Positions 1 to 64,000 of a stretch of DNA of 64,000 nt are shown piece by piece; within the stretch, counting starts at the first letter, position 1, and every line of letters begins with the position of its first letter. The notes under the pieces are model-generated. The model searched no databases, had not been told where the DNA came from, and saw nothing but the letters and a program-made list of their open reading frames with translations. The DNA comes from an uncultured Sunxiuqinia sp. (GTDB lineage Bacteria; Bacteroidota; Bacteroidia; Bacteroidales; Prolixibacteraceae). The position numbers and the translations under genes were made by a program. The DNA lies in contig NZ_CANLZV010000002.1 of NCBI RefSeq assembly GCF_947495665.1, forward strand, positions 434,001 to 498,000, in the 5' to 3' direction.

Positions 1-117
1 CCCTCCAACCCAACAGTCGGGTGCCTGGGTTTTTATTTTCACATTCCCTGCCGGAAACTCATCAACAAAATACTGAATATCCAAGGTTGCTAAACCCAGA
101 AAGAGTGCCTTTTTCAT
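1..117 (-). CDS. PfkB-family carbohydrate/nucleoside kinase, N-terminal fragment at window edge
   Basis: The minus strand opens at ATG 117 and stays open for 39 codons to the window edge. The visible protein starts with the beta strand LFLGLATLDIQYFVD and reaches CWVGG. This is the usual opening of ribokinase-like (PfkB) kinases, where the first strand is followed by lid residues and a Gly-Gly that contacts the substrate. Such enzymes phosphorylate sugars or nucleosides in the cytoplasm. The substrate cannot be told from 39 residues. It lies downstream of fabG on the same strand, but the fabG terminator separates them, so it is probably a separate transcript. Confidence 0.6.
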   Translation of the reverse strand, partial: MKKALFLGLATLDIQYFVDEFPAGNVKIKTQAPDCWVGG

Positions 118-136
118 AAATACAATTCAAAAGAAA

Positions 137-162
137 AGCCGTCACATTTTCAGGTGACGGCT
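137..162 (-). terminator. Rho-independent terminator of fabG
   Basis: A perfect 9-bp stem (AGCCGTCAC at 137-145, GTGACGGCT at 154-162) has an 8-nt loop. Read on the minus strand it is followed by a T-rich run (TTTTCTTTTG). It begins 24 bp past the fabG stop codon. Confidence 0.85.
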
Positions 163-185
163 CTGTATTTTATATTTCAACAAGA

Positions 186-932
186 TCACGTGTTCATGGC
201 TCCACAAACATTAATCACTTGTCCACTTACATAGCTTGATAAGTCGGAAGCAAGGAACAAAGCAGTCTTGGCAACCTCATCAGGAGTACCACCGCGTTTC
301 ATCGGAATATTGGCTTCCCAGGCTTTGCGGGCATCTTCCGGAATCTGAGCTGTCATCTCGGTAATGATAAACCCCGGAGCGATAGCATTGCTGCGAATAC
401 CCCGTGATCCCAACTCTTTGGCGATTGACTTGGTAAAACCGATAATACCGGCTTTGGATGCTGAATAGTTAGATTGACCAGCATTTCCGCTCACACCAAC
501 TACTGAGCTCAAGTTAACAATTGATCCTGAGCGTTGCTTCAACATGATTTTTTGAGCTGCCTTTGTGAAGTTAAATACAGACTTCAGGTTTACATTAATC
601 ACGGCATCCCACTGCTCTTCTGTCATACGCATCAGCAGCGTATCTTTAGTAATTCCGGCATTGTTAACCAACGCATCAATTTGACCAAATTCTTTGACTA
701 CTTCAGCAACTACCCGGTCAGTATCTGCAAAATCAGCAGCATTGGAAGCATACCCCTTAGCCTTTACGCCCATAGCGATCAGCTCTTCTTGAGTAGCCTT
801 CATATTTTCATCGTCAAAAAGATCCGTAAATGCAATGTTACAGCCTTCTTCGGCAAACTTTACTGCAATGGCTTTACCAATACCTCTGGAAGCACCGGTA
901 ATCAGAGCCGTTTTACCTTCTAATAATTTCAT
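186..932 (-). CDS. fabG: 3-oxoacyl-[acyl-carrier-protein] reductase FabG
   Basis: This 248-residue short-chain dehydrogenase should reduce 3-oxoacyl-ACP with NADPH in type II fatty-acid synthesis in the cytoplasm. The glycine-rich cofactor loop TGASRGIG is at residues 12-19, NNAG at 90-93, the catalytic Ser at about 142-143, and the Tyr156-x3-Lys160 pair in YSASK. The end VSGQVINVCGAMNT fits FabG, where a Gly-Gln-Val-Ile strand closes the fold. Length is typical (about 245-250). It is monocistronic, with its own TAnnTTTG promoter and terminator. Other SDR enzymes look alike, but the whole-length match to FabG is strong. Confidence 0.93.
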   Translation of the reverse strand: MKLLEGKTALITGASRGIGKAIAVKFAEEGCNIAFTDLFDDENMKATQEELIAMGVKAKGYASNAADFADTDRVVAEVVKEFGQIDALVNNAGITKDTLLMRMTEEQWDAVINVNLKSVFNFTKAAQKIMLKQRSGSIVNLSSVVGVSGNAGQSNYSASKAGIIGFTKSIAKELGSRGIRSNAIAPGFIITEMTAQIPEDARKAWEANIPMKRGGTPDEVAKTALFLASDLSSYVSGQVINVCGAMNT

Positions 933-964
933 AATTTTTTCTTTTATGGAAATTTATTTTCAAG

Positions 965-972
965 CAAAAGTA
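965..972 (-). promoter_or_regulatory. Bacteroidota -7 promoter element for fabG
   Basis: On the minus strand this reads TACTTTTG, matching the Bacteroidota -7 consensus TAnnTTTG, 33 bp upstream of the fabG start codon. No TTG at the ideal distance is evident. Confidence 0.55.
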
Positions 973-1123
973 TATAAAAAACAGTCAAAGTAAATCAAAA
1001 CCCGTCCTGAAACACATAAGCAAACGCGCTTTTTAGTCGCTAACCCCCGACTTTTAAACCATATAATTCAAAAATGAAAATATTAGGTTTTCATTTAAAA
1101 GTATAAAAAACAAAGATTTTAGC

Positions 1124-1131
1124 TATTTTTG
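1124..1131 (+). promoter_or_regulatory. Bacteroidota -7 promoter element for the glycosyltransferase pair
   Basis: TATTTTTG matches TAnnTTTG and lies 18 bp before the ATG at 1150, giving a very short leader. No clear -33 TTG is present. Confidence 0.45.
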
Positions 1132-1149
1132 GCATTTATTTAAATTGTT

Positions 1150-1935
1150 ATGATAATAACTTACAATATCCCATTTTCCAGACACAGAAAATTGGCCAGA
1201 ATATACTGCAAACTAGCAAGATCATTGAAGCGCCCCTTCATAAGGAGGCGTTTCCTCAAAAGCTTGAAAAGCAATGAGATTGACTATCGAGATATTCCGG
1301 TAATCATTAATAATTACAACCGTATAATTTGTTTGCGCAAGCTAATTTCATGGCTGGAGAAAGCAGAGATGAGAAACATTTATATTATCGATAATAACTC
1401 TTGCTATCCAGAATTATTAAACTTCTACCAAGAAACACCACATACTGTCATTCGAATGAATGCCAACATCGGATATAAATCGATTTGGGACACCTCCATT
1501 TACTTATGGTTTAAGGGACTTCCCTACATTTACACCGATCCTGATATTTTGCCAATAGAAAATTGCCCTTTGGATGTTGTCGGCTATTTTCAACAATTGT
1601 TAAATGAGTATCCAAGCTACACCAAAGTAGGATTTGGACTGAAAATAGATGACATTCCCGATTTTTATCCGCAAAAAGAAATGGTTATTAAATGGGAGAG
1701 AAAGTTTTGGGAAAAGCAGATCTCTTCTGATTTGTACGAGGCAGACATTGATACAACATTTGCACTGTATCGTCCAGGCACTAAAAATCAGCAATGGGGT
1801 AAAACCTTACGAACCGGGGGGAAATACATGGCTAGGCATTTACCTTGGTATGAAAATCCGACAACACTTTCAGACGAAGAGATACATTATCGAAGCAAGA
1901 CAATTGGAAGTTCATGGTACCAGAAGCCCGTCTAA
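1150..1935 (+). CDS. GT2-like glycosyltransferase (GT-A fold)
   Basis: This is a 261-aa protein with a basic N-terminus and no signal peptide. From residue about 50 it has a GT-A nucleotide-sugar core: the strand IPVIINNYNRI, then a helix, the strand NIYIIDNNS, then YIYTDPDILP with an Asp-x-Asp that would hold the metal and nucleotide sugar. The order and spacing fit family-2-type transferases. It probably builds surface polysaccharide or glycans with the DUF4422 protein that starts 30 bp downstream on the same strand. Acceptor and sugar are unknown. The C-terminal third has no motif I recognise. Confidence 0.7.
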   Translation: MIITYNIPFSRHRKLARIYCKLARSLKRPFIRRRFLKSLKSNEIDYRDIPVIINNYNRIICLRKLISWLEKAEMRNIYIIDNNSCYPELLNFYQETPHTVIRMNANIGYKSIWDTSIYLWFKGLPYIYTDPDILPIENCPLDVVGYFQQLLNEYPSYTKVGFGLKIDDIPDFYPQKEMVIKWERKFWEKQISSDLYEADIDTTFALYRPGTKNQQWGKTLRTGGKYMARHLPWYENPTTLSDEEIHYRSKTIGSSWYQKPV

Positions 1936-1965
1936 TTAATCAACTTTAATCATTGATAATAGCAG

Positions 1966-2781
1966 ATGAAAAAGACACCTACAATCGAACTTTATACCTT
2001 TTTCTACAAGAAGGCTCCGGTTATTATTAACCATTCGCCCTATATTCCAATCATGGCTGGCAATGCACAATCCAAAGCGGCTATTGACATGCAAGGAGAC
2101 GATACGGGTGATCATATTTCTTCGAAAAATAAGTATTATAGCGAGCTGACCGGAACATATTGGGTATGGAAAAACACCTGCCAGGATATTGTAGGTGTGG
2201 TACACTATCGCCGTTTTCTAACACAACAAGCAGAGCCACTATCCTACCGGTTCAAGCGAATGCTTTATTATCTTGTTGGAATTCATTACAAACGGTATGG
2301 CTTAATCTATACCAAAAATGTGCAGAAGTTCAAAGGTGCTGTTCTTAGCGAAAATGAAATTATTGAGCTGCTCAATGAGTATGACATCATCTTGCCAACG
2401 AAACGAAAACTCAAATATACCGTTCGAGAACATTACCAGCGGTACCACAATGCCAAAGACCTCGAACTACTTCAAGCGATCATTCAAGAGAAATGTCCGG
2501 AGTATGGCGGAGCATTGGAGCGGGTGTTGGCTAGCAAACGCATGTATGCCAATAACATGCTGGTGATGAAACGAACTGATTTTGATCGCTGTATGTCTTG
2601 GCTGTTTGAGCTCCTGTTCGAATTTGAAAATCGGGTAAAATTAGCTGAATATCAGGGCTACCAGGAACGCATTCTAGGGTTTATTGCCGAGCGCCTGCTT
2701 AATGTGTGGATTGAAAAACAACAATTGCGCATCAAAGAATTGCCTGTTATCTATTTCAAGCACTTTAAGTTTAGCAAGTAA
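1966..2781 (+). CDS. DUF4422 family protein (capsule/polysaccharide glycosyltransferase-like)
   Basis: This 271-aa soluble protein shows the conserved blocks of DUF4422: the start strand IELYTFFYK, the pair ELTGTYWVWKN and VGVVHYRRFL, and in the C-terminal half NNMLVMKRTDFDRCMSWLF followed by YQGYQERILGFIAERLL. DUF4422 proteins are found in capsule and exopolysaccharide clusters and are thought to be glycosyltransferases. The neighbouring GT2 gene supports that role here. It ends 88 bp before the mnmE start, and the mnmE promoter lies in this gap, so the GT pair is its own unit. Confidence 0.75.
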   Translation: MKKTPTIELYTFFYKKAPVIINHSPYIPIMAGNAQSKAAIDMQGDDTGDHISSKNKYYSELTGTYWVWKNTCQDIVGVVHYRRFLTQQAEPLSYRFKRMLYYLVGIHYKRYGLIYTKNVQKFKGAVLSENEIIELLNEYDIILPTKRKLKYTVREHYQRYHNAKDLELLQAIIQEKCPEYGGALERVLASKRMYANNMLVMKRTDFDRCMSWLFELLFEFENRVKLAEYQGYQERILGFIAERLLNVWIEKQQLRIKELPVIYFKHFKFSK

Positions 2782-2816
2782 ATTGAAACGGTTCTTGTGG
2801 TGGCTGCTTTAGCAGC

Positions 2817-2846
2817 TTGCTATGCCCCACACATTTTGTACTTTTG
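2817..2846 (+). promoter_or_regulatory. mnmE promoter (TTG-N19-TACTTTTG)
   Basis: A complete Bacteroidota promoter: TTG at 2817-2819, a 19-bp spacer, then TACTTTTG at 2839-2846. Transcription would begin near 2853. That rules out the in-frame ATG at 2822 and decides for the mnmE start at 2870. Confidence 0.75.
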
Positions 2847-2869
2847 TACTTCACAATAATGACGATATA

Positions 2870-4267
2870 ATGATTGATCAAGCTACTATATGCGCTATTG
2901 CCACCTCTCCCGGAGTTGGAGCAATAGCTACCATTCGTTTGTCAGGCGACGAAGCACTGACCATTGCAGACAAGGTATTTCAATCTCCGGCCAAAGCAAA
3001 ACGCTTATCGGAGCAGGTAGCCAACACGCTGCATGTAGGAACCATTCGCGATGCTGACGAGATTATTGATGAGGTGGTGGTTGCTTTGTTTCGTGGCCCC
3101 CACTCTTTCACCGGCGAAGATGTGGTAGAAATTACCTGTCACGGCGCGGTTTACATCCAGCAACGCATTTTGGAGTTGTTGCTGAAAAGTGGTGCTCGCA
3201 TGGCCCTGCCTGGCGAGTTTACCCAACGGGCTTTTCTGAATGGCAAAATGGACCTGTCGCAAGCGGAGGCTGTGGCCGACTTGATTGCATCAACCAACAA
3301 GGCTAACCATAAAATGGCCTTGAAACAAATGCGTGGAGGCTTCTCCAATGAGATTAAGAAGTTGCGCGATCAACTACTGCACTTTATTGCCATGGTTGAA
3401 CTGGAGCTTGACTTTAGTGAAGAAGATGTCGAATTCGCAGACCGCAAGCAACTCGTAGAGCTCACCGAAAAGATTGAGCAACTCTTGCATCAACTGGCCA
3501 GCTCATTCAAGCTGGGGAACGCCCTTAAAAACGGAATTCCGGTAGCCATTGTTGGGGAGACCAATGTGGGGAAATCGACTTTACTGAACGCCATTTTGAA
3601 TGAAGAAAAAGCCATCGTGTCGGATATTCACGGGACTACGCGTGATGTGATTGAAGATGTGGTAAACATTGAAGGAACAGCTTTCCGCTTTTTTGATACG
3701 GCGGGCATTCGGGAAACAGTTGACCAGATTGAAAACTTAGGGATTGAACGGAGCTATAGCAAGTTGGAGCAAGCCGACATTATTTTGTTGGTCACCGACT
3801 TGAGTAACCCAATCGATTTAATTAGCCAACGGGTGAGCCTTATAAGAGAACGTATTCAGGATCAAAAATTGATCATTGTTGGCAACAAGGCCGACCTTGG
3901 TGGGAATGAAAAAATCAAGGAAATGCTGGGAGCTATTCAGTTGAATGATAATGAAGATCTGGTATTTATTTCGGCTAAGAAACAGCAAAACCTGGATGCA
4001 CTTATTGAGCTGCTGAAAGAAAATGCCCAGGTAGCCCAACCAGAAGGAACCGACGTCATTGTGTCAAATATTCGCCACTACGAGGCCCTAACCAATGCAC
4101 ATCAAGCCGTACTTCGGGTGATTGAGGGCTTGCACAACGGAATAAGCGGCGATTTCCTGGCTCAGGATATTCGTGAATGCCTCCACTTTCTTGGCGAAAT
4201 AACCGGCGAAATCAGCAACGACGAAGTTCTTGGACATATCTTTAAGAATTTCTGTATCGGGAAGTAG
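2870..4267 (+). CDS. mnmE: tRNA uridine-5-carboxymethylaminomethyl(34) synthesis GTPase MnmE
   Basis: MnmE with MnmG modifies U34 in tRNA anticodons. From the ATG at 2870 the protein is 465 aa, the usual length. An N-terminal tetrahydrofolate-binding domain (from MIDQATICAIATSPGVGAIA) leads into a helical domain, and the inserted G domain carries GETNVGKST (229-237), DTAG (276-279) and NKAD (339-342). The protein ends FCIGK, with the invariant C-terminal Cys. An in-frame ATG 48 bp upstream would add 16 residues not found in the family and lies before the predicted transcription start. The last 18 bases of the gene form the left attachment site of the island. The island leaves the reading frame and stop intact, so the gene should be functional. 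Confidence 0.97.
   Translation: MIDQATICAIATSPGVGAIATIRLSGDEALTIADKVFQSPAKAKRLSEQVANTLHVGTIRDADEIIDEVVVALFRGPHSFTGEDVVEITCHGAVYIQQRILELLLKSGARMALPGEFTQRAFLNGKMDLSQAEAVADLIASTNKANHKMALKQMRGGFSNEIKKLRDQLLHFIAMVELELDFSEEDVEFADRKQLVELTEKIEQLLHQLASSFKLGNALKNGIPVAIVGETNVGKSTLLNAILNEEKAIVSDIHGTTRDVIEDVVNIEGTAFRFFDTAGIRETVDQIENLGIERSYSKLEQADIILLVTDLSNPIDLISQRVSLIRERIQDQKLIIVGNKADLGGNEKIKEMLGAIQLNDNEDLVFISAKKQQNLDALIELLKENAQVAQPEGTDVIVSNIRHYEALTNAHQAVLRVIEGLHNGISGDFLAQDIRECLHFLGEITGEISNDEVLGHIFKNFCIGK
4246..4267 (+). repeat. attL: left attachment repeat in the 3' end of mnmE
   Basis: The core TTCTGTATCGGGAAGTAG (4250-4267) ends on the last base of the mnmE stop codon. The same 18 bp recurs at 47259-47276 with 16/18 identity; with the four preceding bases GAAT the match is 20/22. 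The 3' end of trmE/mnmE is the established target of SGI1-type islands, which leave an 18-bp repeat there. A tyrosine recombinase gene begins 583 bp to the right. Confidence 0.8.
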
Positions 4268-4336
4268 CTATCTTTCTTTTATTTATTCTTTATATTCTTT
4301 TTCAACTACTTACGTGTTTTTATTTTCTTATTTCTG

Positions 4337-4367
4337 TTGTTATTTTCCTTTATTTTAGTTATTTTTG
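4337..4367 (+). promoter_or_regulatory. Promoter of the excisionase-integrase operon
   Basis: TTG at 4337-4339, a 20-bp spacer, then TATTTTTG at 4360-4367: a full match to the Bacteroidota promoter. Transcription would start near 4374 and leave a leader of about 125 nt before the ATG at 4500. The leader contains an inverted repeat and six 10-bp iterons. Confidence 0.65.
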
Positions 4368-4410
4368 TTGCTAATATGTTGCTTTAACAACAAATTTTGT
4401 TGCAAGCAAC
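4367..4410. repeat. Left-end subterminal repeat and inverted repeat
   Basis: GTTGCTAATATGTTGCT (4367-4383) has a 16/17 direct copy at 36530-36546 near the right end. It overlaps an inverted repeat with outer arms GTTGCTT (4378-4384) and AAGCAAC (4404-4410) and an inner near-palindrome CAACAAATTTTGTTG (4388-4402). The position close to attL and the copy near the other end suggest arm-type binding sites for the integrase, which is an inference. Confidence 0.55.
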
Positions 4411-4438
4411 AAAATATCAATCCGAGTGGCGAAATGAT

Positions 4439-4498
4439 GTTACATACAGATACATCACGATACACAAGGATACATTGAGATACTTAAAGGTACAATTC
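4439..4498. repeat. Six 10-bp iterons directly upstream of the excisionase-like gene
   Basis: Six tandem units of exactly 10 bp start at 4439, 4449, 4459, 4469, 4479 and 4489. They share the pattern GATAC/GTTAC/GGTAC plus A or T, followed by four variable bases. The array ends at the base before ATG 4500. One unit per helical turn puts every site on the same face of the DNA, as expected for cooperative binding of the small HTH protein encoded next to it. Confidence 0.6.
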
Positions 4499-4499
4499 G

Positions 4500-4853
4500 A
4501 TGAGCAGCAAAATAGAAATTATAAAGGTATGCCAACACTGCGGTAAGGAGTTTATCGCTAAGACCACCGTAACCAAATTTTGCGGTCATGCTTGTGCCGC
4601 TAAGAGCTACAAAGAGCGGAAGAAAACCGAAAAGTTGAACCAGGTTAAATCCCCTACCGAGCAGAGAACAGATTACAATTTTTCCCAACTCAACGAAAAG
4701 GAATATTTAAGTATTGCAGACACATGCCAACTTTTGGGTGCCAGCCGCATGACTATTTACCGCCAGATTAAAAACGGCAATATTAGTGCCGTTAAACTGG
4801 GTAGGCGAACCATCATTAAGAAATCCGAAATTGAAAAACTGTTTGCATCATGA
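4500..4853 (+). CDS. Excisionase-family DNA-binding protein with N-terminal Cys zinc motif
   Basis: 117 aa. Residues 9-40 hold CQHCGKEF and KFCGHACAAKS, a Cys4-type zinc knuckle. Residues 77-115 are a MerR-like helix-turn-helix (EYLSIADTCQLLGASRMTIY, then RQIKNG, ending in IKKSEIEKLF), the HTH_17/excisionase domain. Such proteins bend DNA at att sites and set the direction of recombination, or repress the int promoter. It overlaps the integrase gene by ATGA at 4850-4853, so the two are translationally coupled. The 10-bp iterons immediately upstream are its likely binding sites, which is an inference. Confidence 0.8.
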   Translation: MSSKIEIIKVCQHCGKEFIAKTTVTKFCGHACAAKSYKERKKTEKLNQVKSPTEQRTDYNFSQLNEKEYLSIADTCQLLGASRMTIYRQIKNGNISAVKLGRRTIIKKSEIEKLFAS

Positions 4854-5938
4854 GCGTAAAACTTAGAAAACGAAATCAGGGAGGAAAAACCAGCCTGTAC
4901 CTTGATTATTACAGTGCCGGTAAAAGAAAAACTGAAACCCTGAAACTGTATTTACTCCCGAAACCCAAAACCAAGCTGGAACGAGAACAAAACAAAAAAA
5001 CACTAGAACTTGCTGAAAACATCCGGGCGCAACGCCAGTTGGAAATGCAAAACGGAGAGTATGGTTTCCGCGATAAGGAGAAGCGAAAGGGCAGTCTGTT
5101 AGTTTATATGCGAATGCTTGCCGATAAGCGCAAGGACAGCACCGGAAACTGGGGCAATTGGGATAGTATGATAAAACACCTGGAAAGCTTTTCAACTACA
5201 GAAACACCATTCGCTAAGATTGACCGCAAATACGTTCAGGACTTCAAAGAATATCTGGATAAAAAAGCCAGGACAAAAAGCAACGAAGGATTATCCCAAA
5301 ACTCAAAATATTCCTATTTCAATAAATTCAGAGCAGGATTAAAGCAAGCGGTTAAAGATGGCATCATTCCGCACAATCCGGCTGAAAGTGTTGAAGGATT
5401 TAAACAGGGCGAACCTGAACGGGAATTTCTCACACTGGAAGAACTGCAGGCAGCCGCCAAAGCGGAATGCGATATTCCACAACTTAAAACAGCTTTCTTG
5501 TTTTCAAGTCTTACAGGTTTAAGATGGTCAGACATAAACAAACTGGTTTGGTCTGAAGTACAACACTCAAACGAAATGGGTTATTATATCCGGTTCAGAC
5601 AAAAGAAAACCAAAGGCGTAGAAACTCAGCCCATATCCGACCAGGCATTTGAATTGTTGGGAGAACGCCAAGACAAAGACGAACGGGTTTTCAAAGGATT
5701 GAAATATTCTGCATGGCACAACATGAAACTGCAACAATGGATGATGCGTGCCGGTATTTCCAAAACAATCACGTTCCATTGCGCCCGACATACTTATGCT
5801 ACCCTGCAATTAACAATGGGAACCGACATTTACACCGTTTCCAAGCTATTAGGACACCGGGAATTAAAAACGACTCAGATTTATGCAAAAGTCATAGACG
5901 AAAAGAAAAAGGAAGCCGCTAACCGTATTAAAATCTAA
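4850..5938 (+). CDS. Tyrosine-type site-specific integrase
   Basis: 362 aa. An N-terminal arm-binding region (1-75) is followed by a SAM-like core-binding domain (about 85-180) and the catalytic domain, with Arg225 (LTGLRWSDI), His310-x2-Arg313 (HCARHTY), His336 (LLGHREL) and Tyr345 nucleophile (TTQIYAKV). All five residues expected of an active enzyme are present. It is the only recombinase near the left end and its gene sits by attL, the usual arrangement. It should integrate and, with the excisionase-like protein, excise the island at the mnmE 3' end. Confidence 0.93.
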   Translation: MSVKLRKRNQGGKTSLYLDYYSAGKRKTETLKLYLLPKPKTKLEREQNKKTLELAENIRAQRQLEMQNGEYGFRDKEKRKGSLLVYMRMLADKRKDSTGNWGNWDSMIKHLESFSTTETPFAKIDRKYVQDFKEYLDKKARTKSNEGLSQNSKYSYFNKFRAGLKQAVKDGIIPHNPAESVEGFKQGEPEREFLTLEELQAAAKAECDIPQLKTAFLFSSLTGLRWSDINKLVWSEVQHSNEMGYYIRFRQKKTKGVETQPISDQAFELLGERQDKDERVFKGLKYSAWHNMKLQQWMMRAGISKTITFHCARHTYATLQLTMGTDIYTVSKLLGHRELKTTQIYAKVIDEKKKEAANRIKI

Positions 5939-5942
5939 CCTC

Positions 5943-7034
5943 ATGAATAACTACTTTTCAATAGCCAATAATATCCTGACCGGGAGCTTACGCCCCTGGT
6001 CTGCAGAAAATCAGGATGAGGAAAAATTCCGTCACATTCTAAACCATAATCTCAGGCAAAACAATGACAACCCAACAGAGTATTGCCGTTCAGCGTTAAA
6101 CGCTTTCACTTCTTTGAATTTTGCAACTGAAAATGAGAATCTGGAAGAATTAAAGGAATTGGCACAAGTTGAGGTTACCACTCCCATAAACATAGAAATA
6201 CCGCAATTTTTTAATAAACAAACCGAGTTCTACGCATACCTTATTAATAATACCTTTCAATGTCTTCTTGCCGGAACCATCGAAACCGTTGAGCAGTCCG
6301 ATGAAATTGATGCTACTTACAAACTATATCAGTTAATGAGTAAGCTGGAAACATTAATTGGCATCGTTAGCAACGAGAAGCATATTGAAAAAGCAACAAA
6401 TCTGGTACTCGACACGCTCAGATTATACTTGTTTGCGATGCACTCAACACTTATCGAAAAATTCAATTCACACATCAACTTTGAGGTGCTCACCAAAAAT
6501 GAGTTGTTGTTCCAACTTTGTCCTGAACTCGAATCTGATAAAGAGGATAAGACTAAGTTGGCTTATTATCTGAATCAATACATTTCCCATCAGGAACAAG
6601 AAACAGAGGAAAGTTTAAAAGAAATCAAATCAAAACCTCATCCCGAACCGGAAAGAATTTCCTTTGAGTCATTCAGATATAAAGGATATGATAATAATTA
6701 CGACAATCTTACCAATCTTTACAATTCACTAAAGAAAAATAACTTCATTGCTGACGATACCGATTCCAGGGTATTTAAAAAGGTATTCTCAGGAAAAGCC
6801 ATTTCCAAACCAGTGGTTTGGACTGGCAACCCTTCAGAATTTTCCTATTTCATTAAATTGATTTACACCATTAACCAGTACGTTGACGACCTAAAACAAC
6901 GCAACTGGGAAGTTGCCTGCAGGTGCTTTGTTCAGGCCGATGGGACTTCTTTCGACAGGTCGAAACTTCGCACCTTAAAGAAACCTCAACGTTCATACAA
7001 ACAACTTGAATTAGCCGTGGACAACCTCAAATAA
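5943..7034 (+). CDS. Uncharacterised island protein, 363 aa
   Basis: It starts 4 bp after the integrase stop, so it is co-transcribed with it. The protein is soluble, mostly helical and acidic in the middle (EEETEESLKEIK-type stretch at about 215-230). The C-terminal part is the most family-like: VVWTGNPSEFSYFIKLIY and WEVACRCFVQADG followed by RSKLRTLKKP. I associate proteins of this shape with integrase-linked Bacteroidota islands but cannot name the family with confidence, and no enzymatic motif is visible. A role in island maintenance or regulation is only suggested by position. Confidence 0.6.
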   Translation: MNNYFSIANNILTGSLRPWSAENQDEEKFRHILNHNLRQNNDNPTEYCRSALNAFTSLNFATENENLEELKELAQVEVTTPINIEIPQFFNKQTEFYAYLINNTFQCLLAGTIETVEQSDEIDATYKLYQLMSKLETLIGIVSNEKHIEKATNLVLDTLRLYLFAMHSTLIEKFNSHINFEVLTKNELLFQLCPELESDKEDKTKLAYYLNQYISHQEQETEESLKEIKSKPHPEPERISFESFRYKGYDNNYDNLTNLYNSLKKNNFIADDTDSRVFKKVFSGKAISKPVVWTGNPSEFSYFIKLIYTINQYVDDLKQRNWEVACRCFVQADGTSFDRSKLRTLKKPQRSYKQLELAVDNLK

Positions 7035-7260
7035 TCCACTCCACACTATAAGCTTTATTTCTTTTTTCAACTTTTTACAGCTGTTGTTTTCCAAACAATG
7101 GCTTTTTCTGTTTATACTCCCTTCACTCTACACTCTACACTCCACACCACACCCTGCAATTCACAGAAATACAGCGCAATAACCGCTATATCTTTGAATC
7201 GAATTTATTAATTAAATGCTCTGCGCAGGGCTCATTTTCAAACATTTAAAAAGAAGAAAA
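7035..7260 (+). promoter_or_regulatory. Intergenic promoter region of the replication-gene operon
   Basis: A low-complexity CACTCTACACTCC-like stretch at 7120-7155 is followed by TATCTTTG at 7189-7196, a match to TAnnTTTG, 65 bp before ATG 7261. An in-frame ATG at 7216 falls inside this leader and is not preferred. Confidence 0.5.
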
Positions 7261-7566
7261 ATGAGTACGGAGTATATCATTCAAAAACTGGATAGCATTG
7301 AGAAGATGCTAACGGAGCAAAACATGCTCAAAAAAGAGGTTCTAACATTTAATGAAGCGGCCATTTATTTAGAGGTTTCCCATTCTCACCTCTACAAAAT
7401 GACCAGTACCGGAGTTGTCCCATCATACAAACCCAACGGCAAGAAATTGTATTTCAACCGTAAGGAATTGGATAGTTGGCTTCTATCCAACAGGCAAAGT
7501 TCACAGGAGGAAATTGAACAGCAAGCTGCCAATTACCTCATCAAAAAAGGGAGGGTTGAGCTATGA
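7261..7566 (+). CDS. Helix-turn-helix (excisionase-type) DNA-binding protein
   Basis: 101 aa from ATG 7261, which follows a purine-rich AAAAAGAAGAAAA ribosome site. The upstream in-frame ATG at 7216 lacks one. After a short coiled N-terminus (IIQKLDSIEKMLTEQN), residues 28-80 form the winged HTH FNEAAIYLEVSHSHLYKMTS, then VPSYKPNGKKLYFNRKELDSW. This HTH_17 type is common just upstream of VirE-N/DUF3987 genes in Bacteroidota islands and probably controls them. It overlaps the next gene by 4 bp (ATGA). Confidence 0.75.
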   Translation: MSTEYIIQKLDSIEKMLTEQNMLKKEVLTFNEAAIYLEVSHSHLYKMTSTGVVPSYKPNGKKLYFNRKELDSWLLSNRQSSQEEIEQQAANYLIKKGRVEL

Positions 7567-7856
7567 TGGAAGTGATGCAACTATTATTGGAGCTTTCATC
7601 TGCCATTAAAGAGATAAAAGCCCACCTTCTGGTGCTCAAACAAACCAGAACCGAGAAGTTCAAACAGGAATGGATTGACGGGCAGGATGTCATGCTGGCC
7701 CTGAAAATCAGCAAACGAACTCTACAAACATTGCGGGATACGGGGATTCTCCCCTATTCCCGGATTAATGGAAAGTTCTATTATAAGGTTGCCGACCTCG
7801 AAAAACTCCTGGAAAGCAACTATTCCCGAACCTTAAAAAATGAAAGCCATGATTAA
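7563..7856 (+). CDS. Second helix-turn-helix DNA-binding protein
   Basis: 97 aa. The N-terminal helix (LLLELSSAIKEIKAHLLVLK) may dimerise. The HTH reads WIDGQDVMLALKISKRTLQT, then RDTGILPYSRINGKFYYKVA, again the HTH_17 fold but different from its upstream neighbour. Overlaps on both sides (7563-7566 and 7840-7856) make a translationally coupled trio with the upstream HTH gene and the VirE-N gene. A pair of small HTH proteins before the replication genes is a common Bacteroidota island arrangement. Their targets are unknown. Confidence 0.7.
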   Translation: MMEVMQLLLELSSAIKEIKAHLLVLKQTRTEKFKQEWIDGQDVMLALKISKRTLQTLRDTGILPYSRINGKFYYKVADLEKLLESNYSRTLKNESHD

Positions 7857-8781
7857 GGAGAAGGATATTTTAGACCTGACGCATTATGGGCTGAATATTT
7901 ACGCCCACATCCTGCAGGAATATTACCCGGATGAAGTAGTGGTTCAGCTTTCCGGCAAGGAATGCAATCCAGCGAAAAACCCTTTTAACGGCGATAAGCA
8001 AACGCTAAAGCTTATCAACCAAAACTGGGTGTTTAATTACAGCGATTTGGAGCTACCCGATTTCTCGGGTACTCCTTTCGACTTCGCCGAATTGCATTAC
8101 AAACTATCAGGCAGCGAATTATTGGAAAAGATAAACAATGATTTAAACCTTCGCATTGGCGAACAGCACCATTTTTACAGCAACCGCAATTTGCCAAATC
8201 CGGTAAAAACCGAAGACGTTAAACCGGTGGTTCACGTCCCGAAATTCAGCTACTTCGATGCTCCGGTAAGTAATATTCACCCCAAGGAAACCCTAAGTTT
8301 GGTTGAAGCCTACAATCGGATTAAATCGGAAAAATACAGCTTAATTACGGAGCAGTTACGAGCCATCCAGATGAAAGATGAGGCACGGAAATTTAAGGCG
8401 TCCAAATTTGACTATGCCACATTCTCCGGCACCTTTTCAAAACGGAATGATAAAGCGTTACTGAACCATTCCGGTTTGCTGACCATCGACTTTGACCATA
8501 TACCCAACCTCCAGCAGTTGAAAAATCAGTTGCTGAATGATGAATATTTTGAAACGGAACTCCTCTTTGTCTCTCCTTCCGGCGACGGCTTGAAATGGGT
8601 AATTCCCATCGACATCACCGAAGCCACACACCAAATCTTCTTCCAGGCAATTGCCAATTATATCAGGGAAGTTTACCAACTGGAAGTGGACAAATCGGGC
8701 AAGGATGTTTCCCGTGCCTGTTTCCTGCCTCACGACCCGGAGGCACACATCAATCCAAAATATTTAAACACAAAAATTTAA
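7840..8781 (+). CDS. BT4734-like/VirE N-terminal domain protein, primase-like
   Basis: 313 aa from ATG 7840, or 310 aa from ATG 7849, which leaves a smaller overlap. The first 110 residues are a CHC2-like or lead domain (NPFNGDKQTLKLINQNWVF) without the usual zinc cysteines. Residues 175-305 match the BT4734-like/VirE N-terminal domain: FKASKFDYATFSGTFSKRN, LLTIDFDHIPN, FVSPSGDGLKWVIPI and DVSRACFLPHDP. The Asp-x-Asp and Ser-Gly-Asp-Gly blocks resemble archaeo-eukaryotic primases, so it may prime replication of the excised island with the DUF3987 helicase two genes on. Confidence 0.75.
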   Translation: MKAMIKEKDILDLTHYGLNIYAHILQEYYPDEVVVQLSGKECNPAKNPFNGDKQTLKLINQNWVFNYSDLELPDFSGTPFDFAELHYKLSGSELLEKINNDLNLRIGEQHHFYSNRNLPNPVKTEDVKPVVHVPKFSYFDAPVSNIHPKETLSLVEAYNRIKSEKYSLITEQLRAIQMKDEARKFKASKFDYATFSGTFSKRNDKALLNHSGLLTIDFDHIPNLQQLKNQLLNDEYFETELLFVSPSGDGLKWVIPIDITEATHQIFFQAIANYIREVYQLEVDKSGKDVSRACFLPHDPEAHINPKYLNTKI

Positions 8782-8785
8782 AAAG

Positions 8786-8938
8786 ATGAAACGAAATAAA
8801 TTTCTCGCACTGTTAAAAAGAATGCTTCAAAAAGCAGCATCAGTTCTCCATCCTTTGTGGTGGGTAGTCATTCCATTTCTGCTGTACTACGTGATTCAGC
8901 TATTCAAGTATTCTATGTTCACCCCAATAATACTGTAA
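8786..8938 (+). CDS. Small single-span membrane protein, 50 aa
   Basis: A complete short ORF fits between the VirE-N gene (4 bp before) and the DUF3987 gene (2 bp after its stop). It starts MKRNKFLALLKRMLQKA with many basic residues, then a hydrophobic span WWVVIPFLLYYVIQLF (25-40) and a short tail. Positive N-terminus and one span suggest an inner-membrane protein with cytoplasmic N-terminus. Tight spacing, ATG starts and a purine-rich upstream region support translation. I know no family. A membrane protein between replication genes could tether the complex or be a small toxin-like peptide, which is speculation. Confidence 0.5.
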   Translation: MKRNKFLALLKRMLQKAASVLHPLWWVVIPFLLYYVIQLFKYSMFTPIIL

Positions 8939-8940
8939 CC

Positions 8941-10785
8941 ATGAAAAAGAAATTCGAAGTAAATCACTGGTTGCAGCAAACCGAACCAAAAGAAAACCCG
9001 TCAGCGTCTAAAAGACCTGACGGCGTTTCCAAGTCAGAGGATTTAGAGGTAAATAATAACGACGTTGAAACACCTGCACTGAGCGACGTCGAAGTGATAA
9101 TTCAACGACTTGAATCTGCTAATACCGACATTACCGCCAATTATGCCGATTGGCGGGATATTGGCTTTGCCTTTGCCGATGAGTTTGGCGAAGCTGGCCG
9201 CGATTACTTTCACCGTGTCAGCCGATATTATCCGGGCTATTCGCAGCATATTTGCGACAAGCAGTACGATAATTGCCTGAAATCCTCCGGCCACGGTGTA
9301 ACCATTAAAAGCTTTTTCCACCTGGCACAACAAGCCGGAATTAGTTTAATAACCACTGGCCCCAATTCCTCCCCTAATTTTAGGGGAGGTGGCCCCGAGA
9401 ACTCGGGGACGGAGGGGTATAACCCGTCAGCGTCTCCCAGACCTGACGGCGTTTCACAGGAGTACACAGAACCCGAAACCATCTTCAACACCCCCCGCAT
9501 CCCAGCAGAACTCTATTCCCAGCTTCCCGAAATCCTTCGCGAAAGCTGCGAAATGTTTGCCGATGCCATTGAAAAAGATGTATTCTTAATTGGTGCAATT
9601 TCTGTGATTAGCGGATGTTTACCCAATATCGAGGGCATATATTTTGATGAACCGGTTTCCGCACATCTTTATTCCTTTATTACAGCCCCTGCCGGGTCAG
9701 GTAAAGGAAAACTAAAATGGGCCAAATACTTTGGCCTGAAAATCCATAAATCGATGGTACAGCAATCCATCCGGGCAAAAGAGGAATATGAACAGGAATT
9801 GGAAAATTATAATAACCTCAACAAAAATCAACGTCAGGGTGTGGAACGCCCCAGGGAACCAAAACGGAAAATGTTTTACATTCCGGCCAACAGCAGTGCT
9901 TCTGCATTTATCCAGGCGTTGTCCGATAACGATTTCAAAGGTATCATCTTCGAGACTGAAGCCGACACCTTAGCCGCAACTTTAAAACAGGATTGGGGAA
10001 ACTTTAGCGATGTATTGCGTAAAGCCTTTCACCACGAAAGCACCAATATGTTTCGGCGAAAAGACAACGAACATATCGAAGTGGAAGACCCGCATCTTGC
10101 AATCGTACTTTCAGGAACGCCAAAGCAAGTACACAACATGATGCCCGATGTCGAAAACGGCTTATTCAGCCGCTTTCTATACTACGCATTCGAGGATTAC
10201 AGCGACTTTAAAAATCCTTTTATTTCCCACCAAAAGGTGAATTATACCGATTTCTTTGAAGAAAAGGGAAATCAGATTTACGATTTACACCAAATCCTCA
10301 TCAATCAGCCAACGCCCATTCAATTTTGCTTTACAGCTGAACAAGGCCAAGTTTTTACAGAACAATTCAATGCGCTTTACAAACGCAACCGTATGTTATT
10401 GGGTAACGATTTTAACGCCAACAGCCGACGTTTGGGTTTAATTACTTTTCGTATTGCAATGGTGCTTCGCACCCTTCGCATACTCGAAGACGGCGACTAT
10501 TCCAATCCGTTAATTTGCAATGAAACCGATTTTCAGACGGCCATTCAAATTGCTTTTACACTGGAAAAACATGCTATCGCAGTTTTCCAGAATCTGCCAA
10601 ACAATGACTTGAAAGGCGTTAAGCTGAAATTCTATAACGCCTTACCGGATAACTTCAACCGGCAAGGCTATTTGTCAGTGGCAAAAGACCTGGACATTAA
10701 AGAAAAGACCGCCGAAAAATACATCGGTCAATTCAAAGACAATGGCTTACTTGAACATGAGCACAACAACTACACAAAAACGTAG
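8941..10785 (+). CDS. PriCT_2-DUF3987 replication helicase-like protein
   Basis: 614 aa from ATG 8941. A longer in-frame start at 8857 would run through the 50-aa ORF and is rejected. Residues about 50-135 resemble primase C-terminal domain PriCT_2 (YADWRDIGFAFADEFGEAG). Residues 190-560 are DUF3987, with the P-loop APAGSGKG (249-256), an acidic IIFETEADTL block and VLSGTPKQV. The end is a winged-helix-like region (LSVAKDLDIKEKTAEKYIGQ). Proposed role: superfamily-3-like helicase/primase of the island. The linker (140-170) is encoded by palindromic repeats, and the 3' end carries one copy of a 24-bp direct repeat, so the C-terminus has probably been altered. Confidence 0.75.
   Translation: MKKKFEVNHWLQQTEPKENPSASKRPDGVSKSEDLEVNNNDVETPALSDVEVIIQRLESANTDITANYADWRDIGFAFADEFGEAGRDYFHRVSRYYPGYSQHICDKQYDNCLKSSGHGVTIKSFFHLAQQAGISLITTGPNSSPNFRGGGPENSGTEGYNPSASPRPDGVSQEYTEPETIFNTPRIPAELYSQLPEILRESCEMFADAIEKDVFLIGAISVISGCLPNIEGIYFDEPVSAHLYSFITAPAGSGKGKLKWAKYFGLKIHKSMVQQSIRAKEEYEQELENYNNLNKNQRQGVERPREPKRKMFYIPANSSASAFIQALSDNDFKGIIFETEADTLAATLKQDWGNFSDVLRKAFHHESTNMFRRKDNEHIEVEDPHLAIVLSGTPKQVHNMMPDVENGLFSRFLYYAFEDYSDFKNPFISHQKVNYTDFFEEKGNQIYDLHQILINQPTPIQFCFTAEQGQVFTEQFNALYKRNRMLLGNDFNANSRRLGLITFRIAMVLRTLRILEDGDYSNPLICNETDFQTAIQIAFTLEKHAIAVFQNLPNNDLKGVKLKFYNALPDNFNRQGYLSVAKDLDIKEKTAEKYIGQFKDNGLLEHEHNNYTKT
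8998..9023. repeat. Palindromic repeat inside the DUF3987 gene, copy 1
   Basis: CCGTCAG (8998-9004) pairs with CTGACGG (9017-9023). The same 7-bp arms recur at 9424-9449, and in both copies the bases read in frame as PSAS-RPDGVS. Confidence 0.7.
9368..9449. repeat. Three adjacent palindromes encoding the interdomain linker
   Basis: CCTCCCCTAA/TTAGGGGAGG with a 2-nt loop (9368-9389), CCCCGAG/CTCGGGG with a 2-nt loop (9393-9408), and CCGTCAG/CTGACGG (9424-9449, second copy of the 8998 repeat). All are translated in frame as a Gly/Pro/Ser-rich linker between the PriCT_2 and DUF3987 regions. They resemble interspersed palindromic repeats rather than protein-driven sequence. Confidence 0.7.
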
Positions 10786-11077
10786 TAAAGCGCGGACAGT
10801 TTCTTCGCTTCTCCCGACCGGCCTATTTTTATCAAGGCCGGAATCAAACTGAAAGCTTAGTATAATCCCGAGAATCGGGATGAACTTGGCTTTCAGAAAG
10901 ATGGAGATTGAAGATAAAAATCAGCCTTGAAAAGCACGTTTAAGTGAAGGCAAAACCAAGCTCGCTTGAGTTTTGCTGAACGTAGTGCTTTCTGCAACTT
11001 TCTGTTTACTCTTTGGTTCAAGCCAAAGAGTAAAATCCGTCTGATAAGACATTCATGAGCACAACAACTACACAAAA
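10756..11077. repeat. MITE-like insertion flanked by a perfect 24-bp direct repeat
   Basis: A 24-bp sequence (beginning CATGAGCACAACAAC) occurs at 10756-10779 and at 11054-11077 without mismatch. The first copy is the last coding part of the DUF3987 gene. Between them lie 274 bp without an ORF and with several hairpins: GGCCT/AGGCC near 10825, TCCCGA/TCGGGA near 10870, and TACTCTTTGG/CCAAAGAGTA near 11010-11035. It looks like a short non-autonomous insertion or a local duplication that replaced the original gene end. Confidence 0.6.
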
Positions 11078-11374
11078 CCTGTCACCTTGAGCGGAGTCGA
11101 AAGGGGGAAATAGGAAACAGCGGAAACATAGGAAACCTGTCAGCATTCTTTCGACCTGACAGGTTTTATTTGCTATCTGCAAACTGTGACTGAAAACTGA
11201 AAACTACGACTGCAAACTATTCCCTCCCCCACGGGGAGGGTCAGGGAGGGGCTTTTCCTCCATTTCCTACACTTCCCCTCTCCGATGTTGATAAATATCC
11301 TGTTTTTTCTTGTTTATGTTTAGCTTTTCTTTATTAAATTAGCCATTCTTTGACAAGTCACTAATACCATCAAT
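11078..11374. repeat. Intergenic cluster of interspersed palindromic repeats
   Basis: No gene. The stretch holds an element ending CTTGAGCGGAGTCGAAAGG (11090-11110), a hairpin CCTGTCAG/CTGACAGG (about 11134-11164) followed by TTTTAT that could terminate transcription, and CCCTCCCC/GGGGAGGG-type repeats (11220-11260). These are typical interspersed repeats of Bacteroidota genomes. The promoter of the defence operon should lie in 11280-11370, but no exact TAnnTTTG is present; TATGTTTA at 11315 is the nearest. Confidence 0.55.
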
Positions 11375-11659
11375 ATGTTTTTGGGAAAACGAATAAAAGA
11401 ATTACGGGAAGAAAAAGGACTACTTCAACGCCAACTGGCTGCCGAACTGGAAATTGATTCTCCCATGTACAGCAAAATAGAGCGCGGCGAACGCCGGGCA
11501 AAACGCGAGCAGGTGATTAAGCTGGCTGATTTGCTGGAAACCGACAAAGATGAACTACTCACCTTATGGCTGGTCGGACAGATTAACGAGATTGTGAAAG
11601 ATGAAAGCACTGCTTTAAAAGCCATCGAGATTGTAAAGGAACATTTGAACAAACAATAG
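11375..11659 (+). CDS. XRE-family helix-turn-helix regulator of the defence operon
   Basis: 94 aa. Residues 3-58 are a Cro/C1-type HTH (LGKRIKELREEKGLLQRQLA, then MYSKIERGERRAKREQVIKL), followed by a helical tail. It ends 2 bp before the methyltransferase gene. XRE proteins directly upstream of Mod genes often act as controller proteins that delay restriction until the host DNA is modified. That role is inferred here from position. An operator was not found, since the upstream region is full of repeats. Confidence 0.8.
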   Translation: MFLGKRIKELREEKGLLQRQLAAELEIDSPMYSKIERGERRAKREQVIKLADLLETDKDELLTLWLVGQINEIVKDESTALKAIEIVKEHLNKQ

Positions 11660-11661
11660 TA

Positions 11662-13485
11662 ATGATGAACAAGAAAGAAATCCTCGACAAAATAAAAGAC
11701 CTTGAAGGGCTAAACAACGACGAAAAAGCCTTTTTAATTAACCTGGTGAACACCAAGAAAAAATACGGCCTGGTGTGGGAAGACAAGCCCGAAGATGTGG
11801 AAGAAGAGTTACGCACCAAACTTCCGGTATTAAAAGAGGTAAAAGAACGCGCCATAGTAAACGACACCGAAACCGAACATTACCCCAACCACATTCTTAT
11901 TGAGGGCGATAACCTACACGCGCTTACTGCGCTTACTTTTACGCATGAAAATGCAATAGACGTTATTTATATTGACCCACCCTACAATAGAGGAGAAAAT
12001 GATTTTATTTATAATGATGATTATATTGACAAGGATGACACATTTAGACATAGTAAATGGCTATCATTTATGTCAAAGAGACTGAAAATTGCTAAAAGGT
12101 TACTAAGCGATAAAGGAGTTGTTTTTATATCAATAGACGACAATGAGTTTGCCCAATTAAAAATGTTATGCGATGAGATTTTTTTTGAAAAGAACTTCAT
12201 TGAATGCTTTCAGTGGGAAAAAACCCAAAGCCCTTCGAATCTCTCAAAAAAATCGAAAAAAAGGCTTGAATATGTTTTGTGTTATGAAAAATCAAAAACC
12301 GATTTAAGATATACTGGACTAGTTCAAGAAAATCCTAATGATAACCCTCTGTTAAAAAGTAATAATAATTTCAAAACATTAGAATTTCCTAAAGAGGCTG
12401 TCGAATGTAAAATAAAAGGAAATCATATTCTTGAACCAGGAGAATATGGGACTGCAAAAAATAAAGTCATTTTAAAAAATAGACTTGAAATTAAAAACGG
12501 TAAGTTCTTAAATAACTTAATTTTAGAAGGTAAATTTGTTTGGACTCAAACAAACTTAGAGGACGAAATCAAGAAAAAAACTAGAATAATCTTTAAAAGT
12601 AAAACATTAGCTCCTCGATATGATAAATTAAATTATGCTCCTGAAGTTCCACCAAATATTATTGATGAAAGGTGGGGTGTTGCAACAAACGATGTTGCAA
12701 AATCAGAACTTGAAGGATTTGGTATTTATGATTTTGATTATCCAAAGCCAGTCTCACTAATAAAATATCTCATTTCTTTCTATCCAAAACAAAATTTCAC
12801 TTTACTTGACTTTTTTGCTGGCACTGGAACAACACTTGAAAGCACAATTGACCTTAATTTAATCAATGGAAACAGACAATGTATTTTGGTCTGTAACAAT
12901 GAAAAAAAGAATGATACTATAAATTACATTCCAGAAACGATTACTTATCAACGTGCAAAAAAAGTCATAAATGGATATACAAAGACCAATGGAGAATACG
13001 TGGAGCCAAGAAACAAAAATAATTTGCGTTATTATAGGTGTGATTTTACAGAAAGAGAGCCGTCACTTCCAAATAAACGCCAACTAACACTTTTAGCTAC
13101 TGAATTACTTTGCATTAAAGAGGACTGCTACAAAGAAATTACTTCTGAGCTGGCCTCCAAAAATTGGCACAAATTGTTTACCGGAGCCAATAGCCACTAT
13201 GTGTACATCATTTACGATGATGCATTTATTGAAGAGGCCGTAGAACTTTTAAAAGCTTTCATTACCCAAAACCCGCAAGCACAAATTAAGGTATATGTAT
13301 TCTCCAATGGGCAATATGCTTACGCCGAAGAGTTTGAAGAGGTAGCCGAAAACATCAGGCTGGCCGCTCTGCCCGATGCCATTTATAAAGCCTATCAATA
13401 TATTTTACCCAAACAAAACAAAGAATTTATTCCAGAACTGGAAGAAGAAACCCCTGTTGAATTTGATAACGGAATTGAAGCATGA
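11662..13485 (+). CDS. Type III-like DNA adenine methyltransferase (Mod)
   Basis: 607 aa (606 from the second ATG at 11665). It has beta-class N6-adenine methyltransferase order: motif IV DPPYN at 105-109, then a variable target-recognition region, then the AdoMet-binding motif DFFAGTGTT at 383-391. An N-terminal dimerisation part and a C-terminal domain rich in acidic residues complete it, as in type III Mod subunits. It should methylate one adenine per site, choosing the sequence both for protection and for cutting. The middle (about 11950-13070) is clearly richer in A+T than both ends, suggesting a swapped core. The Res gene overlaps by ATGA at 13482. Confidence 0.88.
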   Translation: MMNKKEILDKIKDLEGLNNDEKAFLINLVNTKKKYGLVWEDKPEDVEEELRTKLPVLKEVKERAIVNDTETEHYPNHILIEGDNLHALTALTFTHENAIDVIYIDPPYNRGENDFIYNDDYIDKDDTFRHSKWLSFMSKRLKIAKRLLSDKGVVFISIDDNEFAQLKMLCDEIFFEKNFIECFQWEKTQSPSNLSKKSKKRLEYVLCYEKSKTDLRYTGLVQENPNDNPLLKSNNNFKTLEFPKEAVECKIKGNHILEPGEYGTAKNKVILKNRLEIKNGKFLNNLILEGKFVWTQTNLEDEIKKKTRIIFKSKTLAPRYDKLNYAPEVPPNIIDERWGVATNDVAKSELEGFGIYDFDYPKPVSLIKYLISFYPKQNFTLLDFFAGTGTTLESTIDLNLINGNRQCILVCNNEKKNDTINYIPETITYQRAKKVINGYTKTNGEYVEPRNKNNLRYYRCDFTEREPSLPNKRQLTLLATELLCIKEDCYKEITSELASKNWHKLFTGANSHYVYIIYDDAFIEEAVELLKAFITQNPQAQIKVYVFSNGQYAYAEEFEEVAENIRLAALPDAIYKAYQYILPKQNKEFIPELEEETPVEFDNGIEA

Positions 13486-15770
13486 TACAACTAAGAACAT
13501 ACCAGGAAGAAGCCGTAAACGGTCTGCTTAAAGACACATATGCCCTACTTAACCGCCCCGGAGCGCAACACAAAATGGTTTTCAAAGCCCCCACCGGAGC
13601 CGGAAAAACAGTAACCATGGCAGCTTTTTTAGATAAACTTGCTGCCGAATTACCCGACCGCACCGATGTTCCTAAAAACAAAGTAGCCTATATATGGTTT
13701 GCACCTAACCAATTGCATTTGCAGTCGTATCTGTCACTAAAAAGTTACTTTGAAGAATTACGGTCAATAAAGCCCATTCAGTTCGAGGACGTTACCGATG
13801 GTAAATTACATCCCAACGAGGTGCTGTTTGTGAACTGGCAATCCGTTAATAAGGCAAACAATATTTACGTAAAGGAAAACGAGCAAGGCAAAGACCTCAT
13901 AAAATTTGTGTATGGGGCCATGCTTGATGATACGGCAATTGTCTGCATTTTAGATGAGGCCCATTACCATGCCAACGGCAAAAAAGCAAAGGAACTGCTC
14001 ACAAAAATTCATGCTAAAATTGAAATTGATGTATCGGCCACTCCCCTTTTCCATTCCGATTACGGCCACACCATAAAACGGCATGAGGTTGTTGATGCCG
14101 AAATGATTAAAAAGAATGTGGTGCTTAACCCTGCGTTAGACCATTCCAATCAACACGGCAAATCACTAAATCAGGTATTATTGGAGGAAGCCTTAAAGAA
14201 AAGGAAGGAATTACATGAGGCTTATCAAAAAATTGGTTCCAACATTAACCCACTGCTTTTGGTACAATTGCCCAATGAAAGCGCCACCGAAAGCGCTTTA
14301 GACAAAGAATTGATTGAAGAAGTTGAAACGTTTTTAGATGTAAAAGGTATCTCTACTCAAAACACAAAATTAGCCGTATGGCTAAGCAATACCAAAACCA
14401 ACCTCGAAGGTTTGGAGGAGAAAGATTCATTAACCGAAGTGTTACTATTCAAGCAAGCCATTGCCTTGGGCTGGGATTGCCCCAGAGCTGCGGTTTTATT
14501 AATATTCAGAGAAATTAATCAGCAGCATTTCGGAATACAAACAGTAGGCCGTATTTTACGAATGCCCGAACAAAAACACTATCCGAACACGATTTTAAAT
14601 TACGGCTATGTATATACCAATTTAAGCAAAGACCTTATTACTATCGTTCAGGAAGACATGGACTACATTGTACAATACGTAGCCAAACGAATTGATAATT
14701 ACCAGTCAGTTGCACTCTCCTCTTACTTCATCAATACCCGGTTAAACCGTAACCGCTTGGGTTCAAAATTCAGACGTTGTTTATACGAAGCAGCAGAACA
14801 GTTTTTCGGCATTACGCTCGATGCAACCCAAACAAATAACGTAGGATTGTATCACTATAATGCTCAAAAAATGGCTGAAAAGTTCATTGAGATGAACATT
14901 GAACAGATTGAAATACCAATACCAAAAGATTTACAATTAAATACAGAGATTGGAGTTAACTATGTGCAGCAAAAAGAGCGCTTTGCCAAAACAACCAACG
15001 AGTTAAATATCCTTTTTCGTCAGTTTTGCCGTGCCAACATTGGAGATTATGCAAAGGTAGATTCCACTCCGGTTCTGGAAATGGCGCTAAAAATGCTCTT
15101 TGAAGAATATTTTATCCTGGATGAGTTTAAGGCCATCAAAATAATTTTATTCGAAATTAACAAGTCAAAATTCATTGAGCTAATCGACATTGCCTTGGAA
15201 AAACATCAGGTTTTATTGCACAAAAAAGCGACTGAAGTATCAAAACAAGTGGAGGAAAGTACCTGGGATGTGCCGGAGGAACGTATTTTTAATGATAATT
15301 ACCATGAACGTCCGGTTGAAAAACACGCCTTAGTTCCATTTTATGAGCAAAACAGGGCAAGCAATCCGGAGAAAGAGTTTACCGCATTTTTAGAAGCCAA
15401 TAAAGCCCATTTGGAATGGTGGTACAAAAACGGCGATAAAAACAAGGAAGACTTTGCCGTTACCTATGAGGACCACAATGGAATTACCCGCGGTTTTTAT
15501 GTGGATTTTGTAATAAAAATGAAGTCGGGTGCCATTGCGCTTTTTGATACAAAGACACTGGATTCAGACCCGAATTTTGTAGCAAAACACAATGCACTGC
15601 ATCAATACATTAAAAACAAATCAGCCAACGATAAAAAATTAGTTGGTGGGGTTATCGTTCCAAAAGGAACACCGGATAACCGAACCTGGAAGTATGCCGA
15701 CAACCTGATAGACAGAGCCAATGACACAACGGGTTGGGTATCCTTCGAACCTTCGTTAGTAACTGCTTAA
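13482..15770 (+). CDS. Type III-like restriction helicase-nuclease (Res)
   Basis: 762 aa superfamily-2 helicase. Motif I APTGAGKT is at 36-43, motif II DEAH at 158-161, motif III DVSATP shortly after, and the second RecA domain has ALGWDCPRA and QTVGRILRMPEQ. The C-terminal domain looks like a PD-(D/E)XK nuclease: GFYVDF with Asp675, then LFDTK with Asp689 and Lys691. This is the architecture of type III Res subunits but shorter than the classical 950 residues or more. It should move along or switch on DNA when Mod sees unmodified sites. Translation is coupled to Mod (4-bp overlap). Confidence 0.85.
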   Translation: MIQLRTYQEEAVNGLLKDTYALLNRPGAQHKMVFKAPTGAGKTVTMAAFLDKLAAELPDRTDVPKNKVAYIWFAPNQLHLQSYLSLKSYFEELRSIKPIQFEDVTDGKLHPNEVLFVNWQSVNKANNIYVKENEQGKDLIKFVYGAMLDDTAIVCILDEAHYHANGKKAKELLTKIHAKIEIDVSATPLFHSDYGHTIKRHEVVDAEMIKKNVVLNPALDHSNQHGKSLNQVLLEEALKKRKELHEAYQKIGSNINPLLLVQLPNESATESALDKELIEEVETFLDVKGISTQNTKLAVWLSNTKTNLEGLEEKDSLTEVLLFKQAIALGWDCPRAAVLLIFREINQQHFGIQTVGRILRMPEQKHYPNTILNYGYVYTNLSKDLITIVQEDMDYIVQYVAKRIDNYQSVALSSYFINTRLNRNRLGSKFRRCLYEAAEQFFGITLDATQTNNVGLYHYNAQKMAEKFIEMNIEQIEIPIPKDLQLNTEIGVNYVQQKERFAKTTNELNILFRQFCRANIGDYAKVDSTPVLEMALKMLFEEYFILDEFKAIKIILFEINKSKFIELIDIALEKHQVLLHKKATEVSKQVEESTWDVPEERIFNDNYHERPVEKHALVPFYEQNRASNPEKEFTAFLEANKAHLEWWYKNGDKNKEDFAVTYEDHNGITRGFYVDFVIKMKSGAIALFDTKTLDSDPNFVAKHNALHQYIKNKSANDKKLVGGVIVPKGTPDNRTWKYADNLIDRANDTTGWVSFEPSLVTA

Positions 15771-15781
15771 TTCTTTAAACT

Positions 15782-16000
15782 ATGGGTAGAAAAGGACTGG
15801 ATACACTGTTTGTACACTATGGCATTCGTAAAGAGGACATGGATGTTATTGAGGCTATTTGTGCCGAATTTGATGTGGAACCGGAATGGTTGAAAGAACA
15901 GATTCTAAAACCATACCACGAGGCAAAAATTCGCAACGAAGAATTGGACGAAAAAACCTTGAGTAAAGTTATCGAGAAAGCACTCCTAAAAATCAAATAG
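15782..16000 (+). CDS. Small helical protein of the modification operon, 72 aa
   Basis: A complete 72-aa, charged, all-helical protein (VHYGIRKEDMDVIEAICAEF, then EPEWLKEQILKPYHEAK). It sits 11 bp after res and 2 bp before the DndD-like gene, so it is firmly inside the operon. I cannot assign a fold. I have an unverified memory of a database product name, DNA modification system-associated small protein, for ORFs in this setting. DndE in phosphorothioation systems is also a small helical protein next to DndD, but I see no sequence match. A bridging or adaptor role is an inference. Confidence 0.7.
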   Translation: MGRKGLDTLFVHYGIRKEDMDVIEAICAEFDVEPEWLKEQILKPYHEAKIRNEELDEKTLSKVIEKALLKIK

Positions 16001-16002
16001 CC

Positions 16003-18000
16003 ATGTTAATCAAACGAATAAAAGCCAAAAATTTCAAAACCTATCTCGATTTGGATTTGGATATTTCAACGGAACCAGACCGGCCAATTGTACTTATTGG
16101 CGGTGCAAACGGTGGTGGAAAAACAACGTTCTTTGATGCCATCTATGGCGCACTTTATGGCTTGAAAATTTCTACTTCAAAACATTTTAAAGAGCTTTTA
16201 AATGCCGGTGCATTAGGCGTTGAAGAAGAGAAAATTCAATTGGAGCTTCACTTTTCAGGCAAAGTGCTTAATCAGGAACAGAGCTACGTGCTGACAAGAA
16301 CGTACATGTTGAATCCGGAAAGTAAACCGGTTGAGAGTGTTCGCTTAAACATGAATGGCACTATTTTTCAATATGGTTCTGCAACACCCATTGCTCAACG
16401 AGCAGAACAGGAAGCCCAGGTAAATAAAATAATCAAAGCCAATTTACCTGAAGAACTAAGTCGTTATTTCCTTTTTGATGCTATGGAGGCTGGTTCCCTG
16501 CTTAAAGAAGACCGGCTCAACAGGGTGATAAAAGAGAATATTGAAAATGTAATGGGATTCAATAAATACCTTTCACTTGCCAACGTATCGGAAAAGCTCA
16601 CCCAGGATTATACGGCTCAACGGTTAGACCTGGAAAAGGAAAAGAAAGAGTATTTAGAGTTAATTACTAAAAAAAGTAAATTGACTGAAGACCTTAATTT
16701 AAAGAAAGACGAATTGCAGATGGCTTTAGCATACTCGGTTTCCAACAAAGAAATGTACGACAAGCTAAAAGCCGGATTTAATCAGGAATCAACAATCAAT
16801 AATAAGATTGCTCAGTTGGAGACTGATTTGGATAACCTGCATAAAAGAGAAAAGTTGTATAAAGATGAAGCGAATGAGTTTGCTTCAAACATCGAAAATC
16901 ATATCTGCTTACCCAAATTAGCAAGTGCCTTTAAGAATGAAATATCACTTGTATTCAAAGAAAGAAACGATACCGGAAGTTATTCAGCAGAGCAGGTAAG
17001 TAATCATTTATTGGAAGATGTTATTTCAAAAGCGATTAATTATTTAACTGAATCGGGTTACCAGTTATCAGGGGTTTCGGTTACCGAAGTTTCTGAAATC
17101 GTCTTAAAACGATTGAAAGAAAATGATACCTCTTTAAAATATGATTTTTTCGAACCTTCAGAATTAAGAGCTTTAGAAAAATTAGCTTCCGAAAATTACA
17201 ACAATCCATTTCCCGGCTTACAGCAAAAAAAGATTGAAATGGACATTAGCATTGCAAATGCTACTAAAATTGAGCAACAAATAAGAGATTTAAAAGAGCA
17301 GGTTTCCGGCAACGATTTCTCTATTCTAAAGGCTTATGAGGATAATGAATCGAAGATAAAACGACTGGAAAGCGAGGAGAAGGATTTAAAGAAAGAGATT
17401 GAAAAAATCCAGAAGAAAATCCATACTTATGATATTCCAACCAACGAAGAACCCGACCCGAAATTTGAATTATTGAAGAGGCTTCAACCATTTTTCGAGA
17501 AAGTTGCAAATACGCTGTTAAAAAGCAAGAAAGAGCAGATTCAATCGAAAATGAAAGAAGATTTAAATGCCAATTTAGCGGCCTACAAAGATGTAATTAG
17601 TCGGGTGGAATTATCTGAAGACTTAAAAGACTTAAACTTTAGCATCTACCATAAATCGGGAAATGAAATCTATTTAAGCCAACTTAACACGGCTTCAACG
17701 CAGGTGGTGGTTCAGGTTTTATTAAAAGCCCTGCACGAGTATGGCGATTACGACCCTCCGGTAATGATTGATACCGTAATGGGGGTGTTGGATGAAACAA
17801 GCCGGAGTACCCTGCTGGAAAACTATTTTCCTGAATTATCGCATCAAACCATTTTATTGAGTTCCGATAGTGAAATACGACCTTCAACTGATTTAGTGAA
17901 GATTGAGCCATTTATTTCTAAAACCTTCACATTAAACAGAGATAAAGAACTTCAAAAAACGCATATCGCAGAAGGATATTTTAACCAACACATTAATTAA
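16003..18000 (+). CDS. DndD-like SMC/RecF-type ATPase
   Basis: 665 aa. It starts with a RecF/SMC head: IKAKNFKTY, then Walker A GGANGGGKTT at 33-42. The block LPEELSRYFLFDAMEAG (about 150-165) is characteristic of DndD. Two coiled-coil arms (about 200-290 and 420-490) flank a hinge without a CxxC zinc hook. The C-terminal head has the Walker B-like region PPVMIDTVMGVLDETSR near 586-602. Where DndD and SMC proteins have a LSxGxxQ signature, this protein reads QLNTASTQVV, lacking the glycine. DndD supplies ATP energy in DNA phosphorothioation, but no DndA, DndB or DndC gene is nearby. Confidence 0.75.
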   Translation: MLIKRIKAKNFKTYLDLDLDISTEPDRPIVLIGGANGGGKTTFFDAIYGALYGLKISTSKHFKELLNAGALGVEEEKIQLELHFSGKVLNQEQSYVLTRTYMLNPESKPVESVRLNMNGTIFQYGSATPIAQRAEQEAQVNKIIKANLPEELSRYFLFDAMEAGSLLKEDRLNRVIKENIENVMGFNKYLSLANVSEKLTQDYTAQRLDLEKEKKEYLELITKKSKLTEDLNLKKDELQMALAYSVSNKEMYDKLKAGFNQESTINNKIAQLETDLDNLHKREKLYKDEANEFASNIENHICLPKLASAFKNEISLVFKERNDTGSYSAEQVSNHLLEDVISKAINYLTESGYQLSGVSVTEVSEIVLKRLKENDTSLKYDFFEPSELRALEKLASENYNNPFPGLQQKKIEMDISIANATKIEQQIRDLKEQVSGNDFSILKAYEDNESKIKRLESEEKDLKKEIEKIQKKIHTYDIPTNEEPDPKFELLKRLQPFFEKVANTLLKSKKEQIQSKMKEDLNANLAAYKDVISRVELSEDLKDLNFSIYHKSGNEIYLSQLNTASTQVVVQVLLKALHEYGDYDPPVMIDTVMGVLDETSRSTLLENYFPELSHQTILLSSDSEIRPSTDLVKIEPFISKTFTLNRDKELQKTHIAEGYFNQHIN

Positions 18001-18004
18001 CACC

Positions 18005-19597
18005 ATGGGAACAATTACATTACAAAATATACGGCAATCCGAGGGGCTCATGGAGGCTTTGGTTCCACTCAAATCAAAACTGGAGGAAAAGCTAAACTTA
18101 AAAGAATACAAAGCTGAAAACAAACCAATTTCAATAAGTAACAATCTATTGCAGCGATTAACGCTATCGGCCGGATTAAGTTTAAGCAACAAAAGAGCGA
18201 TTGGTGAAGTTGAAAAGGTAGTTATATCAAAAACCGGATTGCGCATTCATGAAACCACTTTTTCGAGATTTGACCTTCAGGATACATGGTCTGCGCTATT
18301 AAAGTTTCGGTACAATCATTTAGATATTGACTGGTCGAGCGCAAGTTTTAAAAGTCGAATTATCAATTATGAAATGCTTCAGGGGTTGTCATTTTTAATG
18401 ACCAACGACAATTTAGATAATTGGCTGAATGTGAGTGCTTCATCATTAGCAAAATCGCACAGTACGATACCGTTCCTTAACTTAACCATTGGCTCCTATG
18501 AAGATGATATTCCGGCCAATTTGAACTTAAATGGTCGAAATATTCCAAACACACAGATATTAATTGCGGGTGCTACTGGTTCCGGTAAATCAAATTTATT
18601 GGCAGTTCTAATGAGCGAAATTAGAGGGTTGACGGTTGAATCAGCATATCCGGTGAACTTCTTATTCTTTGATTACAAAGGTGAATTTTCAGACCCATCC
18701 AATCGCCATTGGTTTTCCTTTTTTGAAATTGACGAAAATTCAATTTTAGACCCAATTAAATCGCCACTTCCCTTTTCTCCCTTTAAAGATTTTAGCGGAA
18801 GAACTCAAAACGAAATTAACCTTTACGCTTCGGAAATGGCTAATGCCTTATGTGCCATTGACAATGCCCGTATTAGTGCGAATATGAGCAACCGCCTTTC
18901 GGAAGCTGTTATCAACGCTTATCGAAGAACAGAAAATCGTCCGATAACTTTTGAATTGATATTGGAATCGTATCAAAATCTTCAAACGGACAAAGACCGG
19001 CAAAAAGATGACAGTGTAAAATCGGTATTGAAACAACTAATAAGGAACAACTTGTTTGCAGAAGTTGACACAATTAATCTAATATCTGATTCATACATTG
19101 TTAAAATGGACAGTTTCCCGAAAGATGGGCCATTGGCAAAGGCCATTGTATTCTTTATCATTTCAAAGCTCAATACAATTTATGAAACTTTGCCCAAACA
19201 GGCTGTGAGTGATGAATGCGTTGAAATCAGGCACTTTACCATTATTGACGAAGCGCATTACATGTTAGATTTTGACAATAAGCCATTGCGTGATTTAATT
19301 GCTGTTGGAAGAAACAAAGGGCTAAGCATCATTTTGGCAACTCAAAACATGGATAGCTATAAATCAAAATACTTTGATTTTTACGCCAATGCGCAGTATC
19401 CCCTAATTATGAAGCAACAGTCAATCACGGATTCAGTAATTAAGGATTTGTTTGGTGTTTCAGGTTACGAATTTAATGAGATTAAGGAGGCTATATCGAG
19501 TCTTTCCCTGGGTGAATTAATCATTAAAGACCCAACCGCTATCGCATTAGGCATGGGTAAGAAGTTCAAGAAAATAAAAACCTCTCACTTAATATAA
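18005..19597 (+). CDS. HerA/FtsK-like ATPase with DndE-like N-terminal region
   Basis: 530 aa. Residues about 35-145 look like DndE: LLQRLTLSAGLSLSNKRA, a Thr-Gly strand, then WSALLKFRYNHL and EMLQGLSFL. This match is by eye and moderate. From about 165 the protein is a HerA/FtsK-type hexameric ATPase, with Walker A AGATGSGKS (187-195), FLFFDYKGEF, Walker B FTIIDEAHYM (about 409-418) and a sensor ILATQN. HerA-type motors in defence systems thread DNA or drive a nuclease. A fused DNA-binding DndE module would target it to nicked or modified DNA. It follows the DndD-like gene by 4 bp. Confidence 0.7.
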   Translation: MGTITLQNIRQSEGLMEALVPLKSKLEEKLNLKEYKAENKPISISNNLLQRLTLSAGLSLSNKRAIGEVEKVVISKTGLRIHETTFSRFDLQDTWSALLKFRYNHLDIDWSSASFKSRIINYEMLQGLSFLMTNDNLDNWLNVSASSLAKSHSTIPFLNLTIGSYEDDIPANLNLNGRNIPNTQILIAGATGSGKSNLLAVLMSEIRGLTVESAYPVNFLFFDYKGEFSDPSNRHWFSFFEIDENSILDPIKSPLPFSPFKDFSGRTQNEINLYASEMANALCAIDNARISANMSNRLSEAVINAYRRTENRPITFELILESYQNLQTDKDRQKDDSVKSVLKQLIRNNLFAEVDTINLISDSYIVKMDSFPKDGPLAKAIVFFIISKLNTIYETLPKQAVSDECVEIRHFTIIDEAHYMLDFDNKPLRDLIAVGRNKGLSIILATQNMDSYKSKYFDFYANAQYPLIMKQQSITDSVIKDLFGVSGYEFNEIKEAISSLSLGELIIKDPTAIALGMGKKFKKIKTSHLI

Positions 19598-19598
19598 A

Positions 19599-19712
19599 AT
19601 GACAATAATAAAATCCACTGAAAAAGAAATCTTAAATCGTTATGGCGATATAAATTCTATTGCCGACGACAGTGTGGAGGAAATGCGAATGATAAGGGAG
19701 GTTTTAAAATGA
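19599..19712 (+). CDS. 37-aa ORF coupled to the AlbA_2 gene
   Basis: A short complete ORF begins 1 bp after the HerA stop and ends in an ATGA overlap with the next start (19709-19712). The peptide is acidic and helical (STEKEILNRYGDINSIADD) with no membrane segment. Overlaps on this pattern usually mean translational coupling, so it may be a real small protein or a leader that sets translation of the next gene. No family recognised. Confidence 0.4.
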   Translation: MTIIKSTEKEILNRYGDINSIADDSVEEMRMIREVLK

Positions 19713-21421
19713 GACCCGAAGATTTACATAACATTCTGGAAGAACTGATTGCATACCCGGCAGAAACCGAATGGATTGAATTTAAGTTGGGTGCCGGAAG
19801 CATCACCAATGACCAAATTGGTGAGTACATCTCAGCCATGAGTAACGGTGCCACCATCAAAAACAAAACCTTCGGTTATTTGGTATGGGGAGTACACGAC
19901 AAAACTCATGAAATCAAAGGGACCAACTTTCAGTTCTCCACAGCCAAGCAAGGCAATCAGGATTTGGAACTTTGGGTTAGAAACCTGCTCCATCCCAAAA
20001 TCAATTTTGCCATATTCGAGTTCGATTATCAGGGTAAAAACATGGTGTTGTTGCGCATCCCGGCAGCTAAAGGAGAACCTGCGCACTTCAAAAAAATACC
20101 ATACATCCGCATTGGTAGTAATAAAACCGATTTGCGAAACCACCCAAACTTTGTACGCTTAATTTATAATTCGCTTGAGGACTGGAGTGCCGGTATCATA
20201 GAAACGGCAACACTAAACGATTTGGATGAGGAAGCCGTCCATGTGGCAAGGGAAAAATTCAAAGAAAGAAGTACCCGTGCATCATATTATAACGAGATTG
20301 ATTCATGGGAACCCGAAAAGTTTCTCGACAAAGCAAAAATTACCATCAACGGGAAAATTACAAATACAGCAATCCTTTTGTTAGGAAAAGAAGAATCATC
20401 ACATTATTTATTACCTGCGTTGAGTGAGATTACGTGGAAACTGGAAACCGAAGAAAAAGCCTATGAACATTTTGGCACACCACTTTTGCTCAATACAACA
20501 AAGGTTTTGCAAAACATCAGAAATGTTAAATACAAGTTTTTTCCCGATAACGAATTACTGGCGACCACGGTTAATAAATACGATACCCGTACAATTTTAG
20601 AAGCCTTGCACAATTGCATTGCGCATCAGGACTATTCCATGCACAGCCGGATAATTGTAACTGAGAAAATCGACAAGCTCATATTTTCAAATGCAGGTAG
20701 TTTTTTTGAAGGGAATCCTGATGATTATTCAATAGGTGATAAAACTCCTGAACGATACCGGAATCCATGGTTGGCGCAGGCAATGGTCAACCTCGGTATG
20801 ATTGACCGACTGGGGTACGGCATTCATACCATGTTTCTTTCGCAGAAAAACAGGTACTTTCCGTTACCTGATTACGAATTATCGGAACCACAAAAAGTAG
20901 TGTTACAAATTTACGGTCATGCTATCGACGAGAATTATTCCAAACTATTAATCGAAAATAAAGATTTGCCACTTTCAAGTGTGGTCTTATTAGACCGTAT
21001 TCAGAAAAAGTTACCTGTTACCGATGAGGCAATTAAGATGCTGAAGCAACGAAAACTGATTGAAGGACGAAAACCCAATTATTTTATTGCTGCCCAGGTT
21101 GCAACGACAACTGACGATAAAGTTACATACATCAGAAATAGAGCCTTTGATAAAGAATATTACAAAGCAATGATTCTTGGATTTATAAAGCAATACAAAG
21201 AAGCTGCTCGCTCTGATATTGATAATCTTTTGATTGACAAACTATCTGATGTTTTAACGGCTGAACAAAAACGGAATAAAATCCGAAACCTGCTTTATGA
21301 AATGTCCAAAAAAGACGGTACTATTTTTAATGCCAGTTCTTCGACTGCAAATCCGGTTTGGATGTTGTCTAAAAATGCTGATTTTAAGATAAGAAAAGAT
21401 AGAGATTTAGATAAGGAATAA
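19709..21421 (+). CDS. AlbA_2 (Schlafen-type) domain ATP-binding protein
   Basis: 570 aa. The N-terminal 130 residues are an AlbA_2/divergent AAA-4 domain (TEWIEFKLGAG, IGEYISAMSNGA, LVWGVHDKTHEIKG). The middle has the HATPase_c_4-like block EALHNCIAHQDYS and ERYRNPWLAQAMVNLGMIDR. Winged-helix regions follow at about 430-560 (LPVTDEAIKMLKQRKLIEGR). Such proteins bind DNA or RNA and occur in many defence islands as regulators or RNA-cleaving effectors. Schlafen-type nuclease activity is established for some relatives, but here it is unknown. It is the last gene of the operon. A 172-bp gap separates it from the Argonaute pair. Confidence 0.75.
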   Translation: MRPEDLHNILEELIAYPAETEWIEFKLGAGSITNDQIGEYISAMSNGATIKNKTFGYLVWGVHDKTHEIKGTNFQFSTAKQGNQDLELWVRNLLHPKINFAIFEFDYQGKNMVLLRIPAAKGEPAHFKKIPYIRIGSNKTDLRNHPNFVRLIYNSLEDWSAGIIETATLNDLDEEAVHVAREKFKERSTRASYYNEIDSWEPEKFLDKAKITINGKITNTAILLLGKEESSHYLLPALSEITWKLETEEKAYEHFGTPLLLNTTKVLQNIRNVKYKFFPDNELLATTVNKYDTRTILEALHNCIAHQDYSMHSRIIVTEKIDKLIFSNAGSFFEGNPDDYSIGDKTPERYRNPWLAQAMVNLGMIDRLGYGIHTMFLSQKNRYFPLPDYELSEPQKVVLQIYGHAIDENYSKLLIENKDLPLSSVVLLDRIQKKLPVTDEAIKMLKQRKLIEGRKPNYFIAAQVATTTDDKVTYIRNRAFDKEYYKAMILGFIKQYKEAARSDIDNLLIDKLSDVLTAEQKRNKIRNLLYEMSKKDGTIFNASSSTANPVWMLSKNADFKIRKDRDLDKE

Positions 21422-21593
21422 GATAACAAAAAGACAAAAGAATTAACTGTCAGTATTTTACACAAAGAGCATCAAATGACTTCAAGATAGAAATTAGACA
21501 TTCTTAGACAAGCAAAGAGATGAAAATAAAACCATTGAAAAAGCATTTTATGGCAAGCATAAAATAAACATCGGTAAAAAATAACTCAACACA

Positions 21594-22496
21594 ATGAAAC
21601 TTTACACAAAAACCAAAAACAACATCACGCTACTAAAGGAAGTCCCGTTCAAGCTTGAAAAAGACATCCAAAACTTGTTTGAATCCCAACTGTCAGAATT
21701 GGTGGGTTTAAAGTTGGTTAAATCCGAATTTACCATCAAAAACAAACGCATTGATACGCTGGCCTTCGACCCGCAAAACAAAGCGTTCATTATTATTGAA
21801 TACAAACGCTCAAAGAGCAATAGCGTAGTCGACCAGGGCTTTACTTATCTGAATTTAATGTTGGAGAACAAAGCCGATTTCATTGTCGAATACAATGAGT
21901 CTTGCAAAGATAGCATCCAGCGTAAAGATGTGGACTGGTCGCAAACCCGCGTGATATTTGTTTCTACCAGCTTTACCGAAAACCAGAAACTGGCGACCAA
22001 TTTTAAAGACATTGCCATCGAGCTATACGAAGTAAAACAATACGAAGGTGAGATAATCGCAATTAATCCCATTAAAAAGTCTTCGTCTGCAACCAGCATT
22101 CAACCGCTAACAGAAAAAGATGAAGCAATCAAGAATGTAACCCGGGAAATCAAAGTTTATTCAGAAGAAGACCACCTGGCCAACAAATCCGAAGAAATAA
22201 CGGAATTGTATGAAGCATACAAAGATGCCATTTTAAATCTTGCAGATAATATTGAGATACAAGCCCGTAAAGATTATATAGCCTTCAAAAAGAACAGCAA
22301 CATAGCAGACATCACTATCCAGCGAAAAGGACTAAAAATGTGGATTAACTTGAAAAAAGACAATCTCGACGACCCCAAGAAAATCACCCGCGATGTATCC
22401 GAAACCGGACACTGGGGCAACGGCGATTACGAGTTATTAATTACAGATACGGACAATTTAGAATACATAATGAGTTTAGTGAAACAAGCAATTTAA
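21594..22496 (+). CDS. PD-(D/E)XK nuclease with DUF5655-like C-terminus, Argonaute-associated
   Basis: 300 aa. The N-terminal half has the restriction-nuclease core: Asp54 in KRIDTLAF, Glu69-x-Lys71 in IIIEYKRSK, and Gln81-x3-Tyr85 in DQGFTYL, with an acidic helix before it (Glu23/Glu30). This is a full RecB-like active site. Residues 200-300 match a DUF5655-like domain (QRKGLKMWINLKKDNLDDP, then GHWGNGDYELLI). The Argonaute gene starts 11 bp later. Inactive long-B Argonautes are known to be paired with such nucleases (BPAN systems) that degrade DNA and kill or arrest the infected cell. I infer that role here. Confidence 0.8.
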   Translation: MKLYTKTKNNITLLKEVPFKLEKDIQNLFESQLSELVGLKLVKSEFTIKNKRIDTLAFDPQNKAFIIIEYKRSKSNSVVDQGFTYLNLMLENKADFIVEYNESCKDSIQRKDVDWSQTRVIFVSTSFTENQKLATNFKDIAIELYEVKQYEGEIIAINPIKKSSSATSIQPLTEKDEAIKNVTREIKVYSEEDHLANKSEEITELYEAYKDAILNLADNIEIQARKDYIAFKKNSNIADITIQRKGLKMWINLKKDNLDDPKKITRDVSETGHWGNGDYELLITDTDNLEYIMSLVKQAI

Positions 22497-22507
22497 AATC
22501 CAACGCT

Positions 22508-24592
22508 ATGACAGATTCAAAACACATCATTAACGTTCTCACCTTCTCGCATCCCGAGAAAGAAAAAACTTTTGGCTTTAAATTGAAAAAAGCAAACGGT
22601 CATAGCCCTTTACGAAAGGCAGAGTTCCCCAGGGAATTGTGGGCAAAGCATCAAAAAGATTTATCAAATACACAATACCTCTATTGCGATTTTTCCACAA
22701 CAGACAATTGCGATTATGTAATTCCGGTTGACCTTACTTACAGCATCTATTTTGCAAAACACTATTATCACTTCCAGATTGCGCAGTATTTTAAGAAAGT
22801 TGCCCATGTAGTGCACCCAAATTTTATTAATGCTGCAACCATTTGGTTTGAAAGCTCAAGTGAATCAACATCAGAATACACGCTCTATTACAAATTTACA
22901 CTTGCTGTTCGCCTGGCAATGATTAGCGACAAGCCGGAGTTAATTGTTTCATTTGATGGTACTTCCAAAGTTTTAAAGAAAAACCTTCTGCAACTATCTT
23001 CCGAAGACATCGACACTGGGTTAGCAACCTGGATGGTATCAAATGGGGAGCTTGTACGAAACGATGAAAACTTACCCGAAGACTTTAACAATCATCTTGA
23101 TGAATATTACCCTGTATTGAATTTTGAATTGGCTGACGCCCTCGGATTTCCTCCGTTGGTGAAAACCAATAAAGACAAATATGCCAGCTATTTTAAAAAC
23201 ATAGATGGATTTTTGAATAAATACCTGAATACCGAAGAATTTAAAAAAGTAATCCCCCACTCCGGCACATGGCACGAACTGGAATCTGTTTCATTAACTT
23301 CTGAAGGTACGAGTTTGTTGAAATTCGGTCGCGGAACACATACCGACCCTTATGAAGGCTTAAAGGCTTTTAAACCTTGTAAACCTGTGCCTCCCGGACG
23401 CTATCGATTCTTCTTTATCTGTCATGAAAAGGATACGAAAATTGCCAATTTATTTCATCAATATTCAAAGAGAAAACAAGGGTACATTGACTTTAGTAAA
23501 TTCTTATCGCTGCCCCTGGTTTATGATGATAAATTACACATTACATTCTCTGATTATAATAACCCTCTCGACGAAATAAAAGATAAATTGTCAAAGGCCG
23601 AATTACAACCAAATACAAATTATTTGGCGGTGTATATTAATCCATCTTATAATTATAAAGCTGGCCACGACAAAGAAAATTTTTACTATAAAATAAAGCA
23701 GCTCCTTTTATACTATAAGATAAGCACACAGGTCATTTTGCGTGAAAATATAACCAAGGACAATTTTCAGCATAGTGTAAGAAACATTGCTGTAGCCACA
23801 TTGGCAAAATTAGGCGGGATACCCTGGCGTTTAGACCGCGAAATAAACAACGAATTGATTGTCGGAGTTGGTGCATTTAGAACCAGAAGGTATAACACGC
23901 GCTATCTCGGAAGCACTTTCTGCTTTGCCAACGATGGACATTTTAAAGGTTTTAACGTGCTTCCGGCAGATAATCACAAGCTACTGGCAGGCGCAATACG
24001 GGAAGCAATAGAAAAATATAAAGAGCAGCACGAAAAAACCGAAAGACTTATAATCCACTTTTACAAGCGGATGAGTAATAAGGAGATTGTACCAATAATC
24101 CGGCAGTTAAAATCCATCGGCAATAACATTCCGGTTATAATTGTCACTGTAAATAAAACAAAATCAAGCGACCTGGTATTGTTTGACAAAGATTACGACC
24201 GCAAAATGCCATACAGCGGAACATACATCCCTATTGGAATGGACAGCTACATTCTTTGCAACAATACCCGTTATAAGCCAACTTTAAACGGCGAACACAC
24301 GGAAGAAGAAAGAGAAGCTGAAAGGTTACAGTTGGAAAAACAATTAAAATCGTTTCCATTGCCTGTTAAGTTGCACTTACAGTCAACCGATGAAAGCATA
24401 ATCAACGACCAGGAAGAAGTAAAGAAATTAATCGACCAGGTATATCAGTTCAGCCGCATGTACTGGAAGTCCGTTTCGCAGCAAAGTCTTCCGGTAACAA
24501 CCAAATACCCTGAAATGGTGGCCGAAATCTTCCCCCACTTCGTAGGCGGCAAAATACCCGAGTTCGGAAGAAATAATTTGTGGTTTTTGTAA
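22508..24592 (+). CDS. Catalytically inactive long-B-type prokaryotic Argonaute
   Basis: 694 aa with N, PAZ-like, MID and PIWI regions. MID features: YYKIKQLLLYYKISTQVI and the following helix, usual for 5'-end guide binding. PIWI features: LAKLGGIPWRL, ELIVGVGAFRT, RLIIHFYKRMSNKEI, IPVIIVTVNKT and the end SLPVTTKYPEMVAEIF. In active Argonautes the strand corresponding to IVGVGAF carries the first catalytic Asp; here it is Gly455. The second position (IIHFYKRMSN) has no Asp either. So it should bind guide and target without slicing, and trigger the nuclease encoded upstream. Length and inactive PIWI suit the long-B clade. Confidence 0.85.
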   Translation: MTDSKHIINVLTFSHPEKEKTFGFKLKKANGHSPLRKAEFPRELWAKHQKDLSNTQYLYCDFSTTDNCDYVIPVDLTYSIYFAKHYYHFQIAQYFKKVAHVVHPNFINAATIWFESSSESTSEYTLYYKFTLAVRLAMISDKPELIVSFDGTSKVLKKNLLQLSSEDIDTGLATWMVSNGELVRNDENLPEDFNNHLDEYYPVLNFELADALGFPPLVKTNKDKYASYFKNIDGFLNKYLNTEEFKKVIPHSGTWHELESVSLTSEGTSLLKFGRGTHTDPYEGLKAFKPCKPVPPGRYRFFFICHEKDTKIANLFHQYSKRKQGYIDFSKFLSLPLVYDDKLHITFSDYNNPLDEIKDKLSKAELQPNTNYLAVYINPSYNYKAGHDKENFYYKIKQLLLYYKISTQVILRENITKDNFQHSVRNIAVATLAKLGGIPWRLDREINNELIVGVGAFRTRRYNTRYLGSTFCFANDGHFKGFNVLPADNHKLLAGAIREAIEKYKEQHEKTERLIIHFYKRMSNKEIVPIIRQLKSIGNNIPVIIVTVNKTKSSDLVLFDKDYDRKMPYSGTYIPIGMDSYILCNNTRYKPTLNGEHTEEEREAERLQLEKQLKSFPLPVKLHLQSTDESIINDQEEVKKLIDQVYQFSRMYWKSVSQQSLPVTTKYPEMVAEIFPHFVGGKIPEFGRNNLWFL

Positions 24593-24606
24593 AATTGCAT
24601 TATAAC

Positions 24607-25020
24607 ATGAATGAACAAATTAATAATCAATTAAAACACCGGAATATCAAACCAACCGCCATGCGCCAGTTGGTTTTGCAGGTTTTGACTGAACAAAAAT
24701 CTGCCATAAGTTTACCGGAACTGGAAAACAAATTTGAAAAAGCAGACAAGACCACATTATACCGTACACTAAAAACATTTGAGGAAAACAAACTTATCCA
24801 CAGCATCGATGACGGAACAGGTTCCGTAAAATATGCTTTGTGCCGGGAAGCCTGTGAATGCCACCCCGAAGACCTTCATGTTCATTTTTTATGTGCCGTT
24901 TGTGGACAGACTTATTGCCTCAATGACATACCCGTTCCAACTATTAATTTACCGGCAAAATTTCAGCTCGAAAGCGTGAATATGGTTGTAAAAGGAGTTT
25001 GTTCCAATTGCGACAAATAA
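24607..25020 (+). CDS. Fur-family metal-responsive transcriptional repressor
   Basis: 137 aa from ATG 24607. A longer frame from 24580 overlaps the Argonaute end and is not preferred. Residues 1-80 are the winged helix (PTAMRQLVLQVL, KTTLYRTLKTFEENKLIH). The C-terminal part has the metal sites HPEDLHVHFLCAVCGQTYC and the final VCSNCDK, two CxxC pairs for structural zinc. It heads the metal-efflux block and the gap after it holds a perfect palindrome over a promoter, so it most likely represses the efflux genes until metal (zinc, copper or similar) is high. Which metal is sensed is not readable from sequence. Confidence 0.87.
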   Translation: MNEQINNQLKHRNIKPTAMRQLVLQVLTEQKSAISLPELENKFEKADKTTLYRTLKTFEENKLIHSIDDGTGSVKYALCREACECHPEDLHVHFLCAVCGQTYCLNDIPVPTINLPAKFQLESVNMVVKGVCSNCDK

Positions 25021-25024
25021 ACTC

Positions 25025-25059
25025 TGCAACCCGGTTGCATCAACTTTTTCATACCTTTG
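25025..25059 (+). promoter_or_regulatory. Promoter with palindromic Fur-family operator
   Basis: A perfect 7-1-7 palindrome TGCAACCCGGTTGCA lies at 25025-25039, 4 bp after the repressor stop. The -7 element TACCTTTG is at 25052-25059. The palindrome covers the expected -33 region, so bound repressor would block polymerase. Confidence 0.6.
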
Positions 25060-25089
25060 GCGTTGTATAAATTGAATAATTCTTAAAAA

Positions 25090-25488
25090 TTGGTGAATTT
25101 AAAAGGACAACATACAGGAAGCTTTTTTACCTTTTTGGCCGGGCTGATTATTTTGGCTCATTCTGTTGTGCCGCACCATCACCATTTTGAGATTACGCAC
25201 GTATCAAAAGAGGAATCAGCCTGTGAAACTCCTGCTCAGGAGCAAAATCCGGAAAAAACAGATTCTCATTGCCATGCATTGAATGTACTGGTGTCGGAAA
25301 AGACAAGCACTACATCATTAAATCAATTATCCGACCATTTCAATTTCTTCCCGGCTGGAAGTATTGTTCAAATTGAGATTCCTCCTGTAATAGACATTAC
25401 CACGACGATTGTTGACAATCATGCCATCTTTATAAAACAATTATTCTTTACCGCTCACACATTCCGCGGACCTCCTGCAATTACTTAA
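25090..25488 (+). CDS. Histidine-rich exported protein of metal-efflux locus
   Basis: About 132 aa. No ATG is available; TTG at 25090 or GTG at 25093 must be used. A hydrophobic signal segment SFFTFLAGLIILAHSVV is directly followed by HHHHFEITH, and Cys and His residues occur further on (ACETP, DSHCHAL). It is probably a periplasmic or membrane-anchored metal-binding protein. The small family occurs upstream of CusA-type pumps in Bacteroidota and may be one of the DUF6769-like proteins, of which I am unsure. It is the first gene after the Fur-type operator. Confidence 0.6.
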   Translation: MVNLKGQHTGSFFTFLAGLIILAHSVVPHHHHFEITHVSKEESACETPAQEQNPEKTDSHCHALNVLVSEKTSTTSLNQLSDHFNFFPAGSIVQIEIPPVIDITTTIVDNHAIFIKQLFFTAHTFRGPPAIT

Positions 25489-25551
25489 CTTTTGTTTGAA
25501 TTAACAGACCGGTAAAACAACCGGCCTATATGTTTACTTAATCTTTTTGCT

Positions 25552-26016
25552 ATGACAATGAAAAAGAAGAAGTTAAGCAAGCAACAATTACGGAAAAAAC
25601 AAAAAATCGAAAACAAAAGGTTTAATCGAATACTTATTGTCAGTTTTGTTCTATTGATAGTCGCAACAGTTTCTGTTCTGACTTTCTACACCTATGGCTG
25701 CGATACCAGGTTTCTGTATCACAAATGGGCTTGGTATGGTAAGGAAATTCCGGGTGAATGGGCTTGTATGAATGGCAATAATTTAACGATGCATAAATCT
25801 TCAAAAGTCGCTTATAATAAAAAGGCATACTATTTCTGTAGCCAGGAATGTTTCAATCACCTAACAAAACACTTTGCAGAAGTTGCGATGGTTCCCGATG
25901 CTTTTTCAGGCGATTCAATCAACAAAGCCGATGCCTTAATCGGGTTAAAAGAAAAAGGAAAACCTGAATTGGCTTACTTTAAAAATCAGCAAACATTTAA
26001 AAAGTATTATGAGTAG
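25552..26016 (+). CDS. Membrane-anchored TRASH/YHS-like metal-binding protein
   Basis: 154 aa (152 from the ATG at 25558). A very basic N-terminus (KKKKLSKQQLRKKQKIENKR) is followed by one membrane span (ILIVSFVLLIVATVSVLTFY, about 28-47), then an outside domain with GCDTRF, EWACMNGN and FCSQECFNHLTKHF. The Cys pattern is that of TRASH-type heavy-metal-binding domains. It probably delivers or senses metal ions at the periplasmic face next to the pump encoded 36 bp downstream. Confidence 0.65.
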   Translation: MTMKKKKLSKQQLRKKQKIENKRFNRILIVSFVLLIVATVSVLTFYTYGCDTRFLYHKWAWYGKEIPGEWACMNGNNLTMHKSSKVAYNKKAYYFCSQECFNHLTKHFAEVAMVPDAFSGDSINKADALIGLKEKGKPELAYFKNQQTFKKYYE

Positions 26017-26052
26017 GATAAATAGAGTTTTAACAAATAAAATCAATAGGAA

Positions 26053-29000
26053 ATGATAAACAGAATCATATCTTTTTCAATAAAGAACAAAGCTCTCATT
26101 GGTTTAATGACCATAGGGCTTATTATCGGGGGCATTTGGTCAATGACCAAAGTACCATTAGATGCCGTTCCCGACATTACCAACAACCAGGTGCAGGTAA
26201 TTACCACTGCCCCCAATTTGGGAACCGAAGACATAGAACAGTTCGTAACCTACCAGGTGGAACTTTCGGTGGCCAACCTGCCGGGGGTTACCGAAATCCG
26301 TTCAGTTTCTCGGTTCGGATTGTCAGTAGTAACAATAGTATTTGAGGATAATATGGGTACATACCTTCCCCGGCAATTGGTAAGTGAGGCATTGGCCGAA
26401 ATTAAGGAGAACATTCCTGAAGGATTTGCCGAACCGTTTATGGCCCCCATCAGTACCGGATTGGGTGAGATTTACCAATACACACTGGAAGTACAGCCCG
26501 GTTACGATACCATTTACGATGACATGGAGCTGCGCACCATGCAAGAATGGATTGTAAAACGCCAGATGGCAATGGTTCCGGGAGTAGTTGAAGTAAACTC
26601 CTTTGGCGGACGTGGCAAACAATACGAAATTTCCATAAACCCCGATAAGCTTCGCAGCATGAACCTCACCATTTCCGACATTTTCGAGGCTTTGGAAGAT
26701 AATAATCAGAATACCGGAGGAGCTTACATTGAGAAAAATTTTCAGGCCAACTTTATCCGTGGCGAAGGTTTAATGCGTTCGCTCGATGACATCCGTAATA
26801 CCCCGGTTGCCAATGTAAACGGCCAACCTGTTTTTATACGTGATGTGGCTGATGTTAAATACGGGAGCTTTTTGCGGTATGGAGCTTTTACAAAAGATGG
26901 TAAAGGCGAAGCTGTGGGGGGTATTGTAATGATGCTGAAGGGCGAAAACTCCAACGATGTGATTAAGGATGTGAAAGAACGAATGGCGTTAATCCAAAAA
27001 TCGTTGCCCGATGGCGTAGAGATAAAACCATTTCTCGACCGCAGCAAACTGATTAAAAGCACCACCTCCACCGTAGCCGAAAACCTTTCACTGGGGGCAC
27101 TCATTGTAATCTTTGTCCTGGTCATCTTTTTGGGCAATTTACGAGGCGGTTTACTGGTAGCTTCTACCATCCCGCTTGCCTTGCTATTTGCATTTATCAT
27201 GATGAAAGTGTTTGGCGTTTGGGCAAACCTGATGAGTCTCGGGGCTATCGACTTTGGGATTCTGGTCGATGGGGCGGTGATTATCGTGGAAAGCATGATA
27301 TTTTATCTGCACCGGAATGAATTTATCGGGAAGAAACTGGGGCTGCCCCGGCGAAACGAAATAGCCTATAATTCAGCCAGTAAAATGATGAACTCCGCAT
27401 TTTTCGGGCAGCTCATTATCCTTATTGTTTTTATTCCTGTACTGGCATTGCAGGGCGTTGAAGGCAAAATGTTTATACCCATGGCCATGACCTTTGGTTT
27501 TGCCGTGTTGGGTGTGATGGTGCTGTGTCTTACCTACATCCCCATGATGGCAGCACTTTTCCTGAAACCTCCGAAAACAGATAAAAAAACCTGGGGAGAG
27601 AAATTTATTATAAAGCTTGAAAACCTGTACGAACCGGTAATTGCCTGGGCTTTACGCAAAGGTAAGCTTGTACTGGGGATTGCCTTGGTGCTTTTAATTT
27701 CCGGAGGATTCCTTTTCTCACGTATGGGAGCCGAATTTATCCCTCAGTTGGACGAAGGTGATTTTGCTTTTCAGGCTTTCCTGAAACCCGGAACATCGCT
27801 GTCAGAGGTGGAAAAGGCATCTACTCGTATCGAACAGATTGTGTTGGAGAATTTCCCCGATGAGATAGCATCAATACAAAGCCGTATTGGGGTGGCAGAT
27901 TTGCCTACCGACCCCATGCCGATTGATATTGCTGATATATTTGTTATTCTTACACCCGAGGATGAATGGACAAAGGTTGAATCAAAACAGGAGCTGATTG
28001 ATAAGGTAAAAGAAAAGGTTAGTGTTTTGCCCGGTATAAACTACGAGTTTACCCAACCAATCGAGATGCGGTTCAACGAGCTTTTAACCGGTATTCGTGA
28101 AGATGTGGCTATTAAATTATACGGCGACGACCTGGATATGCTGGCCGACAAAGCCGAAGAAATTTCCGGTTTAATTGCAGGGATTGAAGGGATTGAAGGC
28201 ATAAAAGCCGAAGCAACCCGTGGGCTGCCTCAAATAACGGTAAAATACAACCGCACCAAACTGGGGCAATACGGCTTAAAAATAAAAGACCTGAATACGG
28301 TTGTAGAGACTGCTTTTAGCGGTGGCGTTGCCGGGGTTATCTATGAAGGAGAGCGCATGTTCGACCTTGTAGTTCGACTTGATGAAGCACACCGCCAAAG
28401 TATCGACGACCTTCGGAATTTATTTGTAAACACCCCAAACGGAAACCAGGTTCCATTGAAAGAAGTAGCTGATGTCAGCTACCAGCCCGGCCCGATGCAA
28501 ATAAGCCGCGACAATACCAACAGGCGTACTTATGTAGGTATTAATGTGGAAGGCAGGGACATTAAATCGCTGGTAGAAGAAATTCAGCAAACACTCGATG
28601 AAAATCTCGAACTGCCTTCGGGTTATTACATTCGCTACGGAGGCGCTTTTGAAAATCTCGAACGGGCGTCAAAGCGTCTTACGTTGGTTGTGCCGCTTGC
28701 TTTGGCATTGATATTTATGCTGGTATTCTTCGCCATCAAATCGTTTAAACAAACCCTCATGATTTACGTGGCCATTCCATTGGCGGCCGTGGGAGGTATT
28801 TTTTCGCTTTACCTGCGGGATATGCCATTCAGTATTTCGGCTGGGGTTGGCTTTATCGTACTCTTTGGTGTAGCCGTATTGAACGGGCTGGTTTTGATAA
28901 GCGGTTTTAACGAGTTGAAAGAAGAAGGCAAACTCAGCCTTGGTGATATTATCAAAAAAGGTTCTATACGCCGGGTACGCCCTATTTTCCTGACTGCATC

Positions 29001-30396
29001 AACCGATATACTGGGTTTCCTGCCTATGGCTATTTCCACCTCGGCAGGGGCAGAAGTGCAACGCCCGCTTGCCACCGTGGTTATTGGCGGTATGTTAACA
29101 TCAACACTTCTAACACTGGTTGTGTTGCCCATACTGTACAAAATGGTTGAATCAGGAAGAACCAAACTGAAAGTACCAAAACTCAATACCACGGTATTAG
29201 CCGTTCTGCTCATCATTGGCGGTCTTGGTGTTTCAGGAAGCTTAAAAGCACAGGAAAATTCAGTTACCCTTGAGCAGGCAATTGAACGGGCAAAAGAAAA
29301 CTACCCTTCGTTAAAAGCAGCTTCGCTCGATGTGGAGAAACAAAAAGCCCTGAAAGCTACAGCTTACGATTTGGGCAATACGTCCATCTACACAGGCAAA
29401 GAGGAAACAGGCAACGGTGCGGTGGGTATTCAAAACCAAATTGGGATAACACAATCGGAAATTGACTTGTTTGGCATACCTGCCAAAACAAAACTGAATA
29501 AATCACGTACCGGCCTTGCTGTTTCAAAACTTGAACTTACAGAGAATGAACTGGTCAGAAACGTGAGCCTTGCATGGTACAGGTCACTGGTTGCAAAAAA
29601 GCAAACAGAATTGTACAATCAGCTCGACAGTATTTATACCAATTTTCTGAAAGCTGCCGAATTGCGGTTTAAAACGCAGCAAACATCAAAAGTAGAATAC
29701 CTTTCTGCCTCGGCTAAATACAAAGAGTTAATGGTGAATATGAAACAGGCTGAGAGCGAATACCTGGCATCGCTGCAAATTCTGAACCAGTACCTGATGT
29801 ACCCCGGCGGTGTAGAAATTACCGATGTCGGACAAGAGTGGGATAAAACGATTCATGCTGCCTTTTCAGGTGATTCGTTAAACAATGTTCCTTTATTGAA
29901 TTATTACAGGCAGCAGCTTGATGTTTCAGAAGCAGAGTGGAAAGCCGAAAAAGCAAATTTTTTACCTAAACTCGATTTGGGGTACTCGCGGCAATCGGTC
30001 GATGGTACTTCGGGTTTTTATGGTTGGGAAGCAGGTGTTTCCGTTCCTTTACTGTTCTTTTCCCAGTCGGGAAAAACAAAAGCCGCCCATATAAATTACC
30101 AGATTACCGGACAGGAATACAAGCAAAGGGAATTGGAGCTGAATGCCTCTTACAAGGAACTTTTAAGCCGTTACAGGGTAATGAGCGAAGTGCTGGAATA
30201 TTATAAAAGCGAAGCCCTGCCACTTGCTGCCGAGCAAATTGAAGCAGCCAACCTGGGTTATCGCCTGGGAAGCCTCAGTTATATTGAATTTATCCAGAAT
30301 ACAGAATCAGCCATAAAAACCAGGCAGGAATATTTATCCCGGCTGTCGGATTTCTTCGAAATTAAAGAACAGTTGGAATACATAACAGGTCAATAA
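26053..30396 (+). CDS. CusA/CzcA heavy-metal RND pump fused to a TolC-like outer-membrane channel
   Basis: 1447 aa. Residues 1-1035 are a heavy-metal RND permease: first span at 14-30, two large periplasmic loops, and the proton-relay motif DFGILVDGAVIIVES at 400-414 as in metal-ion RND proteins. Residues 1045-1063 (TTVLAVLLIIGGLGVSGSL, then KAQ) look like a signal peptide or extra span. From 1065 the sequence is TolC/CusC-like (VTLEQAIERAKENYPSLKAA to the end). Both genes of a normal cusA-cusC pair are thus one polypeptide, a form known in Bacteroidota. It exports cations such as copper, zinc, cobalt or cadmium with the adaptor encoded 18 bp downstream. Confidence 0.9.
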   Translation: MINRIISFSIKNKALIGLMTIGLIIGGIWSMTKVPLDAVPDITNNQVQVITTAPNLGTEDIEQFVTYQVELSVANLPGVTEIRSVSRFGLSVVTIVFEDNMGTYLPRQLVSEALAEIKENIPEGFAEPFMAPISTGLGEIYQYTLEVQPGYDTIYDDMELRTMQEWIVKRQMAMVPGVVEVNSFGGRGKQYEISINPDKLRSMNLTISDIFEALEDNNQNTGGAYIEKNFQANFIRGEGLMRSLDDIRNTPVANVNGQPVFIRDVADVKYGSFLRYGAFTKDGKGEAVGGIVMMLKGENSNDVIKDVKERMALIQKSLPDGVEIKPFLDRSKLIKSTTSTVAENLSLGALIVIFVLVIFLGNLRGGLLVASTIPLALLFAFIMMKVFGVWANLMSLGAIDFGILVDGAVIIVESMIFYLHRNEFIGKKLGLPRRNEIAYNSASKMMNSAFFGQLIILIVFIPVLALQGVEGKMFIPMAMTFGFAVLGVMVLCLTYIPMMAALFLKPPKTDKKTWGEKFIIKLENLYEPVIAWALRKGKLVLGIALVLLISGGFLFSRMGAEFIPQLDEGDFAFQAFLKPGTSLSEVEKASTRIEQIVLENFPDEIASIQSRIGVADLPTDPMPIDIADIFVILTPEDEWTKVESKQELIDKVKEKVSVLPGINYEFTQPIEMRFNELLTGIREDVAIKLYGDDLDMLADKAEEISGLIAGIEGIEGIKAEATRGLPQITVKYNRTKLGQYGLKIKDLNTVVETAFSGGVAGVIYEGERMFDLVVRLDEAHRQSIDDLRNLFVNTPNGNQVPLKEVADVSYQPGPMQISRDNTNRRTYVGINVEGRDIKSLVEEIQQTLDENLELPSGYYIRYGGAFENLERASKRLTLVVPLALALIFMLVFFAIKSFKQTLMIYVAIPLAAVGGIFSLYLRDMPFSISAGVGFIVLFGVAVLNGLVLISGFNELKEEGKLSLGDIIKKGSIRRVRPIFLTASTDILGFLPMAISTSAGAEVQRPLATVVIGGMLTSTLLTLVVLPILYKMVESGRTKLKVPKLNTTVLAVLLIIGGLGVSGSLKAQENSVTLEQAIERAKENYPSLKAASLDVEKQKALKATAYDLGNTSIYTGKEETGNGAVGIQNQIGITQSEIDLFGIPAKTKLNKSRTGLAVSKLELTENELVRNVSLAWYRSLVAKKQTELYNQLDSIYTNFLKAAELRFKTQQTSKVEYLSASAKYKELMVNMKQAESEYLASLQILNQYLMYPGGVEITDVGQEWDKTIHAAFSGDSLNNVPLLNYYRQQLDVSEAEWKAEKANFLPKLDLGYSRQSVDGTSGFYGWEAGVSVPLLFFSQSGKTKAAHINYQITGQEYKQRELELNASYKELLSRYRVMSEVLEYYKSEALPLAAEQIEAANLGYRLGSLSYIEFIQNTESAIKTRQEYLSRLSDFFEIKEQLEYITGQ

Positions 30397-30414
30397 TTAT
30401 AAAAACAGATAAAA

Positions 30415-31722
30415 ATGAAAACGAAAATATTTTTAGCACTTCTTGCAGTAGTAACGCTCATGTCGTGCAACAGCAACAAAAAAGAAAATAGTGAAGCCGG
30501 GGAACATGCGGAGCATGAAGGCCCCGAAGGTGTGGTAATGCTGAACGAACTTCAGCGTGAAGCCTTAAATCTGCAATTGGGTAATTTTCAAATGCGGAAC
30601 CTGACAACGCTTGTAAAAACGAACGGACAACTGGAAGTACCACCCGCTGCCAGTGCTGATGTTACGGCCATTATTGGTGGAAATGTGAAAGAAATAAAAG
30701 TTTTTCACGGAGATAAAGTGAATAAAGGCCAGGTGTTGGCCATACTGGAGCATCCGGATTATATTGTCCTTCAGGAAGAATTTGCCGAAACAGCAAACAA
30801 ACTCGAATTTCTTGAACAGGAATATGCCCGTCAGAAAGAACTTTTCGAGAACAATGTTGGTGCGGGAAAGGACTTCCAACGGGTAAAATCGGAATACAAC
30901 ACTGCCAAAGCACGTTACGAAGGTTTAAAATCAAGGCTTCAACTGCTCAACCTTTCGCCCGATAAAGTAAAAGAAGGAAGTATTTCAAACACCATTTCCA
31001 TACTTTCACCCATCAACGGCTTTATTAATGATGTGAATATTAAAGTGGGAACGTATGTCGATGCCAAAGACCAGCTTTTTAGCATTACCGACAACCGGGA
31101 AATACACGCCGACTTTATGGTGTATGAAAATGATGTACACCTTATAGAAAACGGGCAAAAAGTTGATTTTACCGTTTCCAACCGTCCGGGCGAGGAATTG
31201 AGTGCAACCATTTTTGCCATCGGCAAAGAATTTGAACCCAACACCAGGGCAGTACACATCCATGCACGCCTCGATAAAAATCCGGGCAACCTGATTCCGG
31301 GCATGTATGTTTCGGGGCATATCCACACCGATGAAAATACCACCCGCACCCTTCCTAACGATGCCGTGGTTGCCGAAGGAACTAAATCCTATATCTTTAT
31401 TTTAGATGAATCGGTTGAAGCAGAAGAACACGAGGGGCATGAAGATGAAGCAGTAGCAGAAAACGAAGAAGGGCACGAAGGACACGACCATGAGGCTGAG
31501 GAAAACCATGAGGAACATGAGGGCGAAGTAGGACACGAAGACGAAAATGGGGGTCATGTAATGGCTTTCCGCATGGTAGAAGTAATAACCGGAAAGCAAG
31601 ACGGTGGCTACACCGAAATAAAGTTGCTCAATCCCTTACCTGATGATACCCAGATTGTAATGAACGCAGCATACTATCTGCTGGCCGATATGAAAAAAGA
31701 AGAAACAGAACACGAACATTAA
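30415..31722 (+). CDS. CusB/CzcB-type periplasmic adaptor lipoprotein with His/Glu-rich insert
   Basis: 435 aa. The lipobox VTLMSC places the mature lipid-bound Cys at about residue 18. An early His/Glu segment (GEHAEHEG) is followed by the barrel-sandwich and helical hairpin (VTAIIGGNVKEIKVFHGDKV, EQEYARQKELFENN) and beta-barrel domains of membrane-fusion proteins. Residues about 335-383 are an unusually long run of Glu, His and Asp (repeats like EGHEDE and EGHDHE), a likely metal-buffering loop. It links the CusA part to the channel and may pass metal to the pump. It is in one operon with the pump gene and the P-II-like gene. Confidence 0.9.
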   Translation: MKTKIFLALLAVVTLMSCNSNKKENSEAGEHAEHEGPEGVVMLNELQREALNLQLGNFQMRNLTTLVKTNGQLEVPPAASADVTAIIGGNVKEIKVFHGDKVNKGQVLAILEHPDYIVLQEEFAETANKLEFLEQEYARQKELFENNVGAGKDFQRVKSEYNTAKARYEGLKSRLQLLNLSPDKVKEGSISNTISILSPINGFINDVNIKVGTYVDAKDQLFSITDNREIHADFMVYENDVHLIENGQKVDFTVSNRPGEELSATIFAIGKEFEPNTRAVHIHARLDKNPGNLIPGMYVSGHIHTDENTTRTLPNDAVVAEGTKSYIFILDESVEAEEHEGHEDEAVAENEEGHEGHDHEAEENHEEHEGEVGHEDENGGHVMAFRMVEVITGKQDGGYTEIKLLNPLPDDTQIVMNAAYYLLADMKKEETEHEH

Positions 31723-31733
31723 AAATCAGGATT

Positions 31734-32063
31734 ATGAAAGAAATAAAAGCATTTATACGCCCCAATAAAGTGAATGATATTGTTCACCATTTAAAAGATG
31801 CAGGTTTTGAGAACATGACCATTTCATCGGCAGAGGGAACGGGAAAATTGCAGGATGAAGCCGCATTTGTTTCCCAAAAATTTTCAATTACCGACAGCGA
31901 GGTGGCCAAACTTGAACTTGTTGTCAATAAAAACGATGTGGACAAAGTAGTACATATTATTTCGGAGCAGGGCAAAACCTTAAATCCCGGCGATGGTATT
32001 ATTTATGTTTCGGATGTAAACCAAATTTACCGGGTGAAAGATGGTTTAAAAAATGAAAATTAA
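31734..32063 (+). CDS. P-II-like regulatory protein of the metal-efflux operon
   Basis: 109 aa with the ferredoxin-like P-II fold: MKEIKAFIRPNKVNDIVHHL, the T-loop region GTGKLQDEAAFVSQ, and the end KTLNPGDGIIYVSDVNQIYR. The T-loop lacks the uridylylated Tyr of GlnB, so it is not a standard nitrogen regulator. Small P-II-like proteins are often the third gene of CusA-CusB operons in Bacteroidota and are thought to bind a metal or nucleotide and adjust the pump. It is followed by a clear terminator, which closes the operon. Confidence 0.78.
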   Translation: MKEIKAFIRPNKVNDIVHHLKDAGFENMTISSAEGTGKLQDEAAFVSQKFSITDSEVAKLELVVNKNDVDKVVHIISEQGKTLNPGDGIIYVSDVNQIYRVKDGLKNEN

Positions 32064-32075
32064 TTAGATAAATAG

Positions 32076-32107
32076 CCGTGGCGGCTTCCGGGTTGCCACG
32101 GTTTTTT
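32076..32107 (+). terminator. Rho-independent terminator after the P-II-like gene
   Basis: CCGTGGC (32076-32082) pairs with GCCACGG (32095-32101), followed by six T. It ends the efflux operon 13 bp past the stop of the P-II-like gene. Confidence 0.85.
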
Positions 32108-32121
32108 ATAATTTTAGTGCA

Positions 32122-32919
32122 ATGCAAAAATCACATTACCATATTTCAAAAATGGACTGCCCCTCGGAGGAGAACCTAATCCGCATGAAACTGAATGGTG
32201 TTGACGGCATCCATCAATTGGAATTTGATATTGAAAACCGTAAGCTTTCCGTCTTGCATTCGGGTAAAAATGAAGAAATCACAAAACAACTGGAAAGCCT
32301 GAAGCTGGGTGCAAATCTTGTTGATACCGAGACCATCACTGATGCTGACTTTCAACCGGAAAGCACGGACAGTCAGACCAAATTACTATGGACAGTATTG
32401 CTCATTAATTTTAGTTTTTTTGTTATTGAAATCACAACCGGTTTTATTTCACATTCTATGGGATTGGTTGCCGATTCGCTTGACATGCTTGCCGATGCTG
32501 CTGTTTATGGCTTGAGTTTGTGGGCTGTGGGAACAGCGGTTACCCGTAAAAAGAAAGTAGCCTCCTTGAGCGGATATTTTCAACTGGCATTGGCAGGTAT
32601 TGGTATGATAGAAGTAATCCGAAGGTTTATCGGGGCAGAAGAAACGCCTGATTTCAGGATGATGATTGGAATTTCGATATTGGCACTTATAGCTAATTCT
32701 GTTTGCCTGTACCTGCTTCAAAAATCAAAAAGCAAAGAAGCACACATGAAAGCCAGCATGATTTTCACCTCAAACGATGTGATTATTAATACAGGTGTTA
32801 TCGTTGCCGGAGTTTTGGTATTGCTGACGCAATCGAAATACCCCGACTTGATTATTGGAGCAATTGTCTTTTTGATTGTGGTAAGGGGGGCTTTCAGAAT
32901 TTTAAAACTAGGAAAATAG
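32122..32919 (+). CDS. CDF-type cation transporter with N-terminal HMA-like domain
   Basis: 265 aa. Residues 1-65 resemble a heavy-metal-associated (HMA) domain (ISKMDCPSEENLIRMKL), although only one Cys replaces the usual CxxC. Residues 90-265 are a cation-diffusion facilitator membrane domain with four or more spans and HSMGLVADSLDMLADAA, which carries the Asp pair of the transport site. The typical cytoplasmic C-terminal domain is absent. It should export divalent metal in exchange for protons. It starts after the terminator at 32107 and probably heads a second metal operon with the next three genes. Confidence 0.82.
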   Translation: MQKSHYHISKMDCPSEENLIRMKLNGVDGIHQLEFDIENRKLSVLHSGKNEEITKQLESLKLGANLVDTETITDADFQPESTDSQTKLLWTVLLINFSFFVIEITTGFISHSMGLVADSLDMLADAAVYGLSLWAVGTAVTRKKKVASLSGYFQLALAGIGMIEVIRRFIGAEETPDFRMMIGISILALIANSVCLYLLQKSKSKEAHMKASMIFTSNDVIINTGVIVAGVLVLLTQSKYPDLIIGAIVFLIVVRGAFRILKLGK

Positions 32920-32925
32920 ATTTTT

Positions 32926-33255
32926 ATGAAAGTAGTATATTCCGTATTCCTTTTTGTTGTAGCCGGACTTTGCGAAATTGGCGGTGGTTACCTGGTTTGG
33001 CTCTGGCTAAGAGAGCAAAAACCCTGGTGGTTTGGGGCAATCGGCGGTATTATCTTGTTTTTATATGGTGTGATTGCCACACTCCAATCCGCCAATTTCG
33101 GGCGGGTTTATGCTGCTTACGGTGGTATATTTATTATTATGGCCATATTGTGGGGTTGGAAAGTTGATGGCTTTGTCCCCGACAGGTACGATATAATTGG
33201 AGGAATCGTGGCGCTTATCGGGATGGGAATCATTATGTATGCACCAAGAAATTAA
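32926..33255 (+). CDS. YnfA-family (UPF0060) small membrane protein
   Basis: 109 aa with four membrane spans. The conserved opening ([20 protein letters not shown]) and the segments [20 protein letters not shown] and [13 protein letters not shown] define the UPF0060/YnfA family, which is related to small multidrug resistance proteins. Function is not settled; export of toxic cations has been proposed. It starts 6 bp after the upstream transporter gene and lies 13 bp before the next one, so it is part of the metal operon. Confidence 0.87.
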
Positions 33256-33268
33256 ATGAGTATTTATT

Positions 33269-34165
33269 ATGGCACATTCACACGGACATTCACATGCGAC
33301 AAACAAAAGTTACGGAAAAGCTTTTGCACTGGGTATTGGTTTAAATGTAATCTTTATTGCCGTTGAAATCATTTACGGTTTAATTGCCAACTCATCTGCC
33401 CTGCTCGCTGATGCAGGACACAATGCCAGCGATGTGCTCGGCCTTGTTTTTGCGTGGACAGCCATGTGGCTTGCATCCATCAAACCACGGGGGAAATACA
33501 CCTACGGGCTTCGAAAAACTACCATCCTTGTTTCTATTTTAAATGCCCTTCTGCTGTTTGGTGCAGTGGCAGTTATAGGCTGGGATGCCATTGGTAAATT
33601 TAAAAACCCTGAACCTGTGGCAGGAAGCCAAGTCATGATTGTTGCAGCCATTGGTGTAGTTATCAACACCCTAACTGCCTTACTTTTTATGAAAGGACAG
33701 AAAGACGACCTGAACATAAAAGGCGCATTTCTGCACATGGCAGCCGATGCCGGGGTATCACTGGGTGTAGTTGTGGCAGGTTTGTTAATCAACCTCACCG
33801 GAAAACAATGGATTGACCCACTTACAAGTTTTCTTATCATTGCGGTTATCGTTTGGGGAACATGGCGTTTGTTTACCGATTCAGTCGATTTAGCCTTAGA
33901 TGCCGTACCCAAACATATTAACCTCGAAAAAGTCAGGGAATTTTTGTTGGCACAAAAAGGAGTGGAAAACATTCACGACCTGCACATTTGGGCAATGAGT
34001 ACTACAAAGGTGGCGTTGACAGCACACCTGATAATACCTGAAGGCATTAATGACAATTTTATAGGCGATTTGCAACATGAACTCGAACACGAGTTTGGTA
34101 TCAACCATACCACGCTTCAAATCGAAAATAAAAGCATAGAAGAAGATTGTGAAATAGATTGCTAA
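33269..34165 (+). CDS. CDF-family zinc/cadmium/cobalt exporter (CzcD/ZitB type)
   Basis: 298 aa. The His-rich start (HSHGHSHATNKSYGK) is followed by six spans with the transport-site residues in SSALLADAGHNASDVLG and LHMAADAGVSLGVV (His/Asp pairs of the CzcD-ZitB group). A cytoplasmic domain follows from about 205 (GVENIHDLHIWAMSTTKVAL) with ligand His residues. It should expel zinc, cadmium or cobalt from the cytoplasm. It partners functionally with the periplasm-to-outside CusA pump encoded upstream. All core residues are present. Confidence 0.93.
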   Translation: MAHSHGHSHATNKSYGKAFALGIGLNVIFIAVEIIYGLIANSSALLADAGHNASDVLGLVFAWTAMWLASIKPRGKYTYGLRKTTILVSILNALLLFGAVAVIGWDAIGKFKNPEPVAGSQVMIVAAIGVVINTLTALLFMKGQKDDLNIKGAFLHMAADAGVSLGVVVAGLLINLTGKQWIDPLTSFLIIAVIVWGTWRLFTDSVDLALDAVPKHINLEKVREFLLAQKGVENIHDLHIWAMSTTKVALTAHLIIPEGINDNFIGDLQHELEHEFGINHTTLQIENKSIEEDCEIDC

Positions 34166-34174
34166 ATCTGTCTT

Positions 34175-34390
34175 ATGGAAATAAAATATAAATCAACAAT
34201 CACTTGTCCCGACTGCGGATATCAAAAAGAAGAAACAATGCCTGAGGATTTCTGTCAGTTCTTTTATGAATGTGTAAATTGCAAAACCATACTAAAACCA
34301 AGGCAGGGAGATTGTTGCGTGTTTTGTTCGTATGGTTCGTTACTTTGTCCATCTGTGCAAAGGGTCAAAAATGACGATGATGTCTTTTAA
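34175..34390 (+). CDS. Small Cys-rich GDCC motif protein
   Basis: 71 aa with two cysteine groups (TCPDCGYQK and the run YECVNCK) typical of a zinc ribbon, then GDCCVFCSYGSLLCPSVQ. Proteins with the GDCCVFCSYG signature are widespread next to mercury- or heavy-metal-resistance genes. Their function is unknown, though metal binding is likely. It starts 9 bp after the exporter gene and is probably the last gene of the metal operon. Confidence 0.75.
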   Translation: MEIKYKSTITCPDCGYQKEETMPEDFCQFFYECVNCKTILKPRQGDCCVFCSYGSLLCPSVQRVKNDDDVF

Positions 34391-35685
34391 AGATAATCCC
34401 CCCCACAATTCCACACAGGAAAAGCGGTGTTCGTCCGCCTCCTTCGGCAAGCCCGGTGCCAGCCCGTTCAGTACTTTTTTTTAAGCGTTAATTTTTTAAG
34501 GTATAAAAAAGAACTAAACGCCCTGCTGGTTCGCTACGCTCAGGCTGTCACAGTCCTTGCAGCTCAGTCGTTGTCCTCACGGCAGCCTACTCTGTCCTGC
34601 AAGCCGCTTCACTCATTTCACCGCTACTACGCTCAGCGCTTCGTACCTCAACTACTTCGCTCCGTTGCGGTTCCATTCGTTTCAGCCGCTCGCAGTCCAC
34701 CGGCTGCCCGTGTTAGGCTCGCCTGCGGGTCGCTGCGGGCTGCGGCTGAATTGTTTGATTTGCCTCCGCTTCGCTCTGGCATTTTTTAGCGGTAGCCTTG
34801 TGTACTCGTTCCACGCCGTGTTTCCTTCCCTAATGCCACCCCAAAACACGACGTTCCACTTCGCACATATGCCGCAAAGGGTTATCGGTTTCTCAAACCA
34901 TCTCTTTGCACCACCCTTGCTCCACTCGCAGGCGGCTCGCGATGCTTGGTCAGTGTCCGCAACCCGTTTCCCCGCCAACTGGCGGGTCCACTCATTGCAG
35001 CCACTGCCCAGCCGTCTGGCTCAAGGCTGTTTCTCCTGTGTGAAATTTTCCCGGACGCGCATTCCGATTCTGACAATAAATTGCAGTTAACAGTGAAAAA
35101 TCCACCCAGCAATCCATGTGCTTGCAGCCTATTCATTCCACTCATTAAGTCACTCCTCGTACCTCGTCATTCCCGTATTCGTTGCATTCATAAGCTTCAG
35201 CACCGCACGCAAAAGTGGCTCATTCACTCATTCCGTCCCGGTTATCACCGGTACTCCATTCCTTCAATCACCACCTTTGCCTTTCCCGCGCTCCCCATCT
35301 TGACAGAAAGAAAAACAAACACCGCATAAACCAACCGCATTAATTGAACGCTTCGGCAAATGTAAGCTCCGGGTCTGAAATCTGCCAAAAGACTACGGCA
35401 TAAACCCACAAGCCACCGCACAAGGCCATTTATTCCGTTTCCTTTTGTCTGTTTCATCCCCTACTCATTTTGGGTGCCTAAGCATTCAATTAAGCCTCCC
35501 TGTGTCCATTTCTGAACCGCTGAATTAATGGCATAGCAAAGTGATGCAAGAAGATGTATTGAAACCTTCATAATCCCAATTGACCAATAATTGCAATACA
35601 TTTAAAAGAACGAGGACAAAGCGGGACCAAGTCCGTATCAAGTCCGAGTATTTTAAACATGTTGAACAATTAAAAATGTTAAAAG
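34391..35685. other. 1.3-kb stretch without a credible gene, partly G+C-rich
   Basis: From about 34420 to 35460 the sequence is visibly richer in G+C than its neighbours and full of short CGCT/AGCG and GCGG/CCGC inversions, including the near-perfect palindrome CCCGCCAACTGGCGGG (34971-34986). ORFs of 60-177 codons occur in several frames on both strands but overlap each other, have Arg/Ser/Pro-rich shadow composition and no ribosome sites, so I reject them. The last 200 bp are ordinary, with a direct repeat CAAGTCCG (35626 and 35638). It could be an origin, a structured RNA or a degenerate region. Confidence 0.5.
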
Positions 35686-36327
35686 ATGGGAAAGATTAGT
35701 CAAGGTATTTTAGGAGGGGTTTCCGGCAAGGTCGGAAATGTAGTTGGTGGAAGCTGGAAAGGCATCGATTATTTGAGGGTGATGCCTGCAAGTGTTGCCA
35801 ACCCTCAAACTCCGGCACAAATGGACCAGCGGTCAAAGTTTATCACTGTGATTAACTTTTTGCAGCCTATCAAGGATTTTATCCGGGTTGGGTTCAAAAA
35901 TTACGCCGTGAAAATGACCCAGTTCAACAGTGCCATGTCGTATAACGTGAAAAATGCCATCGCCGGTACGTATCCCGATTATACGATTGATTACCCCAAT
36001 GCGCTGGTTAGCCGCGGAGGACTGGCTCCGGCCTTAAACGGTACTGCAAGCTCAACTTTAGCCGGTTCGGTTTCGTTTGAGTGGGATGATAATTCCGGCG
36101 ATGGTAACGCACAGGCAACTGACAAAGCGTTGCTCGTTGTGCACAATCCAGCAAAAAATGAAGCTGTAACCATCCTGGATGGAGCAAACCGGGTTACAGG
36201 TGTTCAGGAAGTAACCGTCCCGAATAACTATTCAGGTGACACCGTTCATGCCTATATCGGTTTTATCAGTGCAGATGGAACTTCTGTTGCAAACAGTAAG
36301 TATGTTGGTTCGGTTACTGTTGCGTAA
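35686..36327 (+). CDS. DUF6266 family protein
   Basis: 213 aa. The N-terminus GKISQGILGGVSGKVGNVVG and the following WKGIDYLRVMPASVANPQTP are the hallmark of DUF6266, a Bacteroidota family of unknown function often found as single genes on mobile DNA. The C-terminal half is a beta-sandwich-like region (LLVVHNPAKNEAVTILDG, YIGFISADGTSVANSKYVG). There is no signal peptide or enzymatic motif. The opening Gly-rich motif recalls structural proteins of phage-like particles, but that is speculation. It has its own terminator. Confidence 0.75.
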   Translation: MGKISQGILGGVSGKVGNVVGGSWKGIDYLRVMPASVANPQTPAQMDQRSKFITVINFLQPIKDFIRVGFKNYAVKMTQFNSAMSYNVKNAIAGTYPDYTIDYPNALVSRGGLAPALNGTASSTLAGSVSFEWDDNSGDGNAQATDKALLVVHNPAKNEAVTILDGANRVTGVQEVTVPNNYSGDTVHAYIGFISADGTSVANSKYVGSVTVA

Positions 36328-36350
36328 ACAGATTTATTTCGGATTTCTTA

Positions 36351-36378
36351 AAAACCGCTTCATTCGAGGCGGTTTTTT
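36351..36378 (+). terminator. Rho-independent terminator after DUF6266 gene
   Basis: AAAACCGC (36351-36358) pairs with GCGGTTTT (36369-36376), with a T run, 23 bp past the stop. Confidence 0.85.
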
Positions 36379-36529
36379 GATGCGTCTAAACGAGATGGAA
36401 CAATGTCCCAAACTCAATTAATATTGCCTCAGAATCAAAATTTCGTACATTTACAGCCAGGAGAAATTACAGGCGAGATTTCGTCTTTTCACTTTCTGTC
36501 CTATATTTTCCTAAAGAGAAAAAATATCT

Positions 36530-36603
36530 GTTGCTAATTTGTTGCTAAAACAGATTAATCAACTGATATTCAAATACTGAAAAGATATTGTATCGGAAAA
36601 TAA
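36530..36603 (+). repeat. Right end of the island: subterminal repeat plus att-like site
   Basis: GTTGCTAATTTGTTGCT (36530-36546) repeats the left-end sequence at 4367 with one mismatch. TATTGTATCGGAAAATAA (36586-36603) matches the 18-bp copy at 47259 at 15 positions and attL at 13. No gene lies here. The two signals together mark the most likely right end of the 32-kb island. Confidence 0.5.
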
Positions 36604-36928
36604 TCCTTAAACACTAACAACCAGCGCATTGAAGCTGCATTCAATATAGTAAATTAGATCATAATTCCAATATTATTGAAGCATAAATGTAATATTCGTG
36701 AATATTTTTTTTCACACTTTTCTTTGGAAAGTAATTTCAGATATCTTCAACAAACAGGTCACATAAATACCAAATAATCAAGGCATTGAATTTAAAAAGG
36801 GTTAGCTGAAAACAGATCTTGGCCATAATTGTCTGATTATTTTGTTAACTCATTTATATTTTTCTTCAAATATTACCTGTAGAAATTTGAGTGGGGCTCT
36901 TTCTTATTGAGTTCTTCCATCATTTTTG

Positions 36929-37400
36929 TCAGTCGTTATCGTCGATAATTTCATCACGTGACTCTGTAAAAGGGGCGAACCATTCAATTTTTTGCTTAGC
37001 CTAGGGAATTGAATTCTCCGGTGTCTTCTATGGCTGTTACATAATCTCTCAGAATTTGTGCTTGTTTCCAGTGGCTAGCCATGTTTATAAGCACTTTAAT
37101 TATTCTTATTTCAGCATCTTTTTTACGTTGACGTTCTTGTTACCTTTTTCGTCTTTCTTCTCCGATTCAACGGCGTTATTTCAATTCATTCGATTTCTAT
37201 CTTTGCATATGTCTCAAAATAGGCTAAAATTTCAGCTAAAAAAGATTCTAATGGCTTATTTCCGTTAACCATTCCTTTTGATGATAAGGGCGATTGTCAT
37301 GCACAAAAGCAAGTATCCCACTTTGATGGTATGTTCGGTTTTTCCAGCCATGCTTATCAGTTTCATAAGATATCTTGCCTTTTTATAAACTTGATTGGCA
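36929..37400 (-). pseudogene. Decayed gene remnant (unnamed family)
   Basis: Minus-strand translation gives protein-like pieces broken by stops and frameshifts: near the 5' end KHGWKNRTYHQSGILAF, in the middle a charged, Arg/Lys-rich stretch, then SHWKQAQILRDYVTAIED and KQKIEWFAPFTESRDEIIDD ending at 36929. The last two blocks resemble the C-terminus of a widespread family with a charged coiled region before a WxxAxxLRxYIxAxE motif, seen by memory only. Intact coding is absent. The rest of 36421-37760 shows no gene. Confidence 0.4.
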
Positions 37401-37760
37401 GCTTTTCTCAAAAAATGACCACATATGTTCCATGATTTTTACAAAAAAATCATGATGTATTGCAATAATAATTTTATTAATATATCATATTAGCAAAGCT
37501 AATATTTGACTCTGATCACATGATATTTATTTCTCCACGTTCAGTAGTAATTAGGAGGCCTATCGAGTTCACCTTTAATTTCATTAAATGAACAATACAC
37601 TTTAAGCATGATAAAAGATATGCTAATCTAAAGTGAGGCATTGGATTTTTTCAGCACTGTGTCTTTTCCTTCTTTCATCTTGTTTTTGACTGCTTAAAAT
37701 TAATAATTTGTCTAAATTTAATCTGGCCGATTTTCATGGAAGGCTGCAAAAAGGATAAGG

Positions 37761-40700
37761 TTACAGTTTGCAAGAGAACAAATTTCTGATTTCGGATGGT
37801 GTTTTATTAAAATGTTTTTTAAATTCTCTGCTAAAATACTTCTCATCCTTATAACCAACTGAATAAGCTATCTCAAAAATCTTTAGTTCCTTGAGCTTTA
37901 AAAGTTCGTAAGACTTGTGCAGCCGAATGGATTTTATAAAATTATTAACCGACATGCCTGTCAAAGCATTCAGCTTTTTATAGAGAATTGGAGCGCTAAT
38001 ATGAAGAGATTTTGCTAAGTCAATAACGCTAAAATCTTGATTTCCCAACTCTTTCTCAATAATCGATGTTATTTCTTTTAAAAACTGTTTGTCTTTCTCA
38101 TTTAACAAAGCATTTGTTTGTTCTTGATGTACAGTACTTATATTGATAGTAGTTTTATATTTTTCCCTTAGTAACTCTCTGTTTCTCAATAAACTTTTTA
38201 TCTGAGAATCTAAAACACTCATACTAAATGGCTTAGTTAGATATGTATCAACTCCAGATTGAAAGCCTTCTATTTGTTGATCATTGGAATCTAAAGCTGT
38301 TAGAAAGATAATGGGAATGTGATTCGTTTGGATATTTTCTTTTAGTTTACAGACCAAGTCATAACCATTCATTTTAGGCATCATAATATCAGTAATAATA
38401 ATGTCAGGTATATTTTTAATAGCTGATTTTAACCCTTTTCCCCCGTTTTTGGCTTTTGTAATGTTATAGCTGGTTTTTAATGAATTACAAATAAAATGCC
38501 GTAAGTATTTATTGTCTTCTACCAGTAAAATATTAATAGGTTTGCTGTCTGATGAGGTTTTATAAGAAGGCGTGATATCTTCAGTTATTTTATTGGATAA
38601 TTTTGGGGAAATAAGTCCTGAATTTTCAATAATACAATGTGTCTTTAAATGGTCTTTACCTTTCAACAAAAATACAGAAAAACAGGTTCTGTTCTCTTGA
38701 TGTCTTTTCCTAATGGCTTTATGACTTTCAACTTTTAAAATTCCTCCGTGCAATTCAACAATACTTTTTGACAATGCCAATCCTATTCCATAACCTATGT
38801 CATGCTGTTTTGAGTATTCTCCTTGATAATATCGCTGAAACAAATTTTTCATTTGATCGGGTTCAATTGCCTTTCCATTATTTATTATTTTAATTTCAAT
38901 ATTGTCTTTATGATTTAATACCATAATTTGGACTATTCCTCCCTTATTTGAAAATTTGACAGCGTTTGAAAGAAGGTTGGTAAATACTTTCTTCATTTGT
39001 TTCGGATCAATCCATACATTCAATTCCTCTTTAGATAAAAAAACAGGGGTAATGTCTTTTTTTAAAAATTCGTTTTGAAAAGCATCACATAACAGATGTA
39101 AATAGGGAATAAGATTTACCCTAGAAACCTGTAATTTAAGATTTTGGGTTTCTGCCTTTCTAAAATCCATTAGTTCTTTTACCAAACTTAGTAAGTTCTG
39201 TACATTGCTTTTTAGAATATCGATATTTGCTTTTTGCTCGAGGGAAACATGAGATATTTTTTCTGTCGAACCTAAAATCAGAGTTAGATATGTTCTTATT
39301 TCGTGACTAATATTTGTAAAAAATTGAAGTTTCATTTTATTTACTTCTTGAATTCTTTCTCTTTCAAGGCGTTGATGCTTTAGTTCATTACGTTCTCTAA
39401 TTCTAATTAAACTATATCTTCTAATAACCAGAAATATGCTAGTTAATAACAAGGTATAAATTAGATAAGCCCAGCCGGTTCTCCAGGGAGCAGGATGTAT
39501 TCTTATTTTTAATGATGCGCCTATTTCGTTCCATATCCCATCATTATTGGAGGCCTTCACCTTAAATCTATATGTTCCAGCATCCAAATTTGTATAAGTG
39601 GCCGATTTTTTATTCCCAATATAATTCCAGTCAGAATCAAAACCTTCCAGTTTATATGCATATTGATTTTTGTCAGATTGTGAATAGCTTAGTGCTACAA
39701 AATTAATGTTAAATACATTTTGAAAATGTTTTAAGGTAATTTCGGAAATTGAATCCGTGATATTTAAATATGGCTTGTTATTTACCTTAAATGAAGTTAT
39801 GCAAACAAGAGGAGTAAAGGTGTTCTCAGTGATGGTGTTTGGATTAAATATGTTTAAACCATTGGAGCCTCCGAAAATTAGGTTTCCGATACGGTCTTTA
39901 AGATAAGCCCCATAGTTAAATTCATTGCCCTGTAGCCCATCCGACTCGTTAAAGTTTTTTATTTGTCTCGATTGAAGGTTAAGTCTGCTAAGTCCATAAT
40001 TTGTACTAATCCAAATATTGTTATTGTCATCAGGTAGTATCCCGTAAATAACATCACTTGGAAGCCCTTGTAGGTGATCATATTTTTTAGTGTTACCAGT
40101 AATCAGATTATGGCAAAATAATCCATCACCATCAGTGCCGATCCATAGATTATTATTATGGTCTTGGTATATAATTGAAACCGCAGCACCCATTCTGTGA
40201 AAATCATGCTCTTTGCCCACAAATGGAATGGGGGTTAGTTTTTTAGTTTCTAAATTTAACTTTGCCACCCCCCGATTGCTTCCTAACAAAATATGGTCTT
40301 TATCTGGTATTTCTACTATTGTATTAACATATTTCCCTATAAATGTTGTGTCGGCGACACGTATAATAGACTGACTTTTGCGGTCAAAAACATTAAGTCC
40401 TCCTCCGGAAGTGCCAATCCAGATATTTTTATTATAATCTTCTAATAATGATAGAATCCTATTGTCACTAAGACTGGTTGTATCACCGGGAATATTACTA
40501 TACTTTTTAAAAATAAATGGTCGCTTTTTAGGATTTAAAACATTAAGACCTCCATTATGTGTCCCAATCCAAAAAATTCCGTCATGATCCCTGATCATGG
40601 CTTTCACATTGTTTACACTAAGACTATTTGGATCATCACTATTATGGGTATAGTATTTAAAAGCTCCCTTGTTTTTATCATAAACGTTAATACCTCCTCC

Positions 40701-41858
40701 TTCTGTACCTATCCACAGTTTGTCGTCCGGTGTCTCAATAATGGAGCTAACTACTTTGTAATTTAGTTTGGTATTGTTTGTGCCTGACGTGAAATGTCTG
40801 AATAGATTACAATTCCTGTCATAATAATTAATTCCTCCTGCATAAGTTCCTATCCACATATCCCCTTTGATATCCTGACATATTTCAAAAATGGAATTCT
40901 GACTTAAACTGTTTAGATTATTTTCGTCATGGGTATAGTGGAATATCTTATTCTTTGTTTTATTAATAATGTACAACCCATCATAGGTGCCAACCCACAG
41001 CATTCCATTATAATCTTCACAGATACTGCGTACTTCGCTAGTAATGGCTAATCCGGACTGAGGAGCTGTTTTAAAAAACTGAAAGGCATCCTCTTTTTTG
41101 TTAAAAAAAGCCAACCCATTTCTGTACCCCATCCACAGAGTACCTTTAAAATCTTCATATAAAACTGGATTATAGTTTTTATTAATCTTCATTGTGTCTT
41201 CCTCCGGATAAGCATAGTGCTTAAACACTCCTGTTTCCGGATCAAATAATTCGACATTCATGGATGTTTTAATCCAAACCCTACCATCATTTGTCTTCAA
41301 TATCGCACCTAATGCACTGGAGGACACCCCATTGACATCTCCCCTCCTATGGATGTATTGTTCAATATCTTCGTTTTCGGTGTTCAAATTGATCAAACCC
41401 TGATTTGTGGCAAGCCATAAATGTGTCTTATTGTCTTCAATGATACCCAGTATTCTATTGTTACTTGCATAGAATAACGAGTCCAGGCTTTTAATTCGTT
41501 CGAAGGATTCCGTTTCAGGGATATATCTATCCAACCCATTTTTGGTGCTAATCCATAAATTACCTAAGTCATCTTCAAATAGGGTCACTATGTAATTATG
41601 GCTTAAACTAGTACTATCCTGTGCACTATAACGGTAGGTCTTGAATGAATCGCCATCATACTTATTTAACCCATCTCGGGTTCCAAACCACATAAATCCC
41701 TTCTTATCCTGTAAAATACATAGTACCGAACTTTGCGACAGCCCCTCATTTACTGAGATGTGTTTAAATTTTAGACTTTTATGATTGATTTCTTGCTCTT
41801 GACCAAAAACAAGTGCCATGGTGAAAAAGAAATATACTATTAATAAGCCTTTGTACAT
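37761..41858 (-). CDS. Hybrid two-component system sensor histidine kinase/response regulator (HTCS)
   Basis: 1365 aa. A signal peptide (YKGLLIVYFFFTMALVFGQ) is followed by about 14 Reg_prop beta-propeller repeats (pattern DDLGNLWISTKNGLDRY) to residue about 690, then Y_Y_Y domain (YKLEGFDSDWNYIG, about 735-790) and one span (about 792-812). A histidine kinase (HisKA with SHEIRTYLTLIL at about 848, HATPase about 950-1060) is followed by a receiver with DIIITDIMMPKMNG (Asp at about 1157), and an AraC HTH forms the last 110 residues. It senses oligosaccharide in the periplasm and activates the adjacent divergent lyase gene, as in polysaccharide utilisation loci. The H-box has Tyr where Pro is usual. 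Confidence 0.93.
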   Translation of the reverse strand: MYKGLLIVYFFFTMALVFGQEQEINHKSLKFKHISVNEGLSQSSVLCILQDKKGFMWFGTRDGLNKYDGDSFKTYRYSAQDSTSLSHNYIVTLFEDDLGNLWISTKNGLDRYIPETESFERIKSLDSLFYASNNRILGIIEDNKTHLWLATNQGLINLNTENEDIEQYIHRRGDVNGVSSSALGAILKTNDGRVWIKTSMNVELFDPETGVFKHYAYPEEDTMKINKNYNPVLYEDFKGTLWMGYRNGLAFFNKKEDAFQFFKTAPQSGLAITSEVRSICEDYNGMLWVGTYDGLYIINKTKNKIFHYTHDENNLNSLSQNSIFEICQDIKGDMWIGTYAGGINYYDRNCNLFRHFTSGTNNTKLNYKVVSSIIETPDDKLWIGTEGGGINVYDKNKGAFKYYTHNSDDPNSLSVNNVKAMIRDHDGIFWIGTHNGGLNVLNPKKRPFIFKKYSNIPGDTTSLSDNRILSLLEDYNKNIWIGTSGGGLNVFDRKSQSIIRVADTTFIGKYVNTIVEIPDKDHILLGSNRGVAKLNLETKKLTPIPFVGKEHDFHRMGAAVSIIYQDHNNNLWIGTDGDGLFCHNLITGNTKKYDHLQGLPSDVIYGILPDDNNNIWISTNYGLSRLNLQSRQIKNFNESDGLQGNEFNYGAYLKDRIGNLIFGGSNGLNIFNPNTITENTFTPLVCITSFKVNNKPYLNITDSISEITLKHFQNVFNINFVALSYSQSDKNQYAYKLEGFDSDWNYIGNKKSATYTNLDAGTYRFKVKASNNDGIWNEIGASLKIRIHPAPWRTGWAYLIYTLLLTSIFLVIRRYSLIRIRERNELKHQRLERERIQEVNKMKLQFFTNISHEIRTYLTLILGSTEKISHVSLEQKANIDILKSNVQNLLSLVKELMDFRKAETQNLKLQVSRVNLIPYLHLLCDAFQNEFLKKDITPVFLSKEELNVWIDPKQMKKVFTNLLSNAVKFSNKGGIVQIMVLNHKDNIEIKIINNGKAIEPDQMKNLFQRYYQGEYSKQHDIGYGIGLALSKSIVELHGGILKVESHKAIRKRHQENRTCFSVFLLKGKDHLKTHCIIENSGLISPKLSNKITEDITPSYKTSSDSKPINILLVEDNKYLRHFICNSLKTSYNITKAKNGGKGLKSAIKNIPDIIITDIMMPKMNGYDLVCKLKENIQTNHIPIIFLTALDSNDQQIEGFQSGVDTYLTKPFSMSVLDSQIKSLLRNRELLREKYKTTINISTVHQEQTNALLNEKDKQFLKEITSIIEKELGNQDFSVIDLAKSLHISAPILYKKLNALTGMSVNNFIKSIRLHKSYELLKLKELKIFEIAYSVGYKDEKYFSREFKKHFNKTPSEIRNLFSCKL

Positions 41859-42035
41859 GTCATTTTTTAGATGAATTGTATTCTTTAAAATTTTAATCTA
41901 AATATAATGGTTTCTCATTTGGTTATTTTGATCAAACACATTTTCATTGAGATTAAAAAAACTTCGTCTTAGACGGAGGTAATGGACAATCGGCTAAGTC
42001 TTTTTATTCTGCCCACCATTAAAATAAACAACAAC

Positions 42036-42455
42036 ATGGGTGAATTTAGACAATTATCACCTTTGTACTATACATGTGATTACCAGGTAGCTTTTGTTCT
42101 GAAGCATCGTTTTCGGATACTGACAGGAACAATGAAAGCACAAGTAGAAGAGCTTCTTAGAATCAGTCAATGGAAAGAAGTAGAAGTTTTAGAACAGGCC
42201 ATTTGATTATGTTCACATGGCCTGTTCCATCCCTCCCTAGATTTCAGTATCTGACTTTATGGGATTGTTGAATGACAAGTTAGCCATGCGAATTCTGCAA
42301 TCTTATCGAGTTTAAAACAAAAGCTTTACAGGGGCAATAGACTTTTAGATAAGAGACTATTTTGTTAGCACCATTGGTCTGGATGAAGAAATGATTAGAA
42401 GGTTTGTTGGCCATCAGGAAAAGGATTCGGCATTAAAATTTTTCCTTTTTAGGTT
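42036..42455 (+). pseudogene. IS200/IS605-family transposase TnpA, decayed
   Basis: From ATG 42036 the reading MGEFRQLSPLYYTCDYQVAF, then HRFRILTG and VEELLRISQWKEVEVLE is the start of an IS200/IS605 Y1 transposase, ending at a stop at 42206. The match continues in another frame with DYVHMACSIPP (42209-), ISVSDFMGLLNDKLAMRIL and, after further stops, VSTIGLDEEMIRRFVGHQEK to about 42455. The HUH-motif His is Tyr (DYVH for DHVH). Several stops and frameshifts show it is dead. It lies in the 805-bp gap between the HTCS and lyase genes. Confidence 0.8.
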
Positions 42456-42663
42456 GAAATTGAAAATTAATGGCACGTTCTCTTTGAGGATAGTTATTTA
42501 CTTAGGTAGTTTAAAATATCCCCCCTCTTTTTTTAAGAAATCCAACCTAATGAATTAATTGGGTTTTTCATATTTGTCAGACTTTCTCGAAGCTAAAAAT
42601 TAGTTTTTGGTTTCAAGAAAAATGAATGTTGCAAATCTAAAAACTAATTAAGCAAAAACAATT

Positions 42664-45600
42664 ATGAAAATTAAACTTCTACTCTATTTAACATTGCCAT
42701 TATCAATTTTGTTTTTTAACTTAGCAAGAGGACAATCCGATTTTGATATTATCTCTGGAAGAATCGTTAATAAGATTTATGACGACATACAAACACCAAC
42801 GTCATTAGACAACAACATAACAGGGTATTTGAATACGATCCAGACAGACGGAAGCTGGAACGACATAAACTATTCGGATACTTCTTCTTCAATATGGAGG
42901 CCATATGATCATCTGGCAAGAGTTTTAAATTTATCGAAAGGTTACACCTTGTCAACGAGCTCTTACTACCGGAATGCTTCGTTATATATTGCAATTATTA
43001 ATGCCTTAGAGTATTGGAATACGAATGACTTCCAAAGTTCTAATTGGTGGTGGAATCAAATAGCTAATCCAAAAATAATAGGAGAAATATTATTATTGCT
43101 CAAAATTGGACAAACAGCAATCCCCGCCGATTTGGAAACCAATTTAATTAGCCAGATGAATCGCGGTAACCCCGAAGCGCTTACTGGTGCAAACAAACTT
43201 GATGTTGCAATTCATTTTCTTTACAGAGCATGTATAGTACGGGATGAAACACTGCTGCAATATGCTCTAAGCCAGGCTTTTGAACCGATTCAACTTACTA
43301 CTGAAGAAGGAATACAATACGACTATTCGTATCAACAGCATGGTTCTCAACTAATGATAGCTTCTTATGGTTCAGTGTTTTTAGATGGAGAGTTTAAAAT
43401 AGCTTCCTATGTTAGAGAAACTGCTTATAGTTTACCGGACCATCAGCTGGAGATCCTTTCAACATATTACAAAGACACATATTTGAAGGCTATTAGAGGG
43501 GCTTACATGGACTTTAGTGCAGATGGAAGAGGGATAAGCGGAAAAAATGCACTTTTGAAGAATAAAGAGCATGCTAGGCTAGAAACAGCAAAACTAATAG
43601 CTCCAGCCTATAATTCAGAATGGGATGCAGCCATAGCTCGGACGACCGGATCTGTATCGTCGAAATATATGATAATGCCAAACCATAAACATTTCTATAG
43701 CTCTGACTATACTAGACATCAGCGTTCTGGATATAACCTTAATATTCGGACTGTATCATCCAGAACTAAACGTACCGAATCAGGGAATGATCAAAATCTA
43801 AAAGGAAAATTTTTACCTGATGGCGCTACAACAATTCAGAGAAGAGGTGGCGAATACTATAATATTATGCCTATATGGGAATGGGATAAGATACCAGGGA
43901 CCACTTCTGGAGATTTTACTCAAATACCTGCAATAACTGTTTTGTGGGGAGAACCCGGGAGTACAGAATTTGTTGGCGGAGTGAATGATAGCCTTTATGG
44001 GGCAACCACATACGATATGAGCTATTACAATACTAAAGCTAAAAAATCTTGGTTCTTCTTTGATAAGGAAGTTGTGTGTTTAGGAGCGGGTGTTAACAGC
44101 ACTTTGTCAGAGAATATTACTACTACTATAAATCAATGTTGGTTAATCGGCGCAGTAACAGTGTCATCTACATCCGGTGGAACAAATGTTCTACCCGCGA
44201 GTTCTCTAATGCAATATACAGCCCCCCGTTGGGTACAACACGATAGTATTGGCTATTTTTTTCCTCAAGGTGGAGATTTAAAGGTGAGTAATTTGACACA
44301 AAGTGGTAATTGGTATGACATCAATAGAAGTCAACCCAATGAGGTTGTCAGCGGAGATGTATTTAAAATGTGGCTAGATCATGGAGCACAACCCTCAAGC
44401 GATACGTACTTTTATATAGTTGTGCCTGGACAAAGTAATACTGCCGAAATGGAAGCATACGATCTTAATGCCATCACAATAGTTGAAAACACTTCATCAA
44501 CACAGGCAGTGTTAAATTCAACTTTAGACATGATGCAAATTGTGTTTCATGATGCGGGAACGGTTGTAAGTGGACCAATATCTGTAACAGTGAACAAACC
44601 CTGTGTGATGCTGCTGAAAAATGTAAGTAGTACCCGAGTGGATGTTTCGATAGCAGACCCTGCACAACAGCAAAGCAACATAACAGCCTATTTTGAATTA
44701 CCGGCTATAGAAGGAGTAAAACAACTTGACTTTACAATGCCGGTAGTACCCCATGCAGGGGCCACTGTTAATAAAATTGTAGATGCAGAAACCCCAGACA
44801 AGGTTACATTACAACAAGGGTTGCCGATTGTGGCGGTGACAGCCAGTAGTGATGACGGGAATATGCCTGGAAATACTATTGACGATAATTTGAACACTCG
44901 CTGGTCGGCTCTAGGGGACAATGAATGGATTCGGTATGATCTAGGGTCTGTTAATAAGCTAATGAAGGCCAGCATTGCATGGTATAAAGGGAACGAGCGA
45001 ACATCTTCGTTTGACATTGAAGTATCTTTAGATGGTATAAATTGGATAAACGTATACAGCGGAGTATCCAGAGGAACAACGCTTGAACAGGAAGATTATG
45101 ATATTACGGATACGTACGCCAGGTATTTTAGAATAGTTGGACATGGTAACTCCAATAGTATGTGGAATAGTATTACTGAGACAGATATTTTTGGTTCCCC
45201 AAAGACCATTGTTTATACAACGATTGCCGATTCGTATACCCGAGATGGTTCATATGCCAATACAAACTATGGTACGGCACCACACTTGGTGGCCAAAAAT
45301 GATGCAACAGGTTATAAAAGAGAGACATTTGTTAAGTTTAATGTCGCCTTACTTCCGCAAAGTATTGGCAAAGCAAAGCTAAAAATGTATAGTAACGGTG
45401 CAGCCAATACGAAATGGGAGCTTTACAAGGTGGGGAATAATTGGACTGAAACAGGTTTAACAACAAATAATGCCCCTGCATCAGAAGTACTTGTAGCGAC
45501 TGTTTCCGGAACACCAAATGCTAGTTTTGCTGAATGGAATATAAAGCCGGTATTAGATACGCTATCGGGCACCGAAGTTTCTTTTAAAATTGTTTCTACG

Positions 45601-46488
45601 GCTATTGAAGAGTTCACCACGTTTGCCTCGAAAGAAGCTTCAAATTCTATGTTAATACCAAGCATTGTTGTAGAAGAAGCTTTTGATGTTACGGTTGATG
45701 TAGTTGCTGATTCTTATACCAGAGATGGTTCATATGCCGATACAAACTATGGTACGGCAACACATTTGGTGGCCAAAAATGATGGAACAGGTTATAAAAG
45801 AGAGACATTTGTTAAGTTTGATTTAAGTGGCATTAATGATAATATAACTCAGGGAAACCTACAGATGTATAGTAATGAAACAACAAGTTCCAGTTGGGAA
45901 TTATATAAGGTAAGAAACGATTGGACCGAAACTGGAATAACAGCAAACAATGCCCCATATACAGAGGTTTTGATTGCGACTAGTCCCGGAACGAGTAGAG
46001 CGGAAAACGTAATATGGGATGTCTCTAGTGTATTGGATTCTCTGGCAGGGAATATTGTATCGTTCAAAGTGATTTCAACGGTAACAGGTGAATGGACTAC
46101 ATTTGCTTCTAGAGAGGCCGTAGATACTAATACGCATCCTAAGTTATTAGTGCAATTCACAGGAGGTGAGCCTAAGATTCCAGAGGAAAAGGTTAAAAAT
46201 GCGAAGATTATAAATGCAAATTATCAGGAAGAGAAGGAATTGGTTGAGCTTGACAATTCCATTATTGTTTATCCTAATCCTGTGCTTAATAGTGATTGTA
46301 CGTTACGCTCTGATAAGCCGATAGTATCAATTAGCTTATATCATATTACGAGAGGAAAAATCTTCGATTTGAAGGGGGGGGATAGAAAAGTAATAAAAAT
46401 ACCATTATACAACCTTCAAACAGGTATGTATATTATTCATGTAAGAGGAGAAGATTATCAAAAACAATTGAAAGTTATAAAGCAATAA
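42664..46488 (+). CDS. Secreted PL8-family polysaccharide lyase with F5/8C, two DNRLRE and T9SS sorting domains
   Basis: 1274 aa. Signal peptide 1-23. An alpha-toroid and beta-sandwich lyase follows (to about 700), with Asn177, His226 (YSYQQHGSQL), Tyr235 and Arg289 (FSADGRGISG). The His-Tyr spacing of 9 equals that of streptococcal hyaluronate lyase (H399/Y408), so the active site looks intact. WEWDKIPGTT is another family block. Residues 720-850 form an F5/8 type C carbohydrate-binding domain. Two DNRLRE/CBM96-like domains start at about 855 and 1015. The last 80 residues (IIVYPNPV) are a T9SS type A sorting domain. It should cleave hyaluronan, chondroitin or related uronic-acid glycans at the cell surface by beta-elimination. 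Confidence 0.9.
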   Translation: MKIKLLLYLTLPLSILFFNLARGQSDFDIISGRIVNKIYDDIQTPTSLDNNITGYLNTIQTDGSWNDINYSDTSSSIWRPYDHLARVLNLSKGYTLSTSSYYRNASLYIAIINALEYWNTNDFQSSNWWWNQIANPKIIGEILLLLKIGQTAIPADLETNLISQMNRGNPEALTGANKLDVAIHFLYRACIVRDETLLQYALSQAFEPIQLTTEEGIQYDYSYQQHGSQLMIASYGSVFLDGEFKIASYVRETAYSLPDHQLEILSTYYKDTYLKAIRGAYMDFSADGRGISGKNALLKNKEHARLETAKLIAPAYNSEWDAAIARTTGSVSSKYMIMPNHKHFYSSDYTRHQRSGYNLNIRTVSSRTKRTESGNDQNLKGKFLPDGATTIQRRGGEYYNIMPIWEWDKIPGTTSGDFTQIPAITVLWGEPGSTEFVGGVNDSLYGATTYDMSYYNTKAKKSWFFFDKEVVCLGAGVNSTLSENITTTINQCWLIGAVTVSSTSGGTNVLPASSLMQYTAPRWVQHDSIGYFFPQGGDLKVSNLTQSGNWYDINRSQPNEVVSGDVFKMWLDHGAQPSSDTYFYIVVPGQSNTAEMEAYDLNAITIVENTSSTQAVLNSTLDMMQIVFHDAGTVVSGPISVTVNKPCVMLLKNVSSTRVDVSIADPAQQQSNITAYFELPAIEGVKQLDFTMPVVPHAGATVNKIVDAETPDKVTLQQGLPIVAVTASSDDGNMPGNTIDDNLNTRWSALGDNEWIRYDLGSVNKLMKASIAWYKGNERTSSFDIEVSLDGINWINVYSGVSRGTTLEQEDYDITDTYARYFRIVGHGNSNSMWNSITETDIFGSPKTIVYTTIADSYTRDGSYANTNYGTAPHLVAKNDATGYKRETFVKFNVALLPQSIGKAKLKMYSNGAANTKWELYKVGNNWTETGLTTNNAPASEVLVATVSGTPNASFAEWNIKPVLDTLSGTEVSFKIVSTAIEEFTTFASKEASNSMLIPSIVVEEAFDVTVDVVADSYTRDGSYADTNYGTATHLVAKNDGTGYKRETFVKFDLSGINDNITQGNLQMYSNETTSSSWELYKVRNDWTETGITANNAPYTEVLIATSPGTSRAENVIWDVSSVLDSLAGNIVSFKVISTVTGEWTTFASREAVDTNTHPKLLVQFTGGEPKIPEEKVKNAKIINANYQEEKELVELDNSIIVYPNPVLNSDCTLRSDKPIVSISLYHITRGKIFDLKGGDRKVIKIPLYNLQTGMYIIHVRGEDYQKQLKVIKQ
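45226..45822 (+). repeat. Intragenic tandem domain repeat in the lyase gene
   Basis: The first about 117 bp of the two DNRLRE domains (45226-45342 and 45706-45822) are nearly identical at DNA level (for example GAGATGGTTCATATGCC and GGTTATAAAAGAGAGACATT in both), 480 bp apart. The remainder of the domains has diverged, which points to a recent partial gene conversion or strong constraint. Confidence 0.7.
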
Positions 46489-46569
46489 ACTTGGCAGGCA
46501 TAATAGAAATTCTTTAAATTCAGCACTATTTCATAACCTGTGTAACAGATTATGCCGAAGATCAAAAAG

Positions 46570-46602
46570 AGGAACCTGCTCTTAAACTCAGAGCAGGTTC
46601 CT
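46570..46602 (-). terminator. 13-bp perfect inverted repeat, probable terminator on the minus strand
   Basis: AGGAACCTGCTCT (46570-46582) pairs perfectly with 46590-46602 around a 7-nt loop. On the minus strand it is followed by CTTTTTGAT and preceded by a T run, fitting a terminator for the IS3 remnant. On the plus strand no T run follows, though it could still protect the 3' end of the lyase mRNA. Confidence 0.55.
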
Positions 46603-46628
46603 ACAAAAAAAGTGGACATTGAGTTAAG

Positions 46629-46961
46629 CTATGCTGCCAATTTTTGTTTATTAATTGATTCCGCAAATTCCACTGGCGACAAATAATTCAAAGCAGAATG
46701 GAGGCTCTGAGTATTGTACCAGGTTTCTATACATTCAAAAACAGAAACTCTCGCTTGCTTTTGATTCTTCATAAGAAAGCAGGTATTCCCAAAAAAAACA
46801 CTGCTTGAGTTTAAAGTCTTGATGTTTAATTCGGAAATGAACCTTGGAGATTTGGCTAAATGGATGTTTAAGCCGTTTTCCTGTTTAGGGAAAATATTGC
46901 ATTGTTTTTCCCGTACGATTATTTTCATCGAAATCGATTTACCGGATAATTGTTGTTTCAT
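46629..46961 (-). pseudogene. IS3-family transposase C-terminal fragment
   Basis: The last about 42 residues (QARVSVFECIETWYNTQSLH, then SALNYLSPVEFAE) are the C-terminus of an IS3-family OrfB integrase domain, coding on the minus strand at 46629-46757. The upstream part of the open frame (to 46961) does not match the rest of an IS3 transposase, and the DDE residues are missing, so it is a fragment. It is another sign of decay in the 36.6-47.3 kb segment. Confidence 0.75.
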
Positions 46962-47231
46962 CCCATAACTTAGAAGTTCTAACTTTGTATCTTTTAAAGA
47001 GCTCTAAAGTATCAGTTTCGCCAATTTGTGATCTTAAAACTGAAATAAATTATTCTGCTTGTAACCTCGCTGTTCTTAATAGGTCTTTATTGATGAAACT
47101 AACTTATTTGTAGGATGATTTCAGCTTTATCATTGAAATCGGATGACAATAAACGGCTTTTAGACAGTATATAATTATTATCCTGAAAGTATTGTTTGGG
47201 CGTATTATCGTATCGCTAATCCGTAATCCAG
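46962..47231. other. Gap without recognisable features
   Basis: 270 bp of A+T-rich sequence with no ORF of note, no terminator and no promoter match. It lies between the IS3 fragment and the outer att-like repeat. Confidence 0.4.
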
Positions 47232-47513
47232 TTAAACACGAAAACAGTGAAGCTGAATTTCTGTATCGGAAAGTAAAGCTCCACCCAAGATAGAAAGCAT
47301 TACTGCAGAAATACTAAAATTGGTTGCCCAATTAATTTTAGCGTTTCTGCATTCAATATTTTTAAAATACAAAATCCCCCAAAAGGTAACTATCGGAAAA
47401 TAAAGCCCCAGTGAAGCACTCGTAGTTCCCTTCCCCATTTTGTCTACAAGTATCAGGCAGTTTGTAGAATAACCTGCTTGACTTAACCTTATCCTATAAA
47501 AAATAACGGACAA
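47232..47513 (-). CDS. Hydrophobic 93-aa ORF, probably a membrane-protein fragment
   Basis: A minus-strand ORF with two membrane-like segments (TTSASLGLYFPIVTFWGILY and NFSISAVMLSILGGALLSD). It could be a fragment of a transporter, but I recognise no family. Its 3' end contains the outer att-like repeat (47255-47276) in reverse, so the C-terminal residues LLSDTEIQ come from attachment-site sequence. That suggests truncation by the island rather than a natural C-terminus. A second, weaker att-like sequence (47386-47403) lies inside it. Confidence 0.3.
   Translation of the reverse strand: MSVIFYRIRLSQAGYSTNCLILVDKMGKGTTSASLGLYFPIVTFWGILYFKNIECRNAKINWATNFSISAVMLSILGGALLSDTEIQLHCFRV
47255..47276 (+). 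repeat. Outer attR-like repeat of the mnmE 3' end
   Basis: TTCTGTATCGGAAAGTAA (47259-47276) matches attL (4250-4267) at 16 of 18 positions, and the four bases before are identical, 20/22 overall. A chance match of this quality in 64 kb is very unlikely. It is the same site that SGI1-type islands duplicate, so it probably marks the right boundary of the oldest insertion at this locus. Confidence 0.75.
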
Positions 47514-47783
47514 TGCCCTTGCCTAATTGAATTAGCGTGTATTCGACAGATCGGTATACTAGCGCTAGTTGGCAATAAAATAACTATCCCTTTAGTTGGT
47601 CATTAATCCCCCAACGAAACAATCAACAAACAGTCTAGCAGAAACAAAAAAACAGCACCTGCTATCAAACATATTGTTCCCGAAGACAATATTTCCCATA
47701 TTGTGCATAATCAAAGTTACTTCTTATTCCATTAAGATAACTTATAACCCTAACTATCAAGACTAACCCAATATTGAAATATA
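47514..47783. other. Gap upstream of the beta-propeller lipoprotein genes
   Basis: 270 bp without an ORF. No exact TAnnTTTG box is found on the plus strand; ATAACTTATAACC (47730s) is A+T-rich and could hold a weak promoter for the gene at 47784. Confidence 0.35.
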
Positions 47784-48974
47784 ATGTCAAACTACAAAAA
47801 AGCAATCGCCCAGTTTCCTGTGTTATTTACCGTATGCTTGATGCTTTTGAATTCAAGCTGTAATAACTCCAAGACCAATCAACTAAAAACCATTATTCCT
47901 GATTTTAGCAGTGAACCGTCCGTTGAGTTGACTGATGTCGCTTCGCAGATAAGCTATCTGCCCCTTAACGATTCTATTTTACTGGAGGACATATACAAAC
48001 TGAAATCGTCGGAATCGCTCCTATTCATGCAATCCGAGGAAGGGTCAGTAAATGTTTTTAACCTTGAAGGGAAGTTTGTAAATCGTGTGGGTAAGCTGGG
48101 AGAAGGACCTGGCGAAGTTTCGAACCTTGTAGACTATGCCATCGATAAGTCCGCAAAAAGAATCTACATTCTAAATCGATTCAAGTTGTTAATGTATGAT
48201 TTTTCAGGCAACTTCATAAAAGCAATCAACTTACCCATAGAAGAACATTTCCAGAACATGAGTTTCCTTAACAACCAGATTTATTTGTTTGATTCCTTTG
48301 ATTTTGGCAAGTTAAAATACAATTGGTTTATTGTCGATTCCTCAGGGCAGGAAAAAGGCCATAAACTAAACACTGTTGAGCCTTTCCAATCCTCCATGTC
48401 TTTAACAAACAAAACCTATTTTGAAGATCAGAGTGAAACTTACTACTGGAACTATTTAAATGATACGGTCTTCAGCATGGGCTTATCAAACCACCAGCCT
48501 CAGTTCATTTTTGCTCAAACGAACGAGCGTGTAAAACCCACCGACCTTATAGACCCTCCGTCGTTTATGCAAATGAATGCTTTTCTGCTAACATCCATTC
48601 TTAAAAATGGAAGGTTTTTGGTGCTGGATTATATTTCAACAAAAAGACAAAAAAAGGTAATGGGAATTTATGATTGTACTAAAGAAAGCTATCATGTGGC
48701 CAGTAATACAGATTCCAGATCCAATAATTATGGTTTGCCCAATAATTGGGATGGAGGCTTGCCCTTTAGTCCGAAAGCAAAAGTTTCATTAGAAGCTGGC
48801 GAGTTTCTTGTTTCCTGGATTCATGCTTACCAACTTAAAGCACGCGTAGCTTCCAATGCTTTTAAAAACGCTACCCCTCTTTATCCCGAGAAGAAAAAGG
48901 AATTGGAGAAACTGGCCAACAGCCTGGATGAAAACGACAATCCGGTTTTAATGCTGGTGAAGTTGAAAGAGTGA
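47784..48974 (+). CDS. 6-bladed beta-propeller lipoprotein, copy 1
   Basis: 396 aa. A lipoprotein signal (LMLLNSSC) is followed by a repeat-rich beta-propeller of the Bacteroidota PF17170-like family: blade segments SQISYLPLNDSILLEDIYKL, FNLEGKFVNRVGKLGEGPGE and YDFSGNFIKAINLP. Such proteins are surface or periplasmic, of unknown ligand, and are often present in clusters. It is followed by two paralogues. Its last 45 residues are nearly the same as those of copy 3 although the rest is not. Confidence 0.8.
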   Translation: MSNYKKAIAQFPVLFTVCLMLLNSSCNNSKTNQLKTIIPDFSSEPSVELTDVASQISYLPLNDSILLEDIYKLKSSESLLFMQSEEGSVNVFNLEGKFVNRVGKLGEGPGEVSNLVDYAIDKSAKRIYILNRFKLLMYDFSGNFIKAINLPIEEHFQNMSFLNNQIYLFDSFDFGKLKYNWFIVDSSGQEKGHKLNTVEPFQSSMSLTNKTYFEDQSETYYWNYLNDTVFSMGLSNHQPQFIFAQTNERVKPTDLIDPPSFMQMNAFLLTSILKNGRFLVLDYISTKRQKKVMGIYDCTKESYHVASNTDSRSNNYGLPNNWDGGLPFSPKAKVSLEAGEFLVSWIHAYQLKARVASNAFKNATPLYPEKKKELEKLANSLDENDNPVLMLVKLKE

Positions 48975-49111
48975 TCGGACAACAATAAAAGCCAGGATAG
49001 CAGTGATGAATTCCTTTTCTAAGCACTGTTAACCTGGTTAAATGTTCGCCAAACAACAGTCCATAAGGTTGAGCGTTTATCGCCAATCTTTATACTTAAA
49101 TGCACGAAACA

Positions 49112-50266
49112 ATGCGAAGAACAATAACTTTTATCCTAATTTCCTTGTTGGCAATATCATGTCATCATGAAAAGCAAGACCAGCAAGAGCCAGAACTGCA
49201 CCACATAAATCTTCTTGGAGATTCCATCAGTAACTCTCCCATAAAACTTAGCAGCATAGCAACTAAGCTGCGCTATGTAACACTTGAAAGCAATTCAGAA
49301 ACGAGAATAGCTCCTGGTAACCGAATTTCAGTACTGGACTCTTTTATTATCAATACCGGGTTTCAAAAAATATCTTTATTCTGTGCAAAAACAGGACAAT
49401 TTATTCGTGAGATTGGGGAACATGGCAGAGGACCCAACGGTTATCTAGCCACAAGCTATTGTGTTTACAAAGATCCCCAAAGGGGAATCATAATTAATGC
49501 GAGAGGATCGAAGTATTCTCTATTGGAATATAATGTATCCGGACAGCTGATCGGGAAGCTTGAAACGTTTCCATGGACCCGATATGTAACCCGGCTCAAT
49601 CAAAAAAACTATGCTGCTTTCTTTGAAAACGACCGGGGCACTGACTCCCGCATGCGCATTTACAACCAGCAGGATGGAAAAATTGTATCCGAATTTCCAA
49701 ATTACAAACAAACCATAGAAGCTAATGTCGTTCGTAAATTAGGACCTGAAGGATGGTTCTATTACAAGGGGGATAGTCTTTTATTTAAGGAATACCTAAA
49801 TGATACCATCTTTCGGGTGACTGAGCAAAAACTGATCCCAAAATTTGTATTTAACTCGGGAGAGTTTAGCCCTCCATATGAGGAACGGGAAACTTTTAAC
49901 CCGGTAGATTATCATAGGATTGACTTAATCATGGAATCAAAAAGATACTTGTTTTTCAGATTTATATTTAAGAAAAAAACACACTTTAGTCTCTATGATA
50001 AAATTACACGCACAAGTAGGATATCTTCCCTCGACAAACAGCAAACATCAGGATATAAGAATGATCTTGACAATTTTGTTATGTTTTGCCCGCAAGCCTT
50101 AAGCAATAACAATGAGCTTGTTGGTTTTATTGAACCATACCAACTGCTCGAATGGTTTAAGAAAAACCCCGAACAAATTCCCATGCTTCCACCACACTTG
50201 CAAAAGCTTAAAAATATTGAGAAGTATGATAATCCGGTGGTGGTTATTGCAACACTTAAAGAATAA
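49112..50266 (+). CDS. 6-bladed beta-propeller lipoprotein, copy 2
   Basis: 384 aa from ATG 49112 (MRRTITF); an in-frame ATG at 49100 adds four residues. The lipobox is LLAISC. Blade motifs: TKLRYVTLESNSETRIAPG, LFCAKTGQFIREIGEHGRGP and EYNVSGQLIGKLETFP. The C-terminal tail (KNIEKYDNPVVVIATLKE) is related to but clearly different from that of the other two copies. It lies 137 bp after copy 1 and 76 bp before copy 3, all on the same strand. No ligand can be inferred. Confidence 0.78.
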   Translation: MRRTITFILISLLAISCHHEKQDQQEPELHHINLLGDSISNSPIKLSSIATKLRYVTLESNSETRIAPGNRISVLDSFIINTGFQKISLFCAKTGQFIREIGEHGRGPNGYLATSYCVYKDPQRGIIINARGSKYSLLEYNVSGQLIGKLETFPWTRYVTRLNQKNYAAFFENDRGTDSRMRIYNQQDGKIVSEFPNYKQTIEANVVRKLGPEGWFYYKGDSLLFKEYLNDTIFRVTEQKLIPKFVFNSGEFSPPYEERETFNPVDYHRIDLIMESKRYLFFRFIFKKKTHFSLYDKITRTSRISSLDKQQTSGYKNDLDNFVMFCPQALSNNNELVGFIEPYQLLEWFKKNPEQIPMLPPHLQKLKNIEKYDNPVVVIATLKE

Positions 50267-50342
50267 AGCTGAAAAGAACTCTTTACTTTGAAGTAATGTA
50301 TCTCTTCGCTTATCTCTTTATTGACGTAAAAAAATATAAAGA

Positions 50343-51521
50343 ATGAGAATAACCTACCTAATATGGACTATCGTAGTTATTTCTTTTGTAAGCTGTACAA
50401 CACAGAATAACACGGAAACTTCCTTGACGCGTTTCAATATTGAAGATACAAACAAAACATCTAAAGTGCGACTGTCTGATTTAAACGTAAAGAGTATTCA
50501 ATACGTACCTTTAGAAACTGACACTAATTTTTTAATGTCGGATATCAATAAACTGGTTACAACTGACAGTACGCTAGTTATATTTGATTTTAATACTAAT
50601 TTCTTTCACTTTGACCTTAATGGCAATTTTATTAATAAAATTGGCACTATTGGAAAAGGGCCACAAGAATATCAGTTTGCATTCGACTTTACTATTGACC
50701 ATAAAAAGAAACAACTATTGATTCCAATTATGAATGAATCCAGGTTAATGATTTACTCATTAAATGGAAAATTTATTAAGTCAATTCCTTGTCCTAAGTA
50801 TACAAGAAATCTATTTCATACCGATGAAGGAATAATATGTCGGTGTGATTATTACGGGGGTAAGTATAAAGGAGAAAACTCAATATTCTTGATTGATGAT
50901 AAAGGAAATATTATAAAAAGATTTTCGGATAAATATAAGTATATAAATACAAGCTTTACAAGTGGCTTTAGAGAGGAATTTTTAATATACAACCACCACG
51001 AAAATGTATATACAAAGGAGATATACTCGGATACAGTGTTTGTTTTCAAAAACTTGAAATTTGAGCCAGCATTTATTTTAGATCATGGGGGAAAAACGAT
51101 TTCTGTAGAAGCACGAGAGAAAATCGACAATTTTGATTCGTTTGCAGCAATTGCTGATCAACATTCCAAGGAGATAAACATGCTGCTTTGGGGCGATTAT
51201 GTATTTTCAGAGTTCTCCTTTCAAGGAAGTTACTATAACTTCTTCGGTTCATTTCACAACAAAGATTTCAATATTATTACAAAAGATCTAATTATTAACG
51301 ACATTGATGGAGGCCCAGGTATTCTATTAAAAACAACAATAGCTAAAAATACAGCTATCAGTTGGGTTAATGCCTTTGATCTTAAAGCCCACGTAGCTTC
51401 CGATGCCTTTAAAAACTCTACCCCTCTCTTCCCCGAAAAGAAAAAAGAACTGGAAAGACTGGCCAACAGCCTGGATCAAAACGACAATCCGGTTTTGATG
51501 CTGGTGAAATTGCAAGAGTAA
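50343..51521 (+). CDS. 6-bladed beta-propeller lipoprotein, copy 3
   Basis: 392 aa. The lipobox is ISFVSC. It has the same family pattern: VKSIQYVPLETDTNFLMSDI, HFDLNGNFINKIGTIGKGPQ and IYSLNGKFIKSIPCP. It is more A+T-rich than copies 1 and 2. The end (VASDAFKNSTPLFPEKKKEL, ending VLMLVKLQE) is nearly the copy 1 tail, at DNA level too (51390-51521 against 48843-48974). The three genes could be a sensing or binding module, but no partner TonB receptor lies beside them. Confidence 0.8.
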   Translation: MRITYLIWTIVVISFVSCTTQNNTETSLTRFNIEDTNKTSKVRLSDLNVKSIQYVPLETDTNFLMSDINKLVTTDSTLVIFDFNTNFFHFDLNGNFINKIGTIGKGPQEYQFAFDFTIDHKKKQLLIPIMNESRLMIYSLNGKFIKSIPCPKYTRNLFHTDEGIICRCDYYGGKYKGENSIFLIDDKGNIIKRFSDKYKYINTSFTSGFREEFLIYNHHENVYTKEIYSDTVFVFKNLKFEPAFILDHGGKTISVEAREKIDNFDSFAAIADQHSKEINMLLWGDYVFSEFSFQGSYYNFFGSFHNKDFNIITKDLIINDIDGGPGILLKTTIAKNTAISWVNAFDLKAHVASDAFKNSTPLFPEKKKELERLANSLDQNDNPVLMLVKLQE

Positions 51522-51618
51522 TCGTACAGCGATAAGTAGAACAAGCCTTTTACTGCTGCAATTAGACATCTACATAATTTTTGCTAAATTACATCACACT
51601 AAACAAGCACCTAACTCC

Positions 51619-52728
51619 ATGAAAAAAAACAACTTTACAAGCCATAAAAAGACCTACGCCAATAGTTGGAGCTCACTATTCCTATTCCTGGCAGTGCTTG
51701 GAGTATACGCCTGCACAAGCAAAGCAACACAAAGCGAAGAGACAGATACCAGTACAAGCTTACTTGAAGAGAAGAGCTATGTAAAAACGACCACCGTTGA
51801 TCGGGAAGATTTCACCATTGAAATCATCAGCAATGGCAAGCTGGCTGCCATCCAAAAAGCTGAGCTCTATTTCGAAAACCCGGGACTAATTGAAGCGATT
51901 AATGTTCAAAATGGACAAAGCGTTCCTGGAGGATTCCAGCTTGCAAATCTGGAGAACGACAGTTATCAGTTTGTCTTGAAAAAAGCGAAGTTAAACAAAG
52001 AAAGAGCCGCAATTGATAAGCTTGATGTCTTGATTGGCATGGGCTACAACCAAAAAGATAAAACAATTGATTCAAACCACGAATCAATCGCCGATATCCG
52101 ATCAGGCTACAATCAGGCTCTGATTCAATACGAAGAGGCCAGCATGCAACTGGAACGCACCAACCTGACCGCTCCGTTCTCCGGCAAAATTGAAGGGATT
52201 ACCCAGCGACAACACGAGAAAGCCAACCTTTCAAAACCATTTTGTACGCTAATTAACGATAAACGATTTTTCATCAACTTTCCGGTACTCGAGCCTGAAA
52301 TCGGACAGATAAGCCTGAACCAAAAGGTAAGCGTCTCCCCTATTGCCGGTGCACAAACATCAACCGGCAAAATAACCGAAATCAATCCACGTATCGATGA
52401 AAATGGCTTAATCTGGATCAAGGCAGAAGTCAAAAATCCGGGGGATTACCTGGAGGGCATGAATGTTAAGGTGAGTATTAAGAAAACCATTCCCAATCAA
52501 TTGGTGGTTCCCAAGCAAGCCGTTGTCTTGCGGCAAAACCGCGAAGTCCTTTTCCGCTATACCAACGGAATAGCCTTCTGGACCTATGTAAATGTTTTGG
52601 ATGAAAATGAAAACCAGTATTCGGTAGAAGCTGCAGAAGCTGCGACACTAAATCCGGGTGACACCATCATCATATCCAACAACCTAAACCTGGCCCACGA
52701 ATCAAAAGTGGAGATGGAAGAGGAATAG
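51619..52728 (+). CDS. RND efflux periplasmic adaptor (membrane-fusion lipoprotein)
   Basis: 369 aa. The lipobox GVYAC is at about residue 32, preceded by a long N-terminus and a hydrophobic stretch LFLFLAVLG. The barrel-sandwich (NGKLAAIQKAELYFENPGLI), helical hairpin (EASMQLERTNLTAPFSGKIE) and beta-barrel (PKQAVVLRQNREVLF) regions are present. It is the first gene of an efflux operon and starts 68 bp before the first RND gene. Its outer-membrane channel is not encoded here; the TonB-like protein downstream is of a different type. Confidence 0.88.
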   Translation: MKKNNFTSHKKTYANSWSSLFLFLAVLGVYACTSKATQSEETDTSTSLLEEKSYVKTTTVDREDFTIEIISNGKLAAIQKAELYFENPGLIEAINVQNGQSVPGGFQLANLENDSYQFVLKKAKLNKERAAIDKLDVLIGMGYNQKDKTIDSNHESIADIRSGYNQALIQYEEASMQLERTNLTAPFSGKIEGITQRQHEKANLSKPFCTLINDKRFFINFPVLEPEIGQISLNQKVSVSPIAGAQTSTGKITEINPRIDENGLIWIKAEVKNPGDYLEGMNVKVSIKKTIPNQLVVPKQAVVLRQNREVLFRYTNGIAFWTYVNVLDENENQYSVEAAEAATLNPGDTIIISNNLNLAHESKVEMEEE

Positions 52729-52796
52729 TTTGAGAGGGTTTGAAAAGTTCTCAAACAATAAGCAACAACAGAAACTAAAATAACTCCCCTAACTGC

Positions 52797-55700
52797 ATGG
52801 TAAAATTTCTTATTCATCGACCCGTTGCTGTGAGCATGGCATTTTTAGCACTGCTGTTAATTGGTATTGCCACCACCACCAGCCTGCCTGTTTCGCTAAT
52901 GCCTGACATCGATATTCCAGTTGTTTCCATCCGGGTAACTTCTTCTGAGATGCCTGCCCGCCAACTGGAAAACACTGTTGTGAAAACAATGCGCAATATC
53001 CTCAAGGAGGTTAACCATGTTGAAGAGATGAGAAGCGAAACCCGGGATGGTTCAGCCTGGATTGAACTTCGTTTCCGGCACGGGACACCTATCGACCTGG
53101 CCTCTGTCGAGGTCAACGAAAAGGTGGATAAGGCCATGAACTTCTTCCCCAACAACATGGCCCGACCGGAAGTGATCCGCGCCAGTGCTTCGGATATCCC
53201 GATTTTCTACCTGATGGTGAACCGCAAACAGGAAACAACCACCGGTAATCAGGATGAATTCCTGCAGCTCAGCAATTTTGCCGGGCAGGTCATCCGCAAA
53301 CGGCTGGAGCAACTTCCCGAAGTAGCTCTGGTTGACATGAGCGGGCTTCAATTTCCTGAAATAAAGATCCGCCCCTATCCGGCTCACCTCCAAAGTGGGG
53401 CATTCTCTGTTACAGCCTTGGAGCAGGCACTTGCCGAGAACAATATCGATTTGGGCAACCTGCTCATCCGCGATGGTCAGTACCAATACAACATCCGGTT
53501 TAACACCCGTTTGCGCGATGTGTCTGATATTGGCAAGGTTCCGGTAAACCTCAATGGCAAAGTCATGCGACTGGATGAGCTGGCCGATATTTCATTGCAA
53601 TCACAAAAGCTACAAGGAAATGTAAAATACAACGGGCAACACGCGATAAGCATGGCTGTAATTAAACAGTCTGATGCCAAAATGGCCCGGCTCAAAGAAG
53701 AACTGGACCAAATGATCCAACACTTTCGGACGGACTACCCGGAGCTGGAATTCTCGGTTACCCGGGATCAATCCAAGCTGCTGGCCTACTCCATCAATAA
53801 CCTCGGACAAAGCTTGCTATTTGGAGGTCTTTTAGCCTTTTTAGCGATGTTCCTGTTTCTTCGCGAAAGACGAGCCCCCTGGTTGGTTGGAGTCAGCATC
53901 CCAATTTCGCTGGTCATTACCTTATTGTTTTTTTACCTGGCCGGCCTGTCCATCAACATTATCTCGCTTTCCGGGCTTGTACTCGGAGTCGGCATGATGA
54001 TTGACAACTCCATTATCGTCATTGACAACATTACCCAGCACCGGCAACGGCATGCCCAATTGGATCAGGCTTGCTATGGAGGAACCAACGAAATTATCCG
54101 ACCATTGATCAGCTCGGTGCTAACCACCTGTGCGGTATTCATCCCGCTCATTTTTATGAAAGGGATGTCGGGTGCACTGTTTTTTGACCAGGCTGTTTCT
54201 GTTTCCATAGGACTGGTGGTCTCCCTGGTGGTTTCTATCACCCTTCTCCCAACCCTTTACCGTCTTTTCTACCAAAAGCATGCAATAAAAGGAACTAAAA
54301 AGAAGCTTCCGGCTTATTTCCACTGGTATGAAAAAGGCCTGAAATTCGTTCTTCGACATCAAATCCTCAGTATTTTGCTTGTTCTGGGGATGATTATCTC
54401 CGGAATCCTTTTCTACGATTTAATGACAGTCTCCCGCTTTCCCAAGGTGAGTCAGGAGGAAGCCACTTTAAAGATTGACTGGAACGAACCGGTAACCATC
54501 GAAGAAAACAACACACGGGTAAAGACCTTATTCGCTTCGCTAAGTGAGCAGCCCGAATACCTCACCGAGGAAGCCGGGAAACAACAATACCTGCTTAACT
54601 CCGGAGAAGAATCGGGAACTTCGGAAAATCACCTTTACCTAAAAGCCTCATCGCCGGAGAAGCTGGATAAACTTCGTGCCGAGCTAAGCACGCAGTTGAG
54701 CAGAAACTACCCACAAAGTGACTATCATTTTGCTGAAGCTGATAACCTGTTTAACCTGGCTTTCGGAAAAACTGAAGCTCCCCTGATCGCCCGGTTTGCC
54801 CACTTCAACCCCGGCAACGAGGACTACCTGGATCGTCTGGCTAAAATTCAGCAGAATATGGAACAAGCTTTCCCCGGGAAAGTGCAATCAAAACTGATCA
54901 CCCGCAACCTTATTCTACTGGAGACTGATCCGGAAAAGCTGATGTTTTACCAAGTGAATACCGATGCCCTTTATCGCGAAATAAAAAGCGCCTTCAACGT
55001 AAATACAGTATTTTCAATCAACAACAACAACACCTTTGTTCCGGTAAGCATTGGCAATAGCTATGCATCAGTTTACGATATTATTCAAAACCTCATGATT
55101 AAAAACCAGAATGGAGAGCAAATTCCCTTATCGGGATTGGTGAAAGTCAGCTCCGGAAGTGGCTTAAAAGGCATTGTTGCCGGTAAGGAAAGTGAGTACT
55201 TCCCGGTTTTGCTGCAGGTCGAAGATCGTGAGCTGGAAACGGCCACCGCTAAAATCGAACAGCTGGTCGCCAATGACGACCATTTTGATGTCAGCTTTAG
55301 CGGAGAAATATTGGCAGACAAAGGCATGCTCAGAGAGCTTCTGGTGATTATCTCCGTCAGTTTGCTGCTGCTCTATTTCATTCTTGCAGCCCAATTCGAG
55401 TCCTTTGTCTTACCCCTGATTGTCCTTCTGGAAGTGCCCATCGACCTGTTTGGAGCCTTCCTCCTACTCCTTGTTTTTGGGCAAGGCATTAACATCATGT
55501 CTGCCATTGGGATTATTGTCATGACCGGGATTATCATTAACGACTCGATCCTGAAGATTGACACCATCAATAAGCTGCGCAACTCAGGAAACTCGCTGAT
55601 ACGTTCGATCATGGAAGCCGGACGAAGGCGGTTAAAACCAATTATCATGACCAGCCTGACGACCATCTTAGCCATGCTGCCTTTTCTTTTCCAGAAAGGA

Positions 55701-55829
55701 ATGGGCGCAGAACTGCAAAAACCACTAGCGCTTGCCGTAATTGGAGGAATGGGAATTGGCACCCTGATCAGCCTGTTTTTTATTCCCTTGATGTATTATT
55801 TGCTGAACAACAAAAGAAGTGATAATTAA
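52797..55829 (+). CDS. RND-family efflux transporter (HAE1-like), first of a pair
   Basis: 1010 aa. It has twelve predicted spans and two periplasmic loops. The opening is FLIHRPVAVSMAFLALLLIG and LMPDIDIPVVSIR. Span 4 carries LGVGMMIDNSIIVIDNI, with the Asp of the proton relay. The second half has AIGIIVMTGIIINDSI and ends MTSLTTILAMLPFLFQKGMG. It ends in a TAATG overlap of 1 nt with the next RND gene. Together with the adaptor it forms a drug, lipid or other small-molecule exporter. The substrate is unknown. Confidence 0.9.
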   Translation: MVKFLIHRPVAVSMAFLALLLIGIATTTSLPVSLMPDIDIPVVSIRVTSSEMPARQLENTVVKTMRNILKEVNHVEEMRSETRDGSAWIELRFRHGTPIDLASVEVNEKVDKAMNFFPNNMARPEVIRASASDIPIFYLMVNRKQETTTGNQDEFLQLSNFAGQVIRKRLEQLPEVALVDMSGLQFPEIKIRPYPAHLQSGAFSVTALEQALAENNIDLGNLLIRDGQYQYNIRFNTRLRDVSDIGKVPVNLNGKVMRLDELADISLQSQKLQGNVKYNGQHAISMAVIKQSDAKMARLKEELDQMIQHFRTDYPELEFSVTRDQSKLLAYSINNLGQSLLFGGLLAFLAMFLFLRERRAPWLVGVSIPISLVITLLFFYLAGLSINIISLSGLVLGVGMMIDNSIIVIDNITQHRQRHAQLDQACYGGTNEIIRPLISSVLTTCAVFIPLIFMKGMSGALFFDQAVSVSIGLVVSLVVSITLLPTLYRLFYQKHAIKGTKKKLPAYFHWYEKGLKFVLRHQILSILLVLGMIISGILFYDLMTVSRFPKVSQEEATLKIDWNEPVTIEENNTRVKTLFASLSEQPEYLTEEAGKQQYLLNSGEESGTSENHLYLKASSPEKLDKLRAELSTQLSRNYPQSDYHFAEADNLFNLAFGKTEAPLIARFAHFNPGNEDYLDRLAKIQQNMEQAFPGKVQSKLITRNLILLETDPEKLMFYQVNTDALYREIKSAFNVNTVFSINNNNTFVPVSIGNSYASVYDIIQNLMIKNQNGEQIPLSGLVKVSSGSGLKGIVAGKESEYFPVLLQVEDRELETATAKIEQLVANDDHFDVSFSGEILADKGMLRELLVIISVSLLLLYFILAAQFESFVLPLIVLLEVPIDLFGAFLLLLVFGQGINIMSAIGIIVMTGIIINDSILKIDTINKLRNSGNSLIRSIMEAGRRRLKPIIMTSLTTILAMLPFLFQKGMGAELQKPLALAVIGGMGIGTLISLFFIPLMYYLLNNKRSDN

Positions 55830-58800
55830 TGAGCACTTTAAATCAAAAGCCGGCCTTTTCTGCCTTCTCCATCATAGTGGTGTTTTTGGCCCTGATGATT
55901 ATTGGAATTGCATTTATTCCACTGCTGAATATCAGCTATCAGCCCAGTCGCAATTTACCACGGCTGACCATTCATTTTTCATGGCCCAATGCCTCCCCAA
56001 AAACAATTGAAGAAGAAAGTTCCAAAATTGAAGGAGTGTTGGGCAAAATCAGCCAGGTGAAAAATATTGAGTCGGTATCGTCTGTGGGGAATGGAAGAAT
56101 TACACTGGAACTGGATAAAACCGCTGATTTAAACCAAAAGCGCTATGAAGTAGCCACACTTATTCGGCAGGTTCGCAACGACATGCCCGATGAAATGAGC
56201 TACCCGGAGATTACCTCCAGCTCAGTTAATAACAGCGATGCGGTGTCGTTCATGGTCTTAACGCTTAATGCCAGCTCATCAACCCACTACATCAAAGAAA
56301 TAGCCAACCAGGCAGTTATTCCGGAACTATTGAAAGTGAATGGAATTGACGATATCTCGCTTCACGGGGCTACCCCTTACCAATGGGAAATTAGCTTTGA
56401 TCCGGAGTTACTCAAAAACTACTCGCTTTCCCCCCAGGCCATCAGTCGTACCATTAACCGATTGGGCGACCGCTTCTTTTTGGGCAATCAAAAGAATGCT
56501 ACCGGGGCTTTTATCCCTGTTTTAGCTTCCTCTGAGTACATTTTCCCCAGCGAATGGGGCAAACTACCAATTGCCAACAACAGTGGGCGTATTATCAAGC
56601 TTTCAGACGTTGCCAGCATAAAGCTCAAAGAAAAGCCACCAACCTCATATTATCGTATCAATGGAAGAAACACGGTCAACCTGGTTCTTTATGCTGCTTC
56701 GGGCGAGAATCAATTAAAGTTATCACAGGAAGTTCACCAGCGGCTAAAGCCTGTCCGGGAAAAGCTGCCAGCAGGTTATTCGGCCCTGGTTGTGGCCGAC
56801 AGCACCGAATACATTCACGAAGAGCTGACCAAAATTGGCTTACGCACGCTTTTCTCACTAATTATCTTGCTGCTGTTCGTATTAGCCGTTAGCCGATCCT
56901 TTCGGATATTGGCTATTTTGTCCATTTCTCTGGGGGCCAACCTGCTTATTGCCTGCGTCTTTTATTACCTTTTAAAGGTTGAAATTCATATCTACTCGCT
57001 AGCTGCCATTACGGTCTCTTTCGGAATCATTATCGACAACAGTATCCTGATGGTCACCCACCTGCAAAAGCAAAAAGGACTGCGCGTTTTTATTTCCCTG
57101 CTGGCAGCCACCCTAACGACCCTGGGAGCATTATCGGTTGTATTTTTCCTGAAAGAAAATCAGCGGATTCTTCTCATTGACTTTACCTATGTCATGCTCA
57201 TCAACCTCTCCGTTTCCCTGGTGGTTTCGCTATTCCTGGTTCCTGCCCTGATGGACAAACTCTATCATCAAAAACCAGATGCCAAAGTCCCCGTAAACAT
57301 GCAACGAAGAGTAGTCAGAATCACCCGTTTCTATAGCCGGCTTATTGGTTTTGAGAAGCGCTACAGGTGGGCATTTTTTATTCTGATCATTCTTGCATTT
57401 GGTCTGCCAATCGGTTCTCTTCCTGACAAAATAGAACAAGAGACCAAACCAGCTGAGCTTTATAATAAGACCCTTGGTTCTGACAACTTTCAGTCCAACA
57501 TTAAACCGGTACTTGAAAAGGTACTGGGTGGTTCCTTACGCCTGTTTACCGAGCATGTTTTTGAAAGTAGTTTCTATTCTGATCCGGGAAAAACAACTCT
57601 GTATGTGCGCGGCCAAATGCCGGACGGATGCACCATTCACCAGTTAAATGAAGCGATCCGGAAAATGGAACAATACATCAGCCAGTTTGATGAAGTCGCA
57701 CAGTTTGAAACCCGAATCTCAGACTATAAAAACTCGTCCATTACCATTCACTTTACCAAAGAAGCAGAAAAGTCCTCCTTTCCTTTTATACTCAAGAGTG
57801 AGGTTGAAGCCAAAGCCATTTCGTTGGGCGGAATGGACTGGAGCGTTGATGGTGTTGGAAGAGGCTTTTCCAATGCCCTGAACATGGATCAAAAAAACAG
57901 CCACATTCTTTTAACCGGTTACAATTACGACCAGCTGTACAAATATGCCGGGCAATTGGAAGAAAAGCTTCTGCAAAACCCGCGTGTTGACAATACCGAA
58001 ATCACCAGTTCAAATTCATGGAGAACCACATCTCGCTACGAATACCAGTTAACGGTTAATCAGGACTTGCTGGCCACACACAAACTGAACTATCACGACT
58101 ATACCCGTTCGTTGTTTTCCCAGCTTTATACCCGCAACCTGGCTTCTTGTTACAACCAGACAGAGTTGCAGCCCGTGGTTTTAATGTCAGACCAAAACCA
58201 GGAATACAACAAATGGGATTTTTACAACATGCCGGTAGGCACGTCTCAAGGACAAAAGAAACTGTCGCAAGCCGGAGAGATCAAAAAACGACTGGTTGGG
58301 AAAAGCATTATCAAAAAGAACCAGGTATACCAAATCTACCTGAACTATAACTTCATAGGTCCCTCACCTCTTGGGAAGATGGTACAGGAACGTGAAATTG
58401 AAGCGATCAATGAAGTGCTGCCCTTAGGCTACAAAGCACAAAAACCGAAAAGCTTTTGGTATTGGGATCAGCGCAATAAAAAGCAGTATCATTTACTGTT
58501 ACTTGTCGTGATAATCATCTACTTTATTACCGCCATCCTATTTGAATCCTTGTTGAAGCCCTTGGCTGTGATCAGCCTGATTCCAATTTCCTTTATTGGG
58601 GTTTTCCTGACCTTCTACTTATTTGATTTTAATTTTGACCAGGGTGGCTTTGCCTCTTTCATTCTGCTTAGCGGGTTGGTTGTTAATGCAGCAATCTATA
58701 TCATCAACGATTTTAACAACCTGATATCAAGAAAGAACCAGCTTCCGACAGTTCGCAGCTACTTAAAAGCTTTCAATCAAAAAATAGTAGCCATAACACT

Positions 58801-58957
58801 TACCATCCTGTCAACAGTTCTGGGCTTAATCCCTTTTGTGTGGGGCGGACAACAGGAGGTCTTCTGGTTTGCATTTGCTGCCGGCGCCATGGGAGGACTG
58901 CTCTTTTCAATCATTGCCATTATATTCTTTCTCCCCTTGTTTCTAAAAATCAAATAA
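55829..58957 (+). CDS. RND-family efflux transporter, second of a pair, divergent
   Basis: 1042 aa. It has RND topology from FSIIVVFLALMIIGIAFIPL on. The proton-relay span reads VSFGIIIDNSILMV, with one Asp and a more distant context than its partner. Later spans include IPISFIGVFLTFYLFDF and GLVVNAAIYIINDFNN, which differ from typical AcrB. The C-terminus is FLPLFLKIK. Two unlike RND subunits in tandem suggest a heteromeric pump like MdtBC, where only one subunit may drive proton flux. No fourth gene of such a set is visible. Confidence 0.85.
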   Translation: MSTLNQKPAFSAFSIIVVFLALMIIGIAFIPLLNISYQPSRNLPRLTIHFSWPNASPKTIEEESSKIEGVLGKISQVKNIESVSSVGNGRITLELDKTADLNQKRYEVATLIRQVRNDMPDEMSYPEITSSSVNNSDAVSFMVLTLNASSSTHYIKEIANQAVIPELLKVNGIDDISLHGATPYQWEISFDPELLKNYSLSPQAISRTINRLGDRFFLGNQKNATGAFIPVLASSEYIFPSEWGKLPIANNSGRIIKLSDVASIKLKEKPPTSYYRINGRNTVNLVLYAASGENQLKLSQEVHQRLKPVREKLPAGYSALVVADSTEYIHEELTKIGLRTLFSLIILLLFVLAVSRSFRILAILSISLGANLLIACVFYYLLKVEIHIYSLAAITVSFGIIIDNSILMVTHLQKQKGLRVFISLLAATLTTLGALSVVFFLKENQRILLIDFTYVMLINLSVSLVVSLFLVPALMDKLYHQKPDAKVPVNMQRRVVRITRFYSRLIGFEKRYRWAFFILIILAFGLPIGSLPDKIEQETKPAELYNKTLGSDNFQSNIKPVLEKVLGGSLRLFTEHVFESSFYSDPGKTTLYVRGQMPDGCTIHQLNEAIRKMEQYISQFDEVAQFETRISDYKNSSITIHFTKEAEKSSFPFILKSEVEAKAISLGGMDWSVDGVGRGFSNALNMDQKNSHILLTGYNYDQLYKYAGQLEEKLLQNPRVDNTEITSSNSWRTTSRYEYQLTVNQDLLATHKLNYHDYTRSLFSQLYTRNLASCYNQTELQPVVLMSDQNQEYNKWDFYNMPVGTSQGQKKLSQAGEIKKRLVGKSIIKKNQVYQIYLNYNFIGPSPLGKMVQEREIEAINEVLPLGYKAQKPKSFWYWDQRNKKQYHLLLLVVIIIYFITAILFESLLKPLAVISLIPISFIGVFLTFYLFDFNFDQGGFASFILLSGLVVNAAIYIINDFNNLISRKNQLPTVRSYLKAFNQKIVAITLTILSTVLGLIPFVWGGQQEVFWFAFAAGAMGGLLFSIIAIIFFLPLFLKIK

Positions 58958-59070
58958 ATAGCCAATAAAAGAAAAAAAGGAGCACTTTAATCTTTATTAC
59001 TCCAAAATAACTCGACCATTTCGCAAACCTCGAACCGGATTAGCCGTAGAAAAAGACATTCAAGTCTCGA

Positions 59071-61524
59071 ATGCGATTAATCCCCGGAATGATGTATCTG
59101 ATTTGCTGTCGGTTAAAAGAAATTTTCATGCTCCTGTGTTGTACCCTGGTTTCAACTACTGGGTGGAGCCAAATTCAGGGATCGGTGCGTGATACCACAA
59201 ACCTGCCGGTTCCTTATGCCAATGTTTTATTACTGAATCAGAAAGACTCCTCCATTGTATCAGCCGTTATGGCTACGGATGAAGGAACCTATAACATCAC
59301 CAGTTTTCAGCCGGGAAAATACATTATAGGCACCAGCCTGATTGGATATAAGCCGGCTTACTCGCCCCCGTTTAGCATCGCCACCAGCAACGATCACCGC
59401 CACAACGATCCCATTTTCCTGGAAATGGACAACCAACAGATTAAGGAAGTAGATGTAGTAGCCAAGAAACCGGTATATGAACTTCAGATAGACCGAATGG
59501 TGGTAAATGTCGAAAACAGCATCACCGCCAGTGGAAACACGGCACTAGAAGTGCTGGAAAAATCGCCGGGCGTGGTGGTCGATCGTCAAAACAATGGAAT
59601 CTCCCTGGTGGGAAAAAGCGGGGTGATGGTCATAATTAACGGCAAACGGACGCCCCTGCCTGTTGATGCGGCGATACAGATGCTGGATGGTATGAGTGCC
59701 GACAATGTAAAACGGATAGAATTGATCACGACTCCTCCCGCCAAATATGATGCGGAGGGAGATGCCGGAATCATCAATATCGTACTTAAAAAGCACGAAG
59801 ATTTTGGCACCAACGGGTCCTTCAATTTAGGGGCCGGAGTAGCCACCCGCGAAAAGATGAATGCAGGTCTCAATATCAACCATCACACCAATAAGGTCAA
59901 TTATTACGGAACTTACAATGTGAACTTTAACAACATCAGGCAACGTTTTGAATCCTACCGTCGATTGGTGCAATCCGGGGTGCAACTTGAGTCGGATGCC
60001 ATTAGTCAGCGTAAACCCATGCTCCTGTTTCAAAACATCCGGATGGGCTTCGACTATACCATCAGCAGTAAAACCACCCTGAGTATGCTCACCAACGGCT
60101 ATGTCCGCGATTGGGAGATGGATGCCTTTAACGATGTGCGTTATTGGGAGGATCAGCAGTTTTCCAAAAGTTCAATGCTGGAGTTGACTGAGACCAACAA
60201 ATGGCTTCATGGGATGGGAAATATCAATCTTCGACATCATTTTCAAGAGGAAGAAGTACTTGACTTTAACTTCGATTACCTCAATTATTACAATGATAAT
60301 CCATCGGACTATATCGTTGAAAACCGCGATAATGCTGATCAAATCACCTCAAGTGAAAACATAAAAGTAACCAAAACCACCCCTATTGATATCGTGGTAG
60401 GATCGCTGGATTATTCCAACCAGTTCAATGCTGATTTTAAGCTTGAAACGGGCGTAAAAGTAACTTATACCTGGTTTAAAAACGATGTAGGAGTTCGCTA
60501 TTTGCGATCCGGCAACTGGGAGTTTGATCCGGAATTGACCAACAACTATTCACTGAATGAAGATATCCTGGCGGCCTACGCTTCGTTGCAGTATAAAATT
60601 GGAGATCGCACAAGTATTGTAGGCGGACTTCGTTACGAATACCTGAATTCCGTGTTGGATTCCGATACTGAAAAGGGAATTGTAGATTTGCACTACGGCA
60701 AACTATTCCCCACTTTTTACCTTTCTCAGAAACTGAACGAAAATAACACTTTCCAGTTCTCTTACAGTCGGCGAATTGACCGCCCCACTTTTAATGAACT
60801 CGCTCCGTTCATTATTTTGATGACACCGGAAACCTTCATTTCCGGCAATGAGAATCTGCTCCCGGCTTTCAGCAACATCCTAAAAGCCGACTACCAGTAT
60901 AAATCTGCCATGCTTTCTTTTTCCTACACCGATACCAAGGATGCCATCTCCCGCTTTCAGCCAACTTATAGTGAAGATGAAACCAAGCAGTATTTTGTCT
61001 CCCGGAATTTTGATCAATCACAAACAATTTCCGTTTTGCTGGCTTTTCCGATAACTGTTACTGAATGGTGGAAGATGCAAAACAATGTTACTTGGGTGTG
61101 GAATCAGCTAAAAACCGACTACGAAGACATATACCTGGATATCCGTCGCGAAAATTACCGGATCAACTCCAGCCATAGTTTTACCTTTAGCCAAAGGGTT
61201 TCGGGGGAAGTTTCTGGTTTTTACCGGTCAAAGTCCAATTCAGGCCTTTATAAGCGAAAGCCTTCCGGACGGCTGGATTTAGGGCTGCAATGGAAACTGA
61301 AAAATGAAAACAGCCGTTTTAACCTGAACGTTACGGACCTGCTCAAAACCAATAAACTCAAAAGCGTTGCTGATCAGCCGGAACTGAATATTTATACCCG
61401 TTGGTATATTGACTTCGAGTCGCGTGCCATAAGGCTGACTTTCACCCACAATTTTGGAAATGAGGCGATAAAAGTGAGAAAACGCAATACCGCCTCGGAA
61501 GCAGAGCAAAGAAGGATCGATTAG
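59071..61524 (+). CDS. TonB-receptor-like outer-membrane beta-barrel protein
   Basis: 817 aa. The first ATGs (59071, then 59089 and 59092) leave the exact start uncertain. The signal peptide ends at STTGWSQ. Residues 40-110 form a carboxypeptidase-regulatory-like domain (PVPYANVLLLNQKDSSIVSA). Residues 125-240 are a plug (SITASGNTALEVLEKSPGVV, NGKRTPLPVDAAIQML), followed by a large beta-barrel of the OMP_b-brl_3 type to the C-terminus. No TonB box was identified. Relatives are peptide or metal receptors or structural OMPs. It follows the RND operon by 113 bp and may be co-regulated. Confidence 0.83.
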   Translation: MRLIPGMMYLICCRLKEIFMLLCCTLVSTTGWSQIQGSVRDTTNLPVPYANVLLLNQKDSSIVSAVMATDEGTYNITSFQPGKYIIGTSLIGYKPAYSPPFSIATSNDHRHNDPIFLEMDNQQIKEVDVVAKKPVYELQIDRMVVNVENSITASGNTALEVLEKSPGVVVDRQNNGISLVGKSGVMVIINGKRTPLPVDAAIQMLDGMSADNVKRIELITTPPAKYDAEGDAGIINIVLKKHEDFGTNGSFNLGAGVATREKMNAGLNINHHTNKVNYYGTYNVNFNNIRQRFESYRRLVQSGVQLESDAISQRKPMLLFQNIRMGFDYTISSKTTLSMLTNGYVRDWEMDAFNDVRYWEDQQFSKSSMLELTETNKWLHGMGNINLRHHFQEEEVLDFNFDYLNYYNDNPSDYIVENRDNADQITSSENIKVTKTTPIDIVVGSLDYSNQFNADFKLETGVKVTYTWFKNDVGVRYLRSGNWEFDPELTNNYSLNEDILAAYASLQYKIGDRTSIVGGLRYEYLNSVLDSDTEKGIVDLHYGKLFPTFYLSQKLNENNTFQFSYSRRIDRPTFNELAPFIILMTPETFISGNENLLPAFSNILKADYQYKSAMLSFSYTDTKDAISRFQPTYSEDETKQYFVSRNFDQSQTISVLLAFPITVTEWWKMQNNVTWVWNQLKTDYEDIYLDIRRENYRINSSHSFTFSQRVSGEVSGFYRSKSNSGLYKRKPSGRLDLGLQWKLKNENSRFNLNVTDLLKTNKLKSVADQPELNIYTRWYIDFESRAIRLTFTHNFGNEAIKVRKRNTASEAEQRRID

Positions 61525-61712
61525 CCAGCGATGAGCTTGTCTTCTGATGGTTAGACGTAGTTTAAGTTACTCAATGAAAAATATTCAGACACTTTCCCAA
61601 ACGCTGTAGTTGACTTTAAATATATTATTCACATCGACAAAAGACTTCATAAAAGATATTCGCTACAGCGTATAAGTATGAGGTTTGTGCTATTCCTCTT
61701 GCTGGAATTTAC

Positions 61713-61720
61713 TAGCTTTG
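61713..61720 (+). promoter_or_regulatory. Bacteroidota -7 promoter element upstream of the DEAD-like gene
   Basis: TAGCTTTG matches TAnnTTTG and lies 85 bp before ATG 61806. No TTG at the ideal spacing was found. The 281-bp gap 61525-61805 shows no other feature. Confidence 0.45.
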
Positions 61721-61805
61721 CGCTCGAATATCATCCGGATAACGGGTTGCAAACACAGTATGCTGAGCAAACAGGAGCTGTTAACCGCAACATAAGAAAG
61801 AGAAC

Positions 61806-62423
61806 ATGAAATTAAAAAAACTATACCCAGAATTAGTAGCAGGCCTTATTGATCAAGGCTTGGATAAAGAACCCAAGCAAATCCAAACGAGTTGTATGCC
61901 CAAAATCAAGTCGGGAGCAGATCTGCTTGTATTTGCGCCTGAAGGAGCTGGAAAGACAACAATGATTGCGATTGGCGTCATTCAACAGCTAAAGGAAGCT
62001 ATTGGAGAAGCTCCACGAGCAATTATCATGGTTGAAACCAAAGAAAAAGCCTTTGAGCTGGAGGAGCAAATTCAGGTTCTGGGAAAGCATACCAACCTGC
62101 GTACTTTTACCGTCTTTGAGCAGGGCAACCTGCTGTACCAAAAAGACACGATTTATGAAGGGCTTGATATTTTAATTGGAACTCCCCGTCGGATTAACGA
62201 ACTGCTGAGTAATACCGGAATTCCCTGCTCCAACCTGAAACTATTGGTGGTTGACGATGCCGAAACCATTTTCCCAAACCGCGTCCATCCTGTTGTATAT
62301 CGCATTACTGATGGTTCTGCAAAAATTCAGTGTTTATTATTTGCAAACAAGGGACACGATAAATTTGACGACCTGTTAGAGCGAATTGAGAAAAACTGGG
62401 AAGTGATTACCATCGAAGCTTAG
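61806..62423 (+). CDS. Single-domain DEAD/DEAH-like helicase protein
   Basis: 205 aa, only the first RecA domain of an SF2 helicase: a Q-motif-like KEPKQIQTSCMP, motif I APEGAGKTT (48-56), GTPRRINEL, and motif II VVDDAE in place of DEAD. The SAT motif is replaced by LFANKG. There is no second RecA domain, and the gene ends naturally with a stop and no remnant after it. It could regulate or compete with true helicases. Short DEAD-like proteins of this length recur in Bacteroidota, so truncation by decay is less likely, though not excluded. Confidence 0.7.
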   Translation: MKLKKLYPELVAGLIDQGLDKEPKQIQTSCMPKIKSGADLLVFAPEGAGKTTMIAIGVIQQLKEAIGEAPRAIIMVETKEKAFELEEQIQVLGKHTNLRTFTVFEQGNLLYQKDTIYEGLDILIGTPRRINELLSNTGIPCSNLKLLVVDDAETIFPNRVHPVVYRITDGSAKIQCLLFANKGHDKFDDLLERIEKNWEVITIEA

Positions 62424-62988
62424 TATAAGCAACACAAATACACTCCAGACAATATCAAATAACATGTTATAGCAAAGCGCAATAAACTCCCTCACTTGAA
62501 TTGATTATAGAAGTAAGTCTATTTTGATTTAGCCCTCGTCTTTAAAGCATGCTGCTGCTCTATAAAGCAAAACTGATTGAAGGCTAGCCTTCAGCCGGTT
62601 TTAAATTCGGAGTTATTTAATCAAATAACCCTGTGCGGAGGTGTTGTATTGGTTAAAATTTGATACCGGCAGTCAGGTAAAATCCTTGTAGCTTAACCTT
62701 TTCATCCATATCCTTCAAAAACTCATTGAGGCCCCACTCATAAGAAGCATCCAGGTAGAAAATGGAGAATTGTTTGATTAAGCACTTTGCTTTGGCTATT
62801 TTTAGCCACTGTTGCTATTTGCAACAAATTCTGATACTGCCACCATAGCCAGTTTAAGCAAGTCATCCCTGTTTTTGTACTACGCATTCTCTTTTGATGA
62901 GGTGTTTGAGTGCATATGGAATAAGCTTAAAATGTCTAATGAATCAGTATCAGAAACTAAGTATGAAGAACAAAATAGAACTAGTATC
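62424..62988. other. Gap with an outer-membrane-protein fragment and dehydrogenase leader
   Basis: No intact gene. The minus strand carries the OMP remnant described separately (62653-62810). The palindrome GGCTATTTTTAGCC (62793-62806) is also here. A plus-strand frame that would extend the dehydrogenase to 62812 has non-family composition and is not used. No TAnnTTTG box precedes the dehydrogenase gene. Confidence 0.4.
62653..62810 (-). pseudogene. C-terminal fragment of an outer-membrane beta-barrel protein
   Basis: The minus strand reads SIFYLDASYEWGLNEFLKD, then KVKLQGFYLTAGIKF and a stop at 62653. The alternating pattern and the final Phe preceded by GxKF are the signature of the last strand of an outer-membrane barrel. 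Upstream the frame closes at about 62813 with no start codon, so only about 50 residues remain. It is a gene relic. Confidence 0.5.
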
Positions 62989-63909
62989 ATGTTTAAGAAA
63001 CTTGTGGCAATTGAACCAGTTAGTTTAATTCCATCGGCAGAGAAAGCGTTAAATCAGTATGCAAAAGAAGTGGTCATGCACCAGGATATCCCTTCGGGTG
63101 ACGATGAAATTATCCGAAGAATAGCTGATGCTGACGCAGTGTTGCTGAGCTATACGTCATCCATTAATCGGACAGTACTGGAGCAATGCTCCGAAGTAAA
63201 ATACATTGGTATGTGCTGCTCGCTTTATTCACCGGAGAGTGCCAATGTCGATATTAAATACGCCAACGAAAAAGGGATCACCGTTACCGGCATTCGCGAT
63301 TATGGCGACGAAGGCGTGGTAGAATATGTGGTGAGTGAGCTTGTGCGCTGCCTACATGGTTTTGGCACCAATCCCGATGGAAGCCAGGCAAAACCTTGGG
63401 ATGGCATGGCTCGGGAAATTACCGGCCTTAAAGTTGGAATTGTGGGTTTAGGAAAATCGGGAGGTATGATTGCCGATGCACTTCATTTCTTTGGTGCAGA
63501 CATCACCTACTTTGCCCGAAGCAAAAAAGAAGAAGCTGAAAAGAAAGGATATCAATTCCTCCCTTTGAATGAATTACTCTCGCAAAGCGAAGTGGTATTT
63601 TGCTGTTTAAACAAAAATACCATTCTGCTTCACGAAAATGAGTTTACCCAACTGGGAAACCGGAAGATTCTATTCAACACCGGACTTTCCCCTGCCTGGG
63701 ATGAAGCTCCTTTTGCCCGCTGGATTGATGCCGACAATCGTTGCTATTGCGATACCCTTGGAGCTTTGGGAGATGAAAAGTTCCTTATTCATCCGAATGT
63801 GCATTGCATGCAGGTGTCAACTGGCCGCACCCGCCAAGCCTTTGTGCGCCTGAGCGAAAAAGTATTGGCCAACTTATCAGAATACGATCGGCGAACTGAT
63901 ATTGCGTAG
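62989..63909 (+). CDS. D-2-hydroxyacid dehydrogenase-like NAD(P)-binding protein
   Basis: 306 aa from ATG 62989 (MFKKLVAIEP), chosen because family members begin here; an upstream frame to 62812 is not supported. The N-terminal part resembles a substrate domain (LLSYTSSINRTVLEQC). The Rossmann domain has LKVGIVGLGKSGGMIADAL (glycine loop GLGKSG) and SKKEEAEKKG. The later region VFCCLNKNTILL and LGDEKFLIHPNVHCMQ contains the catalytic His position. It should reduce or oxidise a 2-hydroxy acid with NAD(P)H. The substrate is unknown. The typical catalytic Arg after the Rossmann domain is not clear. Confidence 0.78.
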   Translation: MFKKLVAIEPVSLIPSAEKALNQYAKEVVMHQDIPSGDDEIIRRIADADAVLLSYTSSINRTVLEQCSEVKYIGMCCSLYSPESANVDIKYANEKGITVTGIRDYGDEGVVEYVVSELVRCLHGFGTNPDGSQAKPWDGMAREITGLKVGIVGLGKSGGMIADALHFFGADITYFARSKKEEAEKKGYQFLPLNELLSQSEVVFCCLNKNTILLHENEFTQLGNRKILFNTGLSPAWDEAPFARWIDADNRCYCDTLGALGDEKFLIHPNVHCMQVSTGRTRQAFVRLSEKVLANLSEYDRRTDIA

Positions 63910-64000
63910 CGTATTAACCACCGACCAGCCTGCAATTTGGGCTGTTTGACTATATACATCGATCACCGCATGAACCTGTTCATTCCGGACTTCAATGCGG
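63877..64000 (-). CDS. Unidentified convergent gene, C-terminal fragment at window edge
   Basis: A minus-strand frame is open from the window edge to a stop at 63877 (41 codons), reading IEVRNEQVHAVIDVYSQTAQ, then IAGWSVVNTLRNI. It overlaps the end of the dehydrogenase gene by 33 bp convergently. Composition is protein-like, but I cannot name a family. Confidence 0.35.
   Translation of the reverse strand, partial: RIEVRNEQVHAVIDVYSQTAQIAGWSVVNTLRNISSPIVF

Follow-up and report, generated by a model that had tools for sequence, protein, structure and literature searches.

The window, the whole 64,000-nucleotide stretch of DNA analysed here, contains a run of eight ORFs on one strand (+), extending from 11375 to 21421. 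Successive ORFs are spaced, in the 5' to 3' direction, by 2, -4, 11, 2, 4, 1 and -4 bp, and these coordinates agree with the compact layout described in the original prediction, in which neighbours overlap by 4 bp or lie 1-11 bp apart. The ORFs are:

11375..11659, + strand: XRE-family regulator, outside the core (Pfam HTH_31, 49.6 bits)
11662..13485, + strand: Mod, type III beta-class DNA methyltransferase, 607 aa (Pfam N6_N4_Mtase, 109.8 bits; PADLOC MTase_III, 248 bits)
13482..15770, + strand: Res, SF2 helicase with a C-terminal PD-(D/E)xK-like nuclease, 762 aa (Pfam ResIII, 63.3 bits; PADLOC REase_III, 48.8 bits)
15782..16000, + strand: Sp72, small protein of the Sp-DndD family, 72 aa (Pfam PF20306, 33.4 bits, cut-off 27.2)
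16003..18000, + strand: DndD-like ABC/SMC-type ATPase, 665 aa (PADLOC DndD, 199.5 bits; PbeC, 165.4 bits)
18005..19597, + strand: HerA, a DndE-like N-terminal region (residues ~1-150) fused to a HerA/DndH-type translocase ATPase, 530 aa (DUF87, 38.3 bits; PADLOC DndH, 81.4 bits; mad8, 64.3 bits)
19599..19712, + strand: 37-aa ORF (one chance-level tblastn match, E 0.68, among the relatives' loci)
19709..21421, + strand: AlbA_2 and HATPase_c_4 protein, 570 aa (SLFN_AlbA_2, 71 bits)

All eight ORFs had been taken together as a coherent 9.9-kb set. The Mod-Res-DndD-HerA neighbourhood was sought in relatives, using 80 loci retrieved with the window's HerA, and gene order was counted in the 58 that have at least 7 kb upstream. 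The order Mod-Res-Sp72-DndD-HerA is intact in 54 of these 58 loci, which is more than chance, in a sample where HerA-less copies could not appear because it was retrieved with this clade's own HerA. The records name hosts from several Bacteroidota orders and from a few phyla besides, and the five-gene operon looks like a real, widespread variant in many Bacteroidota. The other three ORFs are rare. The XRE model finds matches in 3 of 80 loci (L032, L036 and L039), and in one of the 50 loci examined an XRE gene lies no more than 700 bp upstream of where Mod begins, L032 falling just past this limit; the regulator is probably a local controller. The 37-aa ORF is doubtful as a gene. The AlbA_2 protein has a strong homologue solely in L044, between Res and Sp72, with a weak 26-bit match in L035, and is variable cargo. 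Given this rarity, the functional set is the five genes Mod, Res, Sp72, DndD and HerA (11662-19597) and not the whole 9.9 kb: the claim of a coherent unit stands for this core, and the three flanking ORFs drop out of it. Relatives also carry further defence genes within or next to the operon.

The front of the operon has the features of a type III restriction-modification system. In Mod, DPPYN (residues 105-109) precedes FAGTGTT (385-391); DPPYN and FxGxG are at least 97% conserved among 54 sequences, and the unconserved region between them contains a variable target-recognition domain at about residues 187-365, bounds that were set by the loss of conservation. Its PDB relatives are 6k0w, EcoP15I Mod and Mbo45V, and we infer that the methylated base is most likely adenine. 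Res combines SF2 helicase motifs (Walker A, DExH and the motif VI region, each at least 90% conserved) with a C-terminal PD-(D/E)xK nuclease whose residues E630, D675, D689 and K691 reach at least 97%, both measured in 61 sequences. Phmmer and profile searches of the type III enzyme sequences in the PDB gave no match to Res. For the AF2 model of Res (pLDDT 83, pTM 0.59), the PDB fold search ranks 4zcf_C (EcoP15I Res) first by E-value (8.3e-12), with a TM of 0.33-0.39 and an rmsd of 13 over the whole chain. EcoP15I Res is longer than the window's protein. Type III enzymes act as a Mod2Res1 complex, and cutting requires two inverted unmodified sites.

The back of the operon is related to the Dnd proteins. 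The NCBIfam model TIGR03185 scores the window DndD at 177.6 bits, below its cut-off of 245.85, and by this score the protein is a homologue of DndD and not an equivalog. RYFLFD lies at residues 154-159, and Walker A and B are conserved in 69 sequences, so that the motifs named in the original prediction (DPPYN, FAGTGTT, RYFLFD and Walker) are both present and conserved in relatives. Where DndDs of sulfur systems show [LM]SxGE, however, the window DndD has the signature LNTASTQ; LN[TA]AS[KT]Q is found in 68 of 69 DndDs of the operon family, and SxGE in the 12 outgroup DndDs. Because the signature motif is altered, the ATPase may be slow or inactive. HerA keeps its catalytic motifs in 74 sequences, and the top PDB match of its AF2 model (pLDDT 87) is the DndH C-domain 7es4 (E 1.2e-18; TM 0.60 by query length, 0.83 by target length). 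Its first 150 residues align modestly with DndE (hhalign E 1.6e-4, probability 51%), and the earlier label of DndE-like/HerA can be kept. Across 65 sequences, ten residues of Sp72 (G5, D7, F10, G14, R16, D19, I23, W36, L42 and H46) are conserved at 97% or more. Of 11 DndC proteins, 6 match the Sp-DndD profile at their C-terminus, each with a score under the cut-off, and the other 5 give no match; Sp72 itself weakly resembles the C-terminal tail of DndC (24 aligned columns, hhalign probability 59%). By analogy, we propose that Sp72 could be an adaptor from the front-end enzymes to DndD.

Neither DndC nor DndB, the two sulfur genes for which we searched (DndA is not distinguishable from housekeeping desulfurases), has a match anywhere in the genome's own assembly, which is 99.95% complete. 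DndC is likewise missing from 25 of 28 operon-bearing genomes, draft or complete and some with broken operon copies, and present in 3. With both genes missing from the genome, inside and outside the window, the operon is most likely methylation-based, as the original prediction of a coherent unit lacking phosphorothioation genes had held.

How the parts relate to one another is most clearly seen among close relatives. Among the 48 sequences, the window included, in which both Mod and DndD are intact, DndD is at least 90% identical in 14 pairs, 2 of which are identical copies and 12 of which form 9 groups of relatives. In these 12 pairs the target domain is 14-27% identical, a background level, with the remainder of Mod at 58-90% and the DndE-like N-terminus at 84-97% in the 11 pairs where it was measurable; Res diverges too (52-53%) in two of them, L080 with L086 and with L098. 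Altogether, in 9 of 10 close-relative groups the target domain has been swapped between loci whose DndD and HerA remain similar, the tenth group being a duplicate on one contig. Because DndD and HerA do not change along with the target domain, recognition of Mod's site by the Dnd-like pair is improbable. Distances across 36 loci give correlations (rho) of 0.84 for DndD-HerA, 0.71 for Sp72-DndD, 0.60 for Res-DndD and 0.43 for the Mod core with DndD, with Res-Sp72 (0.40) much below Sp72-DndD, and target-domain distances correlate at 0.02-0.10 with Res, Sp72, DndD and HerA. Of 499 permutations, 25 reached the target-domain/DndD value of 0.10; the correlations between either the Mod core or Res and the back-half proteins Sp72, DndD and HerA exceed all 499, although shared host descent may inflate such values because no host-gene control was applied. 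Whole halves also swap at the Res/Sp72 border: L041 and L082 share 92% identity in Res and 52% in DndD, L082 and L091 share 46% and 85%, and L111 has a back half 94-99% like that of L082/L083 behind a different front end.

These observations lead us to favour, with a probability of roughly 0.55, a methylation-based restriction-modification system built from two exchangeable halves, a Mod-Res front and a Sp72-DndD-HerA engine at the back. From the computed gene set and order, catalytic motifs, DndC and DndB absence, and exchange of target domains and halves, we infer a possible order of events in which the adaptor and engine roles, like defence itself, are putative. Mod would mark one asymmetric sequence on host DNA and, with Res, would detect that sequence when unmarked. 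Sp72 would connect Mod-Res to DndD, a part that the DndC C-terminal tail may play in sulfur systems, and Sp72, DndD and the DndE-like/HerA protein would together form a DNA-handling engine that itself has little, if any, site specificity. Once Mod-Res meets unmodified DNA, DndD might clamp or loop it and HerA translocate, after which either Res would cut or replication of the invader would be blocked, as reported for PbeABCD. Of the two roles first suggested for the Dnd-like part, a restriction motor is the one favoured, solely by analogy; a second checkpoint reading Mod's own target is weakened by the exchange of target domains without change in DndD or HerA.

The Sp72-DndD-DndE/HerA part could instead serve modification, loading onto or scanning DNA for a Mod that methylates poorly alone. 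DndD-DndE are part of the modification module in sulfur systems (PMC10853773), and efficient methylation in two thermophile type III systems requires Res besides Mod (PMC8259958). We consider this distinctly unlikely, as type III Mods generally methylate on their own (PMC8259958), Mod-Res relatives occur without Sp72-DndD-HerA in three of four loci inspected (L117-L119; the contig of the fourth, L120, stops just past Res) and target domains swap without DndD or the DndE-like region changing to match. A two-layer defence, in which a self-sufficient Mod-Res is backed by a DndFGH- or Pbe-like blocker made of Sp72 and DndD-HerA and triggered by unmethylated DNA or Res activity, is fairly unlikely. 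It would suit a HerA nearest to the DndH C-domain and halves that recombine, and PbeABCD is reported to stop viral DNA without cleavage (PMC6459918), a finding disputed in PMC10853773; but DndF and DndG are not among the matches listed for the window's proteins with PADLOC profiles, and the co-occurrence in 54 of 58 loci and the Res-DndD correlation argue for dependence. Recombining halves, nearby defence genes and the existence of plain Mod-Res pairs would also be expected if an ordinary type III system had landed by chance beside an unrelated Dnd-like cassette in a defence island. Such stacking is very improbable in the face of an order and strand kept across several Bacteroidota orders and a few other phyla, and of distances between Mod core or Res and the back half that correlate beyond every permutation.

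The two-halves reading, if right, would link methyl-based restriction-modification and DNA-sulfur immunity, fields so far separate, through a shared ATPase engine, and would help explain DndD/DndE homologues that occur without sulfur genes. More tentatively, Sp-DndD, DndD and DndE/HerA might constitute a general plug-in motor, agnostic to mark and sequence and joined to self-marking enzymes via the Sp domain. The plug, an equally tentative assignment, could be the DndC tail in sulfur systems and, in this operon, the free Sp72 that would serve a type III methylase-nuclease; in L111 the free protein would serve an SF1-helicase/PIN/AAA front end. Sulfur- and methyl-based immunity would then be two front ends of one machine. 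The natural swaps of target domain, front half and whole front end already supply genetic tests that can tell the part reading DNA from the part that acts. The operon is found in gut-associated and environmental Bacteroidota (as named in the records), with possible effects on phage resistance and transformability in these hosts.

The pairing of a DndD-like ABC ATPase and a DndE-like/HerA protein also occurs in phosphorothioation systems, where DndD next to a DndE-HerA fusion has already been described (clade-3 HerA/FtsK; Rakesh, Aravind and Krishnan 2024, PMC10853773). DndD and HerA genes lie near DndC in L012, L013 and L031, judged by gene presence and, for HerA, the ATPase part only. Unlike these systems, the window's genome has no DndC or DndB, its operon has Mod-Res ahead and its DndD signature is altered. 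The part types stand in the order known from PbeABCD, namely helicase-nuclease, small protein, ABC ATPase and DndE-like protein (Xiong 2019, PMC6459918; PMC10853773), an order that can be seen directly in L134. PbeABCD/CxC systems also share a coiled-coil ABC ATPase and a defence keyed to a DNA mark, with methylases close by in some of them. However, Res carries PD-(D/E)xK where PbeA has a PLD/HKD nuclease, and has no PbeA match at E 0.01 among the PADLOC profile matches listed; the window DndD has no CxC or CxxC, whereas CxC systems have a CxC zinc hook; Sp72 is of the Sp-DndD type, Sp-CxC being found in L134; and the DndE-like region is fused to HerA, in contrast to PbeABCD.

With EcoP15I the operon shares Mod and Res with standard motifs, and EcoP15I Res came first in the Res fold search, but three more conserved genes follow here. 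The EcoPI/EcoP15I pair likewise shows a swapped target domain with a nearly constant Res (PMC8259958). The type III m4C systems (Murray 2021, PMC8259958) similarly add a conserved ATPase gene to the type III pair, although theirs is one SF2 helicase-like gene upstream of mod and the window's DndD and HerA lie downstream of res. DndFGH shares a DndH-type HerA domain, but among the profile matches listed the window shows the C-terminal ATPase type of DndH, with no DndF, no DndG and no large DndH protein. MADS combines a methylase with SMC-like and HerA-like ATPases; it is not known to include a type III Res. The mad1-mad8 gene set is not present in the window by the profile matches listed: HerA (mad8, as above) and Res (mad8, 15.6 bits) match, DndD is weakly MAD3-like and the others are at most weak. 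No description of type III Mod-Res joined to DndD/DndE-HerA was found in the literature searched, Krishnan et al. 2020 lying outside it. The suggestion of an undescribed system holds in part: type III Mod-Res, DndD/DndE-HerA, Sp-DndD and the Pbe order are known as components, and what appears new, on the literature searched, is the union of type III Mod-Res with the Dnd-like part.

Mod, Res, Sp72 (a 72-aa Sp-DndD-family protein), DndD and HerA (530 aa, a DndE-like N-terminus fused to a HerA/DndH-type ATPase) share a strand and a fixed order at 54 of the 58 homologous loci with at least 7 kb of upstream sequence, and because of this conservation we disfavor the alternative that the genes are merely stacked in an island. 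DndD and HerA overlap or lie at most 60 bp apart at 75 of 77 loci, as do Sp72 and DndD at 62 of 71, Res and Sp72 at 53 of 67, and Mod and Res at 44 of 62. Where the spacing is wider, genes have been inserted; among the ones scanned are the RhuM family, AbiD, a YhcG nuclease, an OLD-like ATPase and a Panacea antitoxin, all known hitchhikers in defence operons, and two further proteins without a Pfam match. These loci come from a single scan in which an alignment of the window HerA was run against species-level genomes and which yielded 184 confirmed relatives; the best 80 of the 184 were kept, with 54-99% identity in the best segment. The scan was seeded with HerA of this clade and thus speaks for the clade rather than for all DndD-HerA pairs. 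Going by record titles, the best 80 of 184 are almost all Bacteroidota; the five others, each metagenome-assembled, comprise two Ignavibacteria and one record each of Kapaibacterium, Opitutales and Alphaproteobacteria. Three loci (L053, L054 and L078) have more than one Mod-like ORF ahead of Res, and in L054 one seems split in two. Pontibacter arcticus (L063, L064) carries two copies of the operon on one contig, ~74 kb apart, with identical core proteins.

In the window, all eight frames of the original prediction were confirmed on the + strand and where it had placed them, spaced 1-11 bp apart or overlapping by 4 bp, but its inclusion of the XRE, 37-aa ORF and AlbA_2 genes in the core did not survive comparison with the loci of relatives. 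The surroundings are as follows.

2822-10785: mnmE, a tyrosine integrase (4850-5938), a BT4734-like protein and a DUF3987/PriCT_2 protein
8857-10785, + strand: long ORF preceding the operon, 589 bp before XRE
11662-19597, + strand: Mod, Res, Sp72, DndD and HerA
21594-24592: PDC-S18 nuclease-like (DUF5655/HSDR_N-like) protein and argonaute (PADLOC PDC-S18 457 bits, pAgo 758 bits)

The nuclease-argonaute pair is separate from the operon, beginning after a 172-bp gap that follows AlbA_2. Argonaute homologues also lie downstream of HerA in operons of the same type at L032, L034 (where the contig end cuts it) and L053. The stretch at 2822-10785 is probably the left part of an integrated element bearing defence genes. 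We found no att-like exact repeats of at least 12 bp between 3900-4860 and 21400-26060, and none of at least 13 bp with 30000-37800. Further along, 26053-30396 is a single ORF of 1447 aa that combines an RND efflux-type pump (ACR_tran) with an outer-membrane efflux (OEP) domain, and at 37761-46488 a family 8 polysaccharide lyase adjoins a hybrid two-component regulator.

PADLOC profiles, applied protein by protein and each singly, together with other searches, identify the core proteins with differing clarity. Mod belongs to the beta-class type III methylases by PADLOC (MTase_III 248 bits), Pfam (N6_N4_Mtase) and PDB relatives that include EcoP15I Mod, and would produce either N6-methyladenine or N4-methylcytosine. 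The type III score of Res is weak by sequence (REase_III 48.8 bits, ResIII 63.3 bits). Its single sequence found no type III relative in the PDB and its profile only other SF2 helicases, and a fold search was therefore needed. The top solved match by E-value of the AlphaFold model (pLDDT 83, pTM 0.59) is EcoP15I Res, in a loose superposition (whole-chain TM 0.33-0.39, rmsd 13); other SF2 helicases, type I HsdR chains included, rank below it. Walker A, DExH, the motif VI region, E630, D675, D689 and K691 are conserved across 61 Res sequences. Sp72 belongs to Pfam PF20306, described as a 'small protein found in certain Dnd DNA modification systems'. DndD scores 199.5 bits with PADLOC DndD and 165.4 bits with PbeC, and lies below the NCBIfam DndD cut-off. 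The HerA model (pLDDT 87) best matches the DndH C-domain (7es4), and residues 1-150 align with DndE, with modest similarity.

The original prediction had noted that sulfur genes are missing beside the operon; DndC and DndB have no match elsewhere in the genome of the window either. DndC has no match in 25 of 28 operon-bearing genomes; its presence in the other three counts against our reading of the system. Across the phylum DndC matches 10 of 247 genomes, 6 above the cut-off. DndD beside DndE-HerA is known from a subset of sulfur systems (PMC10853773). Distant DndD-HerA pairs lie near DndC at L012, L013 and L031, and at L014:7687-13521 and L030:6786-12890 such a pair follows a front protein of 666-760 aa with sigma-r4-like and other DNA-binding motifs, the one in L014 without a PADLOC match; in these five loci DndD is 24-32% identical to that of the window over the matched parts. 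A free Sp-DndD protein also occurs in L014. A FastTree phylogeny of 37 DndDs (with L035 taken in place of L032) places 23 system proteins and two orphans on one side of a long branch (support 1.0) and the other 12, sulfur-system DndDs among them, on the far side. The system DndDs carry the ABC signature LN[TA]AS[KT]Q in 68 of 69 sequences, in contrast to the SxGE kept by the 12 outgroup DndDs.

Several loci likewise count against our reading of the system. Mod-Res is missing in L096, L105, L108 and L111. The two orphan DndDs, from L009 (8913-10979) and L010 (6092-8251), come from two genomes of one genus and nest inside the system DndDs, with no match to Mod, Res, Sp72 or HerA within 12-20 kb. 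In genome G745 the DndD and HerA copies are split and Res is a remnant only (L028). Res relatives (31-39% identity) stand beside Mod in 4 of 395 phylum genomes besides its own; none of Sp72, DndD and HerA lies near Mod-Res in three of them (18-19 kb read), and the fourth (L120) is uninformative because its contig stops right after Res.

Among evenly drawn genomes, own genome counted, any DndD match at E 1e-10 occurs in 6 of 395 from the phylum and 10 of 393 from the order. The system is held there by G433, G520 (on a contig too short for Mod or Res to show), G415 and, broken, G745; the first three match L056, L062 and L080 of the HerA scan and are thus not independent of it.

The Mod target domain (window residues 187-365, the presumed target-recognition region) has a median pairwise identity of 20% across 36 loci, and its distances show almost no correlation with the distances for Res, Sp72, DndD or HerA (rho 0.02-0.10), whereas DndD and HerA distances correlate at rho 0.84. 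Near-identical HerA copies had been merged (39 loci to 37 entries, window included), and L084 was removed from the correlations because its Mod entry is a wrong-frame ORF; it stays in the motif-conservation alignment. The conservation, distance, signature, exchange and tree sets took only ORFs within set length ranges and thus lack split, truncated and over-long genes. In 14 pairs among 48 sequences, that of the window counted, DndD identity is at least 90%. Identical copies account for two of these pairs; the remaining 12 come from nine groups of relatives and show 14-27% identity in the target domain, which has been exchanged, and 58-90% identity over the rest of Mod. The DndE-like region in these 12 pairs, the window pair left out, is 95-97% identical in nine and 84-86% in two. 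The window and L097 share 96% identity in Res, 100% in Sp72 and 96% in DndD, and 22% in the target domain. It is usual among type III enzymes, such as EcoPI and EcoP15I, for the target domain to be exchanged while Res stays constant (PMC8259958); the new information here is about DndD and HerA. Since Mod specificity changes without a matching change in the Dnd-like part (Sp72, DndD and HerA), DndD-HerA is disfavored as the reader of Mod's target, and the simplest inference from these comparisons is that the Dnd-like part does not read the Mod sequence.

The front half (Mod and Res) and the back half (Sp72, DndD and HerA) also swap: L041 and L082 are 92% identical in Res and 52% in DndD, L073 and L091 97% and 74%, and L082 and L091 46% and 85%. 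At L111 (3-13121) Sp72, DndD and HerA match their counterparts in the Flavobacterium relatives L082/L083 at 94-99% identity, and they follow an SF1 helicase, a PIN-domain protein, a 212-aa protein and an AAA ATPase, with a UvrD-like helicase downstream. This locus may have had its front end swapped, or it may be a new system.

The small protein offers a lead on how the halves might connect. Sp-DndD matches the C-terminus of 6 of 11 DndC proteins scanned, below the cut-off. When DndC slices were scored with a model built from the Sp72 of the system itself, the top seven were all C-terminal tails (two from the same gene) and three exceeded the HMMER inclusion line, while three other DndC tails are intermixed with control slices; hhalign of Sp72 against the DndC tail gives a probability of 59% over 24 columns. 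DndC may thus dock to DndD via its C-terminal tail, and Sp72 may be a free-standing counterpart of that tail.

Of 44 pattern matches to the DndD protein in viral contigs none was confirmed; 22 plasmid records match it, all below 60% identity and none over 80% of the query. A search of plasmids gave no match to Sp72-HerA DNA, and five plasmid records matched the HerA protein at 22-24% identity. L139:6283-14313 carries all five operon genes on a 15.6-kb record deposited as an unverified bacteriophage from human faeces, which may be of phage or of bacterial origin.

Among the papers listed by our literature searches we found none that describes a type III Mod-Res pair combined with DndD and HerA, although Krishnan et al. 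2020 may do so; the passages of PMC11662687 examined contain nothing relevant to the system. In the text of PMC10853773, cytosine methylases accompany CxC systems and the CxC helicase-nuclease is called 'Type-I/III-like', 'type III' appearing elsewhere once, within a reference title. We propose a scenario in which Mod would mark self DNA, Mod-Res would locate unmarked sites, Sp72 would connect Mod-Res to DndD, and DndD and HerA would clamp and move the DNA, which would be cut or stalled. We make this functional claim because of the analogy to PbeABCD, since sequence alone is insufficient for it. The order Res, Sp72, DndD and DndE/HerA mirrors PbeA, PbeB, PbeC and PbeD, that is, a helicase-nuclease, a small protein, an ABC ATPase and a DndE-like protein, and the same order of types occurs in L134, a locus of the PbeABCD/CxC kind. 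PMC6459918 reports that all four pbe genes are needed, pbeA only partly, and that viral DNA stays intact; PMC10853773 reannotates the genes and argues for DNA cutting. We rate the present system as a variant with parts of known kind.
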